64,000 nt of DNA from a bacterium SCSIO 12643 (GTDB lineage Bacteria > Bacteroidota > Bacteroidia > Flavobacteriales_G > Salibacteraceae), in contig CP073750.1 of the NCBI GenBank assembly GCA_024398135.1, positions 1,426,001-1,490,000 on the forward strand. Reading direction: 5' to 3'. The translations under genes and the position numbers were made by a program. How positions within the stretch are numbered: position 1 is the stretch's first letter; each line of letters starts with the position of its first letter. Shown in pieces: positions 1 through 64,000 of this stretch. The notes below the pieces were generated by a model. That model was not told the origin of the DNA. It did no database searches and saw nothing but the letters and a program-made list of their open reading frames with translations.

Positions 1-1944
1 TTTTTTCTCACTTATTCCAATTTCAATTTTTTCTTCTTCTGACCACCACTTGTCAATTATCCAACTTTTATCAATGCTCTCTTCAAAGGTTTTAAAAGGA
101 AATATTTTACAACGCTTATCTGTGTTTATTTTTGAGAAGCTCTGCTTATTGCCTTTGAAAAACGAATAAAGAGTAACAGCTTCGGACAAATCATTGTTTT
201 CTATATCAAATCGGTAAACATCTCTGCTCTCTCCAATTTCACTTACCAAATATGAAAATACAGGCGATTTTTGCTTTTCTTTCTTATCAGCCTTTTTAGT
301 AAGAGCTAATATGTATGTTTTTTTATTAGTGGTAAAAAATGTGTTAAGTGGAAGTGATATAATACCATCAATGAAACACTCGTCCACAATAAATTGCCTT
401 AGATTTTTGTCATTCTGACGATTAAAAATACCGTCAGGAACAACAATAAATGCCTTGCCATTTGGTTTCAAGGCTTTAATAATCCATTCCATAAAAAGCC
501 CCTCAACTCCCATTGCGTTAACTTTGAAATAGTTAACCAAATCGCCATCTTTTTTAACTTCTTCTTTAAGATTACTACTGCCACTTGTTACATAAGGTGG
601 ATTTGTTAGGATAAGGTCATATTCATTTTCAACCGCATCTGAAAGCGTTCCTAAAATAGAGTTTGTTTTTAGGACAAAACTTTCATTGAATAAATCTGCA
701 AAATCATTAGTAATATTTGGGTTCTCCTTTAATAAGTCAGAAAAATAAATGAGCATATTAGCTTTTGCTAATATTATGGTTTTTTGTTCGTCTTTATCAA
801 ACCCTTTGTCATATCCGTGGATTGTAACTTTAGGTTTCAGTTTTCCATTTTTCACTTCATAAAACTGGTCAAGTTTTGTAAAAATTGGTTCAAGTAAGAA
901 TTTCCCAACTCCACAAGCTGGGTCACAAATTTTTGAACCAACTTTTATATCATCTTTTGCCATTTCTGTAATGGCTCTAATTACTTTTAGCGGAGTAAAA
1001 AATTGTCCCCAATTCTTTTTGCTAATACTTTCTTTAAGGAAACTTTCAAATAGTTGGCTTTTGAAATCTTTATCAATGTATTCAAGTTTACCGTAAGATT
1101 TGAATTTACCTAAAACCTTTTTGAATACTGTGCTATACCCTTTTACAGCTTTTTGGTCTTTGCTTACAAATATTGTCCCATTAATAATAGTTGTTCCGTC
1201 CAAACCTGGAGGGAAAAGCTTTTTAATTTGGGGTCTAATTGTTTTGGCGTAATAATCTAAAGCTTCTTCGTCTGGGTTATCAATTTGATAATCGTATCTT
1301 TCTTGTAAATGGTCAAAATTTATCCCTTGTCCAAGGATTCCTAAATCGCTTAGATATTTAAATATAAAAAGCTCTACAAAAGTGTAAAGACAATTTTCTG
1401 GAGTTGCACCACTAACAGACCATATGTCTTGCCAAATCTGTTTTGCTAAATCAGTTGGGTTGACTAATTTTTTTGGTTTTATCTGGTCATTAATTTCGTT
1501 GATTGACGAAATTATTTTCTCAATTAATTCTGGGAGTTTTTCATCTTTTGGGTCGAAATTATGTTTGAACTCTTTCCCGTCTTCTTCTTTTATCCGATTT
1601 CCTGTTTTTACATTAACCCAAACAGATTCCTTAGTGTCAGTCGCAATCATAATATTTGAGCCTATCTTTCTTGCAACTTCTATCTCTTGTTTAATTGCTT
1701 TGTTCTTTTGAGCTTTAGTTTTAAACTCAGAAGGTTTTTTATACTCAATTACAGCAATTACATTTTTTTGCTGAACTATTAAAGCGTCAACTTTTTTTCT
1801 TTCTTCTTTTCCGTAGTTTACATTACGAATAATTCTGTATTCTTTCAGAGCCTTTATAGAAGTTGCTCCGATATTATAAAAGTCCCATTTCCCGATTTTT
1901 TCGGGATTTTTTTGAAGGTCTCTTTGTAATAATTCTTCACTCAT
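1..1944 (-). CDS. Type IIG-like fused restriction-modification enzyme (N6-adenine methyltransferase with N-terminal nuclease), C-terminus cut by window edge
   Basis: A 648-codon open frame starts at ATG 1942-1944 and is still open at base 1. The N-terminus looks like a PD-(D/E)XK nuclease: Asp53 in KKVDAL and Glu67-x-Lys69 in VIEYKK. A helical HsdM-type region follows, then methyltransferase motif I (DPACGVGKF, Asp341) and motif IV NPPY (Asn448), which mark N6-adenine DNA methyltransferases. Nuclease plus methylase in one chain is the layout of type IIG or type ISP enzymes; the missing C-terminus would normally carry target recognition. The XRE regulator 6 bp upstream is a likely controller. 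The pair forms the last visible cassette of the array. A type I HsdM with a separate HsdS beyond the edge is the alternative. Confidence 0.85.
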   Translation of the reverse strand, partial: MSEELLQRDLQKNPEKIGKWDFYNIGATSIKALKEYRIIRNVNYGKEERKKVDALIVQQKNVIAVIEYKKPSEFKTKAQKNKAIKQEIEVARKIGSNIMIATDTKESVWVNVKTGNRIKEEDGKEFKHNFDPKDEKLPELIEKIISSINEINDQIKPKKLVNPTDLAKQIWQDIWSVSGATPENCLYTFVELFIFKYLSDLGILGQGINFDHLQERYDYQIDNPDEEALDYYAKTIRPQIKKLFPPGLDGTTIINGTIFVSKDQKAVKGYSTVFKKVLGKFKSYGKLEYIDKDFKSQLFESFLKESISKKNWGQFFTPLKVIRAITEMAKDDIKVGSKICDPACGVGKFLLEPIFTKLDQFYEVKNGKLKPKVTIHGYDKGFDKDEQKTIILAKANMLIYFSDLLKENPNITNDFADLFNESFVLKTNSILGTLSDAVENEYDLILTNPPYVTSGSSNLKEEVKKDGDLVNYFKVNAMGVEGLFMEWIIKALKPNGKAFIVVPDGIFNRQNDKNLRQFIVDECFIDGIISLPLNTFFTTNKKTYILALTKKADKKEKQKSPVFSYLVSEIGESRDVYRFDIENNDLSEAVTLYSFFKGNKQSFSKINTDKRCKIFPFKTFEESIDKSWIIDKWWSEEEKIEIGISEKK

Positions 1945-1950
1945 ATCTGA

Positions 1951-2295
1951 TTATATTTTAAGAGTACCTTGTTTCACATTATTATTTAGATAATACTTAG
2001 TTTTTGATTCGGCAAGCTCATATATTGTTTGAGATTCTTCAACTTTGTACTTTACCGATTCTCTCGCAAATTGGTCGCTCAAATATTGCCTTTTCATAAC
2101 TTCAACATCAATATTTAGAGCCTCTGCGAGAAGTATTAGTTTTTCTTCATCCAAGTGTTTTTTGTCATTTTCGACTTTACTCATACTCCCACTGTCAAGT
2201 TTGACTTTAGCAGCTAATTCTGTTTGGTTTAGACCCCTTTCAATTCTAAGTCTTCTTATGTAACTGCCGAAACTTTCCATTTTTACCTTGCTCAT
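1951..2295 (-). CDS. XRE-family helix-turn-helix regulator of the adjacent restriction-modification gene
   Basis: The protein has 114 residues. An HTH_3/XRE fold spans roughly residues 10-65 (SYIRRLRIERGLNQTELA, then SGSMSKVENDKKH), and the rest is a short charged C-terminal tail. It ends 6 bp before the fused methylase-nuclease starts, so the two are almost certainly one operon. Small XRE proteins in this position commonly act as controller proteins that delay nuclease expression; that role is inferred here. ATG 2295 gives MSKVK; an in-frame ATG at 2280 (MESFG) is a plausible alternative start. A TAGATTTG -7 box lies just upstream. Confidence 0.85.
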   Translation of the reverse strand: MSKVKMESFGSYIRRLRIERGLNQTELAAKVKLDSGSMSKVENDKKHLDEEKLILLAEALNIDVEVMKRQYLSDQFARESVKYKVEESQTIYELAESKTKYYLNNNVKQGTLKI

Positions 2296-2314
2296 TTTGA
2301 CTTGGCGATTTTTG

Positions 2315-2322
2315 CAAATCTA
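2315..2322 (-). promoter_or_regulatory. Bacteroidota-type -7 box for the XRE/methylase operon
   Basis: On the minus strand this reads TAGATTTG, matching the TAnnTTTG -7 consensus of Bacteroidota. It lies about 20 bp before the ATG at 2295. The cassette therefore appears to bring its own promoter. Confidence 0.45.
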
Positions 2323-2363
2323 TGAATTTAATTTCGGTTTTACGAATTTTTGGGTGGGAAAAG

Positions 2364-2427
2364 ATTAGGCTCTTTTGGTTTTTTTAGTGTTGGAATTTAG
2401 CGTTGGAAAAAACCAAATGTGCCTAAT
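2364..2427. repeat. Cassette-associated covarying hairpin, copy 1
   Basis: The outer stem ATTAGG (2364-2369) pairs with CCTAAT (2422-2427). The fixed strands CTCTTTT (2370-2376) and AAATGTG (2415-2421) form an internal loop. The inner stem GGTTTTTT pairs with AAAAAACC (2407-2414). The terminal loop holds GTGTTGG and GCGTTGG, and GCGTTGGC follows the element. Copies at 12844 and 10718 keep the fixed strands while the stems change in a compensating way. Confidence 0.75.
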
Positions 2428-2447
2428 GAGCGTTGGCTTTTTTGTAT

Positions 2448-2640
2448 GCCGCACAACGGCTCGTATAAGAAACGTAAGTGATTTCGAAGCTCCTACTTGT
2501 CAATTTGTACTGAGCCAAATTTGCGTTTTGACACAAATTAAAATATTAAACAACCCCGTCAAATCGCAGATTTGGCGGAGCTGATTAAATGTGCCAAAGT
2601 TTCGTAAACCACTGAGCCACTCATGTTTTTTATACATTGT
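2448..2640 (-). other. attC-like site 5 (main part, interrupted by the IS)
   Basis: Minus-strand orientation. The half-site GTTGTGCGGC that opens the restriction-modification cassette is at 2448-2457. The arms ACGAGTGG-like and TATACATTGT-type lie near 2458-2480 and 2621-2640. The long centre shares blocks with attC-1 at 12929: ACTGAGCCAAA, GATTTGGCGG and TTTCGTAAACCAC. The matching outer half-site GTTGTAAAC was displaced to 4381-4389 by the insertion sequence. Confidence 0.75.
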
Positions 2641-4378
2641 GTCTGTTGCGCAACTTACTAATTTAATGTGAATAAAGTTGTTGTAAATATCTAAAAATGA
2701 GCTGCTATTCAAATTATCTTTAGATATGCAAGGCGTAAAGACGTATCAAGAAAAGATATTTGCTCAATTTCAGTTGAGTGAACGTGTACCTAAAAATAAC
2801 TTTTACCGCAGATTAGGTGAAGTATTAGATCTTCATTTTTTGTATGCTAAGACTAAGCCTTATTATGGCAGTTGTGGCCAAAAAAGTGTCGACCCTGTGG
2901 TGTTTTTCAAACTCTGTTTGGTAGGCTATTTTGAAAACATTATTGGTGATAGGCCATTGATTACTCACTGTTCGATGCGATTAGATATCCTTTTCTTTGT
3001 TGGCTATGATATTGATGAAGACCTTCCATGGCATTCAACGATAAGTAGAACCCGACAATTGTTTCCTGAACTCATTTTTGAGGAGGTATTTAACCAAGTA
3101 TTTTCGATGTGCGTTGAAAAAGGGATGGTATCAGGTCACACCCAAGCCATTGACTCGGCTCCGATTAAAGCCAATGCGTCCATGGACACTTTAGAGCTCA
3201 AAGTGCCAAAAGAAGACTTAGAAACTCACTTGCAAAAAGTGAGGGTAATGAGTAAACCCGATAGAGTTTCTAAACGTAAAGCCAAAGAGAACAAAGCGAA
3301 TCAAGACCAACAAACCATTCAAGCCAATACCCATGAATTAAAAGGGATACAATCACGAAACAAAAAATGGAAAGAAGACCAAGACCAACGACCAGGAGCA
3401 TCTAATAAGGGATCTAAATATACCTCAAACAAAACGCATTATTCACCAACCGACCCTGATGCCAGAATAAGTGTTAAACCCGGAAAAGCACGTAAACTCA
3501 ATTTTATGAGCCAGCTATCGGTAGATACAGGGCACCATGTAATAACAGATATCTGGGCATACCATGCGGATAAGAAAGACAACCAATATCTTCAAGATAT
3601 CACTCTAAGATTAAAACAAAGACTTTGGCAAAACCGTCTACTCTGGAAAAACTGCTTGGCCGATACAGGCTACAGTAGTGGAGAGAACTATGCCTTTTTA
3701 GAAGGGCAAAATTTAGCCAGCTATATACCACCACATGGAACTTACAAAGGCGGTCCCGAAGGTTTTACTTATAGCAAAGAACACAACCATTACATCTGTC
3801 CCCAAGGAAAACCCATACCTTTTAAAAAGGTTTTCTATGAAAAGAAAAATAATACCAAAAAGAAAGAATACCGAGGTACACGGCACACCTGTAAAGACTG
3901 CCCAATCAAACTAACAATGTATAGGCAAATCTGCCCACGAAAAAAGGATCACCATCACCTATTACACCGAAGAATACGAACGCAATAACGCCCGAATAAA
4001 AAGTAAAAAGGGTAAGATGTTTAAAGCAAAACGCTCCAGTACCGTAGAACCTGTTTTTGGTGTACTTACCCAGTTTAGAAGCTTACGAAAAATTAACACC
4101 ATTGGAATTAAACAGGCAAACAAAGCCATGCATCTATCGGCCATTGCTTATAATCTCAAAAAATACTTGAAATTTACAACCCCAAAAGTGCAAGAAAACA
4201 AGAAGGAAGTGCTCGCAATAATAAATTGGATTTTTAGGCCGATTCAACTTCATTTCAAACCCTTTTAAGACACTCAAATTTTACTGCTACTTCGTCTAAA
4301 ACTAAAAACAAAGTATCCTTAAACGAGCTTTTTTTAGGTCATCATTTTACTTATTGAGGGGTTGCGCAACGATTACCG
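2641..4378 (+). mobile_element. IS1182-family insertion sequence inside attC-5
   Basis: About 1.74 kb containing one transposase frame. Palindromic GTTGCGCAAC lies near both ends (2645-2654 and 4361-4370), so it reads both as inverted and as direct repeat and leaves the exact ends uncertain. TTGT occurs at 2637-2640 and at 4379-4382, a possible 4-bp target duplication. Removing the element with one TTGT restores an attC arm reading TATACATTGTTGTAAAC, which matches the other attC sites. This is the best support for these boundaries. Confidence 0.75.
2726..4268 (+). pseudogene. IS1182-family DDE transposase, frameshifted
   Basis: The first frame (2726-3988, 420 residues) has the N-terminal DUF772 region (FFKLCLVGYFENI) and DDE aspartates in TQAIDSAPIKAN and LADTGYSSGENYAF. 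After CKDCPI the frame breaks. The rest of the protein (ITITYYTEEYERNNARIKS, then STVEPVFGVLTQFRSL with the catalytic Glu) continues in the +1 frame to 4268. The break maps to a run of six A at 3940-3945; five A would restore one continuous frame. The catalytic Glu is thus separated from the aspartates. A one-base insertion is the simplest cause. Programmed frameshifting is possible but unusual for this family. Confidence 0.85.
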
Positions 4379-4389
4379 TTGTTGTAAAC
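4379..4389 (-). other. Displaced outer half-site of attC-5
   Basis: The plus strand reads TTGTTGTAAAC. GTTGTAAAC at 4381-4389 is the exact reverse complement of GTTTACAAC at 5550-5558, the other end of the RES cassette. It is the R''-type half of attC-5 pushed away from its partner arm by the IS. Confidence 0.7.
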
Positions 4390-4427
4390 AGTTAAATTAC
4401 CTTATTATCGGGGAATCTATCAATATT

Positions 4428-5516
4428 TTAAATTAAATCGTACAAATCGTCTTTCCATTCGGATAGGTTTAATTTCATCGCATCGACTTTTAATAGTTTC
4501 CCTCTACCAGATTGTTCCTCCATTAAATCTGAATTAAAAAGTGTATAATTTCTATTACCAGTAAAAGAACTTCGAAAGCAGATTCCATCATAGTCTTTCC
4601 TAATAATTTCTTCAACAATAAGTTGAGTGTCAAGGTAGATAGAATTGGTACCATTACCTATCGGTTTTGAAAATAATGAATTAATTGCGGAAATTAACTG
4701 CAATTCTTTAACTGTAGAATAATTTTGCTTAAAATCCCAAATATTGGGATCAGTAAGGTCAAAAATTCTTAGTTCACTCTTGGAATGAAATTCTCCAATT
4801 GACACTAAATCTCCTTTTTGTGCACGGACTTCTAAAACGCTTGTATTGATGTCTTCAGCTAAATATAAGAATCCACAAAATGCTCTGTTAGCCCTTCCTG
4901 AATTAATTGCATCTTTAGGCGCAACGCCAATGTCCTTTTTGTCAAATGGAATTTTAACAGCTCTCCCATATTCTCCTGCAACTTCTTTACAACCAATTCG
5001 AGACCTATAACCAGATATCTTAGCTGTTTTCTTTTTAATCATTAATTCAGCCTTATTGACTAAATCTGTTGTTGCTTGTAATTTCTTTTTAAAATTATCT
5101 TCTGACGTTAAAGAATTTAATAATTTATGATGTTCTTCATTTACTAAAGCCCAAGGACTTGCCCAATGATCATTAAGAACTAATGTTTTAAAATCATTAT
5201 TTTTAATTGAGTAATACAGTGAATCGTATTTATCATTTTGTTCTATTTGTTTCCAATTAAAGAATAATTCTTCTTCATAGATGGTTACTAAGTAGTCTCT
5301 ATTTCCATAACGTCCATCCCAATCAGCTTGTGGATAAAAGTAGGCTACATAAGCTTCCAAATAAGGTTTAATATCTTCTATTGTGTCTTGATTTAATCCG
5401 AATAAATCTTTATTATCACAAAAGTCGCAATTGTCAATCTTTCTCCCAATTTTTATTATTTCTTCTCGAAGAGCTTCATTGTTTGAACATTTGTAACAGA
5501 TATTAAATTCTTCCAT
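4428..5516 (-). CDS. HEPN/RES-type protein with RES NAD-degrading toxin domain
   Basis: The 362-residue protein has two CxxC pairs at the N-terminus (Cys7/Cys10 and Cys30/Cys33), suggesting a small zinc site. A region resembling the HEPN/RES N-terminal domain follows. A RES domain occupies about residues 195-345: SGRANRAFCGFLYLAED, then TSVLEVRA with the conserved Glu-x-Arg, and DGICFRSS. RES toxins of the ParT/MbcT/Xre-RES group degrade NAD+ or modify proteins with ADP-ribose. The gene is alone in its cassette between attC-4 and attC-5, with no Xre-type antitoxin beside it. Function is inferred from the domain only. Confidence 0.75.
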   Translation of the reverse strand: MEEFNICYKCSNNEALREEIIKIGRKIDNCDFCDNKDLFGLNQDTIEDIKPYLEAYVAYFYPQADWDGRYGNRDYLVTIYEEELFFNWKQIEQNDKYDSLYYSIKNNDFKTLVLNDHWASPWALVNEEHHKLLNSLTSEDNFKKKLQATTDLVNKAELMIKKKTAKISGYRSRIGCKEVAGEYGRAVKIPFDKKDIGVAPKDAINSGRANRAFCGFLYLAEDINTSVLEVRAQKGDLVSIGEFHSKSELRIFDLTDPNIWDFKQNYSTVKELQLISAINSLFSKPIGNGTNSIYLDTQLIVEEIIRKDYDGICFRSSFTGNRNYTLFNSDLMEEQSGRGKLLKVDAMKLNLSEWKDDLYDLI

Positions 5517-5549
5517 TATTATTGAGTATGCAGTTTTTTTAGTGAAATT

Positions 5550-5686
5550 GTTTACAACGGTCTAGTATAAGAGCAGTAGTGGATTTTATGTAACTGCTTT
5601 TCGGATTACAATATACTTTAATTAAATGAAAAAACGGTTCAAGTTTGCACAAGAACCGCTATTGCTTTTATACCTTGTTGGGCATA
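5550..5686 (-). other. attC-like site 4 (between five-gene cassette and RES cassette)
   Basis: Read on the minus strand, TATGCCCAAC (5677-5686) opens the site, an arm AAGGTATAAAAGCAATAG follows, and the pairing arm CTACTGCTCTTATACTAGACC with GTTGTAAAC (5550-5558) closes it. The arms pair with a few unpaired bases, as in attC folded bottom strands. The centre holds an inner hairpin CGGTTC/GAACCG. TATGCCCAAC exactly complements GTTGGGCATA at the far end (9115) of the same cassette. Confidence 0.85.
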
Positions 5687-5690
5687 GTTT

Positions 5691-6155
5691 TTATTCATTC
5701 GGTTTAGTATAAGTAACTATATCTATTCCTATTCCATTTGGATCAACAATGGCAAAATGTCTATCTCCCCATGGTTCATTACGAATGTCTATTTCAATTT
5801 TAACACCTAATTCGTTCATCTTTTTATATATTTCATCCACGTTATCTACCTCAATAGTAAGATACATTCCTTTTCCTGCAAAAGGCGTTTGAAATATTGG
5901 TTTTTGTGTTGGGTGGTTCGGGAGTAAAAAGCTTAATTCTGCTTGTCGATTAGGCGTGTGCATTAAAAGATAGAATTCATTTTCAAAGGTGACGCCAAAA
6001 CCAAGAATTTTGCTGTAAAAATCTTTTGTTTCGGTTAATTTTTCTGTAATAATTCCTGCGTTTAGTTTCATGTTTTTTGTTTTTTGATTTGTTTGAGAAA
6101 ACATTGGAGTTGCTGTCAACAATACCAATGACATTTTAATAATAAATTTTTTCAT
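5691..6155 (-). CDS. VOC/glyoxalase-superfamily protein with N-terminal signal peptide
   Basis: The product has 154 residues. Residues 1-20 look like a Sec signal peptide (MKKFIIKMSLVLLTATPMFS). A single vicinal-oxygen-chelate module follows (LTETKDFYSKILGFGV, then EPWGDRHFAIVDPNGIGIDI), as in glyoxalase and bleomycin-resistance proteins. Most VOC relatives are cytosolic. An internal ATG at residue 29 (MKLNAGII) would give a leaderless cytosolic form of usual length. A TACATTTG -7 box lies about 26 bp upstream of the longer start, which favours that start. It is the last gene of the five-gene cassette, so it may be transcribed separately. Substrate unknown. Confidence 0.8.
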   Translation of the reverse strand: MKKFIIKMSLVLLTATPMFSQTNQKTKNMKLNAGIITEKLTETKDFYSKILGFGVTFENEFYLLMHTPNRQAELSFLLPNHPTQKPIFQTPFAGKGMYLTIEVDNVDEIYKKMNELGVKIEIDIRNEPWGDRHFAIVDPNGIGIDIVTYTKPNE

Positions 6156-6180
6156 ACCTATTTTATTTATGATTACATTA

Positions 6181-6188
6181 CAAATGTA
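6181..6188 (-). promoter_or_regulatory. Bacteroidota-type -7 box for the VOC gene
   Basis: The minus strand reads TACATTTG, a match to TAnnTTTG, in the 72-bp gap between the AraC-type regulator and the VOC gene. It suggests the VOC gene has its own promoter. Confidence 0.5.
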
Positions 6189-6227
6189 TGATGCAACAAA
6201 AATTATAGATTGTAAAAAACGGACGTT

Positions 6228-7049
6228 TTAATAGGTATTGCTAAAAGCTTTACTAGGTGTTACTCCATAAAAGGTTTTAAAATCTTTTATAAAGTGCGAT
6301 TGGTCATAGTGTCCTGTGTCGTAAAAGAGTTTATTTTGGTTAAGGCTTTGATTAGAAGGTTTTGCTTTTAATATATTTTGAAATTGAACAACTTTACTAA
6401 AGGTTTTAGGTGAGTCGCCAATATAAAAGTGAAACAATCTTCTTAATTGTCTAATGCTCAAGCCAACATCTAAATCTTTCTCAAGATTTAGTACGCCATA
6501 ATTGTTGAGAATAATGTCTATTGCGGTGTACAACCTACTATCATAATCAAAAGTTATTTTCTTTAAAACACTCTCAAAGTAGTGATCAAAACTTGCCTTT
6601 ATCTCATTGGAGGTCATTTCTTGGTGGAAATGTTTGGCAATGAATTGTGAGGTTTTTGGAGCAAAACCTTCCAAATTTTGGAACTTATTACTTAAATCTT
6701 TTGCATTTACTTTAAATATTTGTGGAAATATGGTTGGCAAAAACCGAATACCAACATAATTAAACTCTGGATTAAGTTCGTATTCTGTATATTTTCTGCA
6801 AAAGCCAGCAACAAAATTATCCTGTGGCTTATTTATTTCAAATAGTATGTCAATACAACCATCAGAAACCACTTTGTAACTAAAAGGGGTGACTAATTTT
6901 TTATTGGTTTTTAATTGCCAATAGCAATATATGTATGGTTGTAGCTTAATAGATGGCAAAAATTCACAATAAGAAACACTTCCACCTGTTGGCATTACAG
7001 TCGGTTGAATGGGTTGAAATAGTTCTCGAATATGTTTAGTAATACTCAT
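6228..7049 (-). CDS. AraC-family transcriptional regulator
   Basis: The protein has 273 residues. The N-terminal ~130 residues resemble the sensor region found in many Bacteroidota AraC proteins (LQPYIYCYWQL, SDGCIDILFE, VGIRFLPTIFP). The C-terminal ~100 residues carry the two AraC helix-turn-helix units, ending in QSHFIKDFKTFYGVTPSKAF, the family signature. It starts 18 bp after the DUF4350-like gene stops and ends 72 bp before the VOC gene, so it may control its cassette neighbours. Ligand unknown. Confidence 0.9.
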   Translation of the reverse strand: MSITKHIRELFQPIQPTVMPTGGSVSYCEFLPSIKLQPYIYCYWQLKTNKKLVTPFSYKVVSDGCIDILFEINKPQDNFVAGFCRKYTEYELNPEFNYVGIRFLPTIFPQIFKVNAKDLSNKFQNLEGFAPKTSQFIAKHFHQEMTSNEIKASFDHYFESVLKKITFDYDSRLYTAIDIILNNYGVLNLEKDLDVGLSIRQLRRLFHFYIGDSPKTFSKVVQFQNILKAKPSNQSLNQNKLFYDTGHYDQSHFIKDFKTFYGVTPSKAFSNTY

Positions 7050-7067
7050 TTTGCCAAATTTGATAAG

Positions 7068-8030
7068 TCATTTAATATTAGCAAGCCACCTTAAAACATT
7101 CAGAAACAATGCAGCATTATCGCATTCTGGGTCATGAATGGTAACTGGTATTTTTTCGTCATCAATTAGTAAATCCAAGCTTCTAAACATACCTTGGTCT
7201 GTAGCAATAACAACTCTACCCATACCGTACTCAAAACCAATCATTCCTGCATAGGCATCAGAGATTTCTTCAATATCTTCACTGTTTTTTGCTGGAGTAA
7301 AGTTGGTCGTGTTGTTTGGGAATGCTAATATCACGTCTTCGGGGTTTCTAAAAACCGCTGCTCCACAAAGGAATTTCACATTGTTTGGCATTGGTGTTTT
7401 TAGGTTAAGATTGTCCTTAAAAACAGGGTGATCTTTCTTTAAAAGATTGTTTTTATCATTCATCAAGAAATGACTGCATAACCCACCATTATGCCCAAGG
7501 TAATTTGGGTGAAAAGCGTAACCATCTCTAAACTTTACCTGAAAAGCTTCTAAAAGCGGTAATGCACCACTACCATTTGGGAAATGACTTAAAAATAAGA
7601 GTAAACTTCCACCATTGTATACGTATTTTACAATATCAATTACTTCTTTATTGCTTAACGGAGATTTATACAAGGTTTCTTCCTTTTCACCACTATTTAA
7701 GGCAATCTTATCGTTTGGCATACCATGCAATATCAAAATATTGGATTCGGATTTTGCTAAATGTATTGAATCAAGGGGCTGCTTTGTAAACACGAGTTCA
7801 AACCCATCAGCCTCCATTATTCTTAACATTTCCCTAGCACTTGCCTTTCCGTATGGTAATGAGTAAATCGTATTATGTGCTTCTGTTACTAATACTTTTT
7901 TTGAATGAGTGGTTTTTAACGGTTCAAATTGATACTTAAATATTGTGTCAAATTCAGCTTCAACTGTATTTTGGGCATTTAGTTTTCCTACGAGAATGCA
8001 GAGAAATATGAATAAGGCTTTAATCTTCAT
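7068..8030 (-). CDS. Secreted DUF4350-like (glutamine-amidotransferase fold) protein
   Basis: The product has 320 residues and a clear Sec signal peptide ending in GKLNAQ. The body resembles DUF4350/GATase-like proteins: KKVLVTEAHNTIYSLPYG at the start, ILILHGMPND and YNGGSLLLFLSHFP in the middle, and GMIGFEYGMGRVVIATDQG near the end, the last resembling the closing strand of that fold. I see no catalytic Cys-His-Glu triad of a true amidotransferase, so a binding role is more likely. It starts 1 bp after the upstream gene stops, so it is translationally linked to it. Confidence 0.65.
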   Translation of the reverse strand: MKIKALFIFLCILVGKLNAQNTVEAEFDTIFKYQFEPLKTTHSKKVLVTEAHNTIYSLPYGKASAREMLRIMEADGFELVFTKQPLDSIHLAKSESNILILHGMPNDKIALNSGEKEETLYKSPLSNKEVIDIVKYVYNGGSLLLFLSHFPNGSGALPLLEAFQVKFRDGYAFHPNYLGHNGGLCSHFLMNDKNNLLKKDHPVFKDNLNLKTPMPNNVKFLCGAAVFRNPEDVILAFPNNTTNFTPAKNSEDIEEISDAYAGMIGFEYGMGRVVIATDQGMFRSLDLLIDDEKIPVTIHDPECDNAALFLNVLRWLANIK

Positions 8031-8031
8031 T

Positions 8032-8697
8032 TTAGTTACAGTTCAGTATTTTGCGTTCTGTTTCATTATATTCTTTTTGTAACTGTGTACCAAGTTGGGT
8101 TGAAAATTTTAAAATTCTAATCAGCTCATCAATGGTTTCTTTTTTAAGAGAGTTGCTCGCTTTACTAACTTCCTCCACTACTTTAGCTTGTAGATTGTAA
8201 ACATTTTCCAATTGATACATGCACTCAAAACTTAATTCAGAACTGATATTGGTAGATACTGTGGTTTTCCATGCAATATCGGTTAACAGCGGTAATTCCA
8301 TTTCAACTTTTGTTGTACCTAAGTACCTAAAACTGTACTCATCAATTGAAATAGAATCGTTTATGATAAAGAAATTTGGGTGTTTTGATTGAAGCTCTTT
8401 CATCTTAACGGGAGTCGTTATGAGTTCAGTAGTGTTCTGATTATACAAGCCTTTATATTCAGTATATGCCTTTAAAATCGTTTCATAATTGTGAAGAGCT
8501 GTATTTAATTCTTTTTTATTACTTCCTATTTCTTCAACTATATTTTTGATTGCAATAGTTTTTTTTTGATTAATTTTTTTTGATTCATTCCAATTATTAA
8601 ACCAAATGGCCAAATTAATTCCGATAAAAAGCAGAAGGATTTCGCGAAAGATGTATTTCCAATTATTCTTGGCTGATTTTTTTAATGATTTAAACAT
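8032..8697 (-). CDS. DUF6090-like single-pass membrane protein
   Basis: The protein has 221 residues. A basic N-terminus precedes one membrane helix at about residues 17-34 (IFREILLLFIGINLAIWF), then the motif NNWNESKK and a long helical, probably coiled soluble part. This order (REI-LL--GI-LAI-FNNWNE) is typical of DUF6090 proteins, common in Flavobacteriia and of unknown function. It lies 8 bp after the upstream small membrane protein and 1 bp before the DUF4350-like gene. The tight spacing makes the first three genes of this cassette one operon. Confidence 0.7.
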   Translation of the reverse strand: MFKSLKKSAKNNWKYIFREILLLFIGINLAIWFNNWNESKKINQKKTIAIKNIVEEIGSNKKELNTALHNYETILKAYTEYKGLYNQNTTELITTPVKMKELQSKHPNFFIINDSISIDEYSFRYLGTTKVEMELPLLTDIAWKTTVSTNISSELSFECMYQLENVYNLQAKVVEEVSKASNSLKKETIDELIRILKFSTQLGTQLQKEYNETERKILNCN

Positions 8698-8705
8698 AGT
8701 TGAAT

Positions 8706-9035
8706 TTATTCTTTTTTTTGCGATTTTTTAAAATTTCCTTTTGCCCATTTTTCTTGTAATTCAAGATACTTTTCTTTTGGTTCACATGTTAACCAATCAA
8801 TATCATTTTCTTTACAAATTTTAGTATGGAATAAAAGTCCAATCAGTGGATGAACAATTATAAATATTAAGCCCCAATGCCCAAACCAACGTACCATCAC
8901 AAATGAAATTCCTATATAAAAGATAAATTTTCCAGGTATTTTCCATTTAGGGCGCACAAATCGTCCGTTGTGTAAATATCCAACAAACCAAATTATGGCA
9001 GCAACAATTATATAAATTAACTCAAAAGTTCTCAT
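8706..9035 (-). CDS. Small membrane protein, first gene of the five-gene cassette
   Basis: The product has 109 residues, three predicted membrane helices (about residues 3-20, 35-50 and 52-68) and a charged C-terminal tail rich in Lys and Glu. I do not recognise the family. It begins about 80 bp inside the cassette from the 9115 half-site and is followed after 8 bp by the DUF6090-like gene, so it probably shares that transcript. Another short membrane protein in the cassette fits a cell-envelope theme, but no function can be assigned. Confidence 0.65.
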   Translation of the reverse strand: MRTFELIYIIVAAIIWFVGYLHNGRFVRPKWKIPGKFIFYIGISFVMVRWFGHWGLIFIIVHPLIGLLFHTKICKENDIDWLTCEPKEKYLELQEKWAKGNFKKSQKKE

Positions 9036-9114
9036 TTTTTTTTTTTGACTTTTATTCGTATCAATTACTACACAATGTCAGGTTTTGAAATGGTGTTGGT
9101 TTGTTGCACTAAAT

Positions 9115-9188
9115 TATGCCCAACGGTCTGTATATGGTGCGTTGCCGTCCCACAGGGCGGCTATGCACTATATACCTTGTTGGCGGTA
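9115..9188 (-). other. attC-like site 3 (compact, 74 bp)
   Basis: This is the shortest and clearest site. On the minus strand TACCGCCAAC (9179-9188) is followed by AAGGTATATAGTGC, a GC-rich inner hairpin around GGGCGG/CCGTCC, GCACCATATACAGACC and GTTGGGCATA (9115-9124). The arms pair with a bulge, as in attC. The two half-sites belong to different cassettes, and each complements the far end of its own cassette exactly. Confidence 0.9.
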
Positions 9189-9195
9189 GTTCTCT

Positions 9196-9606
9196 TTAAT
9201 TTGATTCAACATATTTCTTGAAGTTGTCTAAAATTGCTTGCCATCCTTGTCTTTGCATATCAATCGAGTTTTCATCTTCTACTTCAAAGGTCTCGATAAC
9301 TTCTGTTTTATCCCCAATTTCTGAAAATGAAATTGTAACTTTTCTACCATCATCTAATTTATACTCCATCAATTCGTTTGGTTCGATTTTTGTAAATGTC
9401 GCAGTGTAATCAAAGGCCATACTGCCATCCTTGGCAGCCATGTGATAGTTGAGTTTTCCGTCTACTTTCAAATCATGCTCGGCTTTTGGGCAATGCCATT
9501 CGGGCGATGCAAAATTCCAATTTTTGATATGTTCGGGGGTTGTCCATAGTTCCCAAACTTGATTTACTTTCCTGTTAATTGTGTTTTGAACTTTTACCGT
9601 TTTCAT
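9196..9606 (-). CDS. SRPBCC/AHSA1-family protein
   Basis: The protein has 136 residues, the usual length for an activator-of-Hsp90 homology (AHSA1/SRPBCC) lipocalin-like fold: start TINRKVNQVWELWTTPEHIKNW, centre DYTATFTKIEPNELMEYKLDDG, end QRQGWQAILDNFKKYVES. Such proteins bind small hydrophobic ligands. It follows another SRPBCC gene by 2 bp, and both follow an ArsR regulator. ArsR-SRPBCC operons are frequent in Bacteroidota, but the ligand is generally not known. Confidence 0.9.
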   Translation of the reverse strand: MKTVKVQNTINRKVNQVWELWTTPEHIKNWNFASPEWHCPKAEHDLKVDGKLNYHMAAKDGSMAFDYTATFTKIEPNELMEYKLDDGRKVTISFSEIGDKTEVIETFEVEDENSIDMQRQGWQAILDNFKKYVESN

Positions 9607-9608
9607 TT

Positions 9609-10097
9609 TTAGTCTTTTAAGTTTTTTAATAAGTTATCTAAATTTTCATATGCCATTGACAAGCCTTCTTTCATTCCCATCTGAATTACTTGCTGCAAAT
9701 GTTCTTCAGAAGCATATTGAGTGATTACAGTTACAGCGGTTTGAGTAGAATTTGATACAAAATTATTCTTGAACTTAGCAACTGGCATTTCTTGATTTAT
9801 AATACCATGATCGTCACAAAAAGCATCCTCACCTGAAAATTCGAAAGGCTTGTTAACCTTTTTATAGGTAGTTAGTCCCCAATGTTCTTCTCCGTTCGGC
9901 CCACACATGGCATAAAGTCTTTGCCCATTTTCTTCGAAGACCATCCGTTTGGTTTTGGACTCCCATGGTTTGGGTGCCCACCACTGGTCAAGTAGTTCTG
10001 CTTCTGTCCATGTACGCCAAACAAGGTCAATTGAGGCATTAAATATTCGAGTCACTGTTAGTTGACTTCCGTTTGTTCCAAATTTTGTCTCAGTCAT
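9609..10097 (-). CDS. SRPBCC/AHSA1-family protein
   Basis: The product has 162 residues. It starts with the SRPBCC signature LTVTRIFNASIDLVWRTWTE and then LLDQWWAPKPWES; the C-terminus ends in a helix that closes the fold (MKEGLSMAYENLDNLLKNL). Its start lies inside the end of the ArsR gene (8-bp overlap), and the next SRPBCC gene follows 2 bp later. The three genes are one transcript and form one cassette. The two SRPBCC proteins are clearly different subfamilies, so this is not a recent duplication. Confidence 0.9.
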   Translation of the reverse strand: MTETKFGTNGSQLTVTRIFNASIDLVWRTWTEAELLDQWWAPKPWESKTKRMVFEENGQRLYAMCGPNGEEHWGLTTYKKVNKPFEFSGEDAFCDDHGIINQEMPVAKFKNNFVSNSTQTAVTVITQYASEEHLQQVIQMGMKEGLSMAYENLDNLLKNLKD

Positions 10098-10422
10098 TTC
10101 GGTTTTCTTTATTGTCCTGTAGTTTAGTTAACAGAGAGTCTAATTGGTCAAAGCGTGACTCCCAAATTTTACGGAATGGTTCTAGCCAATCAGCAACTTC
10201 AGATAGGGTTTGAGCTTCTAGTTTACAATAGCGTTCTCTTCCTTCCTTATTGATTGAGATAACCCCACATTCCTGCAAATATTTAACATGAAGTGATACT
10301 GCTTGCCTTGTCATATCGTACTTATCTGCTAGAGCATTTACATTTTGAGCTTCTGTCGTTAAGGACATTAGTATGCTCCTTCGTGTTGGGTCTGCAATGG
10401 CATTGAAAACATCTCTTCTCAT
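10090..10422 (-). CDS. ArsR-family winged-helix regulator of the SRPBCC cassette
   Basis: The protein has 110 residues. The winged helix is the ArsR type: VFNAIADPTRRSILMSLTTE, ALADKYDMTRQAVSLHVKYLQ, and wing GRERYCKLEA. It lacks an obvious metal site such as ELCVCDL, unlike the second ArsR of this array, so its signal is probably not a soft metal. Two palindromes that resemble its own operators flank the promoter upstream. It overlaps the first SRPBCC gene by 8 bp. Autorepression of the operon is inferred from the palindromes. Confidence 0.9.
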   Translation of the reverse strand: MRRDVFNAIADPTRRSILMSLTTEAQNVNALADKYDMTRQAVSLHVKYLQECGVISINKEGRERYCKLEAQTLSEVADWLEPFRKIWESRFDQLDSLLTKLQDNKENRND

Positions 10423-10440
10423 AATTACTTAATTAGATAT

Positions 10441-10485
10441 GCAAGTTATAGCTTGCAAATATAAGCGCAAGATTTTACTTGCGCA
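10441..10485 (-). promoter_or_regulatory. Promoter with two ArsR-type operator palindromes
   Basis: GCAAGTTATAGCTTGC (10441-10456) and GCGCAAGATTTTACTTGCGC (10466-10485) are two inverted repeats sharing the GCAAG/CTTGC half-site. Between and touching them, the minus strand reads TATATTTG (10456-10463), a Bacteroidota -7 box. Binding of the regulator would cover the promoter. Confidence 0.7.
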
Positions 10486-10541
10486 AAATAATTTCCTTAA
10501 ATTTTTGATAATAGAGGTTGTTTTGTTAGGTGTTTTCTAAT

Positions 10542-10676
10542 TACCGCCAACGGTTAGTATATGAAAAGTAGGCGATTTCGAAGCACGAAACTTTCGGTTA
10601 AGCACAAGCTTTATATGAGTAAAAAGCCTTGATTTTACTGCTGTTTTGCCTATTTTTTATATACATTGTTATGCCC
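10542..10676 (-). other. attC-like site 2 (metal cassette / SRPBCC cassette)
   Basis: On the minus strand GGGCATAAC (10668-10676) and arm AATGTATATAAAAAATAGGC pair with GCCTACTTTTCATATACTAACC, then GTTGGCGGTA (10542-10551). GGGCATAAC is the exact complement of GTTATGCCC at 12929, the other end of the metal cassette. GTTGGCGGTA is the exact complement of TACCGCCAAC at 9179, the other end of the SRPBCC cassette. Confidence 0.85.
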
Positions 10677-10717
10677 TTTTTTTATTTTTCACGTTCTGTT
10701 TTTAGCGTTGGCAAAGA

Positions 10718-10776
10718 CATACTCTTTTACAATTTCAGGCTTGCGTGTTGGCTTGTGCGAATTGTAAATGTGTATG
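10718..10776. repeat. Cassette-associated covarying hairpin, copy 3
   Basis: The outer stem CATA (10718-10721) pairs with TATG (10773-10776). Fixed strands CTCTTTT (10722-10728) and AAATGTG (10766-10772) match the other copies. The inner stem is ACAATT/AATTGT instead of the GGTTTTTT pairing of copy 1, a full compensatory change. GCGTTGGC lies on both sides and GTGTTGG in the loop. This copy lies between the cation transporter and attC-2. Confidence 0.75.
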
Positions 10777-10798
10777 GCTTTAAGCGTTGGCTATTCAG

Positions 10799-11593
10799 TT
10801 ACTTGCTCAATTTTAAAATCCTAAATGCTCCTTGAATTACCAAACCAAAAACAATTGTTCCAATAATTAAGTCAGGTTTGCTTGAGTTCAACCAATTTAC
10901 CAAAAGTCCAGCGATTATAACTCCCAAATTTATGATAACATCATTTGAGGTAAAAATCATACTCGCTTTCATATGAGCCTCTTCTTTACTCTTTGACTTT
11001 TGCAAAATGTAAAGGCAAATTCCATTTGCGATAAGTGCAAAAATCGAAACAATAATCATAGTTGAAAAGTCGGGAAGTTTCTCGTCTCCGAAAAATCTCC
11101 TTAAAACTTCCACAAATCCAATAATCGCAAGTGTTATTTGAAAATACCCAGCAAGTTTTGCAATCCGTTTTTTCTTAATCAACGTTCCTCCAACCGCAAA
11201 CAAGCTAATTCCGTAGACGAAACTGTCGGCAAGCATATCTAAACTATCTGCAACAAGTCCCATTGATTTTGAGATTATTCCTGTTGTCATTTCGATAATG
11301 AAAAAGGCAAAATTGATTGCAAGTACAGACCAAAGTAGCTTTTTTTGGTTTGCATTTTCATTAAATGCCGTTTGGTTGGTCTGTTCGGTCGAAATTTTCT
11401 TGCCGCCTAAATTTAGTTCGATAACGGACTTTTCGATTTGGTCGGTTTCTCCGCTGTGAAAAACGGTCAATTTTCGGTTTGGAATATCAAAGTCCAAATT
11501 TTCAATACTTGAAATTTCGTCCAGTTTCATTCGGATTAAATTTTCCTCTGAAGGACAATCCATTTTGGTTATTTCAAAGATTGTTTTTTGCAT
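10799..11593 (-). CDS. Cation transporter, CDF-like, with N-terminal metal-binding-type domain
   Basis: Using ATG 11593 the protein has 264 residues. The first ~65 form a ferredoxin-like HMA-type domain (TIFEITKMDCPSEENLIRMK) with one Cys. Six membrane helices follow, with the CDF signature in SMGLVADSLDMLADSFVYG, whose aspartates are metal ligands in the family, and ASMIFTSNDVIINLGV. A longer start at 11608 would overlap the upstream gene. It is the last gene of the ArsR-MerTP-GDCCVxC operon, so export or compartmental handling of the sensed metal is the likely role. Substrate is inferred. Confidence 0.85.
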   Translation of the reverse strand: MQKTIFEITKMDCPSEENLIRMKLDEISSIENLDFDIPNRKLTVFHSGETDQIEKSVIELNLGGKKISTEQTNQTAFNENANQKKLLWSVLAINFAFFIIEMTTGIISKSMGLVADSLDMLADSFVYGISLFAVGGTLIKKKRIAKLAGYFQITLAIIGFVEVLRRFFGDEKLPDFSTMIIVSIFALIANGICLYILQKSKSKEEAHMKASMIFTSNDVIINLGVIIAGLLVNWLNSSKPDLIIGTIVFGLVIQGAFRILKLSK

Positions 11594-11598
11594 ATCTA

Positions 11599-11805
11599 TT
11601 AACAGCAACTTTTATTTTCTTGAATTGGTGGACAAGGCACAGTACCATATGAACAATAAACACAACAATCTCCCTCTTTTGGCTTTAAAACCTGCTTACA
11701 ATTTTCGCATTCGTAGAAAAATTGACAAGCGTTTGTTGGCATATCTTCCACTTTTTTATGTCCGCAGTTTGGACAAGTGATTTCAGACTTTAATATAGTT
11801 TCCAT
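11599..11805 (-). CDS. Small Cys-rich GDCCVxC-type metal accessory protein
   Basis: The product has 68 residues, ten of them Cys: a zinc-ribbon-like N-terminus (CPNCGHKKVEDMPTNAC), CENCKQ, then the family motif GDCCVYCSYGTVPCPP and a terminal CC. GDCCVxC-domain proteins occur next to mercury-type transporters in Bacteroidota and are described as transporter accessory proteins. Here it lies 5 bp after merTP and 5 bp before the cation transporter. A metal-relay role is likely but inferred from context. Confidence 0.85.
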   Translation of the reverse strand: METILKSEITCPNCGHKKVEDMPTNACQFFYECENCKQVLKPKEGDCCVYCSYGTVPCPPIQENKSCC

Positions 11806-11810
11806 TAATT

Positions 11811-12404
11811 TTATTTTTTGTCGGTTACTTTATAACCCGTTGAATTAATTGCTTTCTCAATTTCCGTTTCACTGGTTTTGGTCCTATCAAATTCAATGAT
11901 TGCGTTTCCATTTTCGTAAGACGCTTTTGAGTTTACAATTCCATTGAGTTTATTTACTTCGTGATTGACGTGTTCTTCGCAACTCGCACAAGTCATTCCG
12001 CTGATTTTAAATTCCGTTGTTTTAATGTCCGATTTGTCAACTACGATTACTTGCTTTTCTGTATTTGGATAAAAAATTCCTGAATAGTATGGGAAAGCCA
12101 ACATCACAATTGCAAATACAGTTACAATTCCTAAAAATTTCTTTGATTGTATAAATTTTGGTTTCTCGTCCGTTTCACATTCGCAGTCAATTTCTTTTCG
12201 AGGTTTTAGTTTTTGATACCAAGCAAAACCAAGAACTAAAATTGTAAGTCCGATTAAATAAGGTCTAAAAGGTTCTATCCAAGAAAATGTTGAAGCAATT
12301 CCGCTTGTTCCTGCAATTAAAGCCAAAACTGGTGTAATACAGCATAAAGAAGCTGTAATTGCAGTTAACAAACCTGCACCAATTAATTTGTTTTCACTTT
12401 TCAT
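11811..12404 (-). CDS. merTP: MerT-MerP fusion mercuric transport protein (MerTP)
   Basis: The protein has 197 residues. The N-terminal half has MerT-like membrane helices with the paired cysteines in the first helix (TASLCCITPVLALIAG). Helices around residues 48-65 and 90-108 follow. The C-terminal ~70 residues form a MerP/HMA domain with motif GMTCASCEEHVNHEV, the metal-binding CxxC. In Gram-negative Mer systems MerP hands Hg(II) to MerT for uptake toward MerA. No MerA is present in this cassette. The start codon overlaps the ArsR stop by 4 bp (ATGA), showing translational coupling. Confidence 0.9.
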   Translation of the reverse strand: MKSENKLIGAGLLTAITASLCCITPVLALIAGTSGIASTFSWIEPFRPYLIGLTILVLGFAWYQKLKPRKEIDCECETDEKPKFIQSKKFLGIVTVFAIVMLAFPYYSGIFYPNTEKQVIVVDKSDIKTTEFKISGMTCASCEEHVNHEVNKLNGIVNSKASYENGNAIIEFDRTKTSETEIEKAINSTGYKVTDKK

Positions 12405-12775
12405 ATCGTTTCTAAAATTTTGTTTTTATCAAGTATCTCAAAGAATGGATTTAGCATTTTTTCGTATTCAGCCGTGAGTGAATAAAAAATCGTTTGGGCT
12501 TCTCTATCGGTTTCCAATAGATTTCGGTCTTTCATTTTTCTCAAATGTTGAGAAATAGCAGAAATATTCATTCCGAGAATATCGCTCAAATCACAAACGC
12601 AAAGTCTTTTTTCTTCAAATAGCAGGTAAAGAATTTTCAGTCGAATGCTATTTCCGACTAATGAAAGTCCGTTTGCTAAATAGTCGAAGGATTCGTTTAA
12701 TTCCGAAACTGTGTCTTTGCAACGATTTATTTGTTCAATATCGGCTTGTTGTCTTATGCAAGAGTTATTATCCAT
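12401..12775 (-). CDS. ArsR/SmtB-family metal-responsive repressor
   Basis: The product has 124 residues. The winged helix contains the soft-metal motif as LCVCDLSDILGMN with two Cys in the recognition-helix region, the alpha-3 site of ArsR/CadC-type sensors. A further Cys lies near the N-terminus (NNSCIRQQ). ISAISQHLRKMKDRNLLETDR is the DNA-binding part. It is the first gene of the metal cassette, overlaps merTP by 4 bp and has a palindrome in its promoter. Derepression by a thiophilic metal such as Hg, As or Cd is expected from the family. Confidence 0.9.
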   Translation of the reverse strand: MDNNSCIRQQADIEQINRCKDTVSELNESFDYLANGLSLVGNSIRLKILYLLFEEKRLCVCDLSDILGMNISAISQHLRKMKDRNLLETDREAQTIFYSLTAEYEKMLNPFFEILDKNKILETI

Positions 12776-12779
12776 AAAA

Positions 12780-12818
12780 CAAAGTTACGGTTATTTATTA
12801 TTTAAGCAAATACTTAAA
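12780..12818 (-). promoter_or_regulatory. Promoter and ArsR-type operator of the metal cassette
   Basis: The minus strand reads TAACTTTG at 12780-12787, a TAnnTTTG box only 4 bp before the ATG, implying a nearly leaderless mRNA. TTTAAGCAAATACTTAAA (12801-12818) is an inverted repeat in the position of the -33 region, a good operator for the ArsR encoded next to it. Confidence 0.65.
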
Positions 12819-12843
12819 TACATAATTTTCAAGCGTTGGAAGA

Positions 12844-12905
12844 AAATAGCTCTTTTGGTTTTTTTGCATTGGCTTTCGTGTCGGCAAAAACCAAATGTGC
12901 TATTT
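12844..12905. repeat. Cassette-associated covarying hairpin, copy 2
   Basis: The outer stem AAATAG (12844-12849) pairs with CTATTT (12900-12905). Fixed strands are CTCTTTT (12850-12856) and AAATGTG (12893-12899). The inner stem GGTTTTT pairs with AAAAACC (12886-12892). GCGTTGG precedes the element and a GCGGTTGGC variant follows. It lies between the metal-cassette promoter and attC-1, so copies 2 and 3 bracket the metal operon in the same orientation. Confidence 0.75.
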
Positions 12906-12928
12906 GTGCGGTTGGCTTTTTTTTAATT

Positions 12929-13127
12929 GGGCATAACGTTTAGTATATGGCAAGTAGGGCATTAGAATGCGATGAGCTTTCAAGTTTGCACTGAGCCAAA
13001 ACGTTGTATTTTGTTTTTAATTTATTCATTCTTAAAAGCCAAATCAACGATTTGGCGGTGTTTGTAAATAGCACTGAACTTTCGTAAACCACAAACGCCC
13101 TATTTGCTATATACAGTGTTGTATGGC
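12929..13127 (-). other. attC-like site 1 (first cassette / metal cassette)
   Basis: On the minus strand GCCATACAAC (13118-13127) and arm ACTGTATATAGCAAATAGGGC pair with GCCCTACTTGCCATATACTAAAC, then GTTATGCCC (12929-12937). At ~199 bp it is one of the two long sites and shares central blocks with attC-5 at 2448. GCCATACAAC exactly complements the half-site at the other end of its cassette (13650-13659), beside the integrase. Confidence 0.85.
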
Positions 13128-13130
13128 GTT

Positions 13131-13634
13131 TTAATTCTTAATCATTATTCCGTCCAACTTATCTTTATCAATCCAGAATTCCACAGTTTTCGATTCAAGT
13201 TCTTTATCAATCTTTTCATTCCGTATTTTATAATTCTGAATAACAACTCGAACCTTGATTCTGTCTTTTTCTAATTGAACTATTTCGGTATCATAAATCC
13301 GTTTACTAATGCTTTTGTCGTAATTCTCTATTTCCAGAAACTGGTCATTAAAGGAACCATGGTCAACATAGATTGCCCTTCTTTCAATTAAAACCGTCTT
13401 ACCATTATTTATCAATAAGTGAGCTGTGTCTTGAGGCATCACATAATGTCTAACACTTCGCTTTTCCGGCTTTTTAATTTTTAGCCAATCATGTTTAAAG
13501 TCCAGTTTTATTTGGGTGTTCAAATAATCTGAATTGAGAGAATCAATTTCAACATATCCAATGTTCCAGCTCCCTTGTGAAAAGCAACTGGTTCCAATGA
13601 ACCCAATTAAAATTATGCTTAAAATATATCTCAT
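13131..13634 (-). CDS. Hypothetical secreted protein, first cassette
   Basis: Using ATG 13634 (MRYILSIILIGFIGTSCFSQ) the product has 167 residues with a signal peptide; GTSC could also serve as a lipobox. An upstream ATG at 13658 would lie inside the cassette half-site and is less likely. The rest is a beta-rich soluble domain without motifs I recognise; it ends in VEFWIDKDKLDGIMIKN. It is the only gene in the cassette next to the recombinase, the position where newly acquired integron cassettes normally sit. It stops 4 bp before attC-1. Confidence 0.75.
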   Translation of the reverse strand: MRYILSIILIGFIGTSCFSQGSWNIGYVEIDSLNSDYLNTQIKLDFKHDWLKIKKPEKRSVRHYVMPQDTAHLLINNGKTVLIERRAIYVDHGSFNDQFLEIENYDKSISKRIYDTEIVQLEKDRIKVRVVIQNYKIRNEKIDKELESKTVEFWIDKDKLDGIMIKN

Positions 13635-13649
13635 TAGATTTTCTTTAAT

Positions 13650-13700
13650 GCCATACAACGTACGTGTATATGTACAAGTAAATATATACGCACTATATGT
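13650..13700 (-). other. Putative attI-like primary recombination site
   Basis: The cassette half-site GTTGTATGGC (minus strand, 13650-13659) abuts sequence with two inverted core-like boxes, GTGTATAT (about 13664-13671) and ATATACGCAC (about 13683-13693), separated by about 12 bp. This resembles a double-strand core site for a tyrosine recombinase. It differs from attC because no second complementary half-site or long hairpin exists. It sits at the 3' end of the integrase gene. Confidence 0.6.
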
Positions 13701-13701
13701 T

Positions 13702-14850
13702 TTATTCCAAATGTATGGAATCTAAAGGATTTTTTATTTTTTTAAATGAACTTATAGCAACATGTGTGTAAATTTCGGTTGTTCTGCTACTATTGTGCCC
13801 AAGAAGGGTTTGAATATATCTTAAATCTGTTCCTGCTTCTAATAAATGAGTGGCGAAGGAATGTCTTAAAATATGTGGTGTTACCTGTTTGTTGACCCGT
13901 GCATTTTTTGCTGAATTTTTAATAACCTTTGATACGCTTTCGGGAGAATATTTCCCACCGCGTAGCCCTTCGAATAAATATTTTTTTGGTTTCCATTCCT
14001 TGAAATAAACTCTCAAGTCTTTCAGAAGTGATTCAGATAATAATGTATATCTGTCTTTGTTCCCTTTAGCTCCCTCTACTCTAATGGTCATTCTTTTACT
14101 GTCAATATCAGATATTTTTAGATTTAACAATTCGCTTCTTCTCAGACCTGAAGAATAGAGTATACCTATAATACATCTGTGTTTTAAGTTGATGGTGTTA
14201 TTTATTATGATACTAATATCTTCTTTACTTAATACTTTAGGTAGTACTTGATTCTTTCGAGGTCTTTCAATTGCGTAGAATCTATTAGGCATTTCTAAGA
14301 CTACTTCGTAATAAAACTTGATCGCATTTATGGCTTGATTAAGATAGCTATTTGATCTATTTTCTTGAACAAGTTTCTGTAAATAGGATCTCACATCATT
14401 TTCATTTAAACTTAACAAATTGACATGTTTATAATGGTTAATGAAAGCTTCAAAAAACTTAACATATGTCTTAACGGTATTGTTTGAATATTTCTTTAGT
14501 TCTAATTTCATTAAATATTCTTCTGGACAGACTCTATAATTTTTATCAACTGTACGTTTTCTGAACCAATTGACATCAATGGGGCCATTTTCTATGTCAA
14601 TAGGTCTATTGATAAAAAAGTGACTGCAATTAACCCAGGCAACACCTCTAAATTTTTCAAATATTTTATCCAAATTAGATTTGTTATTTAATATATAGAC
14701 CATGCCAAACTCATTACTCCATTTAGGATTTGGAAGTTCCTTTATTAAAGCTTGAATAACTTTATTAGGGTAGAATTTTAATCCAATTTGTTTTTGATTT
14801 TCGATCAGTAGGTGTTTAAGAGTAATCGCATATTGGTGGTTATATTTCAT
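13702..14850 (-). CDS. Tyrosine recombinase, proposed integrase of the cassette array
   Basis: The protein has 382 residues. An N-terminal extension of about 110 residues precedes a SAM-like core-binding domain (about 112-195) and a catalytic domain. Catalytic residues are visible: Arg237 (SSGLRRSELL), Lys265 (GNKDR), His326-x-x-Arg329 (PHILRHSFATH), His352 (LLGHNSSR) and nucleophile Tyr361 (TEIYTHV). The ending KNPLD resembles the SPLD ending of IntI. The IntI-specific insertion before the HxxR box is absent: only about 45 residues lie between KDR and the next conserved strand. It is therefore Xer/phage-like, not canonical IntI. It is co-directional with every cassette gene and directly abuts the array. 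TACTTTTG lies 8 bp upstream. Confidence 0.9.
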   Translation of the reverse strand: MKYNHQYAITLKHLLIENQKQIGLKFYPNKVIQALIKELPNPKWSNEFGMVYILNNKSNLDKIFEKFRGVAWVNCSHFFINRPIDIENGPIDVNWFRKRTVDKNYRVCPEEYLMKLELKKYSNNTVKTYVKFFEAFINHYKHVNLLSLNENDVRSYLQKLVQENRSNSYLNQAINAIKFYYEVVLEMPNRFYAIERPRKNQVLPKVLSKEDISIIINNTINLKHRCIIGILYSSGLRRSELLNLKISDIDSKRMTIRVEGAKGNKDRYTLLSESLLKDLRVYFKEWKPKKYLFEGLRGGKYSPESVSKVIKNSAKNARVNKQVTPHILRHSFATHLLEAGTDLRYIQTLLGHNSSRTTEIYTHVAISSFKKIKNPLDSIHLE

Positions 14851-14857
14851 AATGACT

Positions 14858-14865
14858 CAAAAGTA
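14858..14865 (-). promoter_or_regulatory. Bacteroidota-type -7 box for the recombinase
   Basis: The minus strand reads TACTTTTG, matching TAnnTTTG, 7 bp before the ATG. A leaderless or near-leaderless integrase mRNA would follow. Confidence 0.45.
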
Positions 14866-14896
14866 GAGTAACGGTTGAGTAAAAAATGGAAGTAAA

Positions 14897-14928
14897 TGAT
14901 TATAAACGTTTATAAGTGATTACAAACG
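14897..14928. repeat. Direct repeats upstream of the recombinase
   Basis: TGATTATAAACG (14897-14908) and TGATTACAAACG (14917-14928) are direct repeats with a 20-bp period, about two helical turns, followed by a weaker third unit (ACAACAAATG). They lie 40-80 bp upstream of the recombinase start. They could be arm-type recombinase sites or an operator. Confidence 0.6.
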
Positions 14929-15071
14929 ACAACAAATGCTTACCAACACTTAGAGAAAATAGAAACGGGTGATTAAAAAACTTTTATCAAACCTCTTAAG
15001 TATTATGTAAGTAACTGTATTACAGCTATTATGACTTTTGTTCGTGGCGTTGTGTCTCATTTAGGTATAGA

Positions 15072-15084
15072 AATGGGAGTCGAA
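15072..15084. repeat. Left 13-bp direct repeat of the defence island (possible attL)
   Basis: AATGGGAGTCGAA is identical to 21082-21094. Its complement TTCGACTCCCATT looks like a tRNA T-loop and T-stem, the usual crossover segment of islands integrated in tRNA genes. The rest of a tRNA is not present here. Confidence 0.55.
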
Positions 15085-15200
15085 CCTATATCTTTTTGGT
15101 AATCAACATTATAGGTTGTGGAGGGAATATTTTTGTTATTTGAAATACAAAATCAATTATTTTGTAGAACTCAGTAAAAACAATACTTTCAGAGATAAAA

Positions 15201-15230
15201 AAAGCTCAATCAAATCAATGATTGAGCTTT
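15201..15230 (-). terminator. Rho-independent terminator on the minus strand
   Basis: AAAGCTCAAT pairs with ATTGAGCTTT, with an inner CA/TG extension, and on the minus strand the hairpin runs into seven T (15197-15203). It lies directly after the tRNA-like fragment, so it may be the original terminator of a tRNA gene destroyed by island insertion. Confidence 0.75.
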
Positions 15231-15371
15231 AAGTACCCTCCGTGGGACTAATGTCGAATCAATTTGATAAAGATTTGAAGAAATTATCAGAGCTTTATCA
15301 TCATATAAAAGTGGCCTAGTTATTTAGACAAAATAATCGTCCCGAAAATCTATATAAATATCCTAATTTCA

Positions 15372-15379
15372 TAAATTTG
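15372..15379 (+). promoter_or_regulatory. Bacteroidota-type -7 box of the island operon
   Basis: TAAATTTG lies 20 bp before the ATG of the XRE gene. It is the only good promoter found for the five-gene operon. Confidence 0.5.
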
Positions 15380-15399
15380 TTTCAAACATTTCTGGATAA

Positions 15400-15618
15400 A
15401 TGACTGAAATAGGTAAGTTTTTAAATAAGAAATCAGTAAACAAGGCTGAAATAGCTAGACGTACTGGAATAAGCACTTCTCGCCTAAGCGAGTTGAGTTT
15501 AAAAGAATCAACACGTTTTACAGTAGAAGAATTATATCTAATAGCTTTAGCAATAGATATCAAACCCGCAATTGTACTGGAAGAAGTATGTAAAAACTTA
15601 AAACTTAATCCTCGATAA
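15400..15618 (+). CDS. Small XRE-family regulator of the defence operon
   Basis: The protein has 72 residues, nearly all a helix-turn-helix of XRE type: KAEIARRTGISTSRLSELS, then TVEELYLIALAIDIKP. It is the first gene of the island operon, and its stop overlaps the next start (TAATG), so the two are co-translated. Autoregulation of a potentially toxic operon is the probable role, inferred from position. Confidence 0.85.
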   Translation: MTEIGKFLNKKSVNKAEIARRTGISTSRLSELSLKESTRFTVEELYLIALAIDIKPAIVLEEVCKNLKLNPR

Positions 15619-18083
15619 TGGCTAAAGTACCTTTTAAAGTTTCCGCAAGGACAGCAAAATTAATTGGTTTAGAGAATTTCTCTAATGCAGAAGGTGCTAT
15701 AATAGAGCTTATAAAAAACACCTATGATGCTGATTCCAAAATTTGCATTACAATATTTGACTTACAATATAAAGAAATTGAAAACCTTTCTAACGAAAGC
15801 AATGAGACGTCTGAAAAGGAACTAGTACTGGATAGAGATAATAGTAACATTTTTATCATAGATAATGGTGAAGGAATGACAGATTCAATAATCTCTAATC
15901 AATGGATGACTATTGGAACAGATGATAAGTTATACTCTCATACTTCCGAAGATGGAAGAGTAAAAACTGGAGCAAAAGGAATAGGTCGATTTGCATTAAA
16001 CCGACTTGGTCTATCTACAGAAATGTATACTATCTCAAAAACAAATAAAGACATTGGACACTATTGGAAAGTCAATTGGGATGATTTTGATAAAAAGGGA
16101 GCTGTTGTTTCTCAAATCAATGCTGAATTGTTAGATAAACCGAATTTAGATTTAAAAAATCTTTTACATAACAGATTTGAAGAAAATCAACAAATTGCCG
16201 AAGTAATACAAGAGAAATCATTTTCCAATGGAACTATCATAAAGATTTCAAATCTTAACGATAATTGGGAGTTTGAACAACTGAAAAAGCTTTATGATAA
16301 TTTAGAAATGCTTTTACCTCCAAAAGAACAAAATGATTTTGAAATCCATTTCTTTTCCACAGATAATCTTGATGAATTCGGCAAAGTCAAAAGTGCATAT
16401 TATGATGACTTTGATTATAAAATTAAAGCAGATTACAAAGATGACAAAGACAGAACTCTAGAGCTAAAAATCACTAGAAACGAATTTGATATTGATGTAA
16501 TAGAAAAACGTTATAAGGAACTCTTTGACTATAAGCAAATGAAGAGTTTCCCATATCGTTTAGAAGACTTACAAGAAAAGACAATAACCTTAAAGACTAG
16601 TTTAAACGACTTGTTTTCTTCTGAAGTTGATGATAATTTAATAGCTAAAATAGGCAAGTTTGGATTTACATTTTATTTTTTAAAGAATACCATATCTGAT
16701 GATAAACAAGATGGAGATATTAAGAAATATCCATATAAAAACTTTAATAGCACGAATAGAAAAACTTGGCTTAAAAAATTTGGTGGAGTAAAAATTTTTA
16801 GAGATGACTTTAGAATAAGACCATATGGAGAAAAAGGTGAAGATTGGTTAAAACTGGGTGAACGTCAAGGTCAAAGTCCTGGTGGTGCAGGGCAAAAATT
16901 AGGAGGTTATAGAATTAGACCTAACCAGATTGCGGGAACTGTAAATATTTCTAGAATTTACAATGAAAGTTTTCAAGATAAATCTGGACGAGAAGGAATA
17001 CGTGAGAATGATGTTTTTGATTTATTCAAAAACTTATTGATTGAAATTATAAGCCTTTTCGAGAATGACAGAAATGTCATTATGTTCCACCTTTCAGAAT
17101 TGTATAAAAAAAGAAATAAAGAAGAAGAGGAAAAAAGAAAAGCTCAAGAAGCCGCAGAGAGAATTAATAAGGAGGAAGAAGAAAAAGAGCAAAATGAAGA
17201 CCCTTCGGAGGACAATGACGACACTCAAGACGATGATCCTACAACTGAAGGAGCTACTGACACAGAAAAATCTTTAGCAAAAGGGATTAAAATTCTATCT
17301 CAGGAGATAGAAAATAAAGATGAAGAAATTCGATTGCTTAGAACTTTTGCCAGTACAGGTCTTATCATCTCTTCTTTTGCCCATGAAGTAAAAAGCTTAA
17401 GGTCTAGATTGATACCTAGAACCTCGTTTTTACTTCGAGAACTTAAAAACCATATTAACGAAAAAGATCTTAATCATTTAGACAAGGATGACAATCCTTT
17501 TTATATGATTAAACTAATTCAGGAAGAAGATACTAAACTCAAACATTGGCTAGAATATTCTCTGAATTCAATTACTAGAGATAAACGAGAAAGAAGGAAC
17601 CTGAGTTTTGGAAGTTATTTTGAAAGCTTTAAATCAAATTGGCAAAAAGCCATCGAGCAAAGAAATGCAACAATAGTATTAAATGGAACTAATGACGACA
17701 ACTATACTATAAGAGCTTTCGAAGTAGATATGGACTCGATATTTAATAATCTTCTTTCTAATTCTCTTAATGCACTAAAAGGTGTGAAAAGAGAGAAAAA
17801 ACTAATAGAAATAAGTTGGAAAAGGGTTAATGACACTATCGAAATATTGTTTTCTGATAATGGAAAGGGGTTAGCCTCACAATACAAAAAAAATCCGGAA
17901 GATATATTCAAGTTATTAGAATCGTCCAAAACAAATAAGAAAGGAGAAAAAATTGGTACTGGGTTAGGTTTATATATAGTTCAATCAATAGTTGAACAGT
18001 ATAATAATGCTTCCATCAGCATTATGAACATAGAGGATGGATTAACTCTTAAACTAGAATTCCAAGTAAGAAAAGGTAATTAA
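15618..18083 (+). CDS. Dual-module GHKL protein: Hsp90/MORC-like ATPase fused to a histidine-kinase-like module
   Basis: The protein has 821 residues. Residues 1-200 form a GHKL ATPase of the Hsp90/MutL/MORC type: N-box IIELIKNTYDAD (Glu30, Asn34, Asp37), G1 IIDNGEGMT, and glycine-rich GAKGIGRFALNRLG. A transducer-like region follows to about 480, then an acidic coiled coil (about 490-545). The C-terminal part resembles a sensor kinase: a dimerisation helix with His589 in SSFAHEVKSLRSR, N-box FNNLLSNSLNAL, G1 FSDNGKGL and G2 GTGLGLYIV (from Gly780). A receiver gene follows 2 bp later. MORC-like ATPases are known in restriction-modification operons; the kinase fusion is the unusual part. Confidence 0.8.
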   Translation: MAKVPFKVSARTAKLIGLENFSNAEGAIIELIKNTYDADSKICITIFDLQYKEIENLSNESNETSEKELVLDRDNSNIFIIDNGEGMTDSIISNQWMTIGTDDKLYSHTSEDGRVKTGAKGIGRFALNRLGLSTEMYTISKTNKDIGHYWKVNWDDFDKKGAVVSQINAELLDKPNLDLKNLLHNRFEENQQIAEVIQEKSFSNGTIIKISNLNDNWEFEQLKKLYDNLEMLLPPKEQNDFEIHFFSTDNLDEFGKVKSAYYDDFDYKIKADYKDDKDRTLELKITRNEFDIDVIEKRYKELFDYKQMKSFPYRLEDLQEKTITLKTSLNDLFSSEVDDNLIAKIGKFGFTFYFLKNTISDDKQDGDIKKYPYKNFNSTNRKTWLKKFGGVKIFRDDFRIRPYGEKGEDWLKLGERQGQSPGGAGQKLGGYRIRPNQIAGTVNISRIYNESFQDKSGREGIRENDVFDLFKNLLIEIISLFENDRNVIMFHLSELYKKRNKEEEEKRKAQEAAERINKEEEEKEQNEDPSEDNDDTQDDDPTTEGATDTEKSLAKGIKILSQEIENKDEEIRLLRTFASTGLIISSFAHEVKSLRSRLIPRTSFLLRELKNHINEKDLNHLDKDDNPFYMIKLIQEEDTKLKHWLEYSLNSITRDKRERRNLSFGSYFESFKSNWQKAIEQRNATIVLNGTNDDNYTIRAFEVDMDSIFNNLLSNSLNALKGVKREKKLIEISWKRVNDTIEILFSDNGKGLASQYKKNPEDIFKLLESSKTNKKGEKIGTGLGLYIVQSIVEQYNNASISIMNIEDGLTLKLEFQVRKGN

Positions 18084-18085
18084 AA

Positions 18086-18730
18086 ATGAAATACAAGTTA
18101 GCATATATAGACGAAGATAGTGGGTGGCTAAATACATTCTATCAAACATTTAAAGGAGATTTTGACATAATTAGAATCAAAGCGGATGCTACGACTACAT
18201 TGGATAGTATTGTAAGCACAATTTTCGACAATGATGTTGATGGTTTAGTAACAGATTATTTACTTGACGAAACAGGTGAGGTAGACTTTAATGGCAATAA
18301 AATAGTTGATGCGGTAAGAGATTATAAACCTCATTTTCCTGCTATTATGTTAACAGCTCATGAACCTCAAGCTATCAGTCAAACTGAAGATGTTAATATT
18401 ATTAATGGTAAAGATATTCTTGATGGTGAAAATGAAAAACGTTTGGAAATACTTAAAGTCAAAATCAAATCAAATATTGACAGATACTATTCACTAATAA
18501 AAAATACTGAGAGTAGAATTGAAGAATTAGTTAAGAAAAGAAACGAAAATACCTTAGAAACAACTGAAGAAGAGGAGTTGACCAAATTGTTTATTCTAAT
18601 GGATGAGTTAGAACCTGAAGGAAAGGATATACCCGCCAATCTAATTAAGCCAGAAGCAATCACTAAACTGAATGATTTTGTGAGCCAGACAAAGGAAATT
18701 TTAGAGGAATTAAAAAAGAAAAATAAATAA
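18086..18730 (+). CDS. Receiver-domain protein (response regulator without DNA-binding domain)
   Basis: The product has 214 residues. A receiver-like domain covers about residues 1-125: acidic residues in YIDEDSG (Asp9-Asp11), probable phospho-acceptor Asp57 in LVTDYLLDE, Thr90 in IMLTAHEP and Lys109 in INGKD. The remainder is helical and charged (ESRIEELVKKRNENT) with no helix-turn-helix, so output is probably by protein contact. It sits 2 bp behind the kinase-like protein and 2 bp before the HNH gene. A phosphorelay from His589 to Asp57 is an inference. Confidence 0.75.
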   Translation: MKYKLAYIDEDSGWLNTFYQTFKGDFDIIRIKADATTTLDSIVSTIFDNDVDGLVTDYLLDETGEVDFNGNKIVDAVRDYKPHFPAIMLTAHEPQAISQTEDVNIINGKDILDGENEKRLEILKVKIKSNIDRYYSLIKNTESRIEELVKKRNENTLETTEEEELTKLFILMDELEPEGKDIPANLIKPEAITKLNDFVSQTKEILEELKKKNK

Positions 18731-18732
18731 TT

Positions 18733-19317
18733 ATGAGTGTTTTTCGAGAGCATACTCCAAAGAGGAGAAATATTACAACTGATGTTTCAGCGTACGGAAA
18801 ACATAGAGACGATCTAAAATTAGATTATCAAAATAGATGTGGATACTGTAATGATATCGACACATGGAGATTTGTTTGGTTTGAAATTGACCACTTTGTT
18901 CCAAAGAAATATCTAAAAACAATAAGTGAAACAGATTATTCCAACCTAGTTTATTCGTGTCGATCTTGTAATAATGCTAAAAGAGCAAAGTGGCCAACTG
19001 GTGATGAAAATAAACATAATGAAAGTAACAAAGGGTTTATTGACCCATGTGATGATGGTTACAACAATCAGTTTGAAAGGTTAAAAACTGGTAGTATCAG
19101 ACCAAAAACTGAACTTGGTGAATGGATGTATAATGCAATGAAATTATACAAACCGCAACACGAGATTATATGGAATATTGATTTGCTAGATCAATTGATT
19201 GAGGAAATAGAGACCCTGCTTGACGCATCACCAAATAGTGATATTGAAAATAGACTATTGGAAGCATACAGAGAATTTAGAAAATACGTAAAAAACTTAA
19301 GTAACGTTGGACACTAA
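18733..19317 (+). CDS. HNH endonuclease of the defence operon
   Basis: The protein has 194 residues. An HNH/ββα-metal nuclease occupies about residues 30-90: zinc cysteines in CGYC (Cys36, Cys39) and CRSC (Cys76, Cys79), and the metal and catalytic residues in EIDHFVPKK (Asp53-His54) and LVYSCRSCNNAKRAKWP. The C-terminal half is helical with no recognised fold. It is the only nuclease of the operon and overlaps the methyltransferase start by 11 bp, so it is the likely restriction component. Confidence 0.85.
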   Translation: MSVFREHTPKRRNITTDVSAYGKHRDDLKLDYQNRCGYCNDIDTWRFVWFEIDHFVPKKYLKTISETDYSNLVYSCRSCNNAKRAKWPTGDENKHNESNKGFIDPCDDGYNNQFERLKTGSIRPKTELGEWMYNAMKLYKPQHEIIWNIDLLDQLIEEIETLLDASPNSDIENRLLEAYREFRKYVKNLSNVGH

Positions 19318-20881
19318 GAAAAATACTGGTTCATATTATACGCCTTCATACTTGGCAAGTTTTATCTCAAAAAGAGTTCTGTCTCATTTTGAGGACAAAA
19401 CACGTATGTCCATTTTAGAGCCTAGTGTTGGTGATGGTGCTTTTGTTTCAGAATTAGCTAAGTCAACTGATATAAAAATCAAACTCTCCGCATTAGATAT
19501 TAACCAAGAAGAATTAGATAAAGCTTCTGAAAAGTGGAAAAAGAAAAATGCGGCATTCATAAAAACTGATTTCCTTGACTTTTCCAATACTAATAAATAT
19601 TCCGCAGTTGTTGGAAACCCTCCTTATGTCAAAAAAAATAGACTGACTAAAAAACAGATTGATTTAAGTAAAGAAATTCACTTTAAAGAGGGGCTTTCAG
19701 AAGCTTCGGTTAAAAATATTTGGACAACATTCCTAATCAAATCCAATAAACTACTTAATAATAATGGTGTTCTTGCATTTGTTTTACCTTCTGAACTATT
19801 GCAAGTGAAATTTGCTGAAGAAGTTCGGGAGTACCTAAAAAAAGAATTTCAAAGAATTGAAATTTTCACATTCAATGATCTAATGTTTGAATGCAAAGGA
19901 CAAGATACTATTGTACTTTTTGCTTTTAAAAAATCAAATAATAGAGGAGAGTTTTTTGCTAATATAGATTCAAAAGAGACACTTGAAACAGGAAAATTCA
20001 CTTTAAAAAACAATAACTTACTTGTTTCTTCAAAAGTAAAATGGACACATCATTTTTTAACAGATGATGAATTGACATTTATAGGAAATCTTAAAAAAGA
20101 ACTTCTAACTGTTAATCATTATTCGGATTCTAAACCTGGCATTGTAACTGCTGCGAATAAGTTCTTTATTATTGATAAAGAAACTGAAAAGAAATATAAT
20201 CTATCAAGATTTACCAAACCAATTATTCAAAAAGGGCTTTTTGTGAATGGTAGTGTTATTTTCAATCGTTCAGATCTTGAAGAACTAGAAGCTAATGATT
20301 ATCCCACCAAGTTGCTACAACTCACTAATGAAGATAGAATCTCTAAGAAACTTCGAGAATACTTAACTCTTGGTGAGAAAGAAGAAATTCACAACAGGTA
20401 CAAGTGTAAACTAAGAAACAATTGGTATGTAATCCCTAACATTTCTGATGTACCTGATGCATTTTTCTTTAAAAGAAGTCATTTATATCCCAAATTATTA
20501 AAGAATAATTCAAATGCTTTTGTAACGGATTCAGCTTATAAAGTTAAAATGAGAGATCAATACGACTTAAATAGTTTCATATTCTCTTTCTATAATACAT
20601 TGACTCTTTTATTGTCAGAAATTGAAGGAAGATATTATGGTGGAGGTGTTTTAGAATTGGTTCCAAGTGAATTTAAAAAACTGTCAATGCCATACGTTGA
20701 AATAGATAATCTTCAATTTGAAAATTTCACTGAGAGATTTGAAAACAAGAAAAATATTGAAGACATCTTTTCCCAAAATGATTTAGCGATACTTAATCCT
20801 ACGTTAGGGATAGGCAATGAAGAGCTATTACAATTGACAAAAATTAGGAATAAATTGAAGCGAAAAAGATTAAGAGTTTAA
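19307..20881 (+). CDS. N6-adenine DNA methyltransferase (TaqI/Eco57I type)
   Basis: The product has 524 residues starting at TTG 19307. That start keeps motif X (TGSYYTPSYLA), as expected for gamma-type enzymes; the first in-frame ATG (residue 34) would lose it. Motif I is ILEPSVGDGAF and motif IV is NPPY at Asn104. The C-terminal ~270 residues resemble the target-recognition region of TaqI-like enzymes (VIFNRSDLEELEAN, GRYYGGGVLELVPSEF). It overlaps the HNH gene by 11 bp. It probably protects host DNA from that nuclease. Confidence 0.9.
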   Translation: MDTKKNTGSYYTPSYLASFISKRVLSHFEDKTRMSILEPSVGDGAFVSELAKSTDIKIKLSALDINQEELDKASEKWKKKNAAFIKTDFLDFSNTNKYSAVVGNPPYVKKNRLTKKQIDLSKEIHFKEGLSEASVKNIWTTFLIKSNKLLNNNGVLAFVLPSELLQVKFAEEVREYLKKEFQRIEIFTFNDLMFECKGQDTIVLFAFKKSNNRGEFFANIDSKETLETGKFTLKNNNLLVSSKVKWTHHFLTDDELTFIGNLKKELLTVNHYSDSKPGIVTAANKFFIIDKETEKKYNLSRFTKPIIQKGLFVNGSVIFNRSDLEELEANDYPTKLLQLTNEDRISKKLREYLTLGEKEEIHNRYKCKLRNNWYVIPNISDVPDAFFFKRSHLYPKLLKNNSNAFVTDSAYKVKMRDQYDLNSFIFSFYNTLTLLLSEIEGRYYGGGVLELVPSEFKKLSMPYVEIDNLQFENFTERFENKKNIEDIFSQNDLAILNPTLGIGNEELLQLTKIRNKLKRKRLRV

Positions 20882-20892
20882 ACCAAAATATT

Positions 20893-21060
20893 TCAGGTCT
20901 CATTATTCTGTTTTTTCCGATTACGAATTTTAGCTTTAGAATTTTCTTCATGTAAACTAACAAGAAAATAGAGAAATTCTCTTATATCTTTCACTTCTTC
21001 GTCCGTATACTTTTTACCGTATTTTTCTAATCTTTTCTTACAATGGTCTAGACTTAACAT
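20893..21060 (-). CDS. Small 55-residue hypothetical protein at the island's right end
   Basis: The frame runs ATG 21060 to TGA 20893 and begins MLSLDHCKKRLEKYGKKYT. The segment DEEVKDIREFLYFLVSLHEE looks like one amphipathic helix, and the tail is basic (KAKIRNRKKQ). I believe short proteins with the pattern KYTDEEV--IREFLY-L recur near integrated elements in Bacteroidota, but I cannot check that here. It is convergent with the methyltransferase and ends 11 bp from it. Confidence 0.55.
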   Translation of the reverse strand: MLSLDHCKKRLEKYGKKYTDEEVKDIREFLYFLVSLHEENSKAKIRNRKKQNNET

Positions 21061-21081
21061 GAATTTTAAGTTTTTAAGGGC

Positions 21082-21094
21082 AATGGGAGTCGAA
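21082..21094. repeat. Right 13-bp direct repeat of the defence island (possible attR)
   Basis: AATGGGAGTCGAA is identical to 15072-15084. Bases 21089-21098 (GTCGAATCAA) also repeat at 15253-15262. The repeat lies about 130 bp from tRNA-Leu, whose own T-arm is similar but not identical. Confidence 0.55.
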
Positions 21095-21197
21095 TCAAAT
21101 ATAGCTGATTTACAGTGTTTTACAAAGAAGTAGACTGCATTTTATATGAAAACAAAAAGCAAAACCCTACTTAACACGCTGAATATCAAAAAGAAAA

Positions 21198-21223
21198 CGG
21201 GATAAACTAGCTAGTTTATCCCG
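21198..21223 (-). terminator. Terminator downstream of tRNA-Leu
   Basis: This is a perfect 26-bp palindrome with 13-bp arms (CGGGATAAACTAG), followed on the minus strand by a T-rich run. It lies 5 bp from the tRNA 3' end and should end its transcription. Confidence 0.85.
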
Positions 21224-21228
21224 TCCAG

Positions 21229-21312
21229 TACCCGGGGCGGGAATCGAACCCGCACTCTGTTGCCAGAACTGGATTTTGAATCCAGCGCGTCTACCAGTTC
21301 CGCCACCCGGGC
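21229..21312 (-). tRNA. tRNA-Leu (CAA anticodon)
   Basis: This is an 84-nt class II tRNA. The acceptor GCCCGGG pairs with CCCGGGT (the 1-72 pair is G-U), followed by discriminator A. The D-arm region is GGCGGAACTGGTAGACGC. Anticodon arm CTGGA-TTCAAAA-TCCAG gives CAA. A variable arm (TTCTGGCAACAGAG) and T-arm GCGGGTTCGATTCCCGC follow. CCA is not encoded. This is the intact tRNA nearest to the island. Confidence 0.95.
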
Positions 21313-21455
21313 AGAACATTTATTTCCTCAGAAATACAGCGCGAAATTAATATTTTTTTATTCTCAACCTCATAAAATTTGATCTTCTTGAAAAAATCAC
21401 TCTTCATAAATCTCTTATGAGTTCAAACTCAACTAAAAACAACTAGGTGTAAATA

Positions 21456-21488
21456 TTTGGATAAGTGTGTATTATTTAATTAAATTTG
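21456..21488 (+). promoter_or_regulatory. Promoter of prs
   Basis: TTTG at 21456-21459 and TAAATTTG at 21481-21488 are separated by 21 bp, a good Bacteroidota -33/-7 pair. The GTG start is 25 bp downstream. Confidence 0.6.
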
Positions 21489-21513
21489 CAGCCCTTTTTC
21501 AAGCAGTAATATC

Positions 21514-22449
21514 GTGGGAGATAGAATAAAATTTTTTACAGGCAACGCAGACATTGATTTAGCAGAGAATATCGCTAAAGCATACGGGTCTGGATTGGGC
21601 GATGTATCCATTCCTAAATTTAGTGATGGAGAGTATACCACTTACTTTAATGAAACAGTACGTGGACAAGATGTTTTTCTTTTACAATCTACCAATCCAC
21701 CTGTAGACAATTTAATGGAAATGCTTCTGATGATTGATGCGGCAAAACGTGCCTCTGCGCGCCAAATCATTGCGGTAATGCCATATTTTGGATTTGCCAG
21801 ACAAGATCGTAAAGATAAACCTCGTGTAGCTATCGGGTCTAAACTTGTTGCTAACTTATTAAGTGCGGCAGGTGTAACCAGAGTTATGACGATGGACTTA
21901 CACGCTGATCAAATTCAAGGTTTCTTTGAAATACCAGTTGATCACTTATATGCTTCAAGCATTTTCCTACCTTATATCCAGGAAAACTTCAATCTGGATA
22001 ATTTAGTTATTGCTGCCCCTGATACCGGTGGTACAAAAAGAGCCAATGCATACTCTAAATACTTAGGATTAGAGATGGCTATTTGTTACAAGCAAAGAAG
22101 TGTTGCGAATAAAATCGACAACATGATGGTTATCGGTGACGTAAAAGGTAAAGACGTACTGATCATTGATGACATTATTGACACTGCAGGTACCATTTGT
22201 AAAGCTGCAGAATTAATGATGGAACAAGGAGCTGCAAGCGTTAGTGCAATGTGTACGCATCCTGTTTTATCAGGTCCGGCATATGAAAGAATTAACAACT
22301 CTGTTATTAAAGAGATGATCGTTACAGACACCATCGCTTTAAAAGGAGAGTCAAGTAAAATAAAAGTTTTAACAGTAGCTAATTTATTTGCAGAGGTTAT
22401 TCGTAGTTTAGAAAACCACGAATCTATCAGCAATAACTTTATAGTATAG
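21514..22449 (+). CDS. prs: Ribose-phosphate pyrophosphokinase
   Basis: The protein has 311 residues, the normal PRPP synthetase length. It makes PRPP from ribose-5-phosphate and ATP for nucleotide, His and Trp synthesis in the cytosol. Signatures: FSDGE-TTYFNETVRG, the PRPP synthase motif in DLHADQIQGFFEIPVDHLYA, RQDRKDKPRVAIGSKLVANL, and the ribose-phosphate loop VLIIDDIIDTAGT. The start is GTG at 21514, giving MGDRIKFFTGNAD, which aligns with the family start. rplY follows after 15 bp, so the two probably form a transcript. Confidence 0.97.
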   Translation: MGDRIKFFTGNADIDLAENIAKAYGSGLGDVSIPKFSDGEYTTYFNETVRGQDVFLLQSTNPPVDNLMEMLLMIDAAKRASARQIIAVMPYFGFARQDRKDKPRVAIGSKLVANLLSAAGVTRVMTMDLHADQIQGFFEIPVDHLYASSIFLPYIQENFNLDNLVIAAPDTGGTKRANAYSKYLGLEMAICYKQRSVANKIDNMMVIGDVKGKDVLIIDDIIDTAGTICKAAELMMEQGAASVSAMCTHPVLSGPAYERINNSVIKEMIVTDTIALKGESSKIKVLTVANLFAEVIRSLENHESISNNFIV

Positions 22450-22464
22450 AAACAAACAAGTAGA

Positions 22465-23061
22465 ATGAAAACAATATCAATCACAGGTTCGGTTAGAGAG
22501 AATTTAGGTAAAACAGGAGCTAAAGACGCTAGAAACAATGACCAGGTGCCATGTGTTATGTATGGCGGTGGAAAACAAATCCACTTTACTGTAGATCAAA
22601 AATCATTTGACAAGATTATTTATACTGCAGATGTATATAATGTAATCTTAAACATTGACGGAACAGAATATAGCTCTTTGTTGAAAGATGCTCAATTCCA
22701 CCCTGTAACTGACAAACCAGTTCATGCTGACTTCTTATTCTTAGAAGACGGTAAGCCTGTTACTGTGTCATTGCCTATCGCTTTGACTGGTTCTTCTGCT
22801 GGTGTTAAAAATGGTGGTAAATTAAGAACCCCAATGAGAAAGCTTAAGGTAAAAGGTGAGCTTGCTAACATGCCAGAAAATATTGAAATTGACATTACAA
22901 AATTACGTATTGGTCAATCTATCAAAGTTGGAAGCTTGACAACTGAAGGTCTTGAGTATTTAGACCCTGCGTCTAACGTGATCGTTGCAGTTAAAACTGC
23001 TCGTGGTGCGGTTCAGGATGACGAAGAAGAAGAGGAAGAAGCTGCTGAAGCTGAAGCTTAA
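22465..23061 (+). CDS. rplY: 50S ribosomal protein L25/general stress protein Ctc
   Basis: The product has 198 residues, the two-domain (TL5/Ctc) form rather than the short L25. The N-terminal ~90 residues are the 5S rRNA-binding L25 domain (TGSVRENLGKTGAKDARN, VPCVMYGGG). The C-terminal Ctc beta domain includes KVKGELANMPENIEIDI. A very acidic tail (QDDEEEEEEAAEAEA) ends the protein. It lies between prs and pth with 15- and 11-bp gaps, a gene order common in Bacteroidota. Confidence 0.95.
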   Translation: MKTISITGSVRENLGKTGAKDARNNDQVPCVMYGGGKQIHFTVDQKSFDKIIYTADVYNVILNIDGTEYSSLLKDAQFHPVTDKPVHADFLFLEDGKPVTVSLPIALTGSSAGVKNGGKLRTPMRKLKVKGELANMPENIEIDITKLRIGQSIKVGSLTTEGLEYLDPASNVIVAVKTARGAVQDDEEEEEEAAEAEA

Positions 23062-23072
23062 TTCGTTATTAT

Positions 23073-23636
23073 ATGAAATATCTTGTTTTTGGATTAGGAA
23101 ACATCGGTTCAGAATATTCAGAAACCAGACATAATATAGGATTTAAAATACTCGATGAACTTGCTGGTTCATCGAGTATTTTTTTTGAACCCGATAAGTT
23201 AGCCTCTAAAGCTGTTGTCAAGTTTAAAGGACGACAGATTATCTTGCTTAAGCCTTCCACATATATGAATTTAAGTGGTAAGGCTGTTAATTATTGGATG
23301 CAAAAAGAAAAAGTCCCTGTAGATCGTGTACTCGTTCTCACAGATGATATTGCTTTGCCATTTGGTAAACTACGTCTTCGAGGAAAAGGAAGCGATGGAG
23401 GTCATAATGGACTTAAAAGTATCAATCAAATATTGGGACATAACAAATATGCCCGACTTCGATTTGGCGTAGGAAATGACTTTAATCCCGGGTCACAGGC
23501 CAACTATGTATTGGGGGAATGGAACTCTGACGAAAAGTCGCTACTTCCTGAACGCTTAGCAACCTGCACCAAACTTGTGCAAAGTTTTGTCTCTATTGGT
23601 CTTGGACAGACCATGTCTCAATTTAACAATAAATAG
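23073..23636 (+). CDS. pth: Peptidyl-tRNA hydrolase
   Basis: The protein has 187 residues, typical for Pth. It releases peptides from peptidyl-tRNAs that drop off the ribosome. Signatures: FGLGNIGSEYSETRHNIGF with catalytic His20, KPSTYMNLSGKAV, and DDIALPFGKLRLRGKGSDGGHNGLKSI (written in part). It starts 11 bp after rplY and is convergent with a coiled-coil membrane protein gene, with only 6 bp between their stops. Confidence 0.97.
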   Translation: MKYLVFGLGNIGSEYSETRHNIGFKILDELAGSSSIFFEPDKLASKAVVKFKGRQIILLKPSTYMNLSGKAVNYWMQKEKVPVDRVLVLTDDIALPFGKLRLRGKGSDGGHNGLKSINQILGHNKYARLRFGVGNDFNPGSQANYVLGEWNSDEKSLLPERLATCTKLVQSFVSIGLGQTMSQFNNK

Positions 23637-23642
23637 GGTTCC

Positions 23643-24554
23643 CTATTTCAAAACCATAGATGCGGAGCCAACCTCATCACCAGATATATAAGCTTTCACA
23701 AAATATTCTCCTGGAGTTAATGCATTGATTACATCCCAATACATGCATAAATCCAGTTGCTTATTCTCGTAATTTACTTCCTTTTTAACAGAGTATAATA
23801 CACGTGCACCATTCAATTCAAATGTATTTGAATTATCCGACCTTTCAGCTAATACAGTTCCCTCTGGAGTCATAATACGCAGATACACCATCTTTTTCCC
23901 TGCTTCAGTCACTTCATTTTCATCAATGGTAAAACAAGCTTTTATCTTCTCTGCATTACTGGCTCTTGAAGTTTCTTTATGTATATTATTACGCTTTACA
24001 CGTTGAGCATATACCTCGAAATTAAGTGCGGCTAACTTAGCTCCTAATCTCACCTTACTTTCTAATTCGGAGTTACTTTCTTTAAGCTTACTATTTTCAT
24101 TCTCCTTTGCCCCTAATTCATCTCTTACTTTCAGATTTTCTGCTCTTAATTCTACATTTTCGGTATTTAAAGAATCAATGGTTCTCACATAACCCTTCAT
24201 AATTTCACGCAAAGTAGCCGCCTCCTTCTTAAGCTTATAAATTGACCAATTGTACTTTTTCGCATCAGCCATCAATTTATCTACTTTTTCTTTCTGCGAA
24301 GTCAACTCAGAATTTATAGAATCATTATCGGTCATCAAAGAATCATATTCAGCAGCCATCTCCTTCAAATCGTGCATCACCTCTTTCTTCTCACTCTCCA
24401 TTGTATCATAAGATACTCCACAGTCTTCCAATGCCAGTTTTAGGTTTCGGTTTTCAATAAGTAAGTAAATTCCCATTCCCGAAATCAATACTAATAATGC
24501 AATCAATACATATTGCACAATTGGCTTTTTTTGGCTGTCTCCTTGATTTTCCAT
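23643..24554 (-). CDS. Membrane-anchored coiled-coil protein of unknown function
   Basis: The product has 303 residues. A short cytoplasmic N-terminus and one membrane helix (about residues 13-33, VQYVLIALLVLISGMGIYLL) are followed by a long coiled coil (about 38-175). The C-terminal ~125-residue domain is beta-rich (ACFTIDENEVTEAGKKMVYL, PGEYFVKAYISGDEVGSASM). Similar proteins occur widely in Flavobacteriales, and I know of no assigned role. It is divergent from comF with a 15-bp gap between start codons. Confidence 0.8.
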   Translation of the reverse strand: MENQGDSQKKPIVQYVLIALLVLISGMGIYLLIENRNLKLALEDCGVSYDTMESEKKEVMHDLKEMAAEYDSLMTDNDSINSELTSQKEKVDKLMADAKKYNWSIYKLKKEAATLREIMKGYVRTIDSLNTENVELRAENLKVRDELGAKENENSKLKESNSELESKVRLGAKLAALNFEVYAQRVKRNNIHKETSRASNAEKIKACFTIDENEVTEAGKKMVYLRIMTPEGTVLAERSDNSNTFELNGARVLYSVKKEVNYENKQLDLCMYWDVINALTPGEYFVKAYISGDEVGSASMVLK

Positions 24555-24569
24555 AATTTTAATTCAATT

Positions 24570-25292
24570 ATGGCCCAAAGTTATTCCAATAAACCGTTTT
24601 TATATACTCTTTTAACTGATTTTATAGCTTTACTTTATCCTGAAACATGTATAGCTTGCGGCCACACATTACTCCAAAAAGAATCGACAATTTGTCTTCA
24701 ATGTCAATTAGATTTACCGCTTACTAAATTCGAAAACTATAGCCCCAATCCAGTTGAAAAACTATTTTGGATAAAAATTCCAGTTAGAGAAGCAACATCC
24801 GGATTTTTCTACTCAAAAAAGAGCAAAATTCAAAGAATCATTCATGAATTCAAATATCATAATAATCCAGAGTCAGCTTTACATATGGGAGAGTTACTAG
24901 GGGCTCAAATATTGGATTCTAACCGATTTAAAGAAATTGACCTCATCATTCCGGTTCCACTACATCCTCAAAAATTTAAAAAGCGTGGGTACAATCAATC
25001 AGAAAAACTAGCACAAGGAGTGGCAAAGGTTTTGAACTTACCTCTGGACATATCCACACTAACCCGATCCACAGACAACAGTACACAAACGAAAAAAGGA
25101 CTTTTTAATCGATGGACTAACGTTCAACATGTATTTAGCATTATGCATCCTGAACGCCTTCAAGGCAAACATATTTTACTCGTTGATGACGTGATTACTT
25201 CAGGGGCTACTATTGAAGCTTGTGCCAAACAAATTCTACAAATACAAGGCTCGTCTATTAGTATTATATCGTTGGCTTTTGCCAATGATTAG
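24570..25292 (+). CDS. comF: ComF-family phosphoribosyltransferase-like protein
   Basis: Using ATG 24570 (MAQSYSNKPFLYTLLTDF) the protein has 240 residues. An upstream in-frame ATG would start inside the divergent gene. The N-terminal double zinc-ribbon has CIACGH and CLQCQ. The C-terminal type I phosphoribosyltransferase domain ends in the PRPP loop ILLVDDVITSGATIEACA. ComF family members act in DNA uptake during natural transformation in some bacteria; the catalytic activity is unproven. Confidence 0.92.
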   Translation: MAQSYSNKPFLYTLLTDFIALLYPETCIACGHTLLQKESTICLQCQLDLPLTKFENYSPNPVEKLFWIKIPVREATSGFFYSKKSKIQRIIHEFKYHNNPESALHMGELLGAQILDSNRFKEIDLIIPVPLHPQKFKKRGYNQSEKLAQGVAKVLNLPLDISTLTRSTDNSTQTKKGLFNRWTNVQHVFSIMHPERLQGKHILLVDDVITSGATIEACAKQILQIQGSSISIISLAFAND

Positions 25293-25351
25293 AGAAATCA
25301 TAAGATATTTTAAACACTTAAAAAATATGTTCTTCCACCCTGTGCAATAAC

Positions 25352-25359
25352 TATATTTG
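25352..25359 (+). promoter_or_regulatory. -7 box of the free-methionine-sulfoxide reductase gene
   Basis: TATATTTG ends 5 bp before the ATG at 25365. With the usual 4-8 bp spacing, transcription would begin at or beside the start codon, so the mRNA is probably leaderless. Confidence 0.55.
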
Positions 25360-25364
25360 CACCC

Positions 25365-25853
25365 ATGTCAGAAAATCTTCAAATCAATAAAACAAGCAAA
25401 AAAGATGCTTACGAGACTTTGCTTCCGCAAGTCCAAAGTCTTATTGCCGGAGAAGTTAATCTGATTGCCAATTTAGCGAATGCATGCAGTGCTATTCAAA
25501 TGACATTTGACCATCTGTGGACTGGTTTTTATTTAGTCGATAAAAAACAACTTGTTTTAGGACCTTTCCAAGGACCAATTGCCTGTACACGCATTCCAAT
25601 GGGCAAAGGCGTTTGCGGAACGGCCTGGAAAGAACAAAATACAGTTATTGTTAAAAATGTGAATGAGTTTGAAGGTCACATTGCTTGTAGTTCTGACAGT
25701 GTATCTGAAATTGTAGTTCCCTTGTTCGACCTTGAAAACAACATCATTGGAGTTTTAGACATAGATAGCGCCCAAGAAGCTATGTTCGATGAGACTGATC
25801 AAAAATATCTGGAAAAGCTGTGTCTTTTAATCACCAAAAATTTAGACTGTTAA
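25365..25853 (+). CDS. msrC: Free methionine-(R)-sulfoxide reductase (GAF domain, fRMsr)
   Basis: The protein has 162 residues, the usual fRMsr length, and is one GAF domain. The three conserved redox cysteines are present: Cys84 in IACTRIPMGKG, Cys94 in GVCGTAW and Cys118 in HIACSSDS. The substrate pocket includes DHLWTGFYLVD and GVLDIDSAQ. It reduces free Met-R-sulfoxide with thioredoxin in the cytosol. Its stop overlaps the start of the next gene (TAATG), so the lipoprotein gene is translationally coupled to it. Confidence 0.93.
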   Translation: MSENLQINKTSKKDAYETLLPQVQSLIAGEVNLIANLANACSAIQMTFDHLWTGFYLVDKKQLVLGPFQGPIACTRIPMGKGVCGTAWKEQNTVIVKNVNEFEGHIACSSDSVSEIVVPLFDLENNIIGVLDIDSAQEAMFDETDQKYLEKLCLLITKNLDC

Positions 25854-27517
25854 TGAAAATAACACATTTTATAGTCATTTGTTTTGTCGCGCTGATTCTT
25901 GTTAAATGCGCACAGCCACGACCTCTAAATGGAGGTGAAAAAGATACTACACCACCTAAAATTCTGAGAAGTAGTCCGCAAAATCTATCTACAGGTTTTG
26001 AAGGTCATGTCTTCGCTATGGAATTTGACGAATATGTTCAAATTAAGTCGCTTAATTCTGAGCTGGTTGTATCTCCACCACTAACTTATCCTGTTGAGTA
26101 TAAAATCAAAGGGAAAAGAGTCTTCTTTGAGATTAAAGACACCCTAAAACCAAATACTACTTATAATTTCAATTTTGGAAATGCAATCGTAGATTTAAAT
26201 GAGAACAATCCATTAGATAGTAATTTATATGTGGTTTCAACAGGTTTAACATTAGACTCAGGTCAAATCTCTGGAACAGTAAAGGATGCATACACGTTAA
26301 AACCTATAAAAAATGCTACTGTTCTATTACATAATGTAGCTGATGATTCTGCCATTTTTAATGGCAATCCAACATATATTACCAAAACAGATGGAACAGG
26401 AAAATATCACTTAAAATACCTGACACCTGCAAATTATCAAATATTTGTTTTAGAAAATCCTGGCGCTGACTATAAATACGTTCCTCAAACTAATATTGGT
26501 TTTTATCATAAGAATATCAACCCATCTAAAGATAATCAGGTAGATTTCGTTCTATTTAAAGAAGCAGATACGACTCAATATATTTCAAAAGATTTTTCAA
26601 GAGATTACTACTCTTTTGTATTAGGCTTTCATTCAGATTTGAAGAAACCTAAATTCAAAATCCAACCGGATACTGTCAATTATATCATAGAGGAAATAAA
26701 ACAAGACAGTTTTAAATTTTGGATTAAGGGAGATAAAGATGTAGACTCTGTCAACATAATCATTAAAGATGATTTGGGCTTTTTAGACACAATTGATATC
26801 AACATTGAGGATCGTAAAAAGTTCTATAAAAAACTGAAAAAAAGAAAGCAGACAAAAATTCCATTACCTTTAAAACTAAATACATCAAACAACGTTCATC
26901 ACTATTTTGACACCCTAAAATTAAACTTTGGAAGACCTCCAATAAAATGGAATACAGATAGTATGTTATTTGTGCATGGAAAGGATACCGTTCCGGTAAA
27001 ACAAATGTTTAAGTCGGGCAAACTTTCAATGGACCTCCCAACTGCCAAGAGAGGGACCACTAAAGAGATCAGGTCAATGGTGATTAATTATAAATGGGAT
27101 TCTAATCAGGAATACGCCTTTATTTTTTATTCAGGAGCCTTTACTGACATTATTAACCAGAAAAATGATACTACCATTTTAAAATTCAAAACAAACAAGT
27201 TTGAAGATTATGGAAGCTTTAAATTTACAGTTAATGTCCCTGGATATAATGGGCCGCTATTACTGGAAATTCTGGATCAAAAAGACAAATTTGTTAGGGA
27301 CTACAAAATCAAGTCAGGAGATGTTATTTCTCATGATTTAGCTATCCCTGGAAAATACAAAGTACGTCTAATCTTAGATGAAAACAATAATAAAAAGTGG
27401 GACACAGGTAATTTGATTGATCAAACTCAACCAGAGCAAATCATATATTACGATGGAATTGTGGAGATCAGATCAAACTGGGATATGGAAGAAACCTGGA
27501 ACGTTCAAATCAAGTAA
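25853..27517 (+). CDS. Lipoprotein with N-terminal SbsA-type Ig-like domain
   Basis: Using ATG 25853 (MKITHFIVICFVALILVKC) the protein has 554 residues, with the lipobox LVKC. The mature start is an Ig-like domain (DTTPPKILRSSPQNLSTGF, FAMEFDEYVQI) as in SbsA/SLH-associated domains. A carboxypeptidase-regulatory-like module follows (SGTVKDAYTLKPIKNATVLL). The C-terminus has LILDENNNKKWDTGN, typical of Flavobacteriales Ig-like envelope lipoproteins. A longer ATG at 25820 lies inside the upstream gene and lacks a good signal. It overlaps the convergent nitrilase gene by 8 bp. Function unknown. Confidence 0.85.
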   Translation: MKITHFIVICFVALILVKCAQPRPLNGGEKDTTPPKILRSSPQNLSTGFEGHVFAMEFDEYVQIKSLNSELVVSPPLTYPVEYKIKGKRVFFEIKDTLKPNTTYNFNFGNAIVDLNENNPLDSNLYVVSTGLTLDSGQISGTVKDAYTLKPIKNATVLLHNVADDSAIFNGNPTYITKTDGTGKYHLKYLTPANYQIFVLENPGADYKYVPQTNIGFYHKNINPSKDNQVDFVLFKEADTTQYISKDFSRDYYSFVLGFHSDLKKPKFKIQPDTVNYIIEEIKQDSFKFWIKGDKDVDSVNIIIKDDLGFLDTIDINIEDRKKFYKKLKKRKQTKIPLPLKLNTSNNVHHYFDTLKLNFGRPPIKWNTDSMLFVHGKDTVPVKQMFKSGKLSMDLPTAKRGTTKEIRSMVINYKWDSNQEYAFIFYSGAFTDIINQKNDTTILKFKTNKFEDYGSFKFTVNVPGYNGPLLLEILDQKDKFVRDYKIKSGDVISHDLAIPGKYKVRLILDENNNKKWDTGNLIDQTQPEQIIYYDGIVEIRSNWDMEETWNVQIK

Positions 27518-28286
27518 TTTGAAACGCATCCTGATCATTTAAGAAATTAAACTTTTCTCTCACCGTTTGAATTACTTTTCTTTCAATTTGAAAGCAAGCC
27601 ACTTCTTCTATCCCCGGTTTCGAAGAATAAACCATTCCACCAAGGGGATCTAAACATACGCTATCTCCCGAATGGTAAATATCGTTGCCGTCATTTCCTA
27701 CCCGGTTAACCCCAATCACATAAGATTGATTTTCTATTGCGCGTGCAATTAATAGCTGTTTCCAGTAATATGATCTACGCTCAGGCCAATTGGCTACATA
27801 AATAGCCAAATCATAATCCACATCATTACGACTCCATACCGGAAACCTCAGATCGTAACAGATCAATGGCATGATTTTAAAACCTTTTAAATCAACAATC
27901 AATCTTTCAGTTCCGGAAGTATAATGTTCATCTTCTCCTGCAAAAGAAAATAAGTGTCTTTTATTATAAGACTTATACTCTCCATTGGGTTGAACCCAAA
28001 ACAAACGATTAAAATACTGCCCTTTTTCTTGAATAATTACACTTCCGGTAACCACACAATCTTTGGACACAGCCATATTCTTCATCCACATTAAAGCCTT
28101 CCCTTCCTCTGTTTCACTCCATTTTTCCGGAGCCATGGAGAAACCTGTAGAAAACATTTCTGGTAATATCAAAAGGTCTACATTTTCGGATATCCCTTCC
28201 GATTTATCCGTAAACATTTCTAAATTTTTGTCAATATCTTCCCAATGCAAATCTGCCTGGATATAACATACCTTTATCGCTTCCAT
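27510..28286 (-). CDS. Omega-amidase / nitrilase-family amidohydrolase (YafV-like)
   Basis: The protein has 258 residues. The nitrilase triad is visible: Glu in LLILPEMFSTGFS, Lys in YNKRHLFSFAGE and Cys in MPLICYDLRFPVWSRN. The full length matches YafV/NIT2, which deaminate alpha-keto acid amides such as alpha-ketoglutaramate as part of methionine salvage and glutamine transaminase repair. Cytosolic. Its end overlaps that of the convergent lipoprotein gene by 8 bp. Confidence 0.92.
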   Translation of the reverse strand: MEAIKVCYIQADLHWEDIDKNLEMFTDKSEGISENVDLLILPEMFSTGFSMAPEKWSETEEGKALMWMKNMAVSKDCVVTGSVIIQEKGQYFNRLFWVQPNGEYKSYNKRHLFSFAGEDEHYTSGTERLIVDLKGFKIMPLICYDLRFPVWSRNDVDYDLAIYVANWPERRSYYWKQLLIARAIENQSYVIGVNRVGNDGNDIYHSGDSVCLDPLGGMVYSSKPGIEEVACFQIERKVIQTVREKFNFLNDQDAFQIT

Positions 28287-28342
28287 AAAGCGAAATTAGG
28301 GTTTCTATCTTCAAAAAATAAAGAAATCAGATTTAATTGATC

Positions 28343-28747
28343 CTAATGATCTGTGTTTTGCAAATTGTAATTTGTAATATACTCACACCTTTCAGCATTT
28401 TCATCGTAACAATCTCCATCTATACAATGAATTTTTTCTGCAACCCCATCACATTCTCCATTTCCGTAACGTACCATAACCAATGGTTCTTGATTATGCA
28501 CCCATAAATATTTTACTACGCCACTAACGTAAGATTTACAATCATCAGAATATACCAATGGTTCTACTATTTCTACTTCTAGCCATTTTGGAGGAGACGT
28601 TGGGTTTTCATAAGCATAATCATGACAGAAACTGGTATAACACATCCATACATCTTCTTGTGGTTCTTCTACAATAGGTTGTTCTTTTTCGCAGGCCGTA
28701 AAAAATAATCCTAAAAGAATTAATAGTAAGCTAAGAGAGTTTTTCAT
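28343..28747 (-). CDS. Small Cys-rich lipoprotein, tandem paralogue A
   Basis: Using ATG 28747 (MKNSLSLLLILLGLFFTAC) the product has 134 residues with lipobox FTAC. The mature part has paired cysteines (CYTSFCHDYAYENP), EPLVYSDDCKSYVSGVVKYL, and RYGNGECDGVAEKIHCIDGD. The last two blocks recur in the next gene (EPLVVSDECGCIVKGMVKYL, SYGNGECDDIAEKILCVNGD). The two genes are thus tandem paralogues, with about 86 bp between them. No known family; surface lipoprotein inferred. Confidence 0.75.
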   Translation of the reverse strand: MKNSLSLLLILLGLFFTACEKEQPIVEEPQEDVWMCYTSFCHDYAYENPTSPPKWLEVEIVEPLVYSDDCKSYVSGVVKYLWVHNQEPLVMVRYGNGECDGVAEKIHCIDGDCYDENAERCEYITNYNLQNTDH

Positions 28748-28833
28748 AGGTAAAAATTTTAGTATTAAGTCCCTAATATACAACCCATTTTAAACCCTAC
28801 AAATTTTATTTTCAGATTAAATTTTAAATCACA

Positions 28834-29238
28834 TTAGTCAGAAACATCACATTTCAAGGTAAACATACACTTCACTGCATTTTTATCATCACAATCACCA
28901 TTCACACATAAAATCTTTTCAGCAATATCGTCACATTCTCCATTTCCATAGGATACCATTGCGGCTGTCTCACCGTTTTTTAAATACTTGACCATTCCTT
29001 TCACTATACAGCCACACTCATCTGATACTACTAGCGGTTCCAGAATATAAACTTCTACATCTGACGCTACCTGATCAGGATTTTCATAAGAAGAATCGGT
29101 ACAAAAATCAACACCACATCCAACTCCACAAACGCCATAAAAATTACCCTTTTTATTCTCTTTTTCATACTCTACCTTTTCACATGCAGAAAAAACCAAT
29201 CCAATAAAAAACAGAAATAAAACTACAGAACCTCTCAT
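28834..29238 (-). CDS. Small Cys-rich lipoprotein, tandem paralogue B
   Basis: Using ATG 29238 (MRGSVVLFLFFIGLVFSAC) the product has 134 residues with lipobox FSAC. It carries more cysteines near the N-terminus (CGVGCGVDFCTDSSYENP) than its neighbour but the same C-terminal scheme, YGNGECD--AEKI-C--GDC--KNA-KC. It is equal in length to paralogue A. An upstream ATG at 29289 would precede the signal peptide and is unlikely. Function unknown; disulfide-rich periplasmic or surface domain inferred. Confidence 0.75.
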   Translation of the reverse strand: MRGSVVLFLFFIGLVFSACEKVEYEKENKKGNFYGVCGVGCGVDFCTDSSYENPDQVASDVEVYILEPLVVSDECGCIVKGMVKYLKNGETAAMVSYGNGECDDIAEKILCVNGDCDDKNAVKCMFTLKCDVSD

Positions 29239-29293
29239 AACATTATGTTTTAGGTTCACTAAAATACAATTAATGTGACTCAAAATCAAAAAC

Positions 29294-30385
29294 TTACTTC
29301 ATAAGCTCCTGTAATTTCATTTCCAAATCTTTTCCAAATAGGTTATATGCGACAATCTTTCCTTCGGAATCCATTAACACATTTGAAGGAATAGCAGAAA
29401 CATTATATAGCATAGGAGCCGCTCCGGAATACCCTTTTAAATCAGACACCTGAGTCCAGGATAGTTGGTCTTTTTCAATAGCTGAAACCCATCTGAAACT
29501 TCTTTTATCCAGGGATACCCCGATAATCTCAAACCCATCTTTGTGATATCGATTATATTGTTTTACCAAATGCGGATTCTCTCTTCTACATGGTCCACAC
29601 CAGGACGCCCAAAAATCTAGTAGCACGTATTTTCCTTTAATAGAACTTAACGAAACCTCTTGACCATTGGGACTCTGACTTACAAAATCGACATATTGTT
29701 GACCAATAGCCACTCGGCTAAATCTTGCCACTTTTTCTTCCAGTAATTTAGTGATTTTTAAATCTGGATGCTCCTTCTTAAATTCGGGTAACAAACGTTT
29801 CATAAAGTTCACATCTGAATAGGACCATCTTAAACTAGTAGCGTATACCGCGACTGAAGTCCCCATATTGTTTTCCACCCAATTTGTAAGTTCCTTTCGA
29901 TGCGCTGCATAATTTCTATTTTCAATTAAAGCCAAGGAATCAATGAATTCAGTTCTTTCAGATTTTTTAGCTTCTCTGATTTCCCTACGTACATCATCCA
30001 TCCATTTAGACAGTGATTCCTTTCTAAATACTTCGTACGCATTTAATAACTCCACATCCGTTGCCCCAGAAGCCATTAACTTTTTTTGACTATACGAAAT
30101 CCGGACTCTTTGCATATTATCTACAGCCAGATACACTTCTCCAACGTCATCAATACTCAGAACATATAAGCCTGGTTCCTGATGCGCGGTATAATCCAAA
30201 TTTCCTCCTGCATCAATTCGAATGGAGTCAACAAAAACATTCTTTCTATGATCAATATCCCATAGCTTTAAAGCTCCTGATTTACTTTTTATTTCAGAGA
30301 AGCTCCCTGCTATGGTAAACTGATATGATTGACCATTCAAAAATTGGGTCATCCCAATCAATAACACCACTAAAATCTTACGCAT
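29294..30385 (-). CDS. TlpA-family thiol-disulfide oxidoreductase with DUF4369-type N-terminus
   Basis: Using ATG 30385 (MRKILVVLLIGMTQFLNGQ) the protein has 363 residues with a signal peptide. Residues ~25-115 resemble DUF4369 (FTIAGSFSEIKSKSGALKLW), a helical linker follows, and the C-terminal 140 residues form a thioredoxin fold with LLDFWASWCGPCRRENPHL and cis-Pro in NVSAIPSNVLMD. This layout is frequent in Bacteroidota envelope redox proteins. It acts in the periplasm, probably as a reductase or disulfide exchanger. Confidence 0.92.
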   Translation of the reverse strand: MRKILVVLLIGMTQFLNGQSYQFTIAGSFSEIKSKSGALKLWDIDHRKNVFVDSIRIDAGGNLDYTAHQEPGLYVLSIDDVGEVYLAVDNMQRVRISYSQKKLMASGATDVELLNAYEVFRKESLSKWMDDVRREIREAKKSERTEFIDSLALIENRNYAAHRKELTNWVENNMGTSVAVYATSLRWSYSDVNFMKRLLPEFKKEHPDLKITKLLEEKVARFSRVAIGQQYVDFVSQSPNGQEVSLSSIKGKYVLLDFWASWCGPCRRENPHLVKQYNRYHKDGFEIIGVSLDKRSFRWVSAIEKDQLSWTQVSDLKGYSGAAPMLYNVSAIPSNVLMDSEGKIVAYNLFGKDLEMKLQELMK

Positions 30386-30473
30386 ATATCCAATCTTAAA
30401 CCGCAAACTTGCGACTTAAACTACACTAAAACTGTAACCCTACAGACAAAAGGATCTTTACGTAAAAACTACT

Positions 30474-30902
30474 TTATATCGTAGCAATACACTTTAGCTC
30501 TATCGCAATTGGAGTTGGCAATGCATTAATTTCTACTGTAGTTCTGCACGGCTGAACGTCTGAGAAATATTCCGCATAAATTCGATTAAAGGTTAAGAAA
30601 TCTCTTTTCATATCCACAAGAAAAACGGTAACATCCACCAGGTTTTCCCATTTCGAACCTGAAGCTTCCAATACTGCTCTTACATTGTTAAAAACAGAAT
30701 GACATTGTGCTTCGAAATCAAACTCTTCAAAATGACCATTTGCATTCACCTTTAACCCTGGTACTTTTGAATCTGTTCCATCAGAACCTGCAGTTCTTGG
30801 TCCTACACCAGATAAAAACAATAAATTTCCAACTTGACGGGCGTGAGGATAAGCTCCTACTGGTTTTGGAGCATTTGAAGCATTTATTTTATCTGAACTC
30901 AT
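30474..30902 (-). CDS. ridA: RidA-family reactive intermediate deaminase
   Basis: The protein has 142 residues. Signatures: KPVGAYPHARQVGNLLFLSG, KWENLVDVTVFLVDMKRDF, and PCRTTVEINALP with the catalytic Arg of the Rid family. RidA hydrolyses reactive enamine/imine intermediates made by PLP enzymes; some relatives act in tryptophan or aminomuconate breakdown, which the slightly extended loop GPRTAGSDGTD could suggest. It has its own -7 box upstream. Confidence 0.92.
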   Translation of the reverse strand: MSSDKINASNAPKPVGAYPHARQVGNLLFLSGVGPRTAGSDGTDSKVPGLKVNANGHFEEFDFEAQCHSVFNNVRAVLEASGSKWENLVDVTVFLVDMKRDFLTFNRIYAEYFSDVQPCRTTVEINALPTPIAIELKCIATI

Positions 30903-30924
30903 TTTGTTTATTTTGATTTAGCCA

Positions 30925-30932
30925 CAAATGTA
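30925..30932 (-). promoter_or_regulatory. -7 box of the ridA-family gene
   Basis: The minus strand reads TACATTTG, 22 bp before the ATG at 30902. Confidence 0.5.
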
Positions 30933-31045
30933 GTGAATCAACGAAAAAAGGATTGGTTCTACTGGGATAAATACACCCACTTCATTTTTCTAATTTGATT
31001 TTTGTAGATTTTATTTAAATACGAAAATTAATACCGCGTCTTTTC

Positions 31046-31053
31046 TATCTTTG
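31046..31053 (+). promoter_or_regulatory. -7 box of the acyl-CoA carboxylase gene
   Basis: TATCTTTG lies about 65 bp before ATG 31118. A short frame ATG 31066 to TAA 31128 (20 codons) lies between them and overlaps the carboxylase start. Confidence 0.45.
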
Positions 31054-31117
31054 GAGGCTTTAAAAATGGCCATATCCTCTGGAATGGCTAAGTTATTCAG
31101 CCAAAAATATTTGTTTG

Positions 31118-32659
31118 ATGGACGATAAGTCAAAAAAATTACTCGAGATAAAAAAAGAAGCTGAGCTCGGTGGTGGCCAGAAAAGAATTGATGCGCAACA
31201 CAAAAAAGGCAAACTAACTGCACGCGAAAGAATCCATTTCCTATTGGATGAAGGATCTTTTCAAGAGTTGGGTCAATTGGTCACTCATAGATCAACGCTT
31301 TTTGGACTCGATAAACAAAAGTTTTTGGGTGACGGAGTTGTAACCGGTTATGGTAAAATCAACGGTCGATTGGTATATGTTTTCTCTCAGGATTTTACTG
31401 TACTAGGAGGGTCTTTGGCAGAGGCACATGCAGAAAAAATTGTTCGTGTAATGGATCTCGCCATGAAAAACGGAGCTCCAATTATCGGTTTAAATGATTC
31501 AGGTGGTGCTAGAATTCAAGAGGGAGTTGTATCTCTTGGGGGTTATGCAGATATCTTCTATAAAAATACTTTAGCTAGTGGTGTTATTCCACAATTATCA
31601 GCTATTATGGGGCCTTGTGCCGGAGGAGCCGTTTATTCTCCAGCGCTTACGGATTTTATCATGATGGTCGAAAACACTTCTTACATGTTCGTTACCGGTC
31701 CTAACGTTGTGAAAACCGTAACACATGAAGTCGTGAGCTCAGAAGATTTAGGAGGTGCATCTGCGCACTCTGTTAAATCAGGAGTAAGTCAGATTACTGC
31801 GGCAAACGAAATCGAAGCTTTCGAAAAATTACGTAATCTATTGTCTTACATCCCTCAAAACTGTGAGGAAAATCCTCCTTCTGTTCCATATAAATTTGGA
31901 AATGAAACAAGACCTGAGCTAAATAATATCGTACCAGAAAATCCTAATCAACCATACGACATTCATGATGTAATTCAAGGTGTGATTGACTACGATTCTT
32001 TTTATGAAGTTCATAAAGAATACGCGGACAATATTGTTGTTGGTTTTGCCAGATTAGCAGGTAAATCAATTGGTATTGTAGCTAATCAGCCAGCTGTACT
32101 TGCAGGAGTATTGGATATCAACTCTTCTAAAAAAGCAGCTCGTTTTGTTCGTTTCTGTGATGCATTCAACATCCCATTATTGGTATTCGAAGATGTACCT
32201 GGATTCCTTCCGGGAACCGACCAGGAATGGAACGCTATTATTACCAATGGCGCGAAATTGCTTTATGCATTTAGTGAAGCTACCGTTCCAAGAATTACAG
32301 TGATTACGCGTAAGGCTTATGGTGGAGCTTACGATGTAATGAATTCAAAGCATATTGGTGCAGACATGAACTTCGCCTGGCCAGGTGCGGAGATTGCAGT
32401 AATGGGAGCTAAGGGTGCGGCAGAAATCATTTTTAGAAATGACATTAAAAATGCAGATAATCCTGAAGAAATGTGGAAGCAAAAAGAAGCTGAATATGCT
32501 GAAAATTTTGCGCATCCATATCGTGCGGCATCCAGAGGTTATGTGGATGATGTGATTCTTCCGGAAGATACCAGAGAAAAGCTTATATTAGCGTTTGAAA
32601 GCCTTGAAAATAAGGTGGATAAATTACCAAAAAAGAAGCACGGTAATATTCCACTTTAA
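31118..32659 (+). CDS. Acyl-CoA carboxylase, carboxyltransferase (beta) subunit
   Basis: Using ATG 31118 (MDDKSKKLLEIKKEAELGG) the protein has 513 residues, standard for propionyl-CoA carboxylase beta. The two crotonase-like halves show LTARERIHFLLDEGSF, SQDFTVLGGSLAEAHAEKI, GLNDSGGARIQEGV, IMGPCAGGAVYSPALTDF and, in the C-half, DVPGFLPGTDQEW and RKAYGGAYDVMNSKHIGAD. It moves the carboxyl group from biotin to propionyl- or methylcrotonyl-type acyl-CoA. The biotin-carboxylase subunit is not in this window. Substrate is not settled by the sequence. Confidence 0.95.
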   Translation: MDDKSKKLLEIKKEAELGGGQKRIDAQHKKGKLTARERIHFLLDEGSFQELGQLVTHRSTLFGLDKQKFLGDGVVTGYGKINGRLVYVFSQDFTVLGGSLAEAHAEKIVRVMDLAMKNGAPIIGLNDSGGARIQEGVVSLGGYADIFYKNTLASGVIPQLSAIMGPCAGGAVYSPALTDFIMMVENTSYMFVTGPNVVKTVTHEVVSSEDLGGASAHSVKSGVSQITAANEIEAFEKLRNLLSYIPQNCEENPPSVPYKFGNETRPELNNIVPENPNQPYDIHDVIQGVIDYDSFYEVHKEYADNIVVGFARLAGKSIGIVANQPAVLAGVLDINSSKKAARFVRFCDAFNIPLLVFEDVPGFLPGTDQEWNAIITNGAKLLYAFSEATVPRITVITRKAYGGAYDVMNSKHIGADMNFAWPGAEIAVMGAKGAAEIIFRNDIKNADNPEEMWKQKEAEYAENFAHPYRAASRGYVDDVILPEDTREKLILAFESLENKVDKLPKKKHGNIPL

Positions 32660-32741
32660 AAAAGTGATCACAGAAAAACCTTTTCTGTAGCTTTAAGGCA
32701 ACCAATTGTAATAATTGATGTTAATTAATAAACTGTTTCTT

Positions 32742-33356
32742 ATGAAAAAAGCATTCTATTCTTCATTTATTGTTTTTGTTGCCTTAACCGCTATGTCGTT
32801 TATCACGATTCATGGCCCGCTTCAAATTGGTGAATCTGGTGCGGCAGCATTTAGAGAACTTACAACTAACATGGATGGAGCAGATGCTCCATTACGGGCT
32901 TATGTCCAAAAAAATGGAATGGTTGTTTTATTCTCTTCTAATGATTGCAACTACTCTAATAATTGGGAAGACCGATACGATGGATTGGCAAAGTATTGTC
33001 ATGCAAACGGATTAGGATTTGTGGTAGTTAACTCAAATTCTGCGGAAAGAAACGGCAAAGATTCTTTTCAAGCGATGAAAGAACACGCAAAAGCACATGC
33101 GTATACATTCCCTTATTTAGTAGATCATAATGCAGCTATTGCACATACATTAGGTGCTAAAACAACTCCTCAGGTATTTCTTTTTGACAGCAATTTCAGA
33201 TTGGTATACAGAGGACTTATCGATGACAACCATAAGGATGCATCAAAAGTGAATACTACTTACGCATTGAATGCGATGAGAAACTATATTTCTGGAATTA
33301 CTCCTGATCCGGCAATCACCACTGAAGTGGGATGCAAGATTAAGGATGTAAAATAA
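32742..33356 (+). CDS. Secreted thioredoxin-like (redoxin) protein
   Basis: Using ATG 32742 (MKKAFYSSFIVFVALTAMSF) the product has 204 residues with a signal peptide. A thioredoxin fold of the peroxiredoxin/AhpC-TSA kind follows: GMVVLFSSNDCNYSNNWEDR with one Cys at the active-site position instead of CxxC, FVVVNSNSAERNGKDSF, and cis-Pro strand GAKTTPQVFLFDSNFRLVYR. With one active-site Cys it may work as a one-Cys peroxidase or be non-catalytic. Confidence 0.8.
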   Translation: MKKAFYSSFIVFVALTAMSFITIHGPLQIGESGAAAFRELTTNMDGADAPLRAYVQKNGMVVLFSSNDCNYSNNWEDRYDGLAKYCHANGLGFVVVNSNSAERNGKDSFQAMKEHAKAHAYTFPYLVDHNAAIAHTLGAKTTPQVFLFDSNFRLVYRGLIDDNHKDASKVNTTYALNAMRNYISGITPDPAITTEVGCKIKDVK

Positions 33357-33360
33357 AGTT

Positions 33361-33963
33361 TTACTTCTTCTTGTATTTATCGTTTAACCCAACTCCTTCA
33401 AAGATCATCGGAATAATCTTTTCCAATCTGCTTTGTTTTGTTTGAGCTCTTTTGGCAGCACCAATATGTTCTGCAAATTCTCGCTTTTTACTTAGCGATA
33501 GCACTTCAAATTTATCTTTTAAAACAGCATCCTTTTCAAAAGCATCTTGAAGCTCTTGAGGAACCTCCAACGCTTTATTTCTTTGAGGCTTAATTTCTTT
33601 TCCTGCCTTGGCATTTTCAACAGCCTCTTTGACGTAGGTTTCAATCAACTCCATATCTTCTACGATATTATCGAAAGATTCAAAACGCCATTGACGTAAA
33701 GCGGTAGTTTTACCCTCTTGCGCATTTATGAGTTTATTCTGCGCATCTTTTAATAATGCTCCTTGAAAGAACCATAGTCCTACATAAGACTTAAACGCAC
33801 CGAAACCAACAATATTTTTACCTCCATCACAATACACCGGAGCGCCCCATTTAATGGTTTCATCCAGCCCTAAACTTAGAACGGTACTACGAAGTAACTC
33901 AAGTTCTTTTACCCATTTTTCTTTCTTTAAAATGTAATTTTCTACCTGAGTATTTGTTTCCAT
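33361..33963 (-). CDS. YdeI/OmpD-associated family protein (DUF1801-type)
   Basis: The protein has 200 residues. The DUF1801-like domain occupies about residues 10-125: LGLDETIKWGAPVYCDGGKN, GFGAFKSYVGLWFFQGALL. The C-terminal part has the YdeI-type helix pair (VPQELQDAFEKDAVLKDKFE, SKKREFAEHIGAAKRAQTKQ). The family is widespread and uncharacterised. Its ATG overlaps the stop of the next upstream gene by 1 bp, so the two are coupled. Confidence 0.85.
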   Translation of the reverse strand: METNTQVENYILKKEKWVKELELLRSTVLSLGLDETIKWGAPVYCDGGKNIVGFGAFKSYVGLWFFQGALLKDAQNKLINAQEGKTTALRQWRFESFDNIVEDMELIETYVKEAVENAKAGKEIKPQRNKALEVPQELQDAFEKDAVLKDKFEVLSLSKKREFAEHIGAAKRAQTKQSRLEKIIPMIFEGVGLNDKYKKK

Positions 33964-34307
33964 TATTTTTTCTTTTTGGTTGGTTTTGGTTTCAGCGTTT
34001 GCGCATAATTCCAGCTCTTTTGGAATAACTGCTTTAGGACATCCGTATCTTCTAATACACTAGATGGAATTTCAACATATTCCTTCATTTCTCGTCCATG
34101 CTGAAACATAGGTCGTGTTTGAAACTCTCGCATACTCCATTCACGATCTTCAGTGGATAAACGAAATCCCACATGACCTTCTTTAGATACAAACGAAAAC
34201 ATATTTCCGTTTAGAGAAGTATATGGCATCGTCTTTCCCTTCCTTTCTATATCCGGGAAAGACGTAACCAATTCATCATATATCTTTACTATATCTTCGA
34301 CAGACAT
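33963..34307 (-). CDS. TfoX/Sxy-N-like small protein
   Basis: The product has 114 residues. SFPDIERKGKTMPYTSLNGN, MFSFVSKEGHVGFRLSTEDR and MKEYVEIPSSVLEDTDVLKQ resemble the N-terminal domain of TfoX/Sxy proteins. The Lys-rich end (KPKPTKKKK) is common in Bacteroidota versions. TfoX regulates competence in gammaproteobacteria; short homologues like this have no known role. It is transcribed with the YdeI-like gene (1-bp overlap). Confidence 0.65.
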   Translation of the reverse strand: MSVEDIVKIYDELVTSFPDIERKGKTMPYTSLNGNMFSFVSKEGHVGFRLSTEDREWSMREFQTRPMFQHGREMKEYVEIPSSVLEDTDVLKQLFQKSWNYAQTLKPKPTKKKK

Positions 34308-34308
34308 T

Positions 34309-35781
34309 TTATTTAATCAGCTCCAGATTTTGTCTGAATACTTGATCATCAATAGTAATTAATACGTAATACATGCCAGAATTTAAACCAGATAAATCCA
34401 TTTGACTTGTACCATTACCTTTAGCGGTTAACATACGCTTACCCATCAAATCATATACCTCAACGTTCCATTTCTTAGATGTCTTAATGTTTAATTGTCC
34501 GTTTGACGGGTTTGGATACAATGAAACCTCATCTGTATTATTGATATCTGTTACACTAGTTAAATTATCTACCGTAAAAGTCGCTGAATTTGAACAACTG
34601 TTATTATCTGTAGCAGTTACCGTGTAATCACCATGTGCTAGATTATCGATATTTTGAGTTGTTTCTCCATTAGACCACACAAAGTTGTAAGATGGAGTAC
34701 CTCCTGAAGCACTGATATAAACAAATCCATCAGTTAATCCATGATCCGGACCGATTTGTGTAGAAACGATTGTAATTGAATCCGGTTGTGTAATATCTTG
34801 TTGTGCCATATAAGTCGCTCCTGCTCCATCGGTAGCTGTCACGGTATACGTCCCTGCAGCTAATCCTGTAATGATCGCAGTAGTTTGTCCACTACTCCAA
34901 ACATAAGAGTAAGGCGGGGTTCCTCCAATTGCTTCAGCTTCTAAAGAACCATCTGCCACACCATAACATGATGCAGGAATAATATTGGTAATTCCTGCAA
35001 CCAATGCAGCGCCAGTTTGGTAATCTGCAGTCATGACATTTCCAGTTGCATCTGCCTCTACCTCCAATAAGTAATAGCTTTTATTCTTTGCTAAAAATCT
35101 ATAATAATATCTTGTTGTAACAGATTGTTGGATTGGTTGCCAAATTCCAAATACCTGTCCCCATAAAGAATCAGTACTTACCTCAACATCATACTTTCGT
35201 ATAACGTTATCTGACATTGTAGGTAAATTCAAAGTACCAAATGCATCTACCAAACTGGTAATTTGACGAACACTTTTTAGTCTTAATGAATCAAAGATTC
35301 CCGTAACTGTATCCTCAACAATCGTATCCGTAACATTACCTGCCGAATAAGTGTCGTTATAATCTAAAGGAAATGGAATCATCAACATATCCGGATCAAA
35401 ATCCAAAGAACCCACTACCCCAGTACCAAATAAGTCGCCATACAAACCATCCATTTTAAAATCGGTAATGGTCTTTATCCCGTACACATATTCTGCTCCA
35501 TTAGAAATCACAATATTCGATGCAGGAAAATCCGATGAACCTGGAGTAGCTCCTGGAGCTAAAAAATCAATATTACCCGCATTAGATACATTTAACATTG
35601 TATAATCAAATGTCTGTGCTGTACTTGACGCTGGTGATACGGTTTTACCAGTTACATTGGTATCAGAAGCAATAGTTATTTGATCTCCAATACTCCCTAA
35701 ATCGGCAGAGTCAATAGTAATTTGAGCAGTAGCACCCAAAGCTAAAATCAAAGTAGCAAACGAGGTAAGAGTGTTTTTCAT
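34309..35781 (-). CDS. T9SS type A sorting-domain protein with two SprB repeats
   Basis: Using ATG 35781 (MKNTLTSFATLILALGATAQ) the protein has 490 residues. The N-terminal ~280 residues are a secreted domain I do not recognise. Two SprB-type repeats follow (GGTPPYSYVWSSGQTTAII, GGTPSYNFVWSNGETTQNI), then a type A C-terminal sorting domain (EVSLYPNPSNGQLNIKTSKK, GMYYVLITIDDQVFRQNLEL). It is a secreted or surface protein exported by T9SS. It starts 10 bp after the ABC exporter gene ends. Confidence 0.9.
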   Translation of the reverse strand: MKNTLTSFATLILALGATAQITIDSADLGSIGDQITIASDTNVTGKTVSPASSTAQTFDYTMLNVSNAGNIDFLAPGATPGSSDFPASNIVISNGAEYVYGIKTITDFKMDGLYGDLFGTGVVGSLDFDPDMLMIPFPLDYNDTYSAGNVTDTIVEDTVTGIFDSLRLKSVRQITSLVDAFGTLNLPTMSDNVIRKYDVEVSTDSLWGQVFGIWQPIQQSVTTRYYYRFLAKNKSYYLLEVEADATGNVMTADYQTGAALVAGITNIIPASCYGVADGSLEAEAIGGTPPYSYVWSSGQTTAIITGLAAGTYTVTATDGAGATYMAQQDITQPDSITIVSTQIGPDHGLTDGFVYISASGGTPSYNFVWSNGETTQNIDNLAHGDYTVTATDNNSCSNSATFTVDNLTSVTDINNTDEVSLYPNPSNGQLNIKTSKKWNVEVYDLMGKRMLTAKGNGTSQMDLSGLNSGMYYVLITIDDQVFRQNLELIK

Positions 35782-35791
35782 AATACTTAAT

Positions 35792-37642
35792 TTAGTTAAA
35801 CGACTGTAAATCATAGAGTTTTTTATACACATTGTTCTTTTCTATCAATTGATCGTGTGTTCCTTCTTCTACGATTTTTCCATGCTCAATAACGTAAATT
35901 TTATCGGCATTCACAATAGTTGATAGACGGTGAGCAATCACAATGGATGTCCTTGACTTCATTAATTCATCTAAAGCCTCCTGAACCAACTTTTCACTTT
36001 CTGTGTCTAATGAAGAAGTCGCCTCATCTAAAACCAGAATTGGAGGATTATTTAAGATCGCTCTGGCAATACTCAATCGTTGCTTTTGACCGCCAGACAA
36101 CTTTGCACCTGCATCACCTATGTTGTAATCATAACCTCCAGGAAGTTTTAAAATAAACTCATGTGCATTCGCCACTTTTGCGGCATATTCTATTTCTTCT
36201 TGAGTCGCATCAGGATTTCCGAAAAGAATATTCCCTTTTATCGTATCATTAAACAAGATACTCTGTTGGGTTACAATTCCTATCAAAGCTCTTAGGTCCT
36301 CAACTTTAAAATCAGTAATCGGCTGCTGATCAATAGAAATACTCCCGGATTGCACATCATAGAATCTAGGTAACAAATCAGCAATAGTAGACTTTCCACT
36401 TCCGGAAGGTCCCACTAAAGCTATGGTCTGTCCTTTTTTGATATTTAGCGAAATTCCTTTTAGGACTTCATCTTTTTGATATTTGAAACGAATATGATCA
36501 TATACGATATCAGATTCAAATTCCGTTTTCTTCACTGGGTTCACAGGGTCCTTTATTACCTGATCCGCCAATAGAATTTTATCAATTCGATCTAAAGAAG
36601 CTCGTCCTTTTTGCACATTATATATCGCCACAGTGAACGATTTCACTGGTGGAATTACTTGCGTAAAGATCACGATGTAAGCGATAAAAGCTGAAGCCTC
36701 TAATGCCTGACTTTCATCCGTCAGAATTAATCTTCCTCCATACCAGATCACGAAAACCATGATTACAATTCCCAAAAACTCACTCACCGGAGAAGCCAAA
36801 TCTCTTTTACGATACATTTTGGTCATTAAACCTGTGTAATTATCGTTCATTTTCTGAAACTTCAAAATCGTCAGTTTTTCCGCTGTAAATGCTTTGATAA
36901 TTCTTAGTCCTGTGATAGTTTCTTCCATCATAGCCACCAGACCTCCCATTTGATCCTGACCATCTTCAGAAGTCTTCTTTAAAGATTTACCTATACTTCC
37001 CACTACATATCCGGATAACGGTAATATCAGAATCACAAATAACGTCAACTCCGGACTAATCCAAACCAGCGTTCCCAAATAAATAACTATTGAGAATGGA
37101 TCTCTAAACATCATTTCTAAGGATGTCATGATCGTCCATTCCACTTCCTGAACATCATTGGTCATACGAGACATGATATCCCCTTTCTTTTCCTCATTGA
37201 AATAGGCGATGGGCAATCCTACCACCTTTTGATACACACTATTTCTTAGATCTTTCATTACCCCTGTTCTTACGGTAGCTAAAAAGAAATAAGACAAATA
37301 TCTGGTTAAATTCTTTACAAAAATGAAGATCAAGATCAGAATACAAATCAACACCAGCGCATCCATTCTACCCCCTTCCGGATTACTGATAATCATATCA
37401 GCCATGTAATAATTGAAGTAATTGGTGATGGTATCCGAGCTTAGTGTAAGAGCTTCCGGTTTATTTTCAATATAAACCATGTAGTCCGCATCTGATTTTA
37501 GAAAAATCAAATTCAAAAACGGCACTAACATCCCAAGTGAAAAAAGACCAAATACAACGGATAACAGGTTAAACAACACATTTAAAAATGCCGGAAATTT
37601 ATACCCTTTTATCAGTTTTAATAAACTAAAAAGTTTTTTCAT
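35792..37642 (-). CDS. ABC exporter, fused membrane and ATPase domains (MsbA-like)
   Basis: The protein has 616 residues. Six membrane helices lie within residues ~15-330 (type IV exporter), with the coupling region in KGDIMSRMTNDVQEVEWTI. The ATPase has Walker A GPSGSGKST, Q-loop GIVTQQSILFND, signature LSGGQKQR, Walker B ILVLDEATSSLD and H-loop VIAHRLSTIV. MsbA-type half-transporters move lipid A-core or other lipids; a peptide or drug substrate cannot be excluded. It works as a homodimer in the inner membrane. Confidence 0.93.
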   Translation of the reverse strand: MKKLFSLLKLIKGYKFPAFLNVLFNLLSVVFGLFSLGMLVPFLNLIFLKSDADYMVYIENKPEALTLSSDTITNYFNYYMADMIISNPEGGRMDALVLICILILIFIFVKNLTRYLSYFFLATVRTGVMKDLRNSVYQKVVGLPIAYFNEEKKGDIMSRMTNDVQEVEWTIMTSLEMMFRDPFSIVIYLGTLVWISPELTLFVILILPLSGYVVGSIGKSLKKTSEDGQDQMGGLVAMMEETITGLRIIKAFTAEKLTILKFQKMNDNYTGLMTKMYRKRDLASPVSEFLGIVIMVFVIWYGGRLILTDESQALEASAFIAYIVIFTQVIPPVKSFTVAIYNVQKGRASLDRIDKILLADQVIKDPVNPVKKTEFESDIVYDHIRFKYQKDEVLKGISLNIKKGQTIALVGPSGSGKSTIADLLPRFYDVQSGSISIDQQPITDFKVEDLRALIGIVTQQSILFNDTIKGNILFGNPDATQEEIEYAAKVANAHEFILKLPGGYDYNIGDAGAKLSGGQKQRLSIARAILNNPPILVLDEATSSLDTESEKLVQEALDELMKSRTSIVIAHRLSTIVNADKIYVIEHGKIVEEGTHDQLIEKNNVYKKLYDLQSFN

Positions 37643-37694
37643 TTAGCGATTTTAATTTCGTAATTCAAGCTATTATGAAATAAAAATTACATCT

Positions 37695-38288
37695 TTAAGC
37701 TTGTAGCTGCGACATATAAGTTGCTACATACTTCCCAATAATATCGAATTCCAGATTCACCTTTGTACCCATCACAAAGTTCTTAAAATTGGTGTGCGCA
37801 ATCGTATAAGGAATTATTGCAACACTAAAATGTCCGGGGCTTGAATCTACAACGGTCAAACTTACACCGTTTACAGTAATTGACCCTTTGGAAACTGTTA
37901 AATTTCCTTGCTTTTTATCGTATTCGAATCCAAACTTCCAACTTCCGTCTTCTTCATCAATACGCACCACATGTGCAATTTGATCTACATGGCCTTGTAC
38001 AATATGTCCGTCAATACGACCTTGCATCATCATACTCCGCTCTAGATTTACCTCATCTCCAACCTGAAAATCTCCAATGTTAGATTTATCCAAAGTTTCT
38101 TTAATGGCTGTAACCGTATATTCTGAATCTTGAATATCCACCACAGTCAAACACACACCATTGTGCGCCACACTCTGATCAATTTTCAATTCTGATGTAA
38201 TTCCGGATGTTAGGGTAATATGTAAATTCTCTTGTTCTTTTTGAAGTTTCGTAACCTTTCCTACTTCTTCTATAATTCCTGTAAACAT
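37695..38288 (-). CDS. ribE: Riboflavin synthase, alpha chain
   Basis: The protein has 197 residues, the normal length. Two lumazine-binding repeats are visible: MFTGIIEEVGKVTKL with SVAHNGVCLTVVDIQD, and GRIDGHIVQGHVDQIAHVV with KGSITVNGVSLTVVDSS. It dismutates two 6,7-dimethyl-8-ribityllumazine molecules into riboflavin and pyrimidinedione. It lies 6 bp downstream of a large T9SS protein gene. Confidence 0.96.
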   Translation of the reverse strand: MFTGIIEEVGKVTKLQKEQENLHITLTSGITSELKIDQSVAHNGVCLTVVDIQDSEYTVTAIKETLDKSNIGDFQVGDEVNLERSMMMQGRIDGHIVQGHVDQIAHVVRIDEEDGSWKFGFEYDKKQGNLTVSKGSITVNGVSLTVVDSSPGHFSVAIIPYTIAHTNFKNFVMGTKVNLEFDIIGKYVATYMSQLQA

Positions 38289-38294
38289 GTCGCT

Positions 38295-41015
38295 TTAATT
38301 CGTGGGTTGCCCCGATTCACGCAGCAAAGTTACAGTTCCCTTTAAAATACGCTCTACGATTCCTTCCAATCTTATTTCATAGACTTTACATACATAAAAA
38401 TACGTTCCGTTTGGCAGCCCTCTTCCTTCTGTTGTACTACCATCCCATCCCAATGCTGGATCAGTTGCGGTATATACCACTTCACCCCAACGGTTGTAAA
38501 TCGTCATATCCACCTCCTGTACATATCTCCAACCTGGTAATGGAACATAAAAATCATTCTGTTTGTCTTTACCCGGAGTAAAAATATTAGGTAACTCGTA
38601 ATACGGACAGTTATCCACACAGACTACATTACTAAATGGGCTTTCATTATCAAATGAGTCAATTGCAGTAATCGCGTAACATCCTGCAACAGATTCCAGA
38701 TTATCAAACAGTTTTGTTGTATTTGTCGCCCCCTGAACTTGTTCAATCACCGAGAAATCCCCTTCGCTAAATGGTCTGTAATAAATGTTATAACTCACCA
38801 CATCATCTGTTGTATCGCAAATATCGTTTGGGTTTAACCACGCCAAATCATTAAAAAACAATTCACATTCACTTTTGATGGTCAGATCTTGAGGAGGACA
38901 TGGAGGCTGTTTATCAACCACCGTATCGCATCTGATTTGCGAATTATTCAATATTGGGAATTCTAATGTGGTATCCGCATAATCTCCCTTGGTTGTAATG
39001 TAATAACAATACTCTCGTCCATTTATTAAATTACTATCCGTAAATACAAGAGTATTTGCTGAATCTACATAATCAAAACTTCCGCTTGAGTTTTGACGAT
39101 AGACGTACATCGTTCTATTCTGCCAAGGAACATCGATATTCAATGACAATTCCATACGATTATCTAGTGGTTTTAATTTCAACCATGGCGAAGTTGCTGT
39201 TCTGGATGGCCCAACAAGCACTTGATTGCTATAAATCTCAATTTGATACGTATGTTGATTATCTCGGGTATTAATCCCAGTATCCACAAAAACGGTATCA
39301 ATAAGATTCAGATCAGCATTAATGATGGAGGAACCTACAATTGTAAAATTCCCATTATTGACTTTTCTTAATATTTTGTATTGATATGGTCCCGGATATT
39401 TCTGAACATCTAATTCTGTCGGTTTTGCCCATTTCACGGTATCACTACCATTGATCGCATCTGTAGTATTTACGCTCACACGGGTAATAATAGGGACTTC
39501 TTTTCTTAGTGTCGCACAACTCTCTGTTGAAGGATAACTCTCCGCTCCATCATCAAAATATGCATATACCATGTAACAATACTTCTGCCCACTAATTAAT
39601 CCTTTTCCATTATCATTATCATAAAACGTAGTCGATCCGGCTCCTACTGTACTTCCTACCAATTGATATCCCGTAGATGCCGGAATTCCGGTTTCACACA
39701 ATGGTGCTTCATATCCTAATGAGTCCAGGCGTCTATAAATTCTATATCCTGCCGCATTGGTACACTGCGAATATCCCCAGGTCACATTAATTCCTGCTCC
39801 GAAAGGTTCCGCATTAATATTGGTTGGCGCAGGTGCCAAAACATTTATCCTCCAATCCAGATAATCTGTTAACCTGACATTAGGTGCATTATCCTGTGCC
39901 CTAAAGACTACGAAATACGGATAACTACGAATGTGATTACACTGCGTGGACCAATCAAAATCCTGCGAAACGATACGTTCTGCTGTTTTGGTCGGGAAAC
40001 TTGCTTTATTTCCCTGAACATAGAACGGATCACCTGTAGCGGATAATTCTACACTTTGGCGCTCAATAAAACTCGGTGGTAAGAAATCATTATCTATGGC
40101 CGTAACCGTTTTATTTAAAGCTTCAGTGGCCGTAACACATGTATCTGTCATTGGTTGAATCTGTGGCGGATTATTGGTCTGACATACATCTACTGTAATT
40201 TGCAAATCCCGTAATACACTTCCTATTTTAGTGATTGTACCTCCAATTCTTCGCCATTCTTCAATTAAAATCGCTACATTATATTCTCCTTGTATTTTCG
40301 GGCTATCCCAACTCAAGGTTCCGGTTAAAGGATCAATCGAAATCGTGTTATCCGGTCCAGGCCCCCATTTATCAGGTAAGGTATAATTAGGAATTGGTGC
40401 TCCTCCATTACCTAAACAGGTGACGAGCTTATATGATAAACTATCACTCAATCCATTATTAGAGATATCCTGATCTACAGCTCCCGGATTATGCTCATAT
40501 AAAACATTTAAACATGCATCATCCACTGGTGGATTTGTTAATCGTGGAGATGAATTCGCAGTTCCTCCTGGAAAAATATTGAGCTCCGCATAAATAAAGA
40601 ATACAACCTGCACCGAATTTGGAATATTGACCACACCCTGATTCCTATTGGGATCTTCCATGGTAATACGATAAGTCCCTGTACTTGGATAAGTATGTTC
40701 TGTAACGTAAACATTCAGCTTTGTATTATTTCCAATGCTCACACCACAATGCTGACAGCCGGCAGAACCTCCACCACCACAAGCTCCACCATTCACTCTA
40801 TTTACGGTTGCTGAAGTTCCATCACCAAAAAAAACATCCAATGAACATCTATCCGCAGTTACGGAACTTTCATTGGTGTATGTAGTCACGGTAATTCTAT
40901 AGGTTAAACCCGAAATATGTTCATAGGTAATCTCACCCGCACGGTTATGTGTAGCCCATAAACCAAGCGGGAAAAGTAGTAATGAGAATAAAAAAACGAT
41001 TAGTGTTTTTTTCAT
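38295..41015 (-). CDS. T9SS type B (gliding-motility-associated C-terminal) surface protein with fibronectin-like domains
   Basis: The protein has 906 residues. A signal peptide ends near GLWA, then THNRAGEITYEHISGLTYRI, an N-terminal module shared with the giant adhesin at 48556. An Ig-like middle follows with several FN3-type modules (INVTWGYSQCTNAAGYRIYR, DSFDNESPFSNVVC). The C-terminus is the type B sorting domain: LPNIFTPGKDKQNDFYVP, MTIYNRWGEVVY, GLPNGTYFYVCKV. It is a secreted or surface-anchored protein. Ligand unknown. Confidence 0.9.
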   Translation of the reverse strand: MKKTLIVFLFSLLLFPLGLWATHNRAGEITYEHISGLTYRITVTTYTNESSVTADRCSLDVFFGDGTSATVNRVNGGACGGGGSAGCQHCGVSIGNNTKLNVYVTEHTYPSTGTYRITMEDPNRNQGVVNIPNSVQVVFFIYAELNIFPGGTANSSPRLTNPPVDDACLNVLYEHNPGAVDQDISNNGLSDSLSYKLVTCLGNGGAPIPNYTLPDKWGPGPDNTISIDPLTGTLSWDSPKIQGEYNVAILIEEWRRIGGTITKIGSVLRDLQITVDVCQTNNPPQIQPMTDTCVTATEALNKTVTAIDNDFLPPSFIERQSVELSATGDPFYVQGNKASFPTKTAERIVSQDFDWSTQCNHIRSYPYFVVFRAQDNAPNVRLTDYLDWRINVLAPAPTNINAEPFGAGINVTWGYSQCTNAAGYRIYRRLDSLGYEAPLCETGIPASTGYQLVGSTVGAGSTTFYDNDNGKGLISGQKYCYMVYAYFDDGAESYPSTESCATLRKEVPIITRVSVNTTDAINGSDTVKWAKPTELDVQKYPGPYQYKILRKVNNGNFTIVGSSIINADLNLIDTVFVDTGINTRDNQHTYQIEIYSNQVLVGPSRTATSPWLKLKPLDNRMELSLNIDVPWQNRTMYVYRQNSSGSFDYVDSANTLVFTDSNLINGREYCYYITTKGDYADTTLEFPILNNSQIRCDTVVDKQPPCPPQDLTIKSECELFFNDLAWLNPNDICDTTDDVVSYNIYYRPFSEGDFSVIEQVQGATNTTKLFDNLESVAGCYAITAIDSFDNESPFSNVVCVDNCPYYELPNIFTPGKDKQNDFYVPLPGWRYVQEVDMTIYNRWGEVVYTATDPALGWDGSTTEGRGLPNGTYFYVCKVYEIRLEGIVERILKGTVTLLRESGQPTN

Positions 41016-41163
41016 ATAAACCTATGTTACTATAGCTAACGATGTTTACTCTACAAAAGTATAGTATAATAACTAAAAAATTGTATTTCAATATCGGCAG
41101 GAAAAAGACGAGGAAAAAACCATTAAGGTTGCTGATATTTTATCATTCCAAAATTCCATTGGC

Positions 41164-41171
41164 TATCTTTG
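41164..41171 (+). promoter_or_regulatory. -7 box of pdxA
   Basis: TATCTTTG lies 19 bp before ATG 41191. Confidence 0.5.
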
Positions 41172-41190
41172 TGGGTTGGAATTTAATTTT

Positions 41191-42237
41191 ATGAAACGTA
41201 ATAACAATAAAGTAAAAGTAGCCATTTCCTGTGGAGACATCAACGGCATCGGTTTAGAAACGATTATCAAGTCATTTCTGGATACACGTATGTTCGAATT
41301 ATGTACACCTATGGTTTATGGTAACCATCATATATCAAAAGCTTATCGTAAAAAGATCGGGATTCAGGATTTTAGTTTTAATCTGATCAAAAATCACGAT
41401 AAAAGCAATCAGAAGAAAGTAAACCTTATTTCTATCACCGATGAAAAAATGGATCTTTCTTTTGGGTCTGTAACCAATCAAGCAGGAAAACTGGCTTATC
41501 AATCTATCACCAATGCTACAGATGCATTGGCTTCTAATCATGCTGATGTATTGGTCACTGCTCCGATCCATAAACAGAATATTCCCTGGGAATATGAGGA
41601 CATCAAAGGTCATACGGAATATTTAGCGCATTATGCCAACGAGGATCATCCATTGATGATGATGGTACATAATAATCTACGCGTGGGTGTGGTAACAGGC
41701 CATCTTCCATTAAAAGAAGTTTCAAAAACGCTTACAAAGGATAGAATCATTCAAACTCTGGAGGTTTTCCAAAAAAGCTTAAAACAAGATTTTAGTATCC
41801 ATCAACCAAAAATTGCGGTATTGGGATTAAATCCACATGCAGGTGACAACGGGGTGATTGGAAAGGAAGAGATGGAAACTATTATTCCAGCTATTGAAGC
41901 CTTTAATGCAGATGGAAATATCGCAATTGGACCTTTTGCCAGCGATGGTTTCTTTGGTTCAGGTCAGTTTAAAAAATTCGATGGAATTTTAGCCATGTAT
42001 CATGATCAGGGCTTGATTCCATTTAAAACTATATCCAATAACGAGGGCGTCAATTTTACAGCAGGATTACCAATTGTAAGAACTTCTCCTGATCATGGAA
42101 CTGCATTTGACATTGCTGGAAAAAATATCGCTGATCCTACCAGTTTTAGAAATGCAATTTATCTGGCAATGGATATTTATAGGAATCGAAAAAACTACCG
42201 CGAACTCACTAAGAATGTTCTGGAAGTGAAAAAATGA
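41191..42237 (+). CDS. pdxA: 4-hydroxythreonine-4-phosphate dehydrogenase
   Basis: Using ATG 41191 (MKRNNNKVKVAISCGDINGI) the protein has 348 residues. A TTG 15 bp earlier is possible but would place the start close to the promoter. Signatures: CGDINGIGLETI, LVTAPIHKQNI, GHTEYLAHYA with metal-binding His, and HDQGLIPFK and VRTSPDHGTAFDIAGK. It oxidises 4-phosphohydroxy-L-threonine for pyridoxal phosphate synthesis. A terminator follows directly. Confidence 0.95.
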   Translation: MKRNNNKVKVAISCGDINGIGLETIIKSFLDTRMFELCTPMVYGNHHISKAYRKKIGIQDFSFNLIKNHDKSNQKKVNLISITDEKMDLSFGSVTNQAGKLAYQSITNATDALASNHADVLVTAPIHKQNIPWEYEDIKGHTEYLAHYANEDHPLMMMVHNNLRVGVVTGHLPLKEVSKTLTKDRIIQTLEVFQKSLKQDFSIHQPKIAVLGLNPHAGDNGVIGKEEMETIIPAIEAFNADGNIAIGPFASDGFFGSGQFKKFDGILAMYHDQGLIPFKTISNNEGVNFTAGLPIVRTSPDHGTAFDIAGKNIADPTSFRNAIYLAMDIYRNRKNYRELTKNVLEVKK

Positions 42238-42246
42238 CCAAAATTA

Positions 42247-42274
42247 AAAAGAGGAGCTCCTCAACTCCTCTTTT
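42247..42274 (+). terminator. Rho-independent terminator after pdxA
   Basis: AAAAGAGGAG pairs with CTCCTCTTTT, followed by a T-rich run. It lies 10 bp after the pdxA stop. Confidence 0.85.
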
Positions 42275-42391
42275 CATTTTTCACCCATCATTGTCTGTGG
42301 CTGCTGTCCCAACAATCCAAAACAACAGCACTTACAACATAATTTCTTACGATCCCGGTTCTAAAAAAGTTTCATTTTTTAGAAAAAAGTT

Positions 42392-43957
42392 TTATTTAAT
42401 CTTTTTCCCATCTTTGAACACTCTGGTTCCCTTTAAGTTACCCTCCTTATCATAGATCATATATTTTCCATCTAAGCGACCTTCCTTATAATTGCTATGG
42501 CTAATTAACACCCCTCTTTCTGTGTAGATTTTACACTCTCCATCTGGTCGGTCATTTTTAAATGATTGTTTTCTTTTGATCTGTCCTTGTGGATAATTAA
42601 ATACCCAGTTACCGGTTTTCACTCCATCTTTATATGCTCCCGTAGATTCCAGCTTACCATATTGGGTATAATATTCCCAGGAACCATCTCGCATATTATT
42701 CTTAAAGTTACCTTGTTCTCTTAGAATAGTTCCGGGATACCAAAAAGACCACTTTCCTGTTCTTTCTCCCATATCCCATTGTCCGGAATATTTCGGTGTT
42801 CCAGCCTCAAACCAACCTTCCCATTGCCCGTTCATCTTGCCTTCATTGAATACACCTTTGTCCTTTACTTTTCCTGTTTCAAAATATGAAATCCATTCTC
42901 CCTCTTCTTTTCCATTCTGATAACTTCCTTCAGTAAAAACCTGTCCATTTTCCCACCAACTGGTCCAATGACCTTCTTCCAGATTGTTTTTGTATATCCC
43001 AGAACGGAACTTTTTACCACTTTCAAAGTAAAAAGTCCAATTTCCATCCTTTTTTCCTTCTACATACGTACCTTCAGATTCTACTTTGCCATTTTTGAAA
43101 TAAACTACCCATGCACCGTGTTCTTTTCCTTTAATATATTCTCCAACCCAGTCTTTAGTACCATCATCAAAATACGCTTCCCATTTACCAGAACGCTCAT
43201 TATTCTCGTATTGTCCTTTTCTACTTATCTGTCCGTTTTTAAAGAATAAAACATATGGCCCTGTGATTTCTCCATTTTGGAAACTCATCTCTTTCCACTT
43301 CGCCCCATTTTCATACCAATATACCCAGGTACCATCTGGCAATCCATCTTTGAAGCTTCCTTCGTATTTTTTTTGTCCATCAGAAAAGTACTTCACCGTA
43401 GCTCCGTTTCTTACCCCATCATTTAATGCAGACTCTTCTCTTAACTGTCCATTATCATAGAAATATTGTAATTGTCCCTTACCATCTTTTACCTTTTGCT
43501 CTCCTGAAACATTCCAAAAACTTTGAATATATCTCTTCCCTTCTCTGCATTCTTCTGTTTTCCATTTTTTACCGTCAGCATACCAGAATTCCCAGATACC
43601 AGAACAAGCATCATTTTCAAAAGCGCCTTTTTCTTTTTGCTTTCCGTCCTCATACCAGGACAAGTAGATACTGTCTCTAAATCCTCTTTTGTAATAGTTC
43701 TCTATTTCTTTTTGACCATTTTCATAATACAGGATTTGCTTTCCATTGATAAACCCTCTTCTAAACTCAGCTTCTTCACTCAACTTTCCATTTGGATACC
43801 AATATTTCCATAGCCCGGTTTCCTTGCCATCTAATCGATCGCCTTCACTTCTTTTTTGCAAATGAGCGGTATCATGATAAGTGATATAATGTTGGGTGTC
43901 CTGCGCATATAACTGTACGGATATCAACATCAATAAGAATAAAATAATTCTATTCAT
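42392..43957 (-). CDS. Secreted YwqK/MORN-like repeat protein
   Basis: Using ATG 43957 (MNRIILFLLMLISVQLYAQ) the protein has 521 residues, a signal peptide, and then about 20 repeats of ~23 residues with the scheme G-W--Y---G-----G-Y--G---G (for example KDGNWTFYFESGKKFRSGIY). This is the MORN_2/YwqK repeat. Annotation names call such proteins YwqK-family antitoxins, but a secreted 20-repeat version has no toxin beside it, so that name should not be read as function. A surface or periplasmic scaffold is more plausible. A TATTTTTG box lies upstream. Confidence 0.88.
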   Translation of the reverse strand: MNRIILFLLMLISVQLYAQDTQHYITYHDTAHLQKRSEGDRLDGKETGLWKYWYPNGKLSEEAEFRRGFINGKQILYYENGQKEIENYYKRGFRDSIYLSWYEDGKQKEKGAFENDACSGIWEFWYADGKKWKTEECREGKRYIQSFWNVSGEQKVKDGKGQLQYFYDNGQLREESALNDGVRNGATVKYFSDGQKKYEGSFKDGLPDGTWVYWYENGAKWKEMSFQNGEITGPYVLFFKNGQISRKGQYENNERSGKWEAYFDDGTKDWVGEYIKGKEHGAWVVYFKNGKVESEGTYVEGKKDGNWTFYFESGKKFRSGIYKNNLEEGHWTSWWENGQVFTEGSYQNGKEEGEWISYFETGKVKDKGVFNEGKMNGQWEGWFEAGTPKYSGQWDMGERTGKWSFWYPGTILREQGNFKNNMRDGSWEYYTQYGKLESTGAYKDGVKTGNWVFNYPQGQIKRKQSFKNDRPDGECKIYTERGVLISHSNYKEGRLDGKYMIYDKEGNLKGTRVFKDGKKIK

Positions 43958-43972
43958 AATTCGGATTTTCAG

Positions 43973-43980
43973 CAAAAATA
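43973..43980 (-). promoter_or_regulatory. -7 box of the MORN-like repeat gene
   Basis: The minus strand reads TATTTTTG, 15 bp before ATG 43957. Confidence 0.45.
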
Positions 43981-44062
43981 TGGGTTGCAATCATTCTTAA
44001 TTCCAATGCAATTAAAAAATATTCACATTCTTTTTAATCTTAAATTGGAACAATGCTTTTTG

Positions 44063-44070
44063 TATTTTTG
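44063..44070 (+). promoter_or_regulatory. -7 box of the DUF2461 gene
   Basis: TATTTTTG lies 22 bp before ATG 44093, with a TTGG about 16 bp further upstream. Confidence 0.45.
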
Positions 44071-44092
44071 GGCGTGTTAAAAAACTCCTCTT

Positions 44093-44776
44093 ATGGCAAT
44101 TTCAAAAAAATCTTTCGACTTTCTAAAGAAACTTTCTCAAAACAACAACAGGGATTGGTTTACCGAAAATAAATCTTTGTATACAGATGCACAGCAAAAC
44201 ATTATTGACTTTGCTGATGATGTATTGGAAGGTATGAGTGCTTTTGATCAGATTGAAACTCCTTCAGGGAAAAAAGCTTTGAAAAGAATCTATAGAGATG
44301 TCAGGTTTTCGAAAAACAAAGCGCCATATAAAGAACATTATGGAATGATGTTTTCCAGAGCAACCAAAGCAAGAAGAGGAACTTATTATATCCATATTCA
44401 ACCCGGCCATTCATTTATAGGTGGTGGTTTTTGGGGACCTGAGAAAGAAGATCTTTTACGAATTCGTAAACATATTGCCCAGGACGATTCTTATTTAAAA
44501 GAAGTTTTAGACTCTAAAGAATTCAAAAAGCATTTCAACGAAATGCAAGGAGAACAATTAAAAACGGCCCCTAAAGGATTTGACAAAGAGCATCCTTCTA
44601 TTGATTTATTGAGATACAAACAATTCCTGATCTCTGAATCTTTTACTGATGAAGATGTTTTACATCCAGACTTTGCAAAAAAAGCATGTCAGACATTAAA
44701 TGCAATGGTTCCTTTCTTTGATGTGATGACCGATATGTTAACGACCAATCTAAACGGAGAGAGTTTAATCGACTAG
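44093..44776 (+). CDS. DUF2461 (TIGR02453) family protein
   Basis: The protein has 227 residues covering the whole DUF2461 domain: FDFLKKLSQNNNRDWFTENK at the start, KRIYRDVRFSKNKAPYKEHY, and YIHIQPGHSFIGGGFWGPEK. The family is widespread in bacteria and fungi and has no established reaction. Its stop overlaps the convergent Rof-like gene by 4 bp. Confidence 0.9.
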   Translation: MAISKKSFDFLKKLSQNNNRDWFTENKSLYTDAQQNIIDFADDVLEGMSAFDQIETPSGKKALKRIYRDVRFSKNKAPYKEHYGMMFSRATKARRGTYYIHIQPGHSFIGGGFWGPEKEDLLRIRKHIAQDDSYLKEVLDSKEFKKHFNEMQGEQLKTAPKGFDKEHPSIDLLRYKQFLISESFTDEDVLHPDFAKKACQTLNAMVPFFDVMTDMLTTNLNGESLID

Positions 44777-45054
44777 CGTTTGATCGCACAGCTATGGCTG
44801 TCGTATTCACTTCTTAAAATCCCATCTACTGATATCAAATGATCTAATCGGATTCGATATTGATTGTAAGCATCTTTAGCAAATAAATATTCTCCTTCTT
44901 TGGTGGTTTTGAAATCATAGATTACAACTTGCTCAATGGTTTGCTCTAATTCAGCCTCACTATAAATCATAGTTACAGGCTTACCTATTGTAGCTATTTT
45001 TTCCAGTTCATCATAATAACCACAATCTATCGGAGTGTATTTTTCTTCTAACAT
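44773..45054 (-). CDS. Rho-binding antiterminator (Rof)-like small protein
   Basis: Using ATG 45054 (MLEEKYTPIDCGYYDELEKI) the product has 93 residues, and TACCTTTG at 45059-45066 makes this start leaderless. The start YTPIDCGYYDELEK resembles the Rof core, where the same motif begins the SH3-like barrel; EGEYLFAKDAYNQYRIRLDH fits the barrel strands. Rof binds Rho and blocks termination in enterobacteria. The function here is inferred from this short similarity. An earlier ATG at 45099 lies upstream of the promoter and is rejected. Confidence 0.6.
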   Translation of the reverse strand: MLEEKYTPIDCGYYDELEKIATIGKPVTMIYSEAELEQTIEQVVIYDFKTTKEGEYLFAKDAYNQYRIRLDHLISVDGILRSEYDSHSCAIKR

Positions 45055-45058
45055 GGGA

Positions 45059-45066
45059 CAAAGGTA
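45059..45066 (-). promoter_or_regulatory. -7 box of the Rof-like gene
   Basis: The minus strand reads TACCTTTG, ending 4 bp before ATG 45054, so the transcript is probably leaderless. Confidence 0.5.
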
Positions 45067-45140
45067 TAGCGATTGAAGAGTTTGAAATGGAATGTGCATG
45101 ACAGAACGTTTATCAAGTCTTCTTGAAAATCATACGCATA

Positions 45141-45174
45141 AAAAAAGCCCTCAACTCATGTTGAAGGCTTTTTT
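45141..45174 (-). terminator. Terminator downstream of tRNA-Gln
   Basis: AAAAGCC and TCAAC pair with GTTGA and GGCTTTT around a TCAT loop, with T runs on both sides. It ends tRNA transcription and could work in both directions. Confidence 0.8.
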
Positions 45175-45175
45175 G

Positions 45176-45248
45176 TTGTCCCACTAGGGCTCGAACCTAG
45201 ACTCTTCTGAACCAAAATCAGACGTGTTGCCAGTTACACCATGGGACA
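45176..45248 (-). tRNA. tRNA-Gln (TTG anticodon)
   Basis: This is a 73-nt tRNA. Acceptor TGTCCCA pairs with TGGGACA, discriminator A follows. Anticodon arm TCTGA-TTTTGGT-TCAGA gives TTG. T-arm CTAGGTTCGAGCCCTAG is intact. CCA is not encoded. Confidence 0.95.
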
Positions 45249-45386
45249 AAATTCCGACTTTTACATTTCGTTTGGCGCTTTAAAACTCAACGCCCTTTGT
45301 AAAAGGAATGCAAAAGTAAAATATTTTTGAATTGAGAAAAGTTTTTTCTTGAATTTTTAAAGGCGTAAGAACCCATTTTTTCCAAT

Positions 45387-45394
45387 TACATTTG
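45387..45394 (+). promoter_or_regulatory. -7 box of the polysaccharide deacetylase gene
   Basis: TACATTTG ends 5 bp before ATG 45400, implying a leaderless mRNA. Confidence 0.55.
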
Positions 45395-45399
45395 CAACC

Positions 45400-46062
45400 A
45401 TGAATATGTCCATCATTCATAGGGCACCTAAGTTCTTAAAACCGATCAGTTCACATCTGGTTTGGTCAATAGAACCCCATCAAAAAGAAATCTATCTTAC
45501 GTTTGATGACGGACCGCATCCGGAGATCACTCCGTGGGTTTTAGCAGAATTGAAAAAATATAATGCTAAAGCCACTTTCTTCCTGGTGGGTGAAAATGCT
45601 TCTAAATATCCTGAAGTCGTTCAAAGCATTTTAGATCATGGGCATCATATAGGGAATCACACCTATAATCATATTAAAGGATGGAATACTTCTGCGTATA
45701 AGTATTACAAAAACACCTTGAAATGTGAGGATCAATTTCATTCTTCACTTTTCCGCCCCCCTTATGGCCGAATTACACGCGCGCAACATAAGCGTTTATC
45801 CAAGAGATATAAGATTATTATGTGGAGTGTATTAAGTGGAGATTATGATCGCAAACTAAGTCCTAAGAAAATCGTCAGAGGCGTGATCAATAATACTGTA
45901 CCGGGTTCAGTTATTGTTTTCCATGATAGTGAGAAAGCAGAAAAAAACCTTAAGAATTCACTTCCTAAGGTCTTAATGCACTTATCTAAAAAAGGATTTA
46001 TTTCTAAAGCGATCCCTTATGATCTCCAGAACAGTTCATCTGTTAGAGGTGAAGGGAAATAA
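45400..46062 (+). CDS. Polysaccharide deacetylase (NodB-homology domain)
   Basis: The protein has 220 residues. The NodB catalytic motifs are present: YLTFDDGPHPEITPW with catalytic Asp and metal Asp, HHIGNHTYNHI with the two metal-binding His, RPPYGRIT and a late VIVFHDSEKA with the catalytic His. There is no signal peptide or membrane helix, so it is either cytosolic or non-classically located. It would remove acetyl groups from chitooligosaccharide, peptidoglycan or related glycans. Substrate unknown. The next gene is convergent. Confidence 0.93.
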   Translation: MNMSIIHRAPKFLKPISSHLVWSIEPHQKEIYLTFDDGPHPEITPWVLAELKKYNAKATFFLVGENASKYPEVVQSILDHGHHIGNHTYNHIKGWNTSAYKYYKNTLKCEDQFHSSLFRPPYGRITRAQHKRLSKRYKIIMWSVLSGDYDRKLSPKKIVRGVINNTVPGSVIVFHDSEKAEKNLKNSLPKVLMHLSKKGFISKAIPYDLQNSSSVRGEGK

Positions 46063-46063
46063 T

Positions 46064-46360
46064 CTAAACGTGCTTTGAAATCTCTGCTCTTAAGTTTTCA
46101 ATGGGTGTCACTCCGGATTGTCTCCAAAGCAGATTCCCATTTTTAAAAATCATTAATGTAGGTACTCCACGAATCTGGTACTTTGCTGCGATCTCCTGAT
46201 TCTTATCCACATCAATTTTGATCAACTTCACCTGATCTCCCATTTCTTCTTTAAGCGACTTTAAAATAGGTGCAACTGTTTTACACGGTCCACACCACTC
46301 TGCATGAAAATCAATCAATACAGGTACATCACTTTGTATAATTGAGCCAAAACTTGCCAT
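46064..46360 (-). CDS. trxA: Thioredoxin
   Basis: The protein has 98 residues, a single thioredoxin fold with active site DFHAEWCGPCKTVAP and cis-Pro loop IRGVPTLMIFKNGN. It lacks a signal peptide. It is the last gene of a five-gene minus-strand unit (ArsR, YgaP-type membrane protein, rhodanese, DUF6132, thioredoxin), so it is probably a dedicated partner for the rhodanese-like lipoprotein or for sulfur stress rather than the housekeeping thioredoxin. Confidence 0.92.
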   Translation of the reverse strand: MASFGSIIQSDVPVLIDFHAEWCGPCKTVAPILKSLKEEMGDQVKLIKIDVDKNQEIAAKYQIRGVPTLMIFKNGNLLWRQSGVTPIENLRAEISKHV

Positions 46361-46374
46361 AATTCCTTTGCTAT

Positions 46375-46563
46375 TTACTTTGATATAAAATCCTCAATCG
46401 CCCCACCAATGAGGTGTCCGATTAGTCCTCCGGCAATCATACTACCATACCATTTACTGGTAATGGCACATCCTTCAGTACAGGCATATTCCTGCCAGTA
46501 CAAATATCCTCCAACTAATCCGATTAACGCTAAAATATTCGCGTAAGTGATCAACTTCTTCAA
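46375..46563 (-). CDS. DUF6132-like small membrane protein
   Basis: The product has 62 residues. Two membrane helices (about residues 5-22 and 42-58) flank EYACTEGCAITSKWYGSMI with two Cys. This is the pattern of DUF6132 proteins, usually found near rhodanese and thioredoxin genes. The two cysteines face the same side and could hold sulfur or metal; this is inference. Its ATG is immediately next to the rhodanese stop. Confidence 0.8.
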   Translation of the reverse strand: MKKLITYANILALIGLVGGYLYWQEYACTEGCAITSKWYGSMIAGGLIGHLIGGAIEDFISK

Positions 46564-46998
46564 CTATTTGACGATTTGATATCCTTTACCAGCCCAGGCT
46601 AAAAATCCTCCTTCAACGTTTCTCACATCGCTAAACCCCATTTCAATTAAGGTTTTACTGGCGATCTGACTTCTGTGCCCTGAACGACAATACACATAAA
46701 CGGTTTTTGATTTATCCAAAGTCTCCGCTTGTTGCTTAAAAGTAGTACCATTTATGTTTAGATTTTGCGCATCTTTCACATATCCTTCGGATACTTCGGA
46801 TGGGGTTCTTACATCCAAAATGATCACGTCTTCCCCTGCTTTTACTACTTTATTCAAATCATCTACAGAAACATTTGAATACGTTTTAGTTGATTGCTCT
46901 GTACCTTTCGATTCTGTTCCAGCGCTACAAGAGATAGATGCAAATCCCAACATTATTGCTGAAACAAAGAATATTGTTTTAAATGAAAACTTACGCAT
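46564..46998 (-). CDS. Rhodanese-domain lipoprotein
   Basis: The protein has 144 residues. The N-terminus has a lipobox (FASISC) after MRKFSFKTIFFVSAIMLG. One rhodanese domain follows: VIILDVRTPSEVSEGYVKDA and active-site loop VYVYCRSGHRSQIASK with the persulfide-forming Cys. It is anchored in the periplasm-facing membrane. Within the ArsR operon it fits periplasmic sulfane-sulfur handling. It ends next to the DUF6132 gene. Confidence 0.92.
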   Translation of the reverse strand: MRKFSFKTIFFVSAIMLGFASISCSAGTESKGTEQSTKTYSNVSVDDLNKVVKAGEDVIILDVRTPSEVSEGYVKDAQNLNINGTTFKQQAETLDKSKTVYVYCRSGHRSQIASKTLIEMGFSDVRNVEGGFLAWAGKGYQIVK

Positions 46999-47003
46999 AA
47001 CTA

Positions 47004-47264
47004 TTAATTTCTATTTAACTGTTTAAAATTGTGTGATATATCGTGCGGATTCTTTTTAGAAGTAGTGGTTCCGCATTCATTTTGACCAATACCCAAACCG
47101 CAACCTGTATTAAATAGTGCTTGATAAGCTAGAAATAAGCCCATAAAGGCAACTAAATTTGAGCCTTTTAAATAGGCATCCACCATAAATGCCAAACCAA
47201 TACCCAATCTCAACCAACGTCCAAGCCCCCATGGGGTTTTATAAATCGTCTCAATGACACTCAT
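47004..47264 (-). CDS. YgaP-type (DUF2892) membrane protein
   Basis: The product has 86 residues, with membrane helices at about 20-32 and 38-52: RWLRLGIGLAFMVDAYLKG, VAFMGLFLAYQALFNTGCGL. This resembles the YgaP transmembrane domain, normally fused to or near rhodanese. Its start overlaps the end of the ArsR gene by 14 bp, so translation is coupled. It ends 5 bp before the rhodanese start. Confidence 0.8.
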   Translation of the reverse strand: MSVIETIYKTPWGLGRWLRLGIGLAFMVDAYLKGSNLVAFMGLFLAYQALFNTGCGLGIGQNECGTTTSKKNPHDISHNFKQLNRN

Positions 47265-47541
47265 TACATTCTTCTATATAATCCAACAACTTGTTGAACT
47301 TTTCATTTTTAATGAAGTAAAAACAATTTTTACCCTCTTTTCTTGATCCCAAAATCCCACGGTCTTTCAAGATTTTTAGGTGCTGAGATACTACAGCTTG
47401 TTCCACTCCTATCTTCTCATAAATATCAGTTACACATAAACCCTCGTGTTCTTTCAGGACCTCCATGATCGCCAATCGAATGGGGTGTGCAACTCCTTTT
47501 AAGAGATTGGTAGCAGCATTTAATTTCTCCAGATTAACCAT
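47251..47541 (-). CDS. ArsR-family regulator, possible persulfide or redox sensor
   Basis: The protein has 96 residues with the ArsR winged helix (KGVAHPIRLAIMEVLKEHEG, EQAVVSQHLKILKDRGILGS). Cys36, Cys73, Cys92 and Cys95 are present; SqrR/BigR-type ArsR proteins sense persulfides with paired Cys and usually control rhodanese and YgaP-like genes, which is exactly what follows here. That role is inferred from gene context. It has a TATATTTG box upstream. Confidence 0.88.
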   Translation of the reverse strand: MVNLEKLNAATNLLKGVAHPIRLAIMEVLKEHEGLCVTDIYEKIGVEQAVVSQHLKILKDRGILGSRKEGKNCFYFIKNEKFNKLLDYIEECNECH

Positions 47542-47558
47542 GTGAAAATTTCAGATTA

Positions 47559-47566
47559 CAAATATA
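47559..47566 (-). promoter_or_regulatory. -7 box of the ArsR/rhodanese operon
   Basis: The minus strand reads TATATTTG, 17 bp before ATG 47541. Confidence 0.5.
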
Positions 47567-47593
47567 TGATTTTTTATATATGTTATTCAGAGC

Positions 47594-47624
47594 ATAAAAA
47601 AAGCCGGAAGAATATTCCAGCTTT
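47594..47624 (-). terminator. Terminator after the adhesin-PorP operon
   Basis: AAAGCTGGAAT pairs with ATTCTTCCGGCTTT-type sequence on the minus strand and runs into seven T. It lies 6 bp after the PorP/SprF stop. Confidence 0.8.
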
Positions 47625-47630
47625 CTAAAA

Positions 47631-48545
47631 TTATTTTGCGGCCCTTTGAATATTGGTTGGTTTTCTAAATCGTATCCCAATCATTAATTCATGCGAACCG
47701 GACGTTGCGGTTTTAATATCCGATGTGGCCATGTCATATGAGTACGCAAAAACTAAACTCTCATTTACATTCACACCTAGCATTGCAACAACCGCATCAT
47801 TCATTCTATAAGAAGCTCCTACCCACACCAAATCCTGATAAATCACTCTTAAGTTTCCTTCAAATGCAATTGGTGCAGGATCTACCCATTTTCCTAATAC
47901 GGCAGGTTCCACAATAATATCATCAGTCACTTTAAATTTGTACCCAGCATATGCAAACATATGACGTTCTAAAGCCGCTTCAGTATTTCTATAATGATCA
48001 AAGAACTGCAGTTTATTTCCGATAATCTGAGGCATTGAAATGCCCACATAAAAATCATCTGAATATAAATGGAAACCTACTCCAGCATCCGGAACAAAAA
48101 CTGATTGCAACTGACCACTTAACGCAACATCATTCGGATCTTTCAATAAGATTTGCGAACCATCTGTTGTATACTGAAGTCCTCCAAAGCTTAATCCCAT
48201 ACCTAATTTTAAAGTTTCCGATAACTTCAATTTATATGAATAGCTAAATGAAAAACCAGTTCTTCTGGTTGGTCCCACCACGTCCACAAATACTTTTCCG
48301 CCTAAGCCCATTTTATAATCACTAATGGGTCCATTGGCACTAATTACATGCGTTCGTGGCGCATCTGTAATTCCAACCCATTGCAATCGGTTGGTTGCTT
48401 GTGCTTCCCAATAATCTTCTGTTCCTGTTGCCCCAGGATTGATCAGCGTCTTATTTAGAAAGAACTGCGAGTATTGCGGTAACTGTTGTCCCCAACTCGC
48501 TACCGAAATACATATCGTTGCTAATATTAAAATCGTCTTTTTCAT
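47631..48545 (-). CDS. PorP/SprF-family outer-membrane protein
   Basis: Using ATG 48545 (MKKTILILATICISVASWGQ) the protein has 304 residues. The signal peptide is followed by QLPQYSQFFLNKTLINPGAT, the PorP/SprF start, and a beta-barrel body ending MIGIRFRKPTNIQ. In Flavobacterium, SprF is needed to place SprB on the surface through T9SS. Here the gene starts only 10 bp after the giant adhesin ends, so it is very probably the dedicated partner of that adhesin. Confidence 0.95.
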   Translation of the reverse strand: MKKTILILATICISVASWGQQLPQYSQFFLNKTLINPGATGTEDYWEAQATNRLQWVGITDAPRTHVISANGPISDYKMGLGGKVFVDVVGPTRRTGFSFSYSYKLKLSETLKLGMGLSFGGLQYTTDGSQILLKDPNDVALSGQLQSVFVPDAGVGFHLYSDDFYVGISMPQIIGNKLQFFDHYRNTEAALERHMFAYAGYKFKVTDDIIVEPAVLGKWVDPAPIAFEGNLRVIYQDLVWVGASYRMNDAVVAMLGVNVNESLVFAYSYDMATSDIKTATSGSHELMIGIRFRKPTNIQRAAK

Positions 48546-48555
48546 ATCATGCATT

Positions 48556-51500
48556 TTATCGCATTATCGTAACTGGTCCGCTAATTGGCTCAGGGAAATC
48601 ACCGTCTTTCAGATCGATCACATAATAATATGTGCCAACCGGTACCGGTTCTCCCTCGAACGTACCATCCCAAGGTGTCGTATACCCATCCTCAGAATGG
48701 AATAGTAATTCTCCCCAACGGTTATAAACGTCTACCTGAGCTTGTGGATACTTATCTAAGAAATCCAATTCCCATGTATCATTTGAACCGTCACCATTTG
48801 GAGTGAATCCTGAAATTACTTTAAGTTTTTTGTTTACTGTAATCGTAATCGTATCAGAGTTCGTACATCCAACAATATTTGTAACAGTAACTGTATACAA
48901 TGTCGTCACAGTTGGAGTCGCTATTGGATTCGCTACAGTCGGATCACTCAAACTAGCTCCTGGGGACCATAGGAATGTACTTCCTCCCCATGAAGTCGTT
49001 GGATTTCCTCCAAGTTTCACATCCTGACCTCTAATAATTGTTTGACCAACTCCTGCATCGACATCAGGAATCTGTCCTTTAGCGACTGCCGCAGTGTCTA
49101 GTGCAGAACATCCTCCAGACACTACACCAACAATGTAATAAATGGTATCACCAGTTACTGGAACCATCAATGTTGAATCATTACCGATTACCGCTCCACC
49201 TAGATTATACCATTGGTAGGTAATTGCTCCATTCGCACCAGATACAACCGGATTGAGTAATACAGAATCTGATCCATCACAGATAATCTGATCTGCAAGA
49301 GAAACTGTCAGATTCGTATTGGCGGTTACCACAGCACTATCGGTAACCGTACATCCATTTTGATCTGTTACGGTTACATAATAAGTACCTACGAATAAGA
49401 ATCCAATGTTTTGGTTTCCTGAAGTAAATCCATTCGGACCTGTCCAGTTATATGAATACGTTGGAATACCACCTGTAGCTGTAATCTGTACGCCACCATC
49501 GTTTGTATTTAAACAGTTTGCTTTGATCACTGTATCTACAGTTAATGCTAACGGTACACCATCAGAAATAATTACAGAATCTATCGCAGAACATCCCGCG
49601 GCATCTGTTGCAGTCACCGTATAAGTTCCAGCACATAACCCAGTTAACGTTGGTGAATTTGGTCCACCGTTTGACCACGCATATGTTACTGTTCCAGTAC
49701 TTCCACTTACTGTAGCAGTAGCCGTTCCATCACATACACTATTACAATTGGTATTGTCTGTAAATGCCATGCTGATATTTAATCCCGGGATTTGATTCAC
49801 CGTTACCGTATCCACCGCCATACATCCACCTACAGCATCAGTCACTGTAACAATTACCTGACCGGCACATAAGTTTGTTGCTGTTTGCGTCAAATCACCA
49901 TTTGACCATTGGTAACTAAATGGGCCTGTTCCTCCTGTTGGAGTTGCAGTAGCCGTACCCACACAACTACCATCACATGGTACATCTGTTGTAGATAATG
50001 TCATTCCCAATGTACCTGCATCACTTAATGGAACAGTTGATGTTACCACACAACCATTGGCATCAGTTACAGATAACAGGTATGATCCTGATGGAATATT
50101 TACGATTGGATTACCAGGGGTTCCATTCCATGAAATGGTGTAACCTGGTGTTCCTCCTGAAATTACTGTTTCTAAAGAACCGTCACTTGCACCACAACCT
50201 GGGTTTGTTACGATGATATTATCGATAACCAGAGCTGGTGGGCTACTAATAGTAACCGATCCGGTGGTTGTACATCCATTGGCATCAGTCACTGTTACAT
50301 CATATGTGGTGCCTCCACATAAGTTTGAAGCGATTGGCCCTACATCACTATTACTCCATGCATAAGTATATGGACCTGTTCCTCCTGTTGCAGTAGCTGT
50401 TGCAGTTCCATCACAAACATTGGAACAATTTGCATCCAGCCCAACAATCGACACTTGAATTGGAGTTGGTTCAGTTACGTTATAAGTATTTACAACAGTA
50501 CATCCATTATCATCTGTCACCGTTACGGTATAACTACCTGCACATAATGCAGAGATAGAATTTGTATTTCCTGAATTACTCCATGCATAGTTATACGGTC
50601 CGGTTCCCCCTGATGTCACTAATGTAATCGACCCATCACATACACCATTACAAGATGCATCAACAATGGTCTCCACATTCACAATTGGTGCTGGATCAGA
50701 TAGCGTATCAGAGGCAATAAATATACATCCATTCGCGTCTGTAATGGTTACCGTATGAACACCTGCACATAATGCATATGCCGAATCCACCACAGATCCA
50801 TTAGACCATGCATATGTATAAGGACCTGCTCCTCCAATTGGAGTAACTCTGGTCATTCCGTCACATAATCCACTACAAGAAGGATCCCTGTTCACAAATG
50901 TTGCTCCAGTTGGACCTCCGTTATTACTAATTGGTGCAGAAAGTACAGCAGTACAACCAGAACCATCAGTAATCGTAACAGAATATGTTCCTGGACATAA
51001 ATTATTAATCGTAGTACCTGTACCACTATTCGACCATGCATATGAATAAGGACCTCCATCGCCACCTGCAGTATTTGTAATTGTGATTTGTCCATCACAT
51101 ACTCCACAAGTTGCATTTGTAGGTGTTAATGTCGCAGTGATTGCAGCAGGTTCAGAAATAGTCTGACTCGCAGTTGCAGTACAACCATTTCCATCCGTTA
51201 CCGTTACAGAATAGGCACCATCACATAGACTATTTATTGAATTACCACTTCCACTATTTGACCACGCATATGTGAAAGGAGATGTTCCACCTGAAATAGT
51301 AGCGGTAATCATACCATCACAAGATCCATTACAGCTAATTGGCGAGGTAATTCCAAGACTTACTGTTAACAGCGCTGGTTCAGTAACCGTATAAGTTCTT
51401 ACAGATGAACATCCATTTGCATCCGTTACAGTTACAGTGTAAGAGCCTGCACATAAATTGGACAAACCTCCCGTACTAGATCCATTTGACCAAACAAATG

Positions 51501-54500
51501 AATAAGGTCCGGTGCCTCCTGATGTCGTCAGAGTAATTGATCCATCACATAAACCATTACAGGTTACATGTGATATAACTTCGTTTATAATGATTGGTGT
51601 TGGTTCTACTAAAGTATCTGTTCCAATAAATACACATCCATTCGCATCTGTCACCGTCACAAAATAAATGCCTGCACATAAACCACTTTCAGAATCCGTT
51701 GTTCCTCCACTTGACCATGCATATGAGTATGGTCCAGTACCTCCAACTGGAGCTACTGTCATTGATCCATCACACACACCGTTACAAGTTGGATTTACTA
51801 AAGAAATCGGTGCTGAAGTTGGCCCACCAATATTTCCTACCGGTATAGCTACAAGGGCATTACATCCTGACACATCGGTCATTGTTACTGTATATACACC
51901 TGGACATAGATTTGAAATCGTACTTGTACTTGCGCCATTAGACCATGCATAAGTATATGGGCCACCATTTCCTCCAATGGTTCCTGTTAATGCAATTTGT
52001 CCGTCACATGCACCACATGTTGCATCTGTTGTTGCAATATTTGTTGAGATTGGTGGTGGGAAGTTAATTGCAGAACTCGCTGTTGTACTACATCCATTCG
52101 CATCCGTTACGGTCAATGTATAAGTACCTCCACATAATCCTACTGCAATGTTTCCTATTCCTCCATTTGACCAGGAAATAGAATATGGAGCTGTTCCTCC
52201 AGTTACCGTAGCAGTCATCTCTCCATCACAAGTTCCATTACAGGAAATTGGATTTGTTATAGCAATACTTGCTGATAGCGCAACTGGCTCTCCGACATTA
52301 AATGTATCTAATTTAGTACAGCTATTTGCATCAGTTGTAGTCACAATGTAAGCTCCATCACATAATCCTGTGATTACGCTTCCGGTCATCGAATTATTCC
52401 ATGCATAAGTATAAGGTCCGGTTCCTCCGGTAGTCGTCAACGTGATCGAACCATCACACGTTGAATTACAAGAAGCATCCACAATTACTGGAGTGTTTAC
52501 AATTGGATCCGGCTCAAATAAAGTATCACTTGCAATTAAGATACATCCGTTACCATCTGTAATAGTCACAAAGTGAACACCTGCAGATAATCCGGTTTCT
52601 GTAGCATTTGATCCTCCACTAGACCAAGAATAAGAATATGATCCGGATCCTCCAGATGGCGTAACCGTTAGTGATCCGTTACTACCACCGTTACAGGTTG
52701 GATTTGTTCTATTGAAATTAGCCGATGTTGGACCTCCGATATTACTAATGCCTTGCGTGATCACAGCTGTACATCCTGATCCATCCGTAATTGTTACGGT
52801 ATAAACGCCCGCACATAGATTGATTATCGAATTCGGTAAAGGAGTTGGTGTACCACCACTCCAGTTATAAGTATATGGACCTCCATCACCACCAGATGTT
52901 CCGGTAATAATAATCACACCATCACATGCTCCACACAATGCATCAATTGCTTGCGGAGTTGCAGTAATTGCACTTGGTTCTGTAATTGTCATTGATCCGG
53001 TGGTTGTACAACCGTTCGCATCTACCACAGTTACTGTATAACTACCTGCACATAAACTGCCTGCAACAGTACCATTTGTACCGTTCGACCATGTTACTGT
53101 ATAAGGAGCGGTTCCGCCTGTAACATTTGCTGTTAATTCACCATCACATACCCCATTACATGTAATTGCATTTGAAATGGATACATTAACCGCCAATGCA
53201 TTCGGCTCGGTTAAAGTCACCGATTGCGTTGTTGAACAACCGTTCGCATCTACTACTGTTACAGTATAGCTACCTGCACATAAACCTGTTTTCACATCAG
53301 TAGTATCAGAACCTGGCCACACTACTAAATAAGGTGCAGTTCCTCCGGAAACGGTAGCACTTACAACTCCATCACATGCACTATTACATGTAATACCTGA
53401 AGTCTCCACTAATGATACAGTCATCAGTGATGCATCATTAATCACAATAGTTGCTGTACTTGAACAGCTGTTGGCATCCGTTACTGTTACGGTATGCGTA
53501 CCTGCACATAAACCGGATTCTGTCGTTCCATTACCTCCACTTGGCCATGCAATAGTGAGAGGAGAGGTACCTCCTGATAAAGTAATAGTCGCTTCCCCAT
53601 CACATACCCCATTACATGATACATGTGAAGTCACATTTGTGATGATCACAATTCCCTGTGGATCTACCAAATTAACCGTAATCGTTTCACTACACGCATT
53701 TGCATCGGTTACTGTTACGACATATGAACCCGCGCACAATCCACTTTGCGATGGACCGGTTGCTCCACCAGGCCAGGTAAATGTCATACCAGGTGTTCCT
53801 CCCACTGCAATTACGGTAGCAGCACCATCACATGCTCCATTACAGCTAATTTGAGACGTAATATTTGCAGTCAATACGATATCTGCTGGTTCTGTAACCA
53901 CAAACGGAGTTACCACCGAACAACTATTCGCATCTGTTGTGGTTAAACTATATGTTCCTGCTCCCGTATTTGTAATTACCGGACCAGTTGCACCTGTATT
54001 CCATAAATAAGTATAAGGTCCAGTTCCGCCAGTTGTACTTGCAGTTAATGTCACCGTAGAATCTCCAAAACATAATATTGTTCCTGTTTGTGTAATTGTA
54101 GTTACTACCGGAGAAGGCTGTGTAATCGTAATTGATGCGGTTCCAGTACATAAGTTCGCATCCGTAATCGTTACGGTATATGAACCTGCACATAAATTAT
54201 TAATAGTTGCACCACTCAGACCATTTGACCATGCATAAGTATAAGGTCCTGTCCCTCCACTTCCGGTAGCTGTGATTTGCGCATCACAAATACCTCCACA
54301 GGAAATACCCTGATCTAAGTTAATCGTACCAGAAACTGCTGTTGGTTCAACCAAATTAATCGTATCCGTAATTGTACAAGAATTCGCATCTGTAATCGTT
54401 ACGATATAATTTGTGTTCCCACATAATGCGGTTGCTGTATCATTTGAAACAGTTACACCCGCAGGCCAGGTAATGGTATAACCTGGTGTTCCTCCAGTTG

Positions 54501-57500
54501 GCGCATAAGTTACTGACCCATCACATACTCCATTACAAGAAACTCCATTGACAATTGTTTGATTCGCTACAATAGGAGTTGGCTGTGTAATAATAAAGCT
54601 TGCCGTATCCGTACAGCCATTACCATCCGTAATTGTTACAGTATAAGGTCCTGCAGGCAAACTACTGATCGCAGCTGTTCCCGCTCCATTCGACCATGAA
54701 AAACTGTAAGGGTTTGTTCCTCCTGAACCGGTTGCTAACAAACTTGCAGTTGGCAATCCACCACAAGAAATAAATCCGGTTTGTGTAATGGTCACATCTA
54801 AAACGGTCGGTTCAGTTACTACTGTTGAAGCAGTTGCTGTACAACCATTATCATCTGTTACAGTAACCGTATAAGTTCCTGCCCCTGTATTTACCAGATT
54901 GGCATTTGTACTACCTGTTGACCATAAGTATGAGAATGTTGGAGTTCCTCCTGTTACAGTTGAATTAATCGTTACTGTACTGTCTCCATTACATAAAATA
55001 GTTCCTACCTGTGCCAATGAAATACTCAATGCATTCGGTTCAGTGATTGTAATTGAAATCGTATTACTACATGAATTCGCATCAGTAGCAGTAACTACGT
55101 AAGTACCCGCACATAAATTATTTTGCGTTCCACCGGTTGCACCTCCAGGCCATGTAATTGTAATCGGGTTAGTTCCGCCAGTTGCGGTAACTGTAGCTGA
55201 ACCGTCACATACTCCATTACATGAAACATGACTAATATTTGAAGATGACAAATTAATCGCTTGAGGTTCGTTGATTACCACTGTCGTAGTCGTATCACAA
55301 CCATTATCATCTGTAATGGTTACAATATAAGTTCCTCCACACAAAGCATTTTGCGTTGGGCCTGTTAAACCTCCTGGCCAAGCATATGAATAATTTGGAG
55401 TTCCTCCGGCAGCCGTAACAGTTGCAGAACCATCACATACTCCGTTACAAGAAGCGTGATTATTCACCGTATTTGTTGCTGTTAATAATGTAGGTCCTGA
55501 AACAATTTCTGTTACCACATCAGTACAACCGTTAGCGTCTGTGATAGTTACAGTATATGTTCCTGCTCCAACATTTGCATTAATTGCTGTTACCGGGCCA
55601 TTAGACCATGCATAACCATAAACAGGTGTTCCTCCAGTTGCTGACGCTGTCAAGGTTACTGTTTGATCTCCATTACATAAAATAGTTCCAGCTTGTGCTA
55701 CTGCTCCAACCAATACCGGTGGTTCAGTAATTGTAATGCTACTCGTTGCCGTACATAAGTTAGCATCCGTAATAGTTACATTATAAGTTCCTGCACATAG
55801 GTTCGAATGAGAAGCATTTGCAGGTAATCCATTATTCCATACGTATGTAAAAGGTCCTGTACCTCCGGTTGGAACTGCTGTGATTTGTGCATCACATACA
55901 CCTCCACAAGAAATTCCCTGATCCAGGTTAATTGATGCCGTAAGTAAAGCAGGTTCTGTTAATGTAAATGGCTCAACATGCTGACAGTTATTCGCATCGG
56001 TAATCGTCACATCATAATTAACTCCTCCACATAAGTTTGTCGCAGTATTTCCCACAAAAGTGATCCCGTTAATCCATTGAACGGTATAAGGACCTGTACC
56101 TCCTGAAGGATTAATAGTCACCGATCCGTCACACACGCCATTACATGATATTGGGGTGACTACTGTTAAATTAGCAGCTATTGCTGTTGGCTCAGTTACT
56201 ACAATAGTCTCGGTATCCGTACATCCATTTGCATCCGTTACTGTAACCGTATACGTTCCCGCTCCTATATTCGCATTTACAGGAGTGGTAGGCCCATTTG
56301 ACCAGGCATATCCATAATTCAAGGTTCCTCCAATAGCACTAGCTGTAATTGATGCTGTTAAATCACCATTACATTGAATAAATGCGGTCTGAGTAATACT
56401 TGCAACTAATGGATCTGGCTCTGTAATTGTCACCTGGTCCGTTGCTGTACAACCATGATCATCTGTTACAGTTAAGGTATAAGTTCCAGCGCCAACATTT
56501 GTTAAACCTGGCGTTGTTGGTCCACTTGACCATAAATAATTGTACCCAACTGTACCTCCAGTTGTAATTGAATTAATATTTACTGTTTGATCCCCATTAC
56601 ATAAAATGGTTCCGACAGTTACTAAAGTTGTTGTTAAAACCGCTGGTTGTGTTAAGTTCACATTATGTGTAACAGAACACCCTCCCGCGTCAGTAATGGT
56701 CACATCATAAGAACCTGCACATAAACTTCCCTGAGTAGGTCCTGTTGCACCTCCTGGCCATGTAATGGTTAGTGGCGCTGTACCTCCCGAAGCATTGATA
56801 GTCACATTTCCATCACATACACCATTACAAGAAATAACCGTATTTACAGTTGATGAAACAATAATAGGTGTAGGATCGGAAACTGTAATTGATCCGGTCA
56901 CAGAACACATCTTTGCATCGGTTACAGTTACATTATAAGTTCCCGCACATAAATTCGAATGCGAAGCAGTAGCTGGCAACCCATTATCCCAGGCATAAGT
57001 ATATGGTCCCTGACCTCCGGTAGGTGCCGCTGTAATACTTGCATCACACTGTCCCGGACATGAGATCGGTCCCGTCTGCGTAACATTTGGAAGTATAAGC
57101 GTAGGCTCATTTACAGTTGCAGTTGTTGTTGCTGTACATCCGTCTCCCACAGACGTCACCGTTATAGTGTAAGTTTGAGCAGTCAAGTTTGACGCTGTTG
57201 GCGTGGTTTGTCCGGCTGCTGGTGCAGGTGACCACGCATAAGTAAATGAACTTGCACAATTACCAAAACGTACATTTGGTCGGTTTGTAGATGTTGCAGT
57301 CATTGCTGTACTACTACAAACAGAAAGCGTATTATCATGGAAATATCTTACTGACTGATTCGTAGTTGGAGTATATCTTGTCAATGCATTACCACTTGCT
57401 GTAGAAGTTGGACTGTTAAAACATACCTCAACTACCAAATTAGATAATCCATCCCAAAAATATTTTACATCAAAATTATGGGTATTCCAACCCGTAGATA

Positions 57501-59580
57501 ATGTATGCGTCTTAGGGGTAAAAACTTCCGTTAACCCGGTCTCCCAACCTCCTGTTAGATCAGTCGCAGAAGTACAACCCATACGAATCGTAAAATTGGC
57601 ATAATTTATCGTGGTTCCTATACTGGCGACATCCAATCCCAAAGAACTAATCGTTCCAGGCAACACACCGGCAGCAGTTAATTCAGCTGCTGTAAATAAC
57701 ATTTGATGACGTGCTCCATTAAAGCTATTTCCATAAGGAGCAGGGAATGTACTAAAGGTATTGGTTGCAGTTCCCGTTCCAATTGGAACAGAAGTTGGAG
57801 TCGTACACGCATCAGTACTTACCCCACAAGTTGGATATGCTCGCGCATAAATAGCACCATCCGAACCACCATTACATGTTACAGAATCCACACTGTCAAT
57901 CACCACCGTTGGTGGAACTGGTTCTTGAATAATAGCAGATTGAGATTGAGTACAACCATTGGCATCGGTAACTGTCAAAGTATATGTTCCGGCACATTTA
58001 CCCATGATAGAAGATGTGGTTTCCCCACTACTCCACAAATAAGATAGTGGTGCCTGCCCCCCAAAGACAGAGGTACTAATTGCCCCTATACACGTGGATG
58101 AACAATCATCATCCGTAATATTGGTAATCGTAATTGATATTGGAAAAGCATCCTGAATGACAAATAGAGTATCCCATGTATTCGTGGATGGATCGGGATC
58201 ACCCAAATCCCGGACTTGCAATCCATAAAATCCAGCACACATACCGGTAATACTCGCTAACCCCTGACAACACCAAGTTCCTGTAGGTGCCCAGGTATAT
58301 TGATATGGCCCAACACCCCCTGAAGCGACTACCGTTGCCGTACCGTCACACACACCGTTACAACTGATATTGGTGGTTGTTAATGCTCCTGTTAGATTTG
58401 ACGGAGGTGGAATAATCACTTGAATTGCAACTGAGTTTACACCCGAAATCGGACAAGCACTATCACTCGCCTGAAAAGTTACCGTATTATTTGTATTCAT
58501 CCCCGCAGGCACCGTCCAACAGATGGTTGCAGTCACCGGGTTTGTTCCTGAATAAGATACTGTTGACCCAGGTAATGCAGAAGTTGCATTTGAAATCACT
58601 GTCACAACATCAGTTAAGTTTGAATCACTAAATACTGCATCGAAACAAAATTGATCACCCACATTAGCAGTAACCTCTAAAGGCCCTGTAAATGAAGCTG
58701 ATCCTGATGTATTCACTAAATTTGTTAATGCTGTTGGGACATTAGGAATCTTGTTAGGATAATTCAGTACAACAAACTGAATATCGCGCTGAACTGTTGA
58801 GATTACCTGACCGGCTCCATTGTACTCAGTAACTCGAACTACGATAATAAAGTTACCTGTAATTGTTGGCGTAAAATTTAACTGTCCCGTAGCCGCATCA
58901 ATAGTGATCCCAGGAATTGGAACGGTAGCAGAATATCCGGAATTATATGACAGGTTACCACTCGCTTCTCTTGCTGTTACCAATTCATATGTTAAACTAT
59001 CTCCATCATTTTCAACTACACCATAATTATAATTTACTGCCTGATTTACCAAAACATATGGAATTGGTGGCGCTGTATATTCTGGCGAACTATTATTCGG
59101 ATATAAAACAGAATTTAAAGTTGCTGTGATAAAGAAACCGTTGCTATTTACCCCCCCAACTACATTGACAGCAACGTTTCTCGCAAAATTGCTAAACGAA
59201 AAAGTATAATCCGAACAATGGGTGGATAATTGAACTATCCCGGTATACTCGTATTTCTGCATCCCAGGTAAAAAACCTCCATTACATGTACTTTGACCAA
59301 TCATAGCCGGACAAATCTGAGAGACTTCAGTTCCCCCAACATTTTGAAGGGTCACTAATAAGTTTTGTGTTCCTGTACATGAACTGTTAATCGTAATACT
59401 CTCATTTCCTGTAACCGGAATTCCGGCACAATCTCGATAAACTGTCAGAGTCACCAAAAAAGAGTCATTTCCCAAGTGTTCGTAGGTAATTTCACCACCT
59501 GCAATGTGCGTGGCATTTGCGGTAGACGGCAAAAACCATGAAAGGCTAATTATCGACAAGAGGAGTAATAAATGCTTCAT
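48556..59580 (-). CDS. Giant T9SS type B adhesin with about 37 SprB repeats
   Basis: Using ATG 59580 (MKHLLLLLSIISLSWFLPS) the protein has 3,674 residues. An earlier ATG (59679) precedes the signal peptide. The N-terminal ~330 residues include ATHIAGGEITYEHLGNDSF and Ig-like modules. About 37 SprB repeats of ~70-75 residues follow, with the core SCNGVCDG--T---GGT-PY-Y-WSNG and LCAGTYTVTVTDANGC. One repeat near 57.2-57.9 kb carries an inserted ~200-residue domain. A PKD-like part (SDPTVANPIATPTVTTLYTV) precedes the sorting domain (SGFTPNGDGSNDTWELDFL, YNRWGELLF). SprB-type adhesins move on the surface during gliding. Confidence 0.95.
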   Translation of the reverse strand: MKHLLLLLSIISLSWFLPSTANATHIAGGEITYEHLGNDSFLVTLTVYRDCAGIPVTGNESITINSSCTGTQNLLVTLQNVGGTEVSQICPAMIGQSTCNGGFLPGMQKYEYTGIVQLSTHCSDYTFSFSNFARNVAVNVVGGVNSNGFFITATLNSVLYPNNSSPEYTAPPIPYVLVNQAVNYNYGVVENDGDSLTYELVTAREASGNLSYNSGYSATVPIPGITIDAATGQLNFTPTITGNFIIVVRVTEYNGAGQVISTVQRDIQFVVLNYPNKIPNVPTALTNLVNTSGSASFTGPLEVTANVGDQFCFDAVFSDSNLTDVVTVISNATSALPGSTVSYSGTNPVTATICWTVPAGMNTNNTVTFQASDSACPISGVNSVAIQVIIPPPSNLTGALTTTNISCNGVCDGTATVVASGGVGPYQYTWAPTGTWCCQGLASITGMCAGFYGLQVRDLGDPDPSTNTWDTLFVIQDAFPISITITNITDDDCSSTCIGAISTSVFGGQAPLSYLWSSGETTSSIMGKCAGTYTLTVTDANGCTQSQSAIIQEPVPPTVVIDSVDSVTCNGGSDGAIYARAYPTCGVSTDACTTPTSVPIGTGTATNTFSTFPAPYGNSFNGARHQMLFTAAELTAAGVLPGTISSLGLDVASIGTTINYANFTIRMGCTSATDLTGGWETGLTEVFTPKTHTLSTGWNTHNFDVKYFWDGLSNLVVEVCFNSPTSTASGNALTRYTPTTNQSVRYFHDNTLSVCSSTAMTATSTNRPNVRFGNCASSFTYAWSPAPAAGQTTPTASNLTAQTYTITVTSVGDGCTATTTATVNEPTLILPNVTQTGPISCPGQCDASITAAPTGGQGPYTYAWDNGLPATASHSNLCAGTYNVTVTDAKMCSVTGSITVSDPTPIIVSSTVNTVISCNGVCDGNVTINASGGTAPLTITWPGGATGPTQGSLCAGSYDVTITDAGGCSVTHNVNLTQPAVLTTTLVTVGTILCNGDQTVNINSITTGGTVGYNYLWSSGPTTPGLTNVGAGTYTLTVTDDHGCTATDQVTITEPDPLVASITQTAFIQCNGDLTASITASAIGGTLNYGYAWSNGPTTPVNANIGAGTYTVTVTDANGCTDTETIVVTEPTAIAANLTVVTPISCNGVCDGSVTINPSGGTGPYTVQWINGITFVGNTATNLCGGVNYDVTITDANNCQHVEPFTLTEPALLTASINLDQGISCGGVCDAQITAVPTGGTGPFTYVWNNGLPANASHSNLCAGTYNVTITDANLCTATSSITITEPPVLVGAVAQAGTILCNGDQTVTLTASATGGTPVYGYAWSNGPVTAINANVGAGTYTVTITDANGCTDVVTEIVSGPTLLTATNTVNNHASCNGVCDGSATVTAAGGTPNYSYAWPGGLTGPTQNALCGGTYIVTITDDNGCDTTTTVVINEPQAINLSSSNISHVSCNGVCDGSATVTATGGTNPITITWPGGATGGTQNNLCAGTYVVTATDANSCSNTISITITEPNALSISLAQVGTILCNGDSTVTINSTVTGGTPTFSYLWSTGSTNANLVNTGAGTYTVTVTDDNGCTATASTVVTEPTVLDVTITQTGFISCGGLPTASLLATGSGGTNPYSFSWSNGAGTAAISSLPAGPYTVTITDGNGCTDTASFIITQPTPIVANQTIVNGVSCNGVCDGSVTYAPTGGTPGYTITWPAGVTVSNDTATALCGNTNYIVTITDANSCTITDTINLVEPTAVSGTINLDQGISCGGICDAQITATGSGGTGPYTYAWSNGLSGATINNLCAGSYTVTITDANLCTGTASITITQPSPVVTTITQTGTILCFGDSTVTLTASTTGGTGPYTYLWNTGATGPVITNTGAGTYSLTTTDANSCSVVTPFVVTEPADIVLTANITSQISCNGACDGAATVIAVGGTPGMTFTWPGGATGPSQSGLCAGSYVVTVTDANACSETITVNLVDPQGIVIITNVTSHVSCNGVCDGEATITLSGGTSPLTIAWPSGGNGTTESGLCAGTHTVTVTDANSCSSTATIVINDASLMTVSLVETSGITCNSACDGVVSATVSGGTAPYLVVWPGSDTTDVKTGLCAGSYTVTVVDANGCSTTQSVTLTEPNALAVNVSISNAITCNGVCDGELTANVTGGTAPYTVTWSNGTNGTVAGSLCAGSYTVTVVDANGCTTTGSMTITEPSAITATPQAIDALCGACDGVIIITGTSGGDGGPYTYNWSGGTPTPLPNSIINLCAGVYTVTITDGSGCTAVITQGISNIGGPTSANFNRTNPTCNGGSNGSLTVTPSGGSGSYSYSWSSGGSNATETGLSAGVHFVTITDGNGCILIASDTLFEPDPIVNTPVIVDASCNSTCDGSITLTTTGGTGPYTYAWNNSMTGSVITGLCDGAYIVTTTDANSCTKLDTFNVGEPVALSASIAITNPISCNGTCDGEMTATVTGGTAPYSISWSNGGIGNIAVGLCGGTYTLTVTDANGCSTTASSAINFPPPISTNIATTDATCGACDGQIALTGTIGGNGGPYTYAWSNGASTSTISNLCPGVYTVTMTDVSGCNALVAIPVGNIGGPTSAPISLVNPTCNGVCDGSMTVAPVGGTGPYSYAWSSGGTTDSESGLCAGIYFVTVTDANGCVFIGTDTLVEPTPIIINEVISHVTCNGLCDGSITLTTSGGTGPYSFVWSNGSSTGGLSNLCAGSYTVTVTDANGCSSVRTYTVTEPALLTVSLGITSPISCNGSCDGMITATISGGTSPFTYAWSNSGSGNSINSLCDGAYSVTVTDGNGCTATASQTISEPAAITATLTPTNATCGVCDGQITITNTAGGDGGPYSYAWSNSGTGTTINNLCPGTYSVTITDGSGCTAVLSAPISNNGGPTGATFVNRDPSCSGLCDGMTRVTPIGGAGPYTYAWSNGSVVDSAYALCAGVHTVTITDANGCIFIASDTLSDPAPIVNVETIVDASCNGVCDGSITLVTSGGTGPYNYAWSNSGNTNSISALCAGSYTVTVTDDNGCTVVNTYNVTEPTPIQVSIVGLDANCSNVCDGTATATATGGTGPYTYAWSNSDVGPIASNLCGGTTYDVTVTDANGCTTTGSVTISSPPALVIDNIIVTNPGCGASDGSLETVISGGTPGYTISWNGTPGNPIVNIPSGSYLLSVTDANGCVVTSTVPLSDAGTLGMTLSTTDVPCDGSCVGTATATPTGGTGPFSYQWSNGDLTQTATNLCAGQVIVTVTDAVGGCMAVDTVTVNQIPGLNISMAFTDNTNCNSVCDGTATATVSGSTGTVTYAWSNGGPNSPTLTGLCAGTYTVTATDAAGCSAIDSVIISDGVPLALTVDTVIKANCLNTNDGGVQITATGGIPTYSYNWTGPNGFTSGNQNIGFLFVGTYYVTVTDQNGCTVTDSAVVTANTNLTVSLADQIICDGSDSVLLNPVVSGANGAITYQWYNLGGAVIGNDSTLMVPVTGDTIYYIVGVVSGGCSALDTAAVAKGQIPDVDAGVGQTIIRGQDVKLGGNPTTSWGGSTFLWSPGASLSDPTVANPIATPTVTTLYTVTVTNIVGCTNSDTITITVNKKLKVISGFTPNGDGSNDTWELDFLDKYPQAQVDVYNRWGELLFHSEDGYTTPWDGTFEGEPVPVGTYYYVIDLKDGDFPEPISGPVTIMR
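50225..52965 (-). repeat. Three-copy superunit of four SprB repeats
   Basis: Within the adhesin, three blocks of about 915 bp follow each other (about 52965-52050, 52050-51135, 51135-50225). Each has the same order of four repeat types: a CGACDG or CGVCDG repeat without the usual CNG, a repeat after GGPTSA or GGPTGA, a DASCN or HVTCN repeat, and an ISCNG-type repeat. The blocks are diverged, so amplification is not recent. Confidence 0.75.
53415..56630 (-). repeat. Two-copy superunit of seven SprB repeats
   Basis: Two blocks of about 1.6 kb (about 56630-55025 and 55025-53415) carry seven repeat types in the same order, starting with GTILCNGDQTV / GTILCNGDSTV and including an SCNGVCDGSV repeat with an N-Y insertion (CGGVNYDV / CGNTNYIV) and a DQGISCGG repeat in both. 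This shows duplication of a 7-repeat block. Confidence 0.75.
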
Positions 59581-59706
59581 ATATGTAGTTCTAGGTTCAA
59601 TTTTATGTGTAATACGCTCCTTATGAGACGTAAAGACACACCAATTAGTTGCCATTTTTTTAATGGCACTAAAATACAAGGAAAAGTTGTTAATAAAAAT
59701 TAATTT

Positions 59707-61791
59707 CTATCCAATCAGATCTCCCGGATTATTATAGGAGTCTCCAGACACTAAACCTAGCTCACCTTTTTCGTTTTCAGCCATTAATAACATTCCCTCA
59801 GAAACAACTCCACGAATTTTTCTTGGAGGCAAATTCATCAAAACAGTCACCTGTTTATTAACAATTTCTTCCGGGCTAAATTGTTGAGCAATACCTGAAA
59901 CAATGGTTCTAATATCTAATCCGGTATCAACTTTTAACTTCAGCAACTTATCTGCTTTTTTGACTTTTTCCGCTTCCAGTACTTTACCGATTCGCACATC
60001 CATTTTCAAAAAGTCATCAAAAGAGATATTTTCTTTTTGTGATAAAACCTCTTTTTTTTGTGACTCTTTTTCCTTTTCAGCTTTTCGCACATTCAACTTT
60101 TCCACCTGCTTTTCGATCAACTCATCCTCGATTTTTGAAAATAACAATCCAGGCTTTTGAAATTGTGCTCCTGCCGGTAACAAATCAGATTTTCCTGCAA
60201 CGTTCCAGTTTTTATTTTCTTGATTCAAGAACGTATTTAGCTTATCACTGGTATGTGGTAAAAATGGTCTTAAAACAATGGCTAGATTCGCTACAATTTG
60301 ATTCGAAACATGCAAGATGGTCTCTACTCGTTTCGGATCCGTTTTAGCTAATTTCCATGGCTCAGTATCCGCTAAATATTTATTTCCTAATCTTGCCAAA
60401 TACATCGCAGCACTCAATGCTTCACGATATTTATGCGCTTTGATTTTTTCCGCGATTTTAACCGGAATTTCAGCCATTTCATTGAGCACTTGCTGATCAA
60501 CTTCGGTCAACTCTCCCAACTCCGGCATTACACCACCATAGTATTTATTCGTCAATACCAATGAACGATTCACAAAGTTTCCTAAAATGGCAACCAGCTC
60601 ATTATTCACTCTGGCCTGATAGTCTTTCCAGGTAAATTCACTATCCTTATTCTCAGGTGCAATGGAGGTCAAAACATACCTCAATTCATCTTCTTTGCCT
60701 TCAAATTCAGAAATATACTCATGTAACCACACGGCCCACTCCCTGGAAGTTGAAATTTTATCTCCTTCCAAATTCAAGAACTCATTGGCAGGTACATTAT
60801 ACGGTAAATTTAAGTTACCATGTGCTTTTAGTAGAATTGGGAAAATAATTGCATGGAATACAATATTATCCTTAGCGATAAAGTGAGTTAGATGTGTATT
60901 TTCATCCTTCACCCAGTAATCTTCCCAATTTTTATTCTTGTCTTTCGCCCACTGTTTGGTTGCGGAAATATAACCAATAGGTGCATCTAACCACACATAC
61001 AACACTTTGCCGTCCGCATCTTTTAACGGTACTGGAACTCCCCAATCTAAATCTCTGGTCATTGCTCTGGCTCCCAAACCTCCATCAATCCAACTCATGC
61101 ACTGTCCCAACACCTGATTTCTCCATTCGGCTGGAACATGTTGTTCTTCCCCGTCTAATTTTCCGGTTTTAATCCATTCTTTCAACCACTCCTCATCACG
61201 ATTCATTGGCAAATACCAATGTTTGGTCGTTTTCATTTTGGGAGTCTTCCCGGATAAAGTGGATTTTGGATCAATCAACTCAGTTGGACTTAATGCCGTA
61301 CCACACTTCTCACATTGATCTCCGTAAGCATTTTCATTTCCACATTTAGGACATGTTCCAGTCACATAACGATCAGCTAGAAACTGATTAAATTCCTCAT
61401 CATAAAACTGTTCCGACTCTTCAACTTCAAAAACATCATTCTCCACTAATTTCAAAAAGAATTCTGAGGCAGTTTCATGATGCAATTCAGAAGAAGTTCT
61501 GTGATATATATCAAAATCAATCCCAAAATCAGCAAATGCTTTTTTATTGATATCATGATATTTATCTACAATTTCCTGCGGAGTAATCCCTTCTTTTTTG
61601 GCCCGTAAAGTAATTGCTGCACCATGCTCGTCCGATCCACAAACAAATACTACATCCTCCTCATTCATTCTTAAAAACTTCACATAGATATCTGCTGGCA
61701 AATAAGCCCCGGCAATATGCCCAATATGTAATGGTCCGTTTGCATAAGGTAATGCGGAAGTAACTAAATGTCTTTTTGGATTTGAAGTCAT
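59707..61791 (-). CDS. metG: Methionyl-tRNA synthetase with C-terminal tRNA-binding domain
   Basis: The protein has 694 residues. HIGH motif is in [17 protein letters not shown], zinc knuckles [18 protein letters not shown], and the KMSKS loop appears as GDKISTSR. Anticodon-binding helices follow, then a charged linker and a Trbp111-type domain at about 590-694 ([20 protein letters not shown]), which helps bind tRNA and dimerise. It is the only metG in the window. A TATATTTG box lies upstream; the adhesin starts 127 bp downstream. Confidence 0.96.
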
Positions 61792-61813
61792 GACAGCTTT
61801 AATATTTAGCGCG

Positions 61814-61821
61814 CAAATATA
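61814..61821 (-). promoter_or_regulatory. -7 box of metG
   Basis: The minus strand reads TATATTTG, 22 bp before ATG 61791. The rest of the 331-bp gap to the next gene holds the plus-strand promoter below and nothing else I can identify. Confidence 0.5.
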
Positions 61822-62031
61822 GTTTGATTCTCTATGATTTCACATAGAATCAAGCCGTACATTCAATCAGAGATCAACTAAAAAACACTTTCTTTTAAAT
61901 TATAGAGCTTTTCTGCAGTTTCCCAAAGCGATTTCCTGTGATTTGGATGGGCCATATATATTAAGCATTTTAATTTTACACCTAACGTAAGAAAAGTAAA
62001 ATTAACTTGTCTAAATTACTATATATTTTTC

Positions 62032-62039
62032 TACATTTG
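62032..62039 (+). promoter_or_regulatory. -7 box of the fibronectin-repeat protein
   Basis: TACATTTG lies 83 bp before ATG 62123, leaving an AT-rich leader of about 75 nt. Confidence 0.45.
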
Positions 62040-62122
62040 TAAACACATTAGTCTATGTATAAGATTAATGTTTAAACTCTATAAATAACACTTTTTATTA
62101 ATTCTAAATTCAAGTAAATCTC

Positions 62123-64000
62123 ATGAAAAATTTATTCTTGATCTTCTTGTTTTGTGCTTCTATTTTTATGGTGAATGCACAAATAACTAAAACAATTACT
62201 CCTTATCAAGTAAAAACAGGCTCTCATACTAAAAATCTAACCACAGGCAATTATAGCTGGCTGTATTCAACTACCGAATTAAAAGCGGGTTTTATCGGGA
62301 ACGATCTAAATACCGAATATTCTAGAAAAGCTTTAGCATACTTCGATCTAGGCAATTTAAACGTAGGGGATTTGACCCAGGTGAAACTCAAATTTAAAAT
62401 GAATAAAATCCAATACGCACCTGGTGATCAATCCAATGCAAATATTGGTATTGTGTCTTTTCCATATATATGTACAGCTTCTAATGGTCCTGACGTTCAC
62501 AATTGGTTTAACAATTCACCTTTTTATTTAAAGGAAGTTAGCACCAACGTTACTTCAGCCTCCTCACCAGCGGCTTTTACAATCACCATTCCAGGAACTT
62601 ACACATCTCCATCTGGAGCTACATACACCATAGACCTAACCACTCTGGGATCTGCAAATAACAATCAGTTCACCATTGGTTTCACCTGTTCTCAAACTAT
62701 GGCTTGCACAAGAGTTGCCGAATTCACTGATGTAAAAATAGAAATCACACATTGTGGTGCACTTGGCAATATATCTGGTTTAACTTCATCAACAGGTACG
62801 AATTCTGTACAGCTATCCTGGAATTCTGTTAATCATGCCTCTTCATATGAAATTTATGATTGCTCCGGAAATCTAATAGGAACAACTACATCAACATCAT
62901 ACACACATTCAAACCTTTCTCCAGGAACCAGCTATCAATATAAGGTTAAACCTGTAAATGGATGTAATCCATCAAACCTGTCTAATTGTATTACTGCGGT
63001 TACCAAACTATCCACTCCTAGTAATCTGACCATCAACACCAATTCTAATTCAAGTGTAACTCTTAATTGGAATTCATCAAGTGGAGCCAATTACTATCAA
63101 ATATATAGTTGCTCAGGAACCCAAATTGCAAATAATGTAACGGGTACATCCAAAACAATCAACAATCTTCAATCAGGTGTTAGTCACTCATTTAAAATAA
63201 GAGCGGTAAAAAGTTCTACAAATGTATATTCTACGTATTCCTCTTGCAAAACCGTCACACTTGCACCTTCAACTCCTGTAAATATCTCAGCAAATCCAAC
63301 TTCACATAATTCTGTTCAATTAAGTTGGAGCCCAAGTATCGGAGCAAATTCATATAAGATTTACAATTGTAATGGCACGCTTATAGGTACCTCAAACACC
63401 AATAACTACACACATAACGGACTAACTCAATTAACAACATATACCTATAGAATTAAAGCTTTTAATTCTGGAGGAGGGTCTCCTAATTCTAACTGTGTAT
63501 CTACATTGACTCCGATTGCTACTCCAACAGGGCTCACATCTATTGATGTTGATGAAGACTTTGTAGAACTTGAATGGAACCCTGTATCTGGCGCTTCATA
63601 TTATGAAATTTATAATTGTAACGGGAATCTAATTCAATCTAACATCAATGCAACTTCAACTTTTGTTTCTAATCTTACTTCTGGAAACTATTATTCCTTC
63701 AAAGTAAGAGCTATTGGAAGTGGAAGCACTTCATTCTTATCTTCATGCTATGGCGTATACACCTTAACAAAATCCGCAGTAGTATCTGTAACAACCGTTT
63801 CTCAATCTGAGTTAGCGCTAAATTGGAGTCCTATCAATGGAGCAATTCTGTACAGGATCTATAACTGTAATAATAATTTCATTGCCTCTACTACATCAAC
63901 CAGCTACAACGCTACTAATCTTAATTCTTCAACTCAATATGGCTACATAGTCAAATCGGTTAATGGAGACAATGTAGAAACTTCTGCAAATTGTGTTACA
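62123..64000 (+). CDS. Secreted fibronectin type III repeat protein, 3' part beyond the window
   Basis: The frame is open for all 626 codons to the window edge. A signal peptide (MKNLFLIFLFCASIFMVNA) precedes a ~190-residue N-terminal domain (KALAYFDLGNLNVGDLTQVK, FTIGFTCSQTMACTRVAEF), probably a carbohydrate-binding-like beta sandwich. From about residue 215 at least five FN3 modules repeat (SVQLSWNSVNHASSYEIYDC, VELEWNPVSGASYYEIYNC). A conserved Cys-N/S-G follows each Tyr strand. A T9SS sorting domain is expected further on but is not visible. Confidence 0.88.
   Translation, partial: MKNLFLIFLFCASIFMVNAQITKTITPYQVKTGSHTKNLTTGNYSWLYSTTELKAGFIGNDLNTEYSRKALAYFDLGNLNVGDLTQVKLKFKMNKIQYAPGDQSNANIGIVSFPYICTASNGPDVHNWFNNSPFYLKEVSTNVTSASSPAAFTITIPGTYTSPSGATYTIDLTTLGSANNNQFTIGFTCSQTMACTRVAEFTDVKIEITHCGALGNISGLTSSTGTNSVQLSWNSVNHASSYEIYDCSGNLIGTTTSTSYTHSNLSPGTSYQYKVKPVNGCNPSNLSNCITAVTKLSTPSNLTINTNSNSSVTLNWNSSSGANYYQIYSCSGTQIANNVTGTSKTINNLQSGVSHSFKIRAVKSSTNVYSTYSSCKTVTLAPSTPVNISANPTSHNSVQLSWSPSIGANSYKIYNCNGTLIGTSNTNNYTHNGLTQLTTYTYRIKAFNSGGGSPNSNCVSTLTPIATPTGLTSIDVDEDFVELEWNPVSGASYYEIYNCNGNLIQSNINATSTFVSNLTSGNYYSFKVRAIGSGSTSFLSSCYGVYTLTKSAVVSVTTVSQSELALNWSPINGAILYRIYNCNNNFIASTTSTSYNATNLNSSTQYGYIVKSVNGDNVETSANCVT

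What the first reader, a model, noticed from the sequence alone, without database searches (positions are those of the whole stretch)
13650..14850. Possible attI at the 3' end of the integrase gene
Between the recombinase stop and the first cassette lies a site with inverted GTGTATAT and ATATACGCAC boxes about 12 bp apart and no attC hairpin. It has the form of a double-stranded core site. Placing attI at the 3' end of the integrase would explain why integrase and array share direction, and new cassettes could use integrase transcription read-through.
Basis: partly seen in the sequence, partly recalled or inferred. Interest (0 to 1): 0.6.

Follow-up and report, generated by a model that had tools for sequence, protein, structure and literature searches.

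The report
Insertion gate of a Bacteroidota cassette system
The short palindrome just after the recombinase gene is the entry site where this bacterium's chromosome takes up ready-made gene cassettes, in an integron-like system whose recombinase lacks the part thought to define integrons and whose relatives appear to have carried the tetracycline-resistance gene tet(X).

Summary
In detail: GTGTATAT (13664-13671) and ATATACGCAC (13684-13693) lie 12 bp apart just past the recombinase stop codon. Alone, the palindrome is not beyond chance (16 of 200 shuffles). Comparison makes the case: a 99.7%-identical recombinase (L018) and a relic copy in this genome (L004/L054) share sequence up to the GTT at 13659-13657, then carry different first cassettes. 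In L018 the site abuts a 92.9%-identical copy of the window's second cassette; the 722-bp first cassette is absent, GTT to GTT. So it is attI, and the window holds four clear cassettes plus a degenerate fifth. Of 71 related loci with at least 1 kb downstream, 41 have such a cassette after the recombinase (shuffles 0-3). It is no textbook integron: the recombinase lacks the IntI-specific domain; attI lies at the gene's 3' end; most of 91 attC sites lack a bulge and carry fixed bottom-strand G-T wobbles. tet(X) is bounded as such a cassette in one same-class genome, and Acinetobacter tet(X3)/tet(X5) copies begin at the same G/TT beside a shortened relative of this recombinase. Activity was not tested.

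The parts
13702..14850 (-). tyrosine recombinase, 382 aa; XerA-like core, lacks the IntI-specific domain, has about 105 extra N-terminal residues
   Evidence: Pfam PF00589; NF040815 238 bits, over its cut-off of 220; TIGR02249 206.5 bits, below its cut-off of 265; alignments
13660..13693 (-). attI palindrome: arms 13693-13678 and 13675-13660, 2-bp centre; the proximal arm is the likely L box
   Evidence: sequence; layout in close relatives
13657..13659 (-). G/TT crossover point, start of cassette 1
   Evidence: conservation to L018 and L004 ends at 13657 and 13656
13708..13715 (-). promoter-like TACATTTG at the recombinase stop codon, candidate cassette promoter
   Evidence: TAnnTTTG in 16 of 23 close relatives, 14 of them at -5 to -14, and 29 of 83 loci overall; motif recalled
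12938..13659 (-). cassette 1 (722 bp): head GTTGTATGG, tail CCATACAAC; ORF 13131-13658 without Pfam match
12935..13126 (-). attC1, 192 nt
10552..12937 (-). cassette 2 (2386 bp): ArsR, MerTP-like, cation efflux; head GTTATGCCC, tail GGGCATAAC; its relative lies directly at attI in L018
10549..10676 (-). attC2, 128 nt
9125..10551 (-). cassette 3 (1427 bp): HTH_20/HTH_5 regulator and two AHSA1 proteins; head GTTGGCGGT, tail ACCGCCAAC
9122..9187 (-). attC3, 66 nt
5559..9124 (-). cassette 4 (3566 bp): head GTTGGGCAT, tail ATGCCCAAC; HTH_18 regulator, glyoxalase-like protein and three ORFs without Pfam match
5556..5685 (-). attC4, 130 nt
2455..5558 (-). degenerate cassette 5: head GTTGTAAAC does not match the tail-side TTGCGCAAC; RES-domain ORF 4428-5516; + strand ORFs 2726-4268 look like a transposase (by eye); attC5 about 2653-2455

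Best explanation
The site is attI, the cassette entry site of an integron-like platform read in one direction: recombinase, attI, cassettes. The recombinase binds attI as double-stranded DNA on its palindrome and cuts at G/TT on its edge. A circular cassette presents its attC site, most likely as the folded bottom strand, and is inserted so that attI keeps its left part and the cassette brings GTTR... as the new right part. Each cassette therefore carries matching ends, a GTTRNNNNN head and the reverse complement as tail. The first cassette can be read by transcription from the recombinase gene or from a promoter-like element at its 3' end. Shown by sequence comparison: boundaries, matching ends, direction, different first cassettes at one attI, the missing domain, the G-T wobble signature. 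Inferred: that this recombinase does the work, that attI is bound as a duplex, that attC folds, and that the wobbles tell the two strands apart in place of extrahelical bases.
For: L018 and the relic L004/L054 share attI with the window up to GTT and have other first cassettes. In L018 attI abuts a cassette 92.9% identical to window cassette 2, so cassette 1 is absent from GTT to GTT. 41 of 71 related loci with at least 1000 bp downstream have a GTT head, an exact 9-base tail and an attC stem after the recombinase, against 0-3 of 71 in 10 shuffles; strict cut 33 of 71 against 0-1. Features not used for selection: base 4 of the head is A/G in 89 of 91, the base before GTT is C in 88 of 91, and wobbles that pair on the bottom strand number 160 against 23 of the other sense, at position 14 in 74 of 81 and at position 9 in 47 of 91. 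The bottom strand folds better at the three attCs folded, of four clear ones. No IntI over cut-off in this genome; besides the relic, the only other PF00589 matches are two proteins of 302 and 314 aa.
Against: No recombination, binding or transcription was measured. The window's palindrome alone is at chance level, and several distant relatives show none. 30 of 71 loci gave no parse, some with close recombinases (L038, L039, L026, L079, L083). L018 is a MAG contig and its mer cassette has another attC, so it is not a strict before/after pair. The stem threshold took part in the selection of attCs. 16 of 91 attCs gain 4 or more from one bulge. The top strands of the attCs fold too, only less well.
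Confidence: 0.9

Rival explanations
1. It is an ordinary integron with a standard integron integrase, merely placed in reverse as in Treponema.
For: Same direction of integrase and cassettes; reverse integrons with attI next to a co-directed intI are described for T. denticola (PMC7691350, passages). NCBI's model NF040815, which the protein passes, is named 'site-specific tyrosine recombinase/integron integrase'. One survey says the insertion is not fully conserved in its integron-like subgroup (PMC8138268, passages).
Against: The recombinase lacks the domain by which IntI is usually recognised: 55 residues where the one IntI found in the class sample has 97, two-piece matches to IntI4 and TIGR02249; attCs mostly without a bulge and with a wobble signature.
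Confidence: 0.06
2. The palindrome is a regulatory site or terminator of the recombinase gene, and the cassette junction next to it is coincidence.
For: It is palindromic, follows a stop codon, and alone is at chance level.
Against: No hairpin stability above shuffles; two comparisons break at GTT; in close relatives palindrome and GTT stay next to each other with other letters.
Confidence: 0.03
3. Cassettes move by homologous recombination between long attC repeats or by transposition; the recombinase is a bystander or serves another element.
For: Long attCs share sequence between genomes (94.5% over 182 bp); some platforms lie near tRNA-Leu genes, like genomic islands; transposase-like ORFs in the array.
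Against: Homologous exchange would not be expected to create breakpoints at one base next to attI, which shares only a short box with attC, nor matching 9-base ends that differ from cassette to cassette.
Confidence: 0.05
4. attC is recognised as double-stranded DNA; the A/G differences between its two arms only mark left from right, and no folding is involved.
For: The recombinase lacks the part said to confer single-strand recombination (PMC7790495, passages); L' of attC1 and the attI arm share CATATAC.
Against: Differences are of the sense that pairs as G-T on the bottom strand (160 against 23), expected if folding of that strand is kept; bottom strands fold better.
Confidence: 0.3

Closest known systems
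Class 1 and other integrons with IntI
   Same: attI next to the integrase, G/TT crossover, cassettes with matching ends, attC with R'', L'', L', R' and a central unpaired spacer, better folding of the bottom strand (general anatomy from PMC8946536, passages)
   Different: recombinase without the IntI-specific domain; attI at the 3' end of the gene and palindromic in this clade; attC mostly without a bulge, with fixed G-T wobbles instead
Reverse integrons of Treponema denticola
   Same: integrase and cassettes read in the same direction, attI and a putative promoter between them (PMC7691350, passages)
   Different: there S1/S2 and direct repeats DR1/DR2 are described; here a palindrome. Another phylum; I did not examine the Treponema protein
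Archaeal XerA recombinases
   Same: best solved relatives by sequence (4a8e) and by fold (5hxy, 4a8e), ahead of IntI4 (the model is of moderate quality)
   Different: XerA is a chromosome dimer resolvase (Xer subgroup of PMC8138268, passages); here the gene heads a cassette array and has an extra N-terminal part
NF040815 'site-specific tyrosine recombinase/integron integrase' (NCBIfam)
   Same: the window protein passes its cut-off, 238 against 220 bits
   Different: a name of a protein model; nothing in the call describes attI, attC or the array
Shortened recombinase (TnpF) upstream of tet(X3)/tet(X5)
   Same: 55% identical over 230 aa, followed in the same direction by a palindrome, GTT and tet(X)
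   Different: match starts at residue 148 of the window protein; the palindrome lies about 145 bases after the stop codon; the tail of the tet(X) cassette was not found there

Membership tests
Integron (IntI-based) | integrase with the IntI-specific additional domain (I2) | tested here: not met
   missing in the window protein and in 32 aligned relatives. Called a defining characteristic in PMC9668308 and distinguishing in PMC9024848 (passages), but 'not fully conserved' in the integron-like subgroup of PMC8138268 (passages)
Integron (IntI-based) | score above the TIGR02249 cut-off | tested here: not met
   206.5 bits, cut-off 265
Integron (IntI-based) | attI adjacent to the integrase gene with G/TT junction | tested here: met
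Integron (IntI-based) | array of cassettes with matching head and tail and attC | tested here: met
Integron (IntI-based) | attC bottom strand is the recombining strand | tested here: inconclusive
   folds better in silico at the 3 sites tried; recombination not tested
Integron (IntI-based) | extrahelical bases in attC | tested here: not met
   a one-base bulge improves the stem by 4 or more in 16 of 91; two class 1 attCs gained 5.5 and 10
Integron (IntI-based) | cassette promoter Pc | tested here: inconclusive
   TAnnTTTG motif over-represented; no transcript data
Integron (IntI-based) | recombination activity attI x attC | not testable with these tools
   needs the bench
Reverse integron | integrase and cassettes transcribed in the same direction | tested here: met
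   41 of 71 relatives
Reverse integron | attI with direct repeats DR1 and DR2 | not tested
   palindrome found instead; direct repeats were not searched for within attI
Xer/dif chromosome dimer resolution | resolvase pair acting on one chromosomal dif site | not tested
   two other complete recombinases (302 and 314 aa) exist in the genome; dif was not searched

The most novel reading that the evidence does not exclude
Bacteroidota carry a widespread integron lineage that works without the IntI-specific domain: an Xer-like recombinase with its own N-terminal part captures cassettes by reading folded bottom-strand attC sites through two G-T wobble pairs instead of extrahelical bases, at a palindromic attI at the 3' end of its own gene. 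It was largely missed because searches require the domain, and it is the source from which tet(X) reached Acinetobacter and other pathogens.
Probability: 0.55. Interest if true: 0.95.

Novelty: new variant of a known kind. Interest (0 to 1): 0.87.

Why it matters
The IntI-specific domain is held to be needed for cassette capture and to be the step by which integrons arose from double-strand recombinases (PMC7790495, passages). A natural, common system with integron anatomy but no such domain makes that claim testable: either the domain is not required, or these recombinases found another way, and the wobble pairs are a concrete candidate for what they read. Integrons are on record for Bacteroidota (PMC8618304, PMC2426708, passages), but IntegronFinder 2.0 speaks of only In0 elements earlier and one complete integron, in Salinibacter ruber (PMC9024848, passages); here 41 of 71 sampled loci have cassettes, and 128 of 296 class genomes have a homolog (an upper bound, since not every homolog need head an array). 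tet(X), a mobile tetracycline-inactivating gene, has cassette ends of this kind, which gives its spread a mechanism and shows where related resistance cassettes may be found.

Tried and rejected
Canonical IntI elsewhere as the worker: none over cut-off in this genome. Array of G179 (the one IntI over cut-off in the class sample) as a control: its cassettes could not be parsed with my script, so plasmid pB8 was used, with only two attCs; the bulge search there allowed two more positions than, and one of its two best bulges lay on the L' side. attI as a folding site: no excess stability. N-terminal part of the recombinase: no Pfam match in three of four proteins and E 0.19 in the fourth; AlphaFold model of moderate quality (pLDDT 68.7), so no claim on its fold. 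Tree of 36 proteins: does not resolve whether IntI lies inside or beside these recombinases. A first whole-genome attC pattern was mis-spaced and found nothing; the corrected one found 7 sites, control 1. Divergent layout: 1 weak of 41.

Against the tet(X) reading: of seven tet(X)-like loci in 6 of 395 class genomes, only the one of 86% identity (L145/L152) showed attCs; the six of 45-64% did not. The listed tet(X4) records match L145 only from base 113 or 121 on (or from 397), inside the gene, so they do not keep the cassette start. The palindrome in L142 is matched by 10 of 300 shuffles.

Literature: 10 of 10 searches used. None of the listed papers describes this system by title or the shown start of the abstract, but several listings were capped (for instance 15 of 307, 10 of 8,389), subscription journals and preprints are not held, and tet(X) together with integrons was not searched.

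The 88 loci are not all independent (WIN/L018 and L106/L107 are near-identical recombinases); 17 with under 1000 bp downstream were dropped before the count. The 91 attCs come from 41 of all 88 loci with a stem cut of 18. One search shows 36 proteins: 33 of this family, of which labels 25 as having an array, plus one IntI and two Xer-like ones.

Full report
What is there. On the - strand the recombinase gene (14850-13702) ends and 42 bases later a GTT begins the first cassette. Between them lies GTGCGTATATATTTAC-TT-GTACATATACACGTAC, a dyad whose right arm ends at the GTT. Alone it scores 8.5 where 16 of 200 shuffles do as well, and neither strand folds better than shuffles.

Two sequences share the site and differ beyond it. 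L018, a contig of a MAG named Flavobacteriaceae with a 99.7%-identical recombinase, matches the window at 99.06% over 1593 bp and stops at 13657. L004/L054, a relic copy elsewhere in this genome (109 aligned C-terminal residues, 90% identical), matches at 94.7% over 342 bp and stops at 13656. After the shared GTT the three continue as GTTGTATGG, GTTATGCCC and GTTGGGCAC. L018 then carries a mer-like cassette 92.9% identical over 2.28 kb to the window's second cassette, so that the window's first cassette (12938-13659) is simply absent there.

The array. Each cassette's head recurs as an exact reverse complement at its own tail: GTTGTATGG/CCATACAAC, GTTATGCCC/GGGCATAAC, GTTGGCGGT/ACCGCCAAC, GTTGGGCAT/ATGCCCAAC. 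Each tail opens an attC of 192, 128, 66 or 130 nt. A scan of the 64-kb window for such stems ranks these four (29.0-33.0) above everything else on the - strand (next 25.0); on the + strand, apart from mirror images of these and of the degenerate fifth, the best is 26.0. Genome-wide, a pattern of the attC left end finds 7 sites: 3 here, 3 in the L054 array, 1 elsewhere, against 1 for the reversed pattern.

How general. In 296 class genomes, 128 have a homolog at E <= 1e-62. I took downstream DNA for 88 recombinase loci; 71 had at least 1000 bp. In 41 of 71 a GTT head within 260 nt, an exact 9-base tail and an attC stem follow; shuffled sequence gives 0-3 of 71. With a stricter stem it is 33 of 71 against 0-1. 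The opposite layout gives 1 weak hit in 41. The 30 loci without a parse are not explained one by one.

The palindrome in relatives. In the close clade it stands 0-7 bases before the GTT and is strong in some (L007, L023, L026, L040: 0 or 1 of 200 shuffles) and weak in others (L021, L038, L019, L039: 10-29 of 200). In several distant relatives none stands out. So the palindrome is a feature of this clade's attI, not of every member.

The attC sites. From 41 of the 88 loci come 91 distinct attCs. The base before GTT is C in 88 of 91 and the base after it A or G in 89 of 91, though neither was used to find them. The L arms pair without gaps over 14 or more columns in 78 of 91, and a one-base bulge helps by 4 or more in only 16; two class 1 attCs taken as control gained 5.5 and 10. 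In place of bulges, the arms differ at fixed places: 14 bases after the R'' AAC in 74 of 81 sites, and 9 bases after it in 47 of 91. The sense is mostly A against G, an A-C mismatch on the top strand and a G-T pair on the bottom strand (160 bottom-type against 23 top-type; 75 against 6 in a first set of 39). The bottom strand folds better at the three window attCs folded: -18.4 against -14.8, -19.2 against -15.6, -32.7 against -27.1 kcal/mol; the top strands also fold, with z of -3.08, -1.66 and -2.79. In integrons the bottom strand is used and the imperfections of the palindrome decide this (PMC8946536, passages). I infer that the wobbles play that part here; it is not shown.

The recombinase. 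It has a XerA-type core (best solved relatives 4a8e by sequence; 5hxy and 4a8e by fold). Against IntI4 it aligns in two pieces with 52 residues of IntI4 left out between them. Against TIGR02249 it scores 206.5 bits, below the cut-off of 265; it does pass NF040815, which NCBI names 'site-specific tyrosine recombinase/integron integrase'. In an alignment, 33 recombinases of this family have 54-60 residues where the class sample's single IntI has 97; of 149 genomes only that one holds a protein over the cut-off. The missing part is what the literature calls necessary for cassette capture and for single-strand recombination (PMC7790495, passages) and a defining or distinguishing feature of IntI (PMC9668308, PMC9024848, passages); one survey notes that it is not fully conserved in its integron-like subgroup (PMC8138268, passages). 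So by that criterion this is not an IntI, though it works like one as far as sequence can tell. The tree does not settle whether IntI arose within or beside this group.

Expression. A TACATTTG (13715-13708) overlaps the last codons of the recombinase. TAnnTTTG, the recalled Bacteroidetes -7 element, occurs near this place in 29 of 83 loci (shuffle mean 7.9, maximum 13) and in 16 of 23 close relatives, 14 of them at the stop codon; in L039 and L040 it is kept although the stop codon lies before it. By eye I found no TTG at a usual distance, so promoter or read-through stays open.

tet(X). A protein search of plasmids led to a shortened recombinase, 55% identical over 230 aa, directly upstream of tet(X3) in L142 (plasmid pHH1107 of an uncultured bacterium) and of tet(X5) in L143 (an A. 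baumannii plasmid). About 145 bases behind it lie the palindrome TATACGCCA-TT-TGGCGTATA (10 of 300 shuffles as good), GCCACTT and GTTATGTGCC. In genome G252, of the window's class, a tet(X) relative (86%) is an internal cassette: attC, then GTTATGTGC, gene, GCACATAAC, attC. The two sequences are identical for 75 bases from the GTT on and unrelated in the 40 bases shown before it. Of 62 plasmid records that match the junction, 50 hold all of it (49 Acinetobacter, 1 uncultured). Of the 12 others, 10 were listed, and they match only from base 181 (9) or 180 (1) of the query, 181 being the G of GTT; 9 of these 10 are Bacteroidota by genus name. In a search with L145, the seven listed tet(X3) rows start at base 79, which is the same G. 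Against this: tet(X4) rows do not keep the cassette start, six more distant tet(X)-like loci showed no attC, and the tail was not found on L142 or L143. The array in G252 has at least six attCs around ORFs that by eye look like drug-resistance and efflux genes (not searched against a library).

Limits. Nothing was tested at the bench. The L018 pair is suggestive of one insertion or loss, but the mer cassettes are 7% apart and have different attCs. The stem score took part in selecting attCs, so only the features named as unselected count as independent. Paper searches covered an open-access library only, with capped listings.

Noticed in passing
L142:4700-4910, L143:4880, L145:1355-2682, L152: tet(X) has the ends of a cassette of this system; tet(X3)/tet(X5) plasmid copies start at the same G/TT next to a shortened recombinase and an attI-like palindrome.
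   Followed up: partly
L152:2730-12420 (- strand): A same-class genome with at least six attCs around ORFs that by eye look like efflux, SMR, aminoglycoside adenylyltransferase and tet(X) genes, a candidate multi-resistance array.
   Followed up: partly
attCs of 41 loci: Of 91 attC lengths, 14 lie at 58-71, 47 at 127-133 and 12 at 192-195 nt (two at 246-247), near multiples of 65, although the inner parts of the 47 share a median identity of only 43%. Unexplained.
   Followed up: partly
window 21228-21312; L018:986-1071; L054:6199-6281; L031; L013: A tRNA-Leu gene lies upstream of the platform in five places, within 0.4 kb in L018 and about 0.1 kb before the relic in L054; in the window about 6 kb with other genes lie between.
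   Followed up: partly
window 14900-14915: Perfect palindrome TTATAAACGTTTATAA upstream of the recombinase, with a promoter-like TACTTTTG at 14865-14858 (seen); possible operator of the recombinase gene.
   Followed up: no
window 14536-14850 (recombinase residues 1-105): Extra N-terminal part conserved in close relatives and without a significant Pfam match; candidate for a DNA-recognition part that replaces the missing domain.
   Followed up: partly
window 15618-20881: GHKL ATPase protein, small protein, HNH nuclease (PtuB-like in PADLOC) and type II methyltransferase next to the platform, a likely defence or restriction group.
   Followed up: no
L141:5457-5668 and 7248-7428 (G000:C1 near 2106462): Two attC-like sites in this genome away from both arrays; no PF00589 match lies there.
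   Followed up: partly
L144:7116-9383 (Chryseobacterium plasmid): A plasmid-borne member of the family with a GTT head, 9-base tail and attC after the recombinase, so platforms occur on plasmids.
   Followed up: partly
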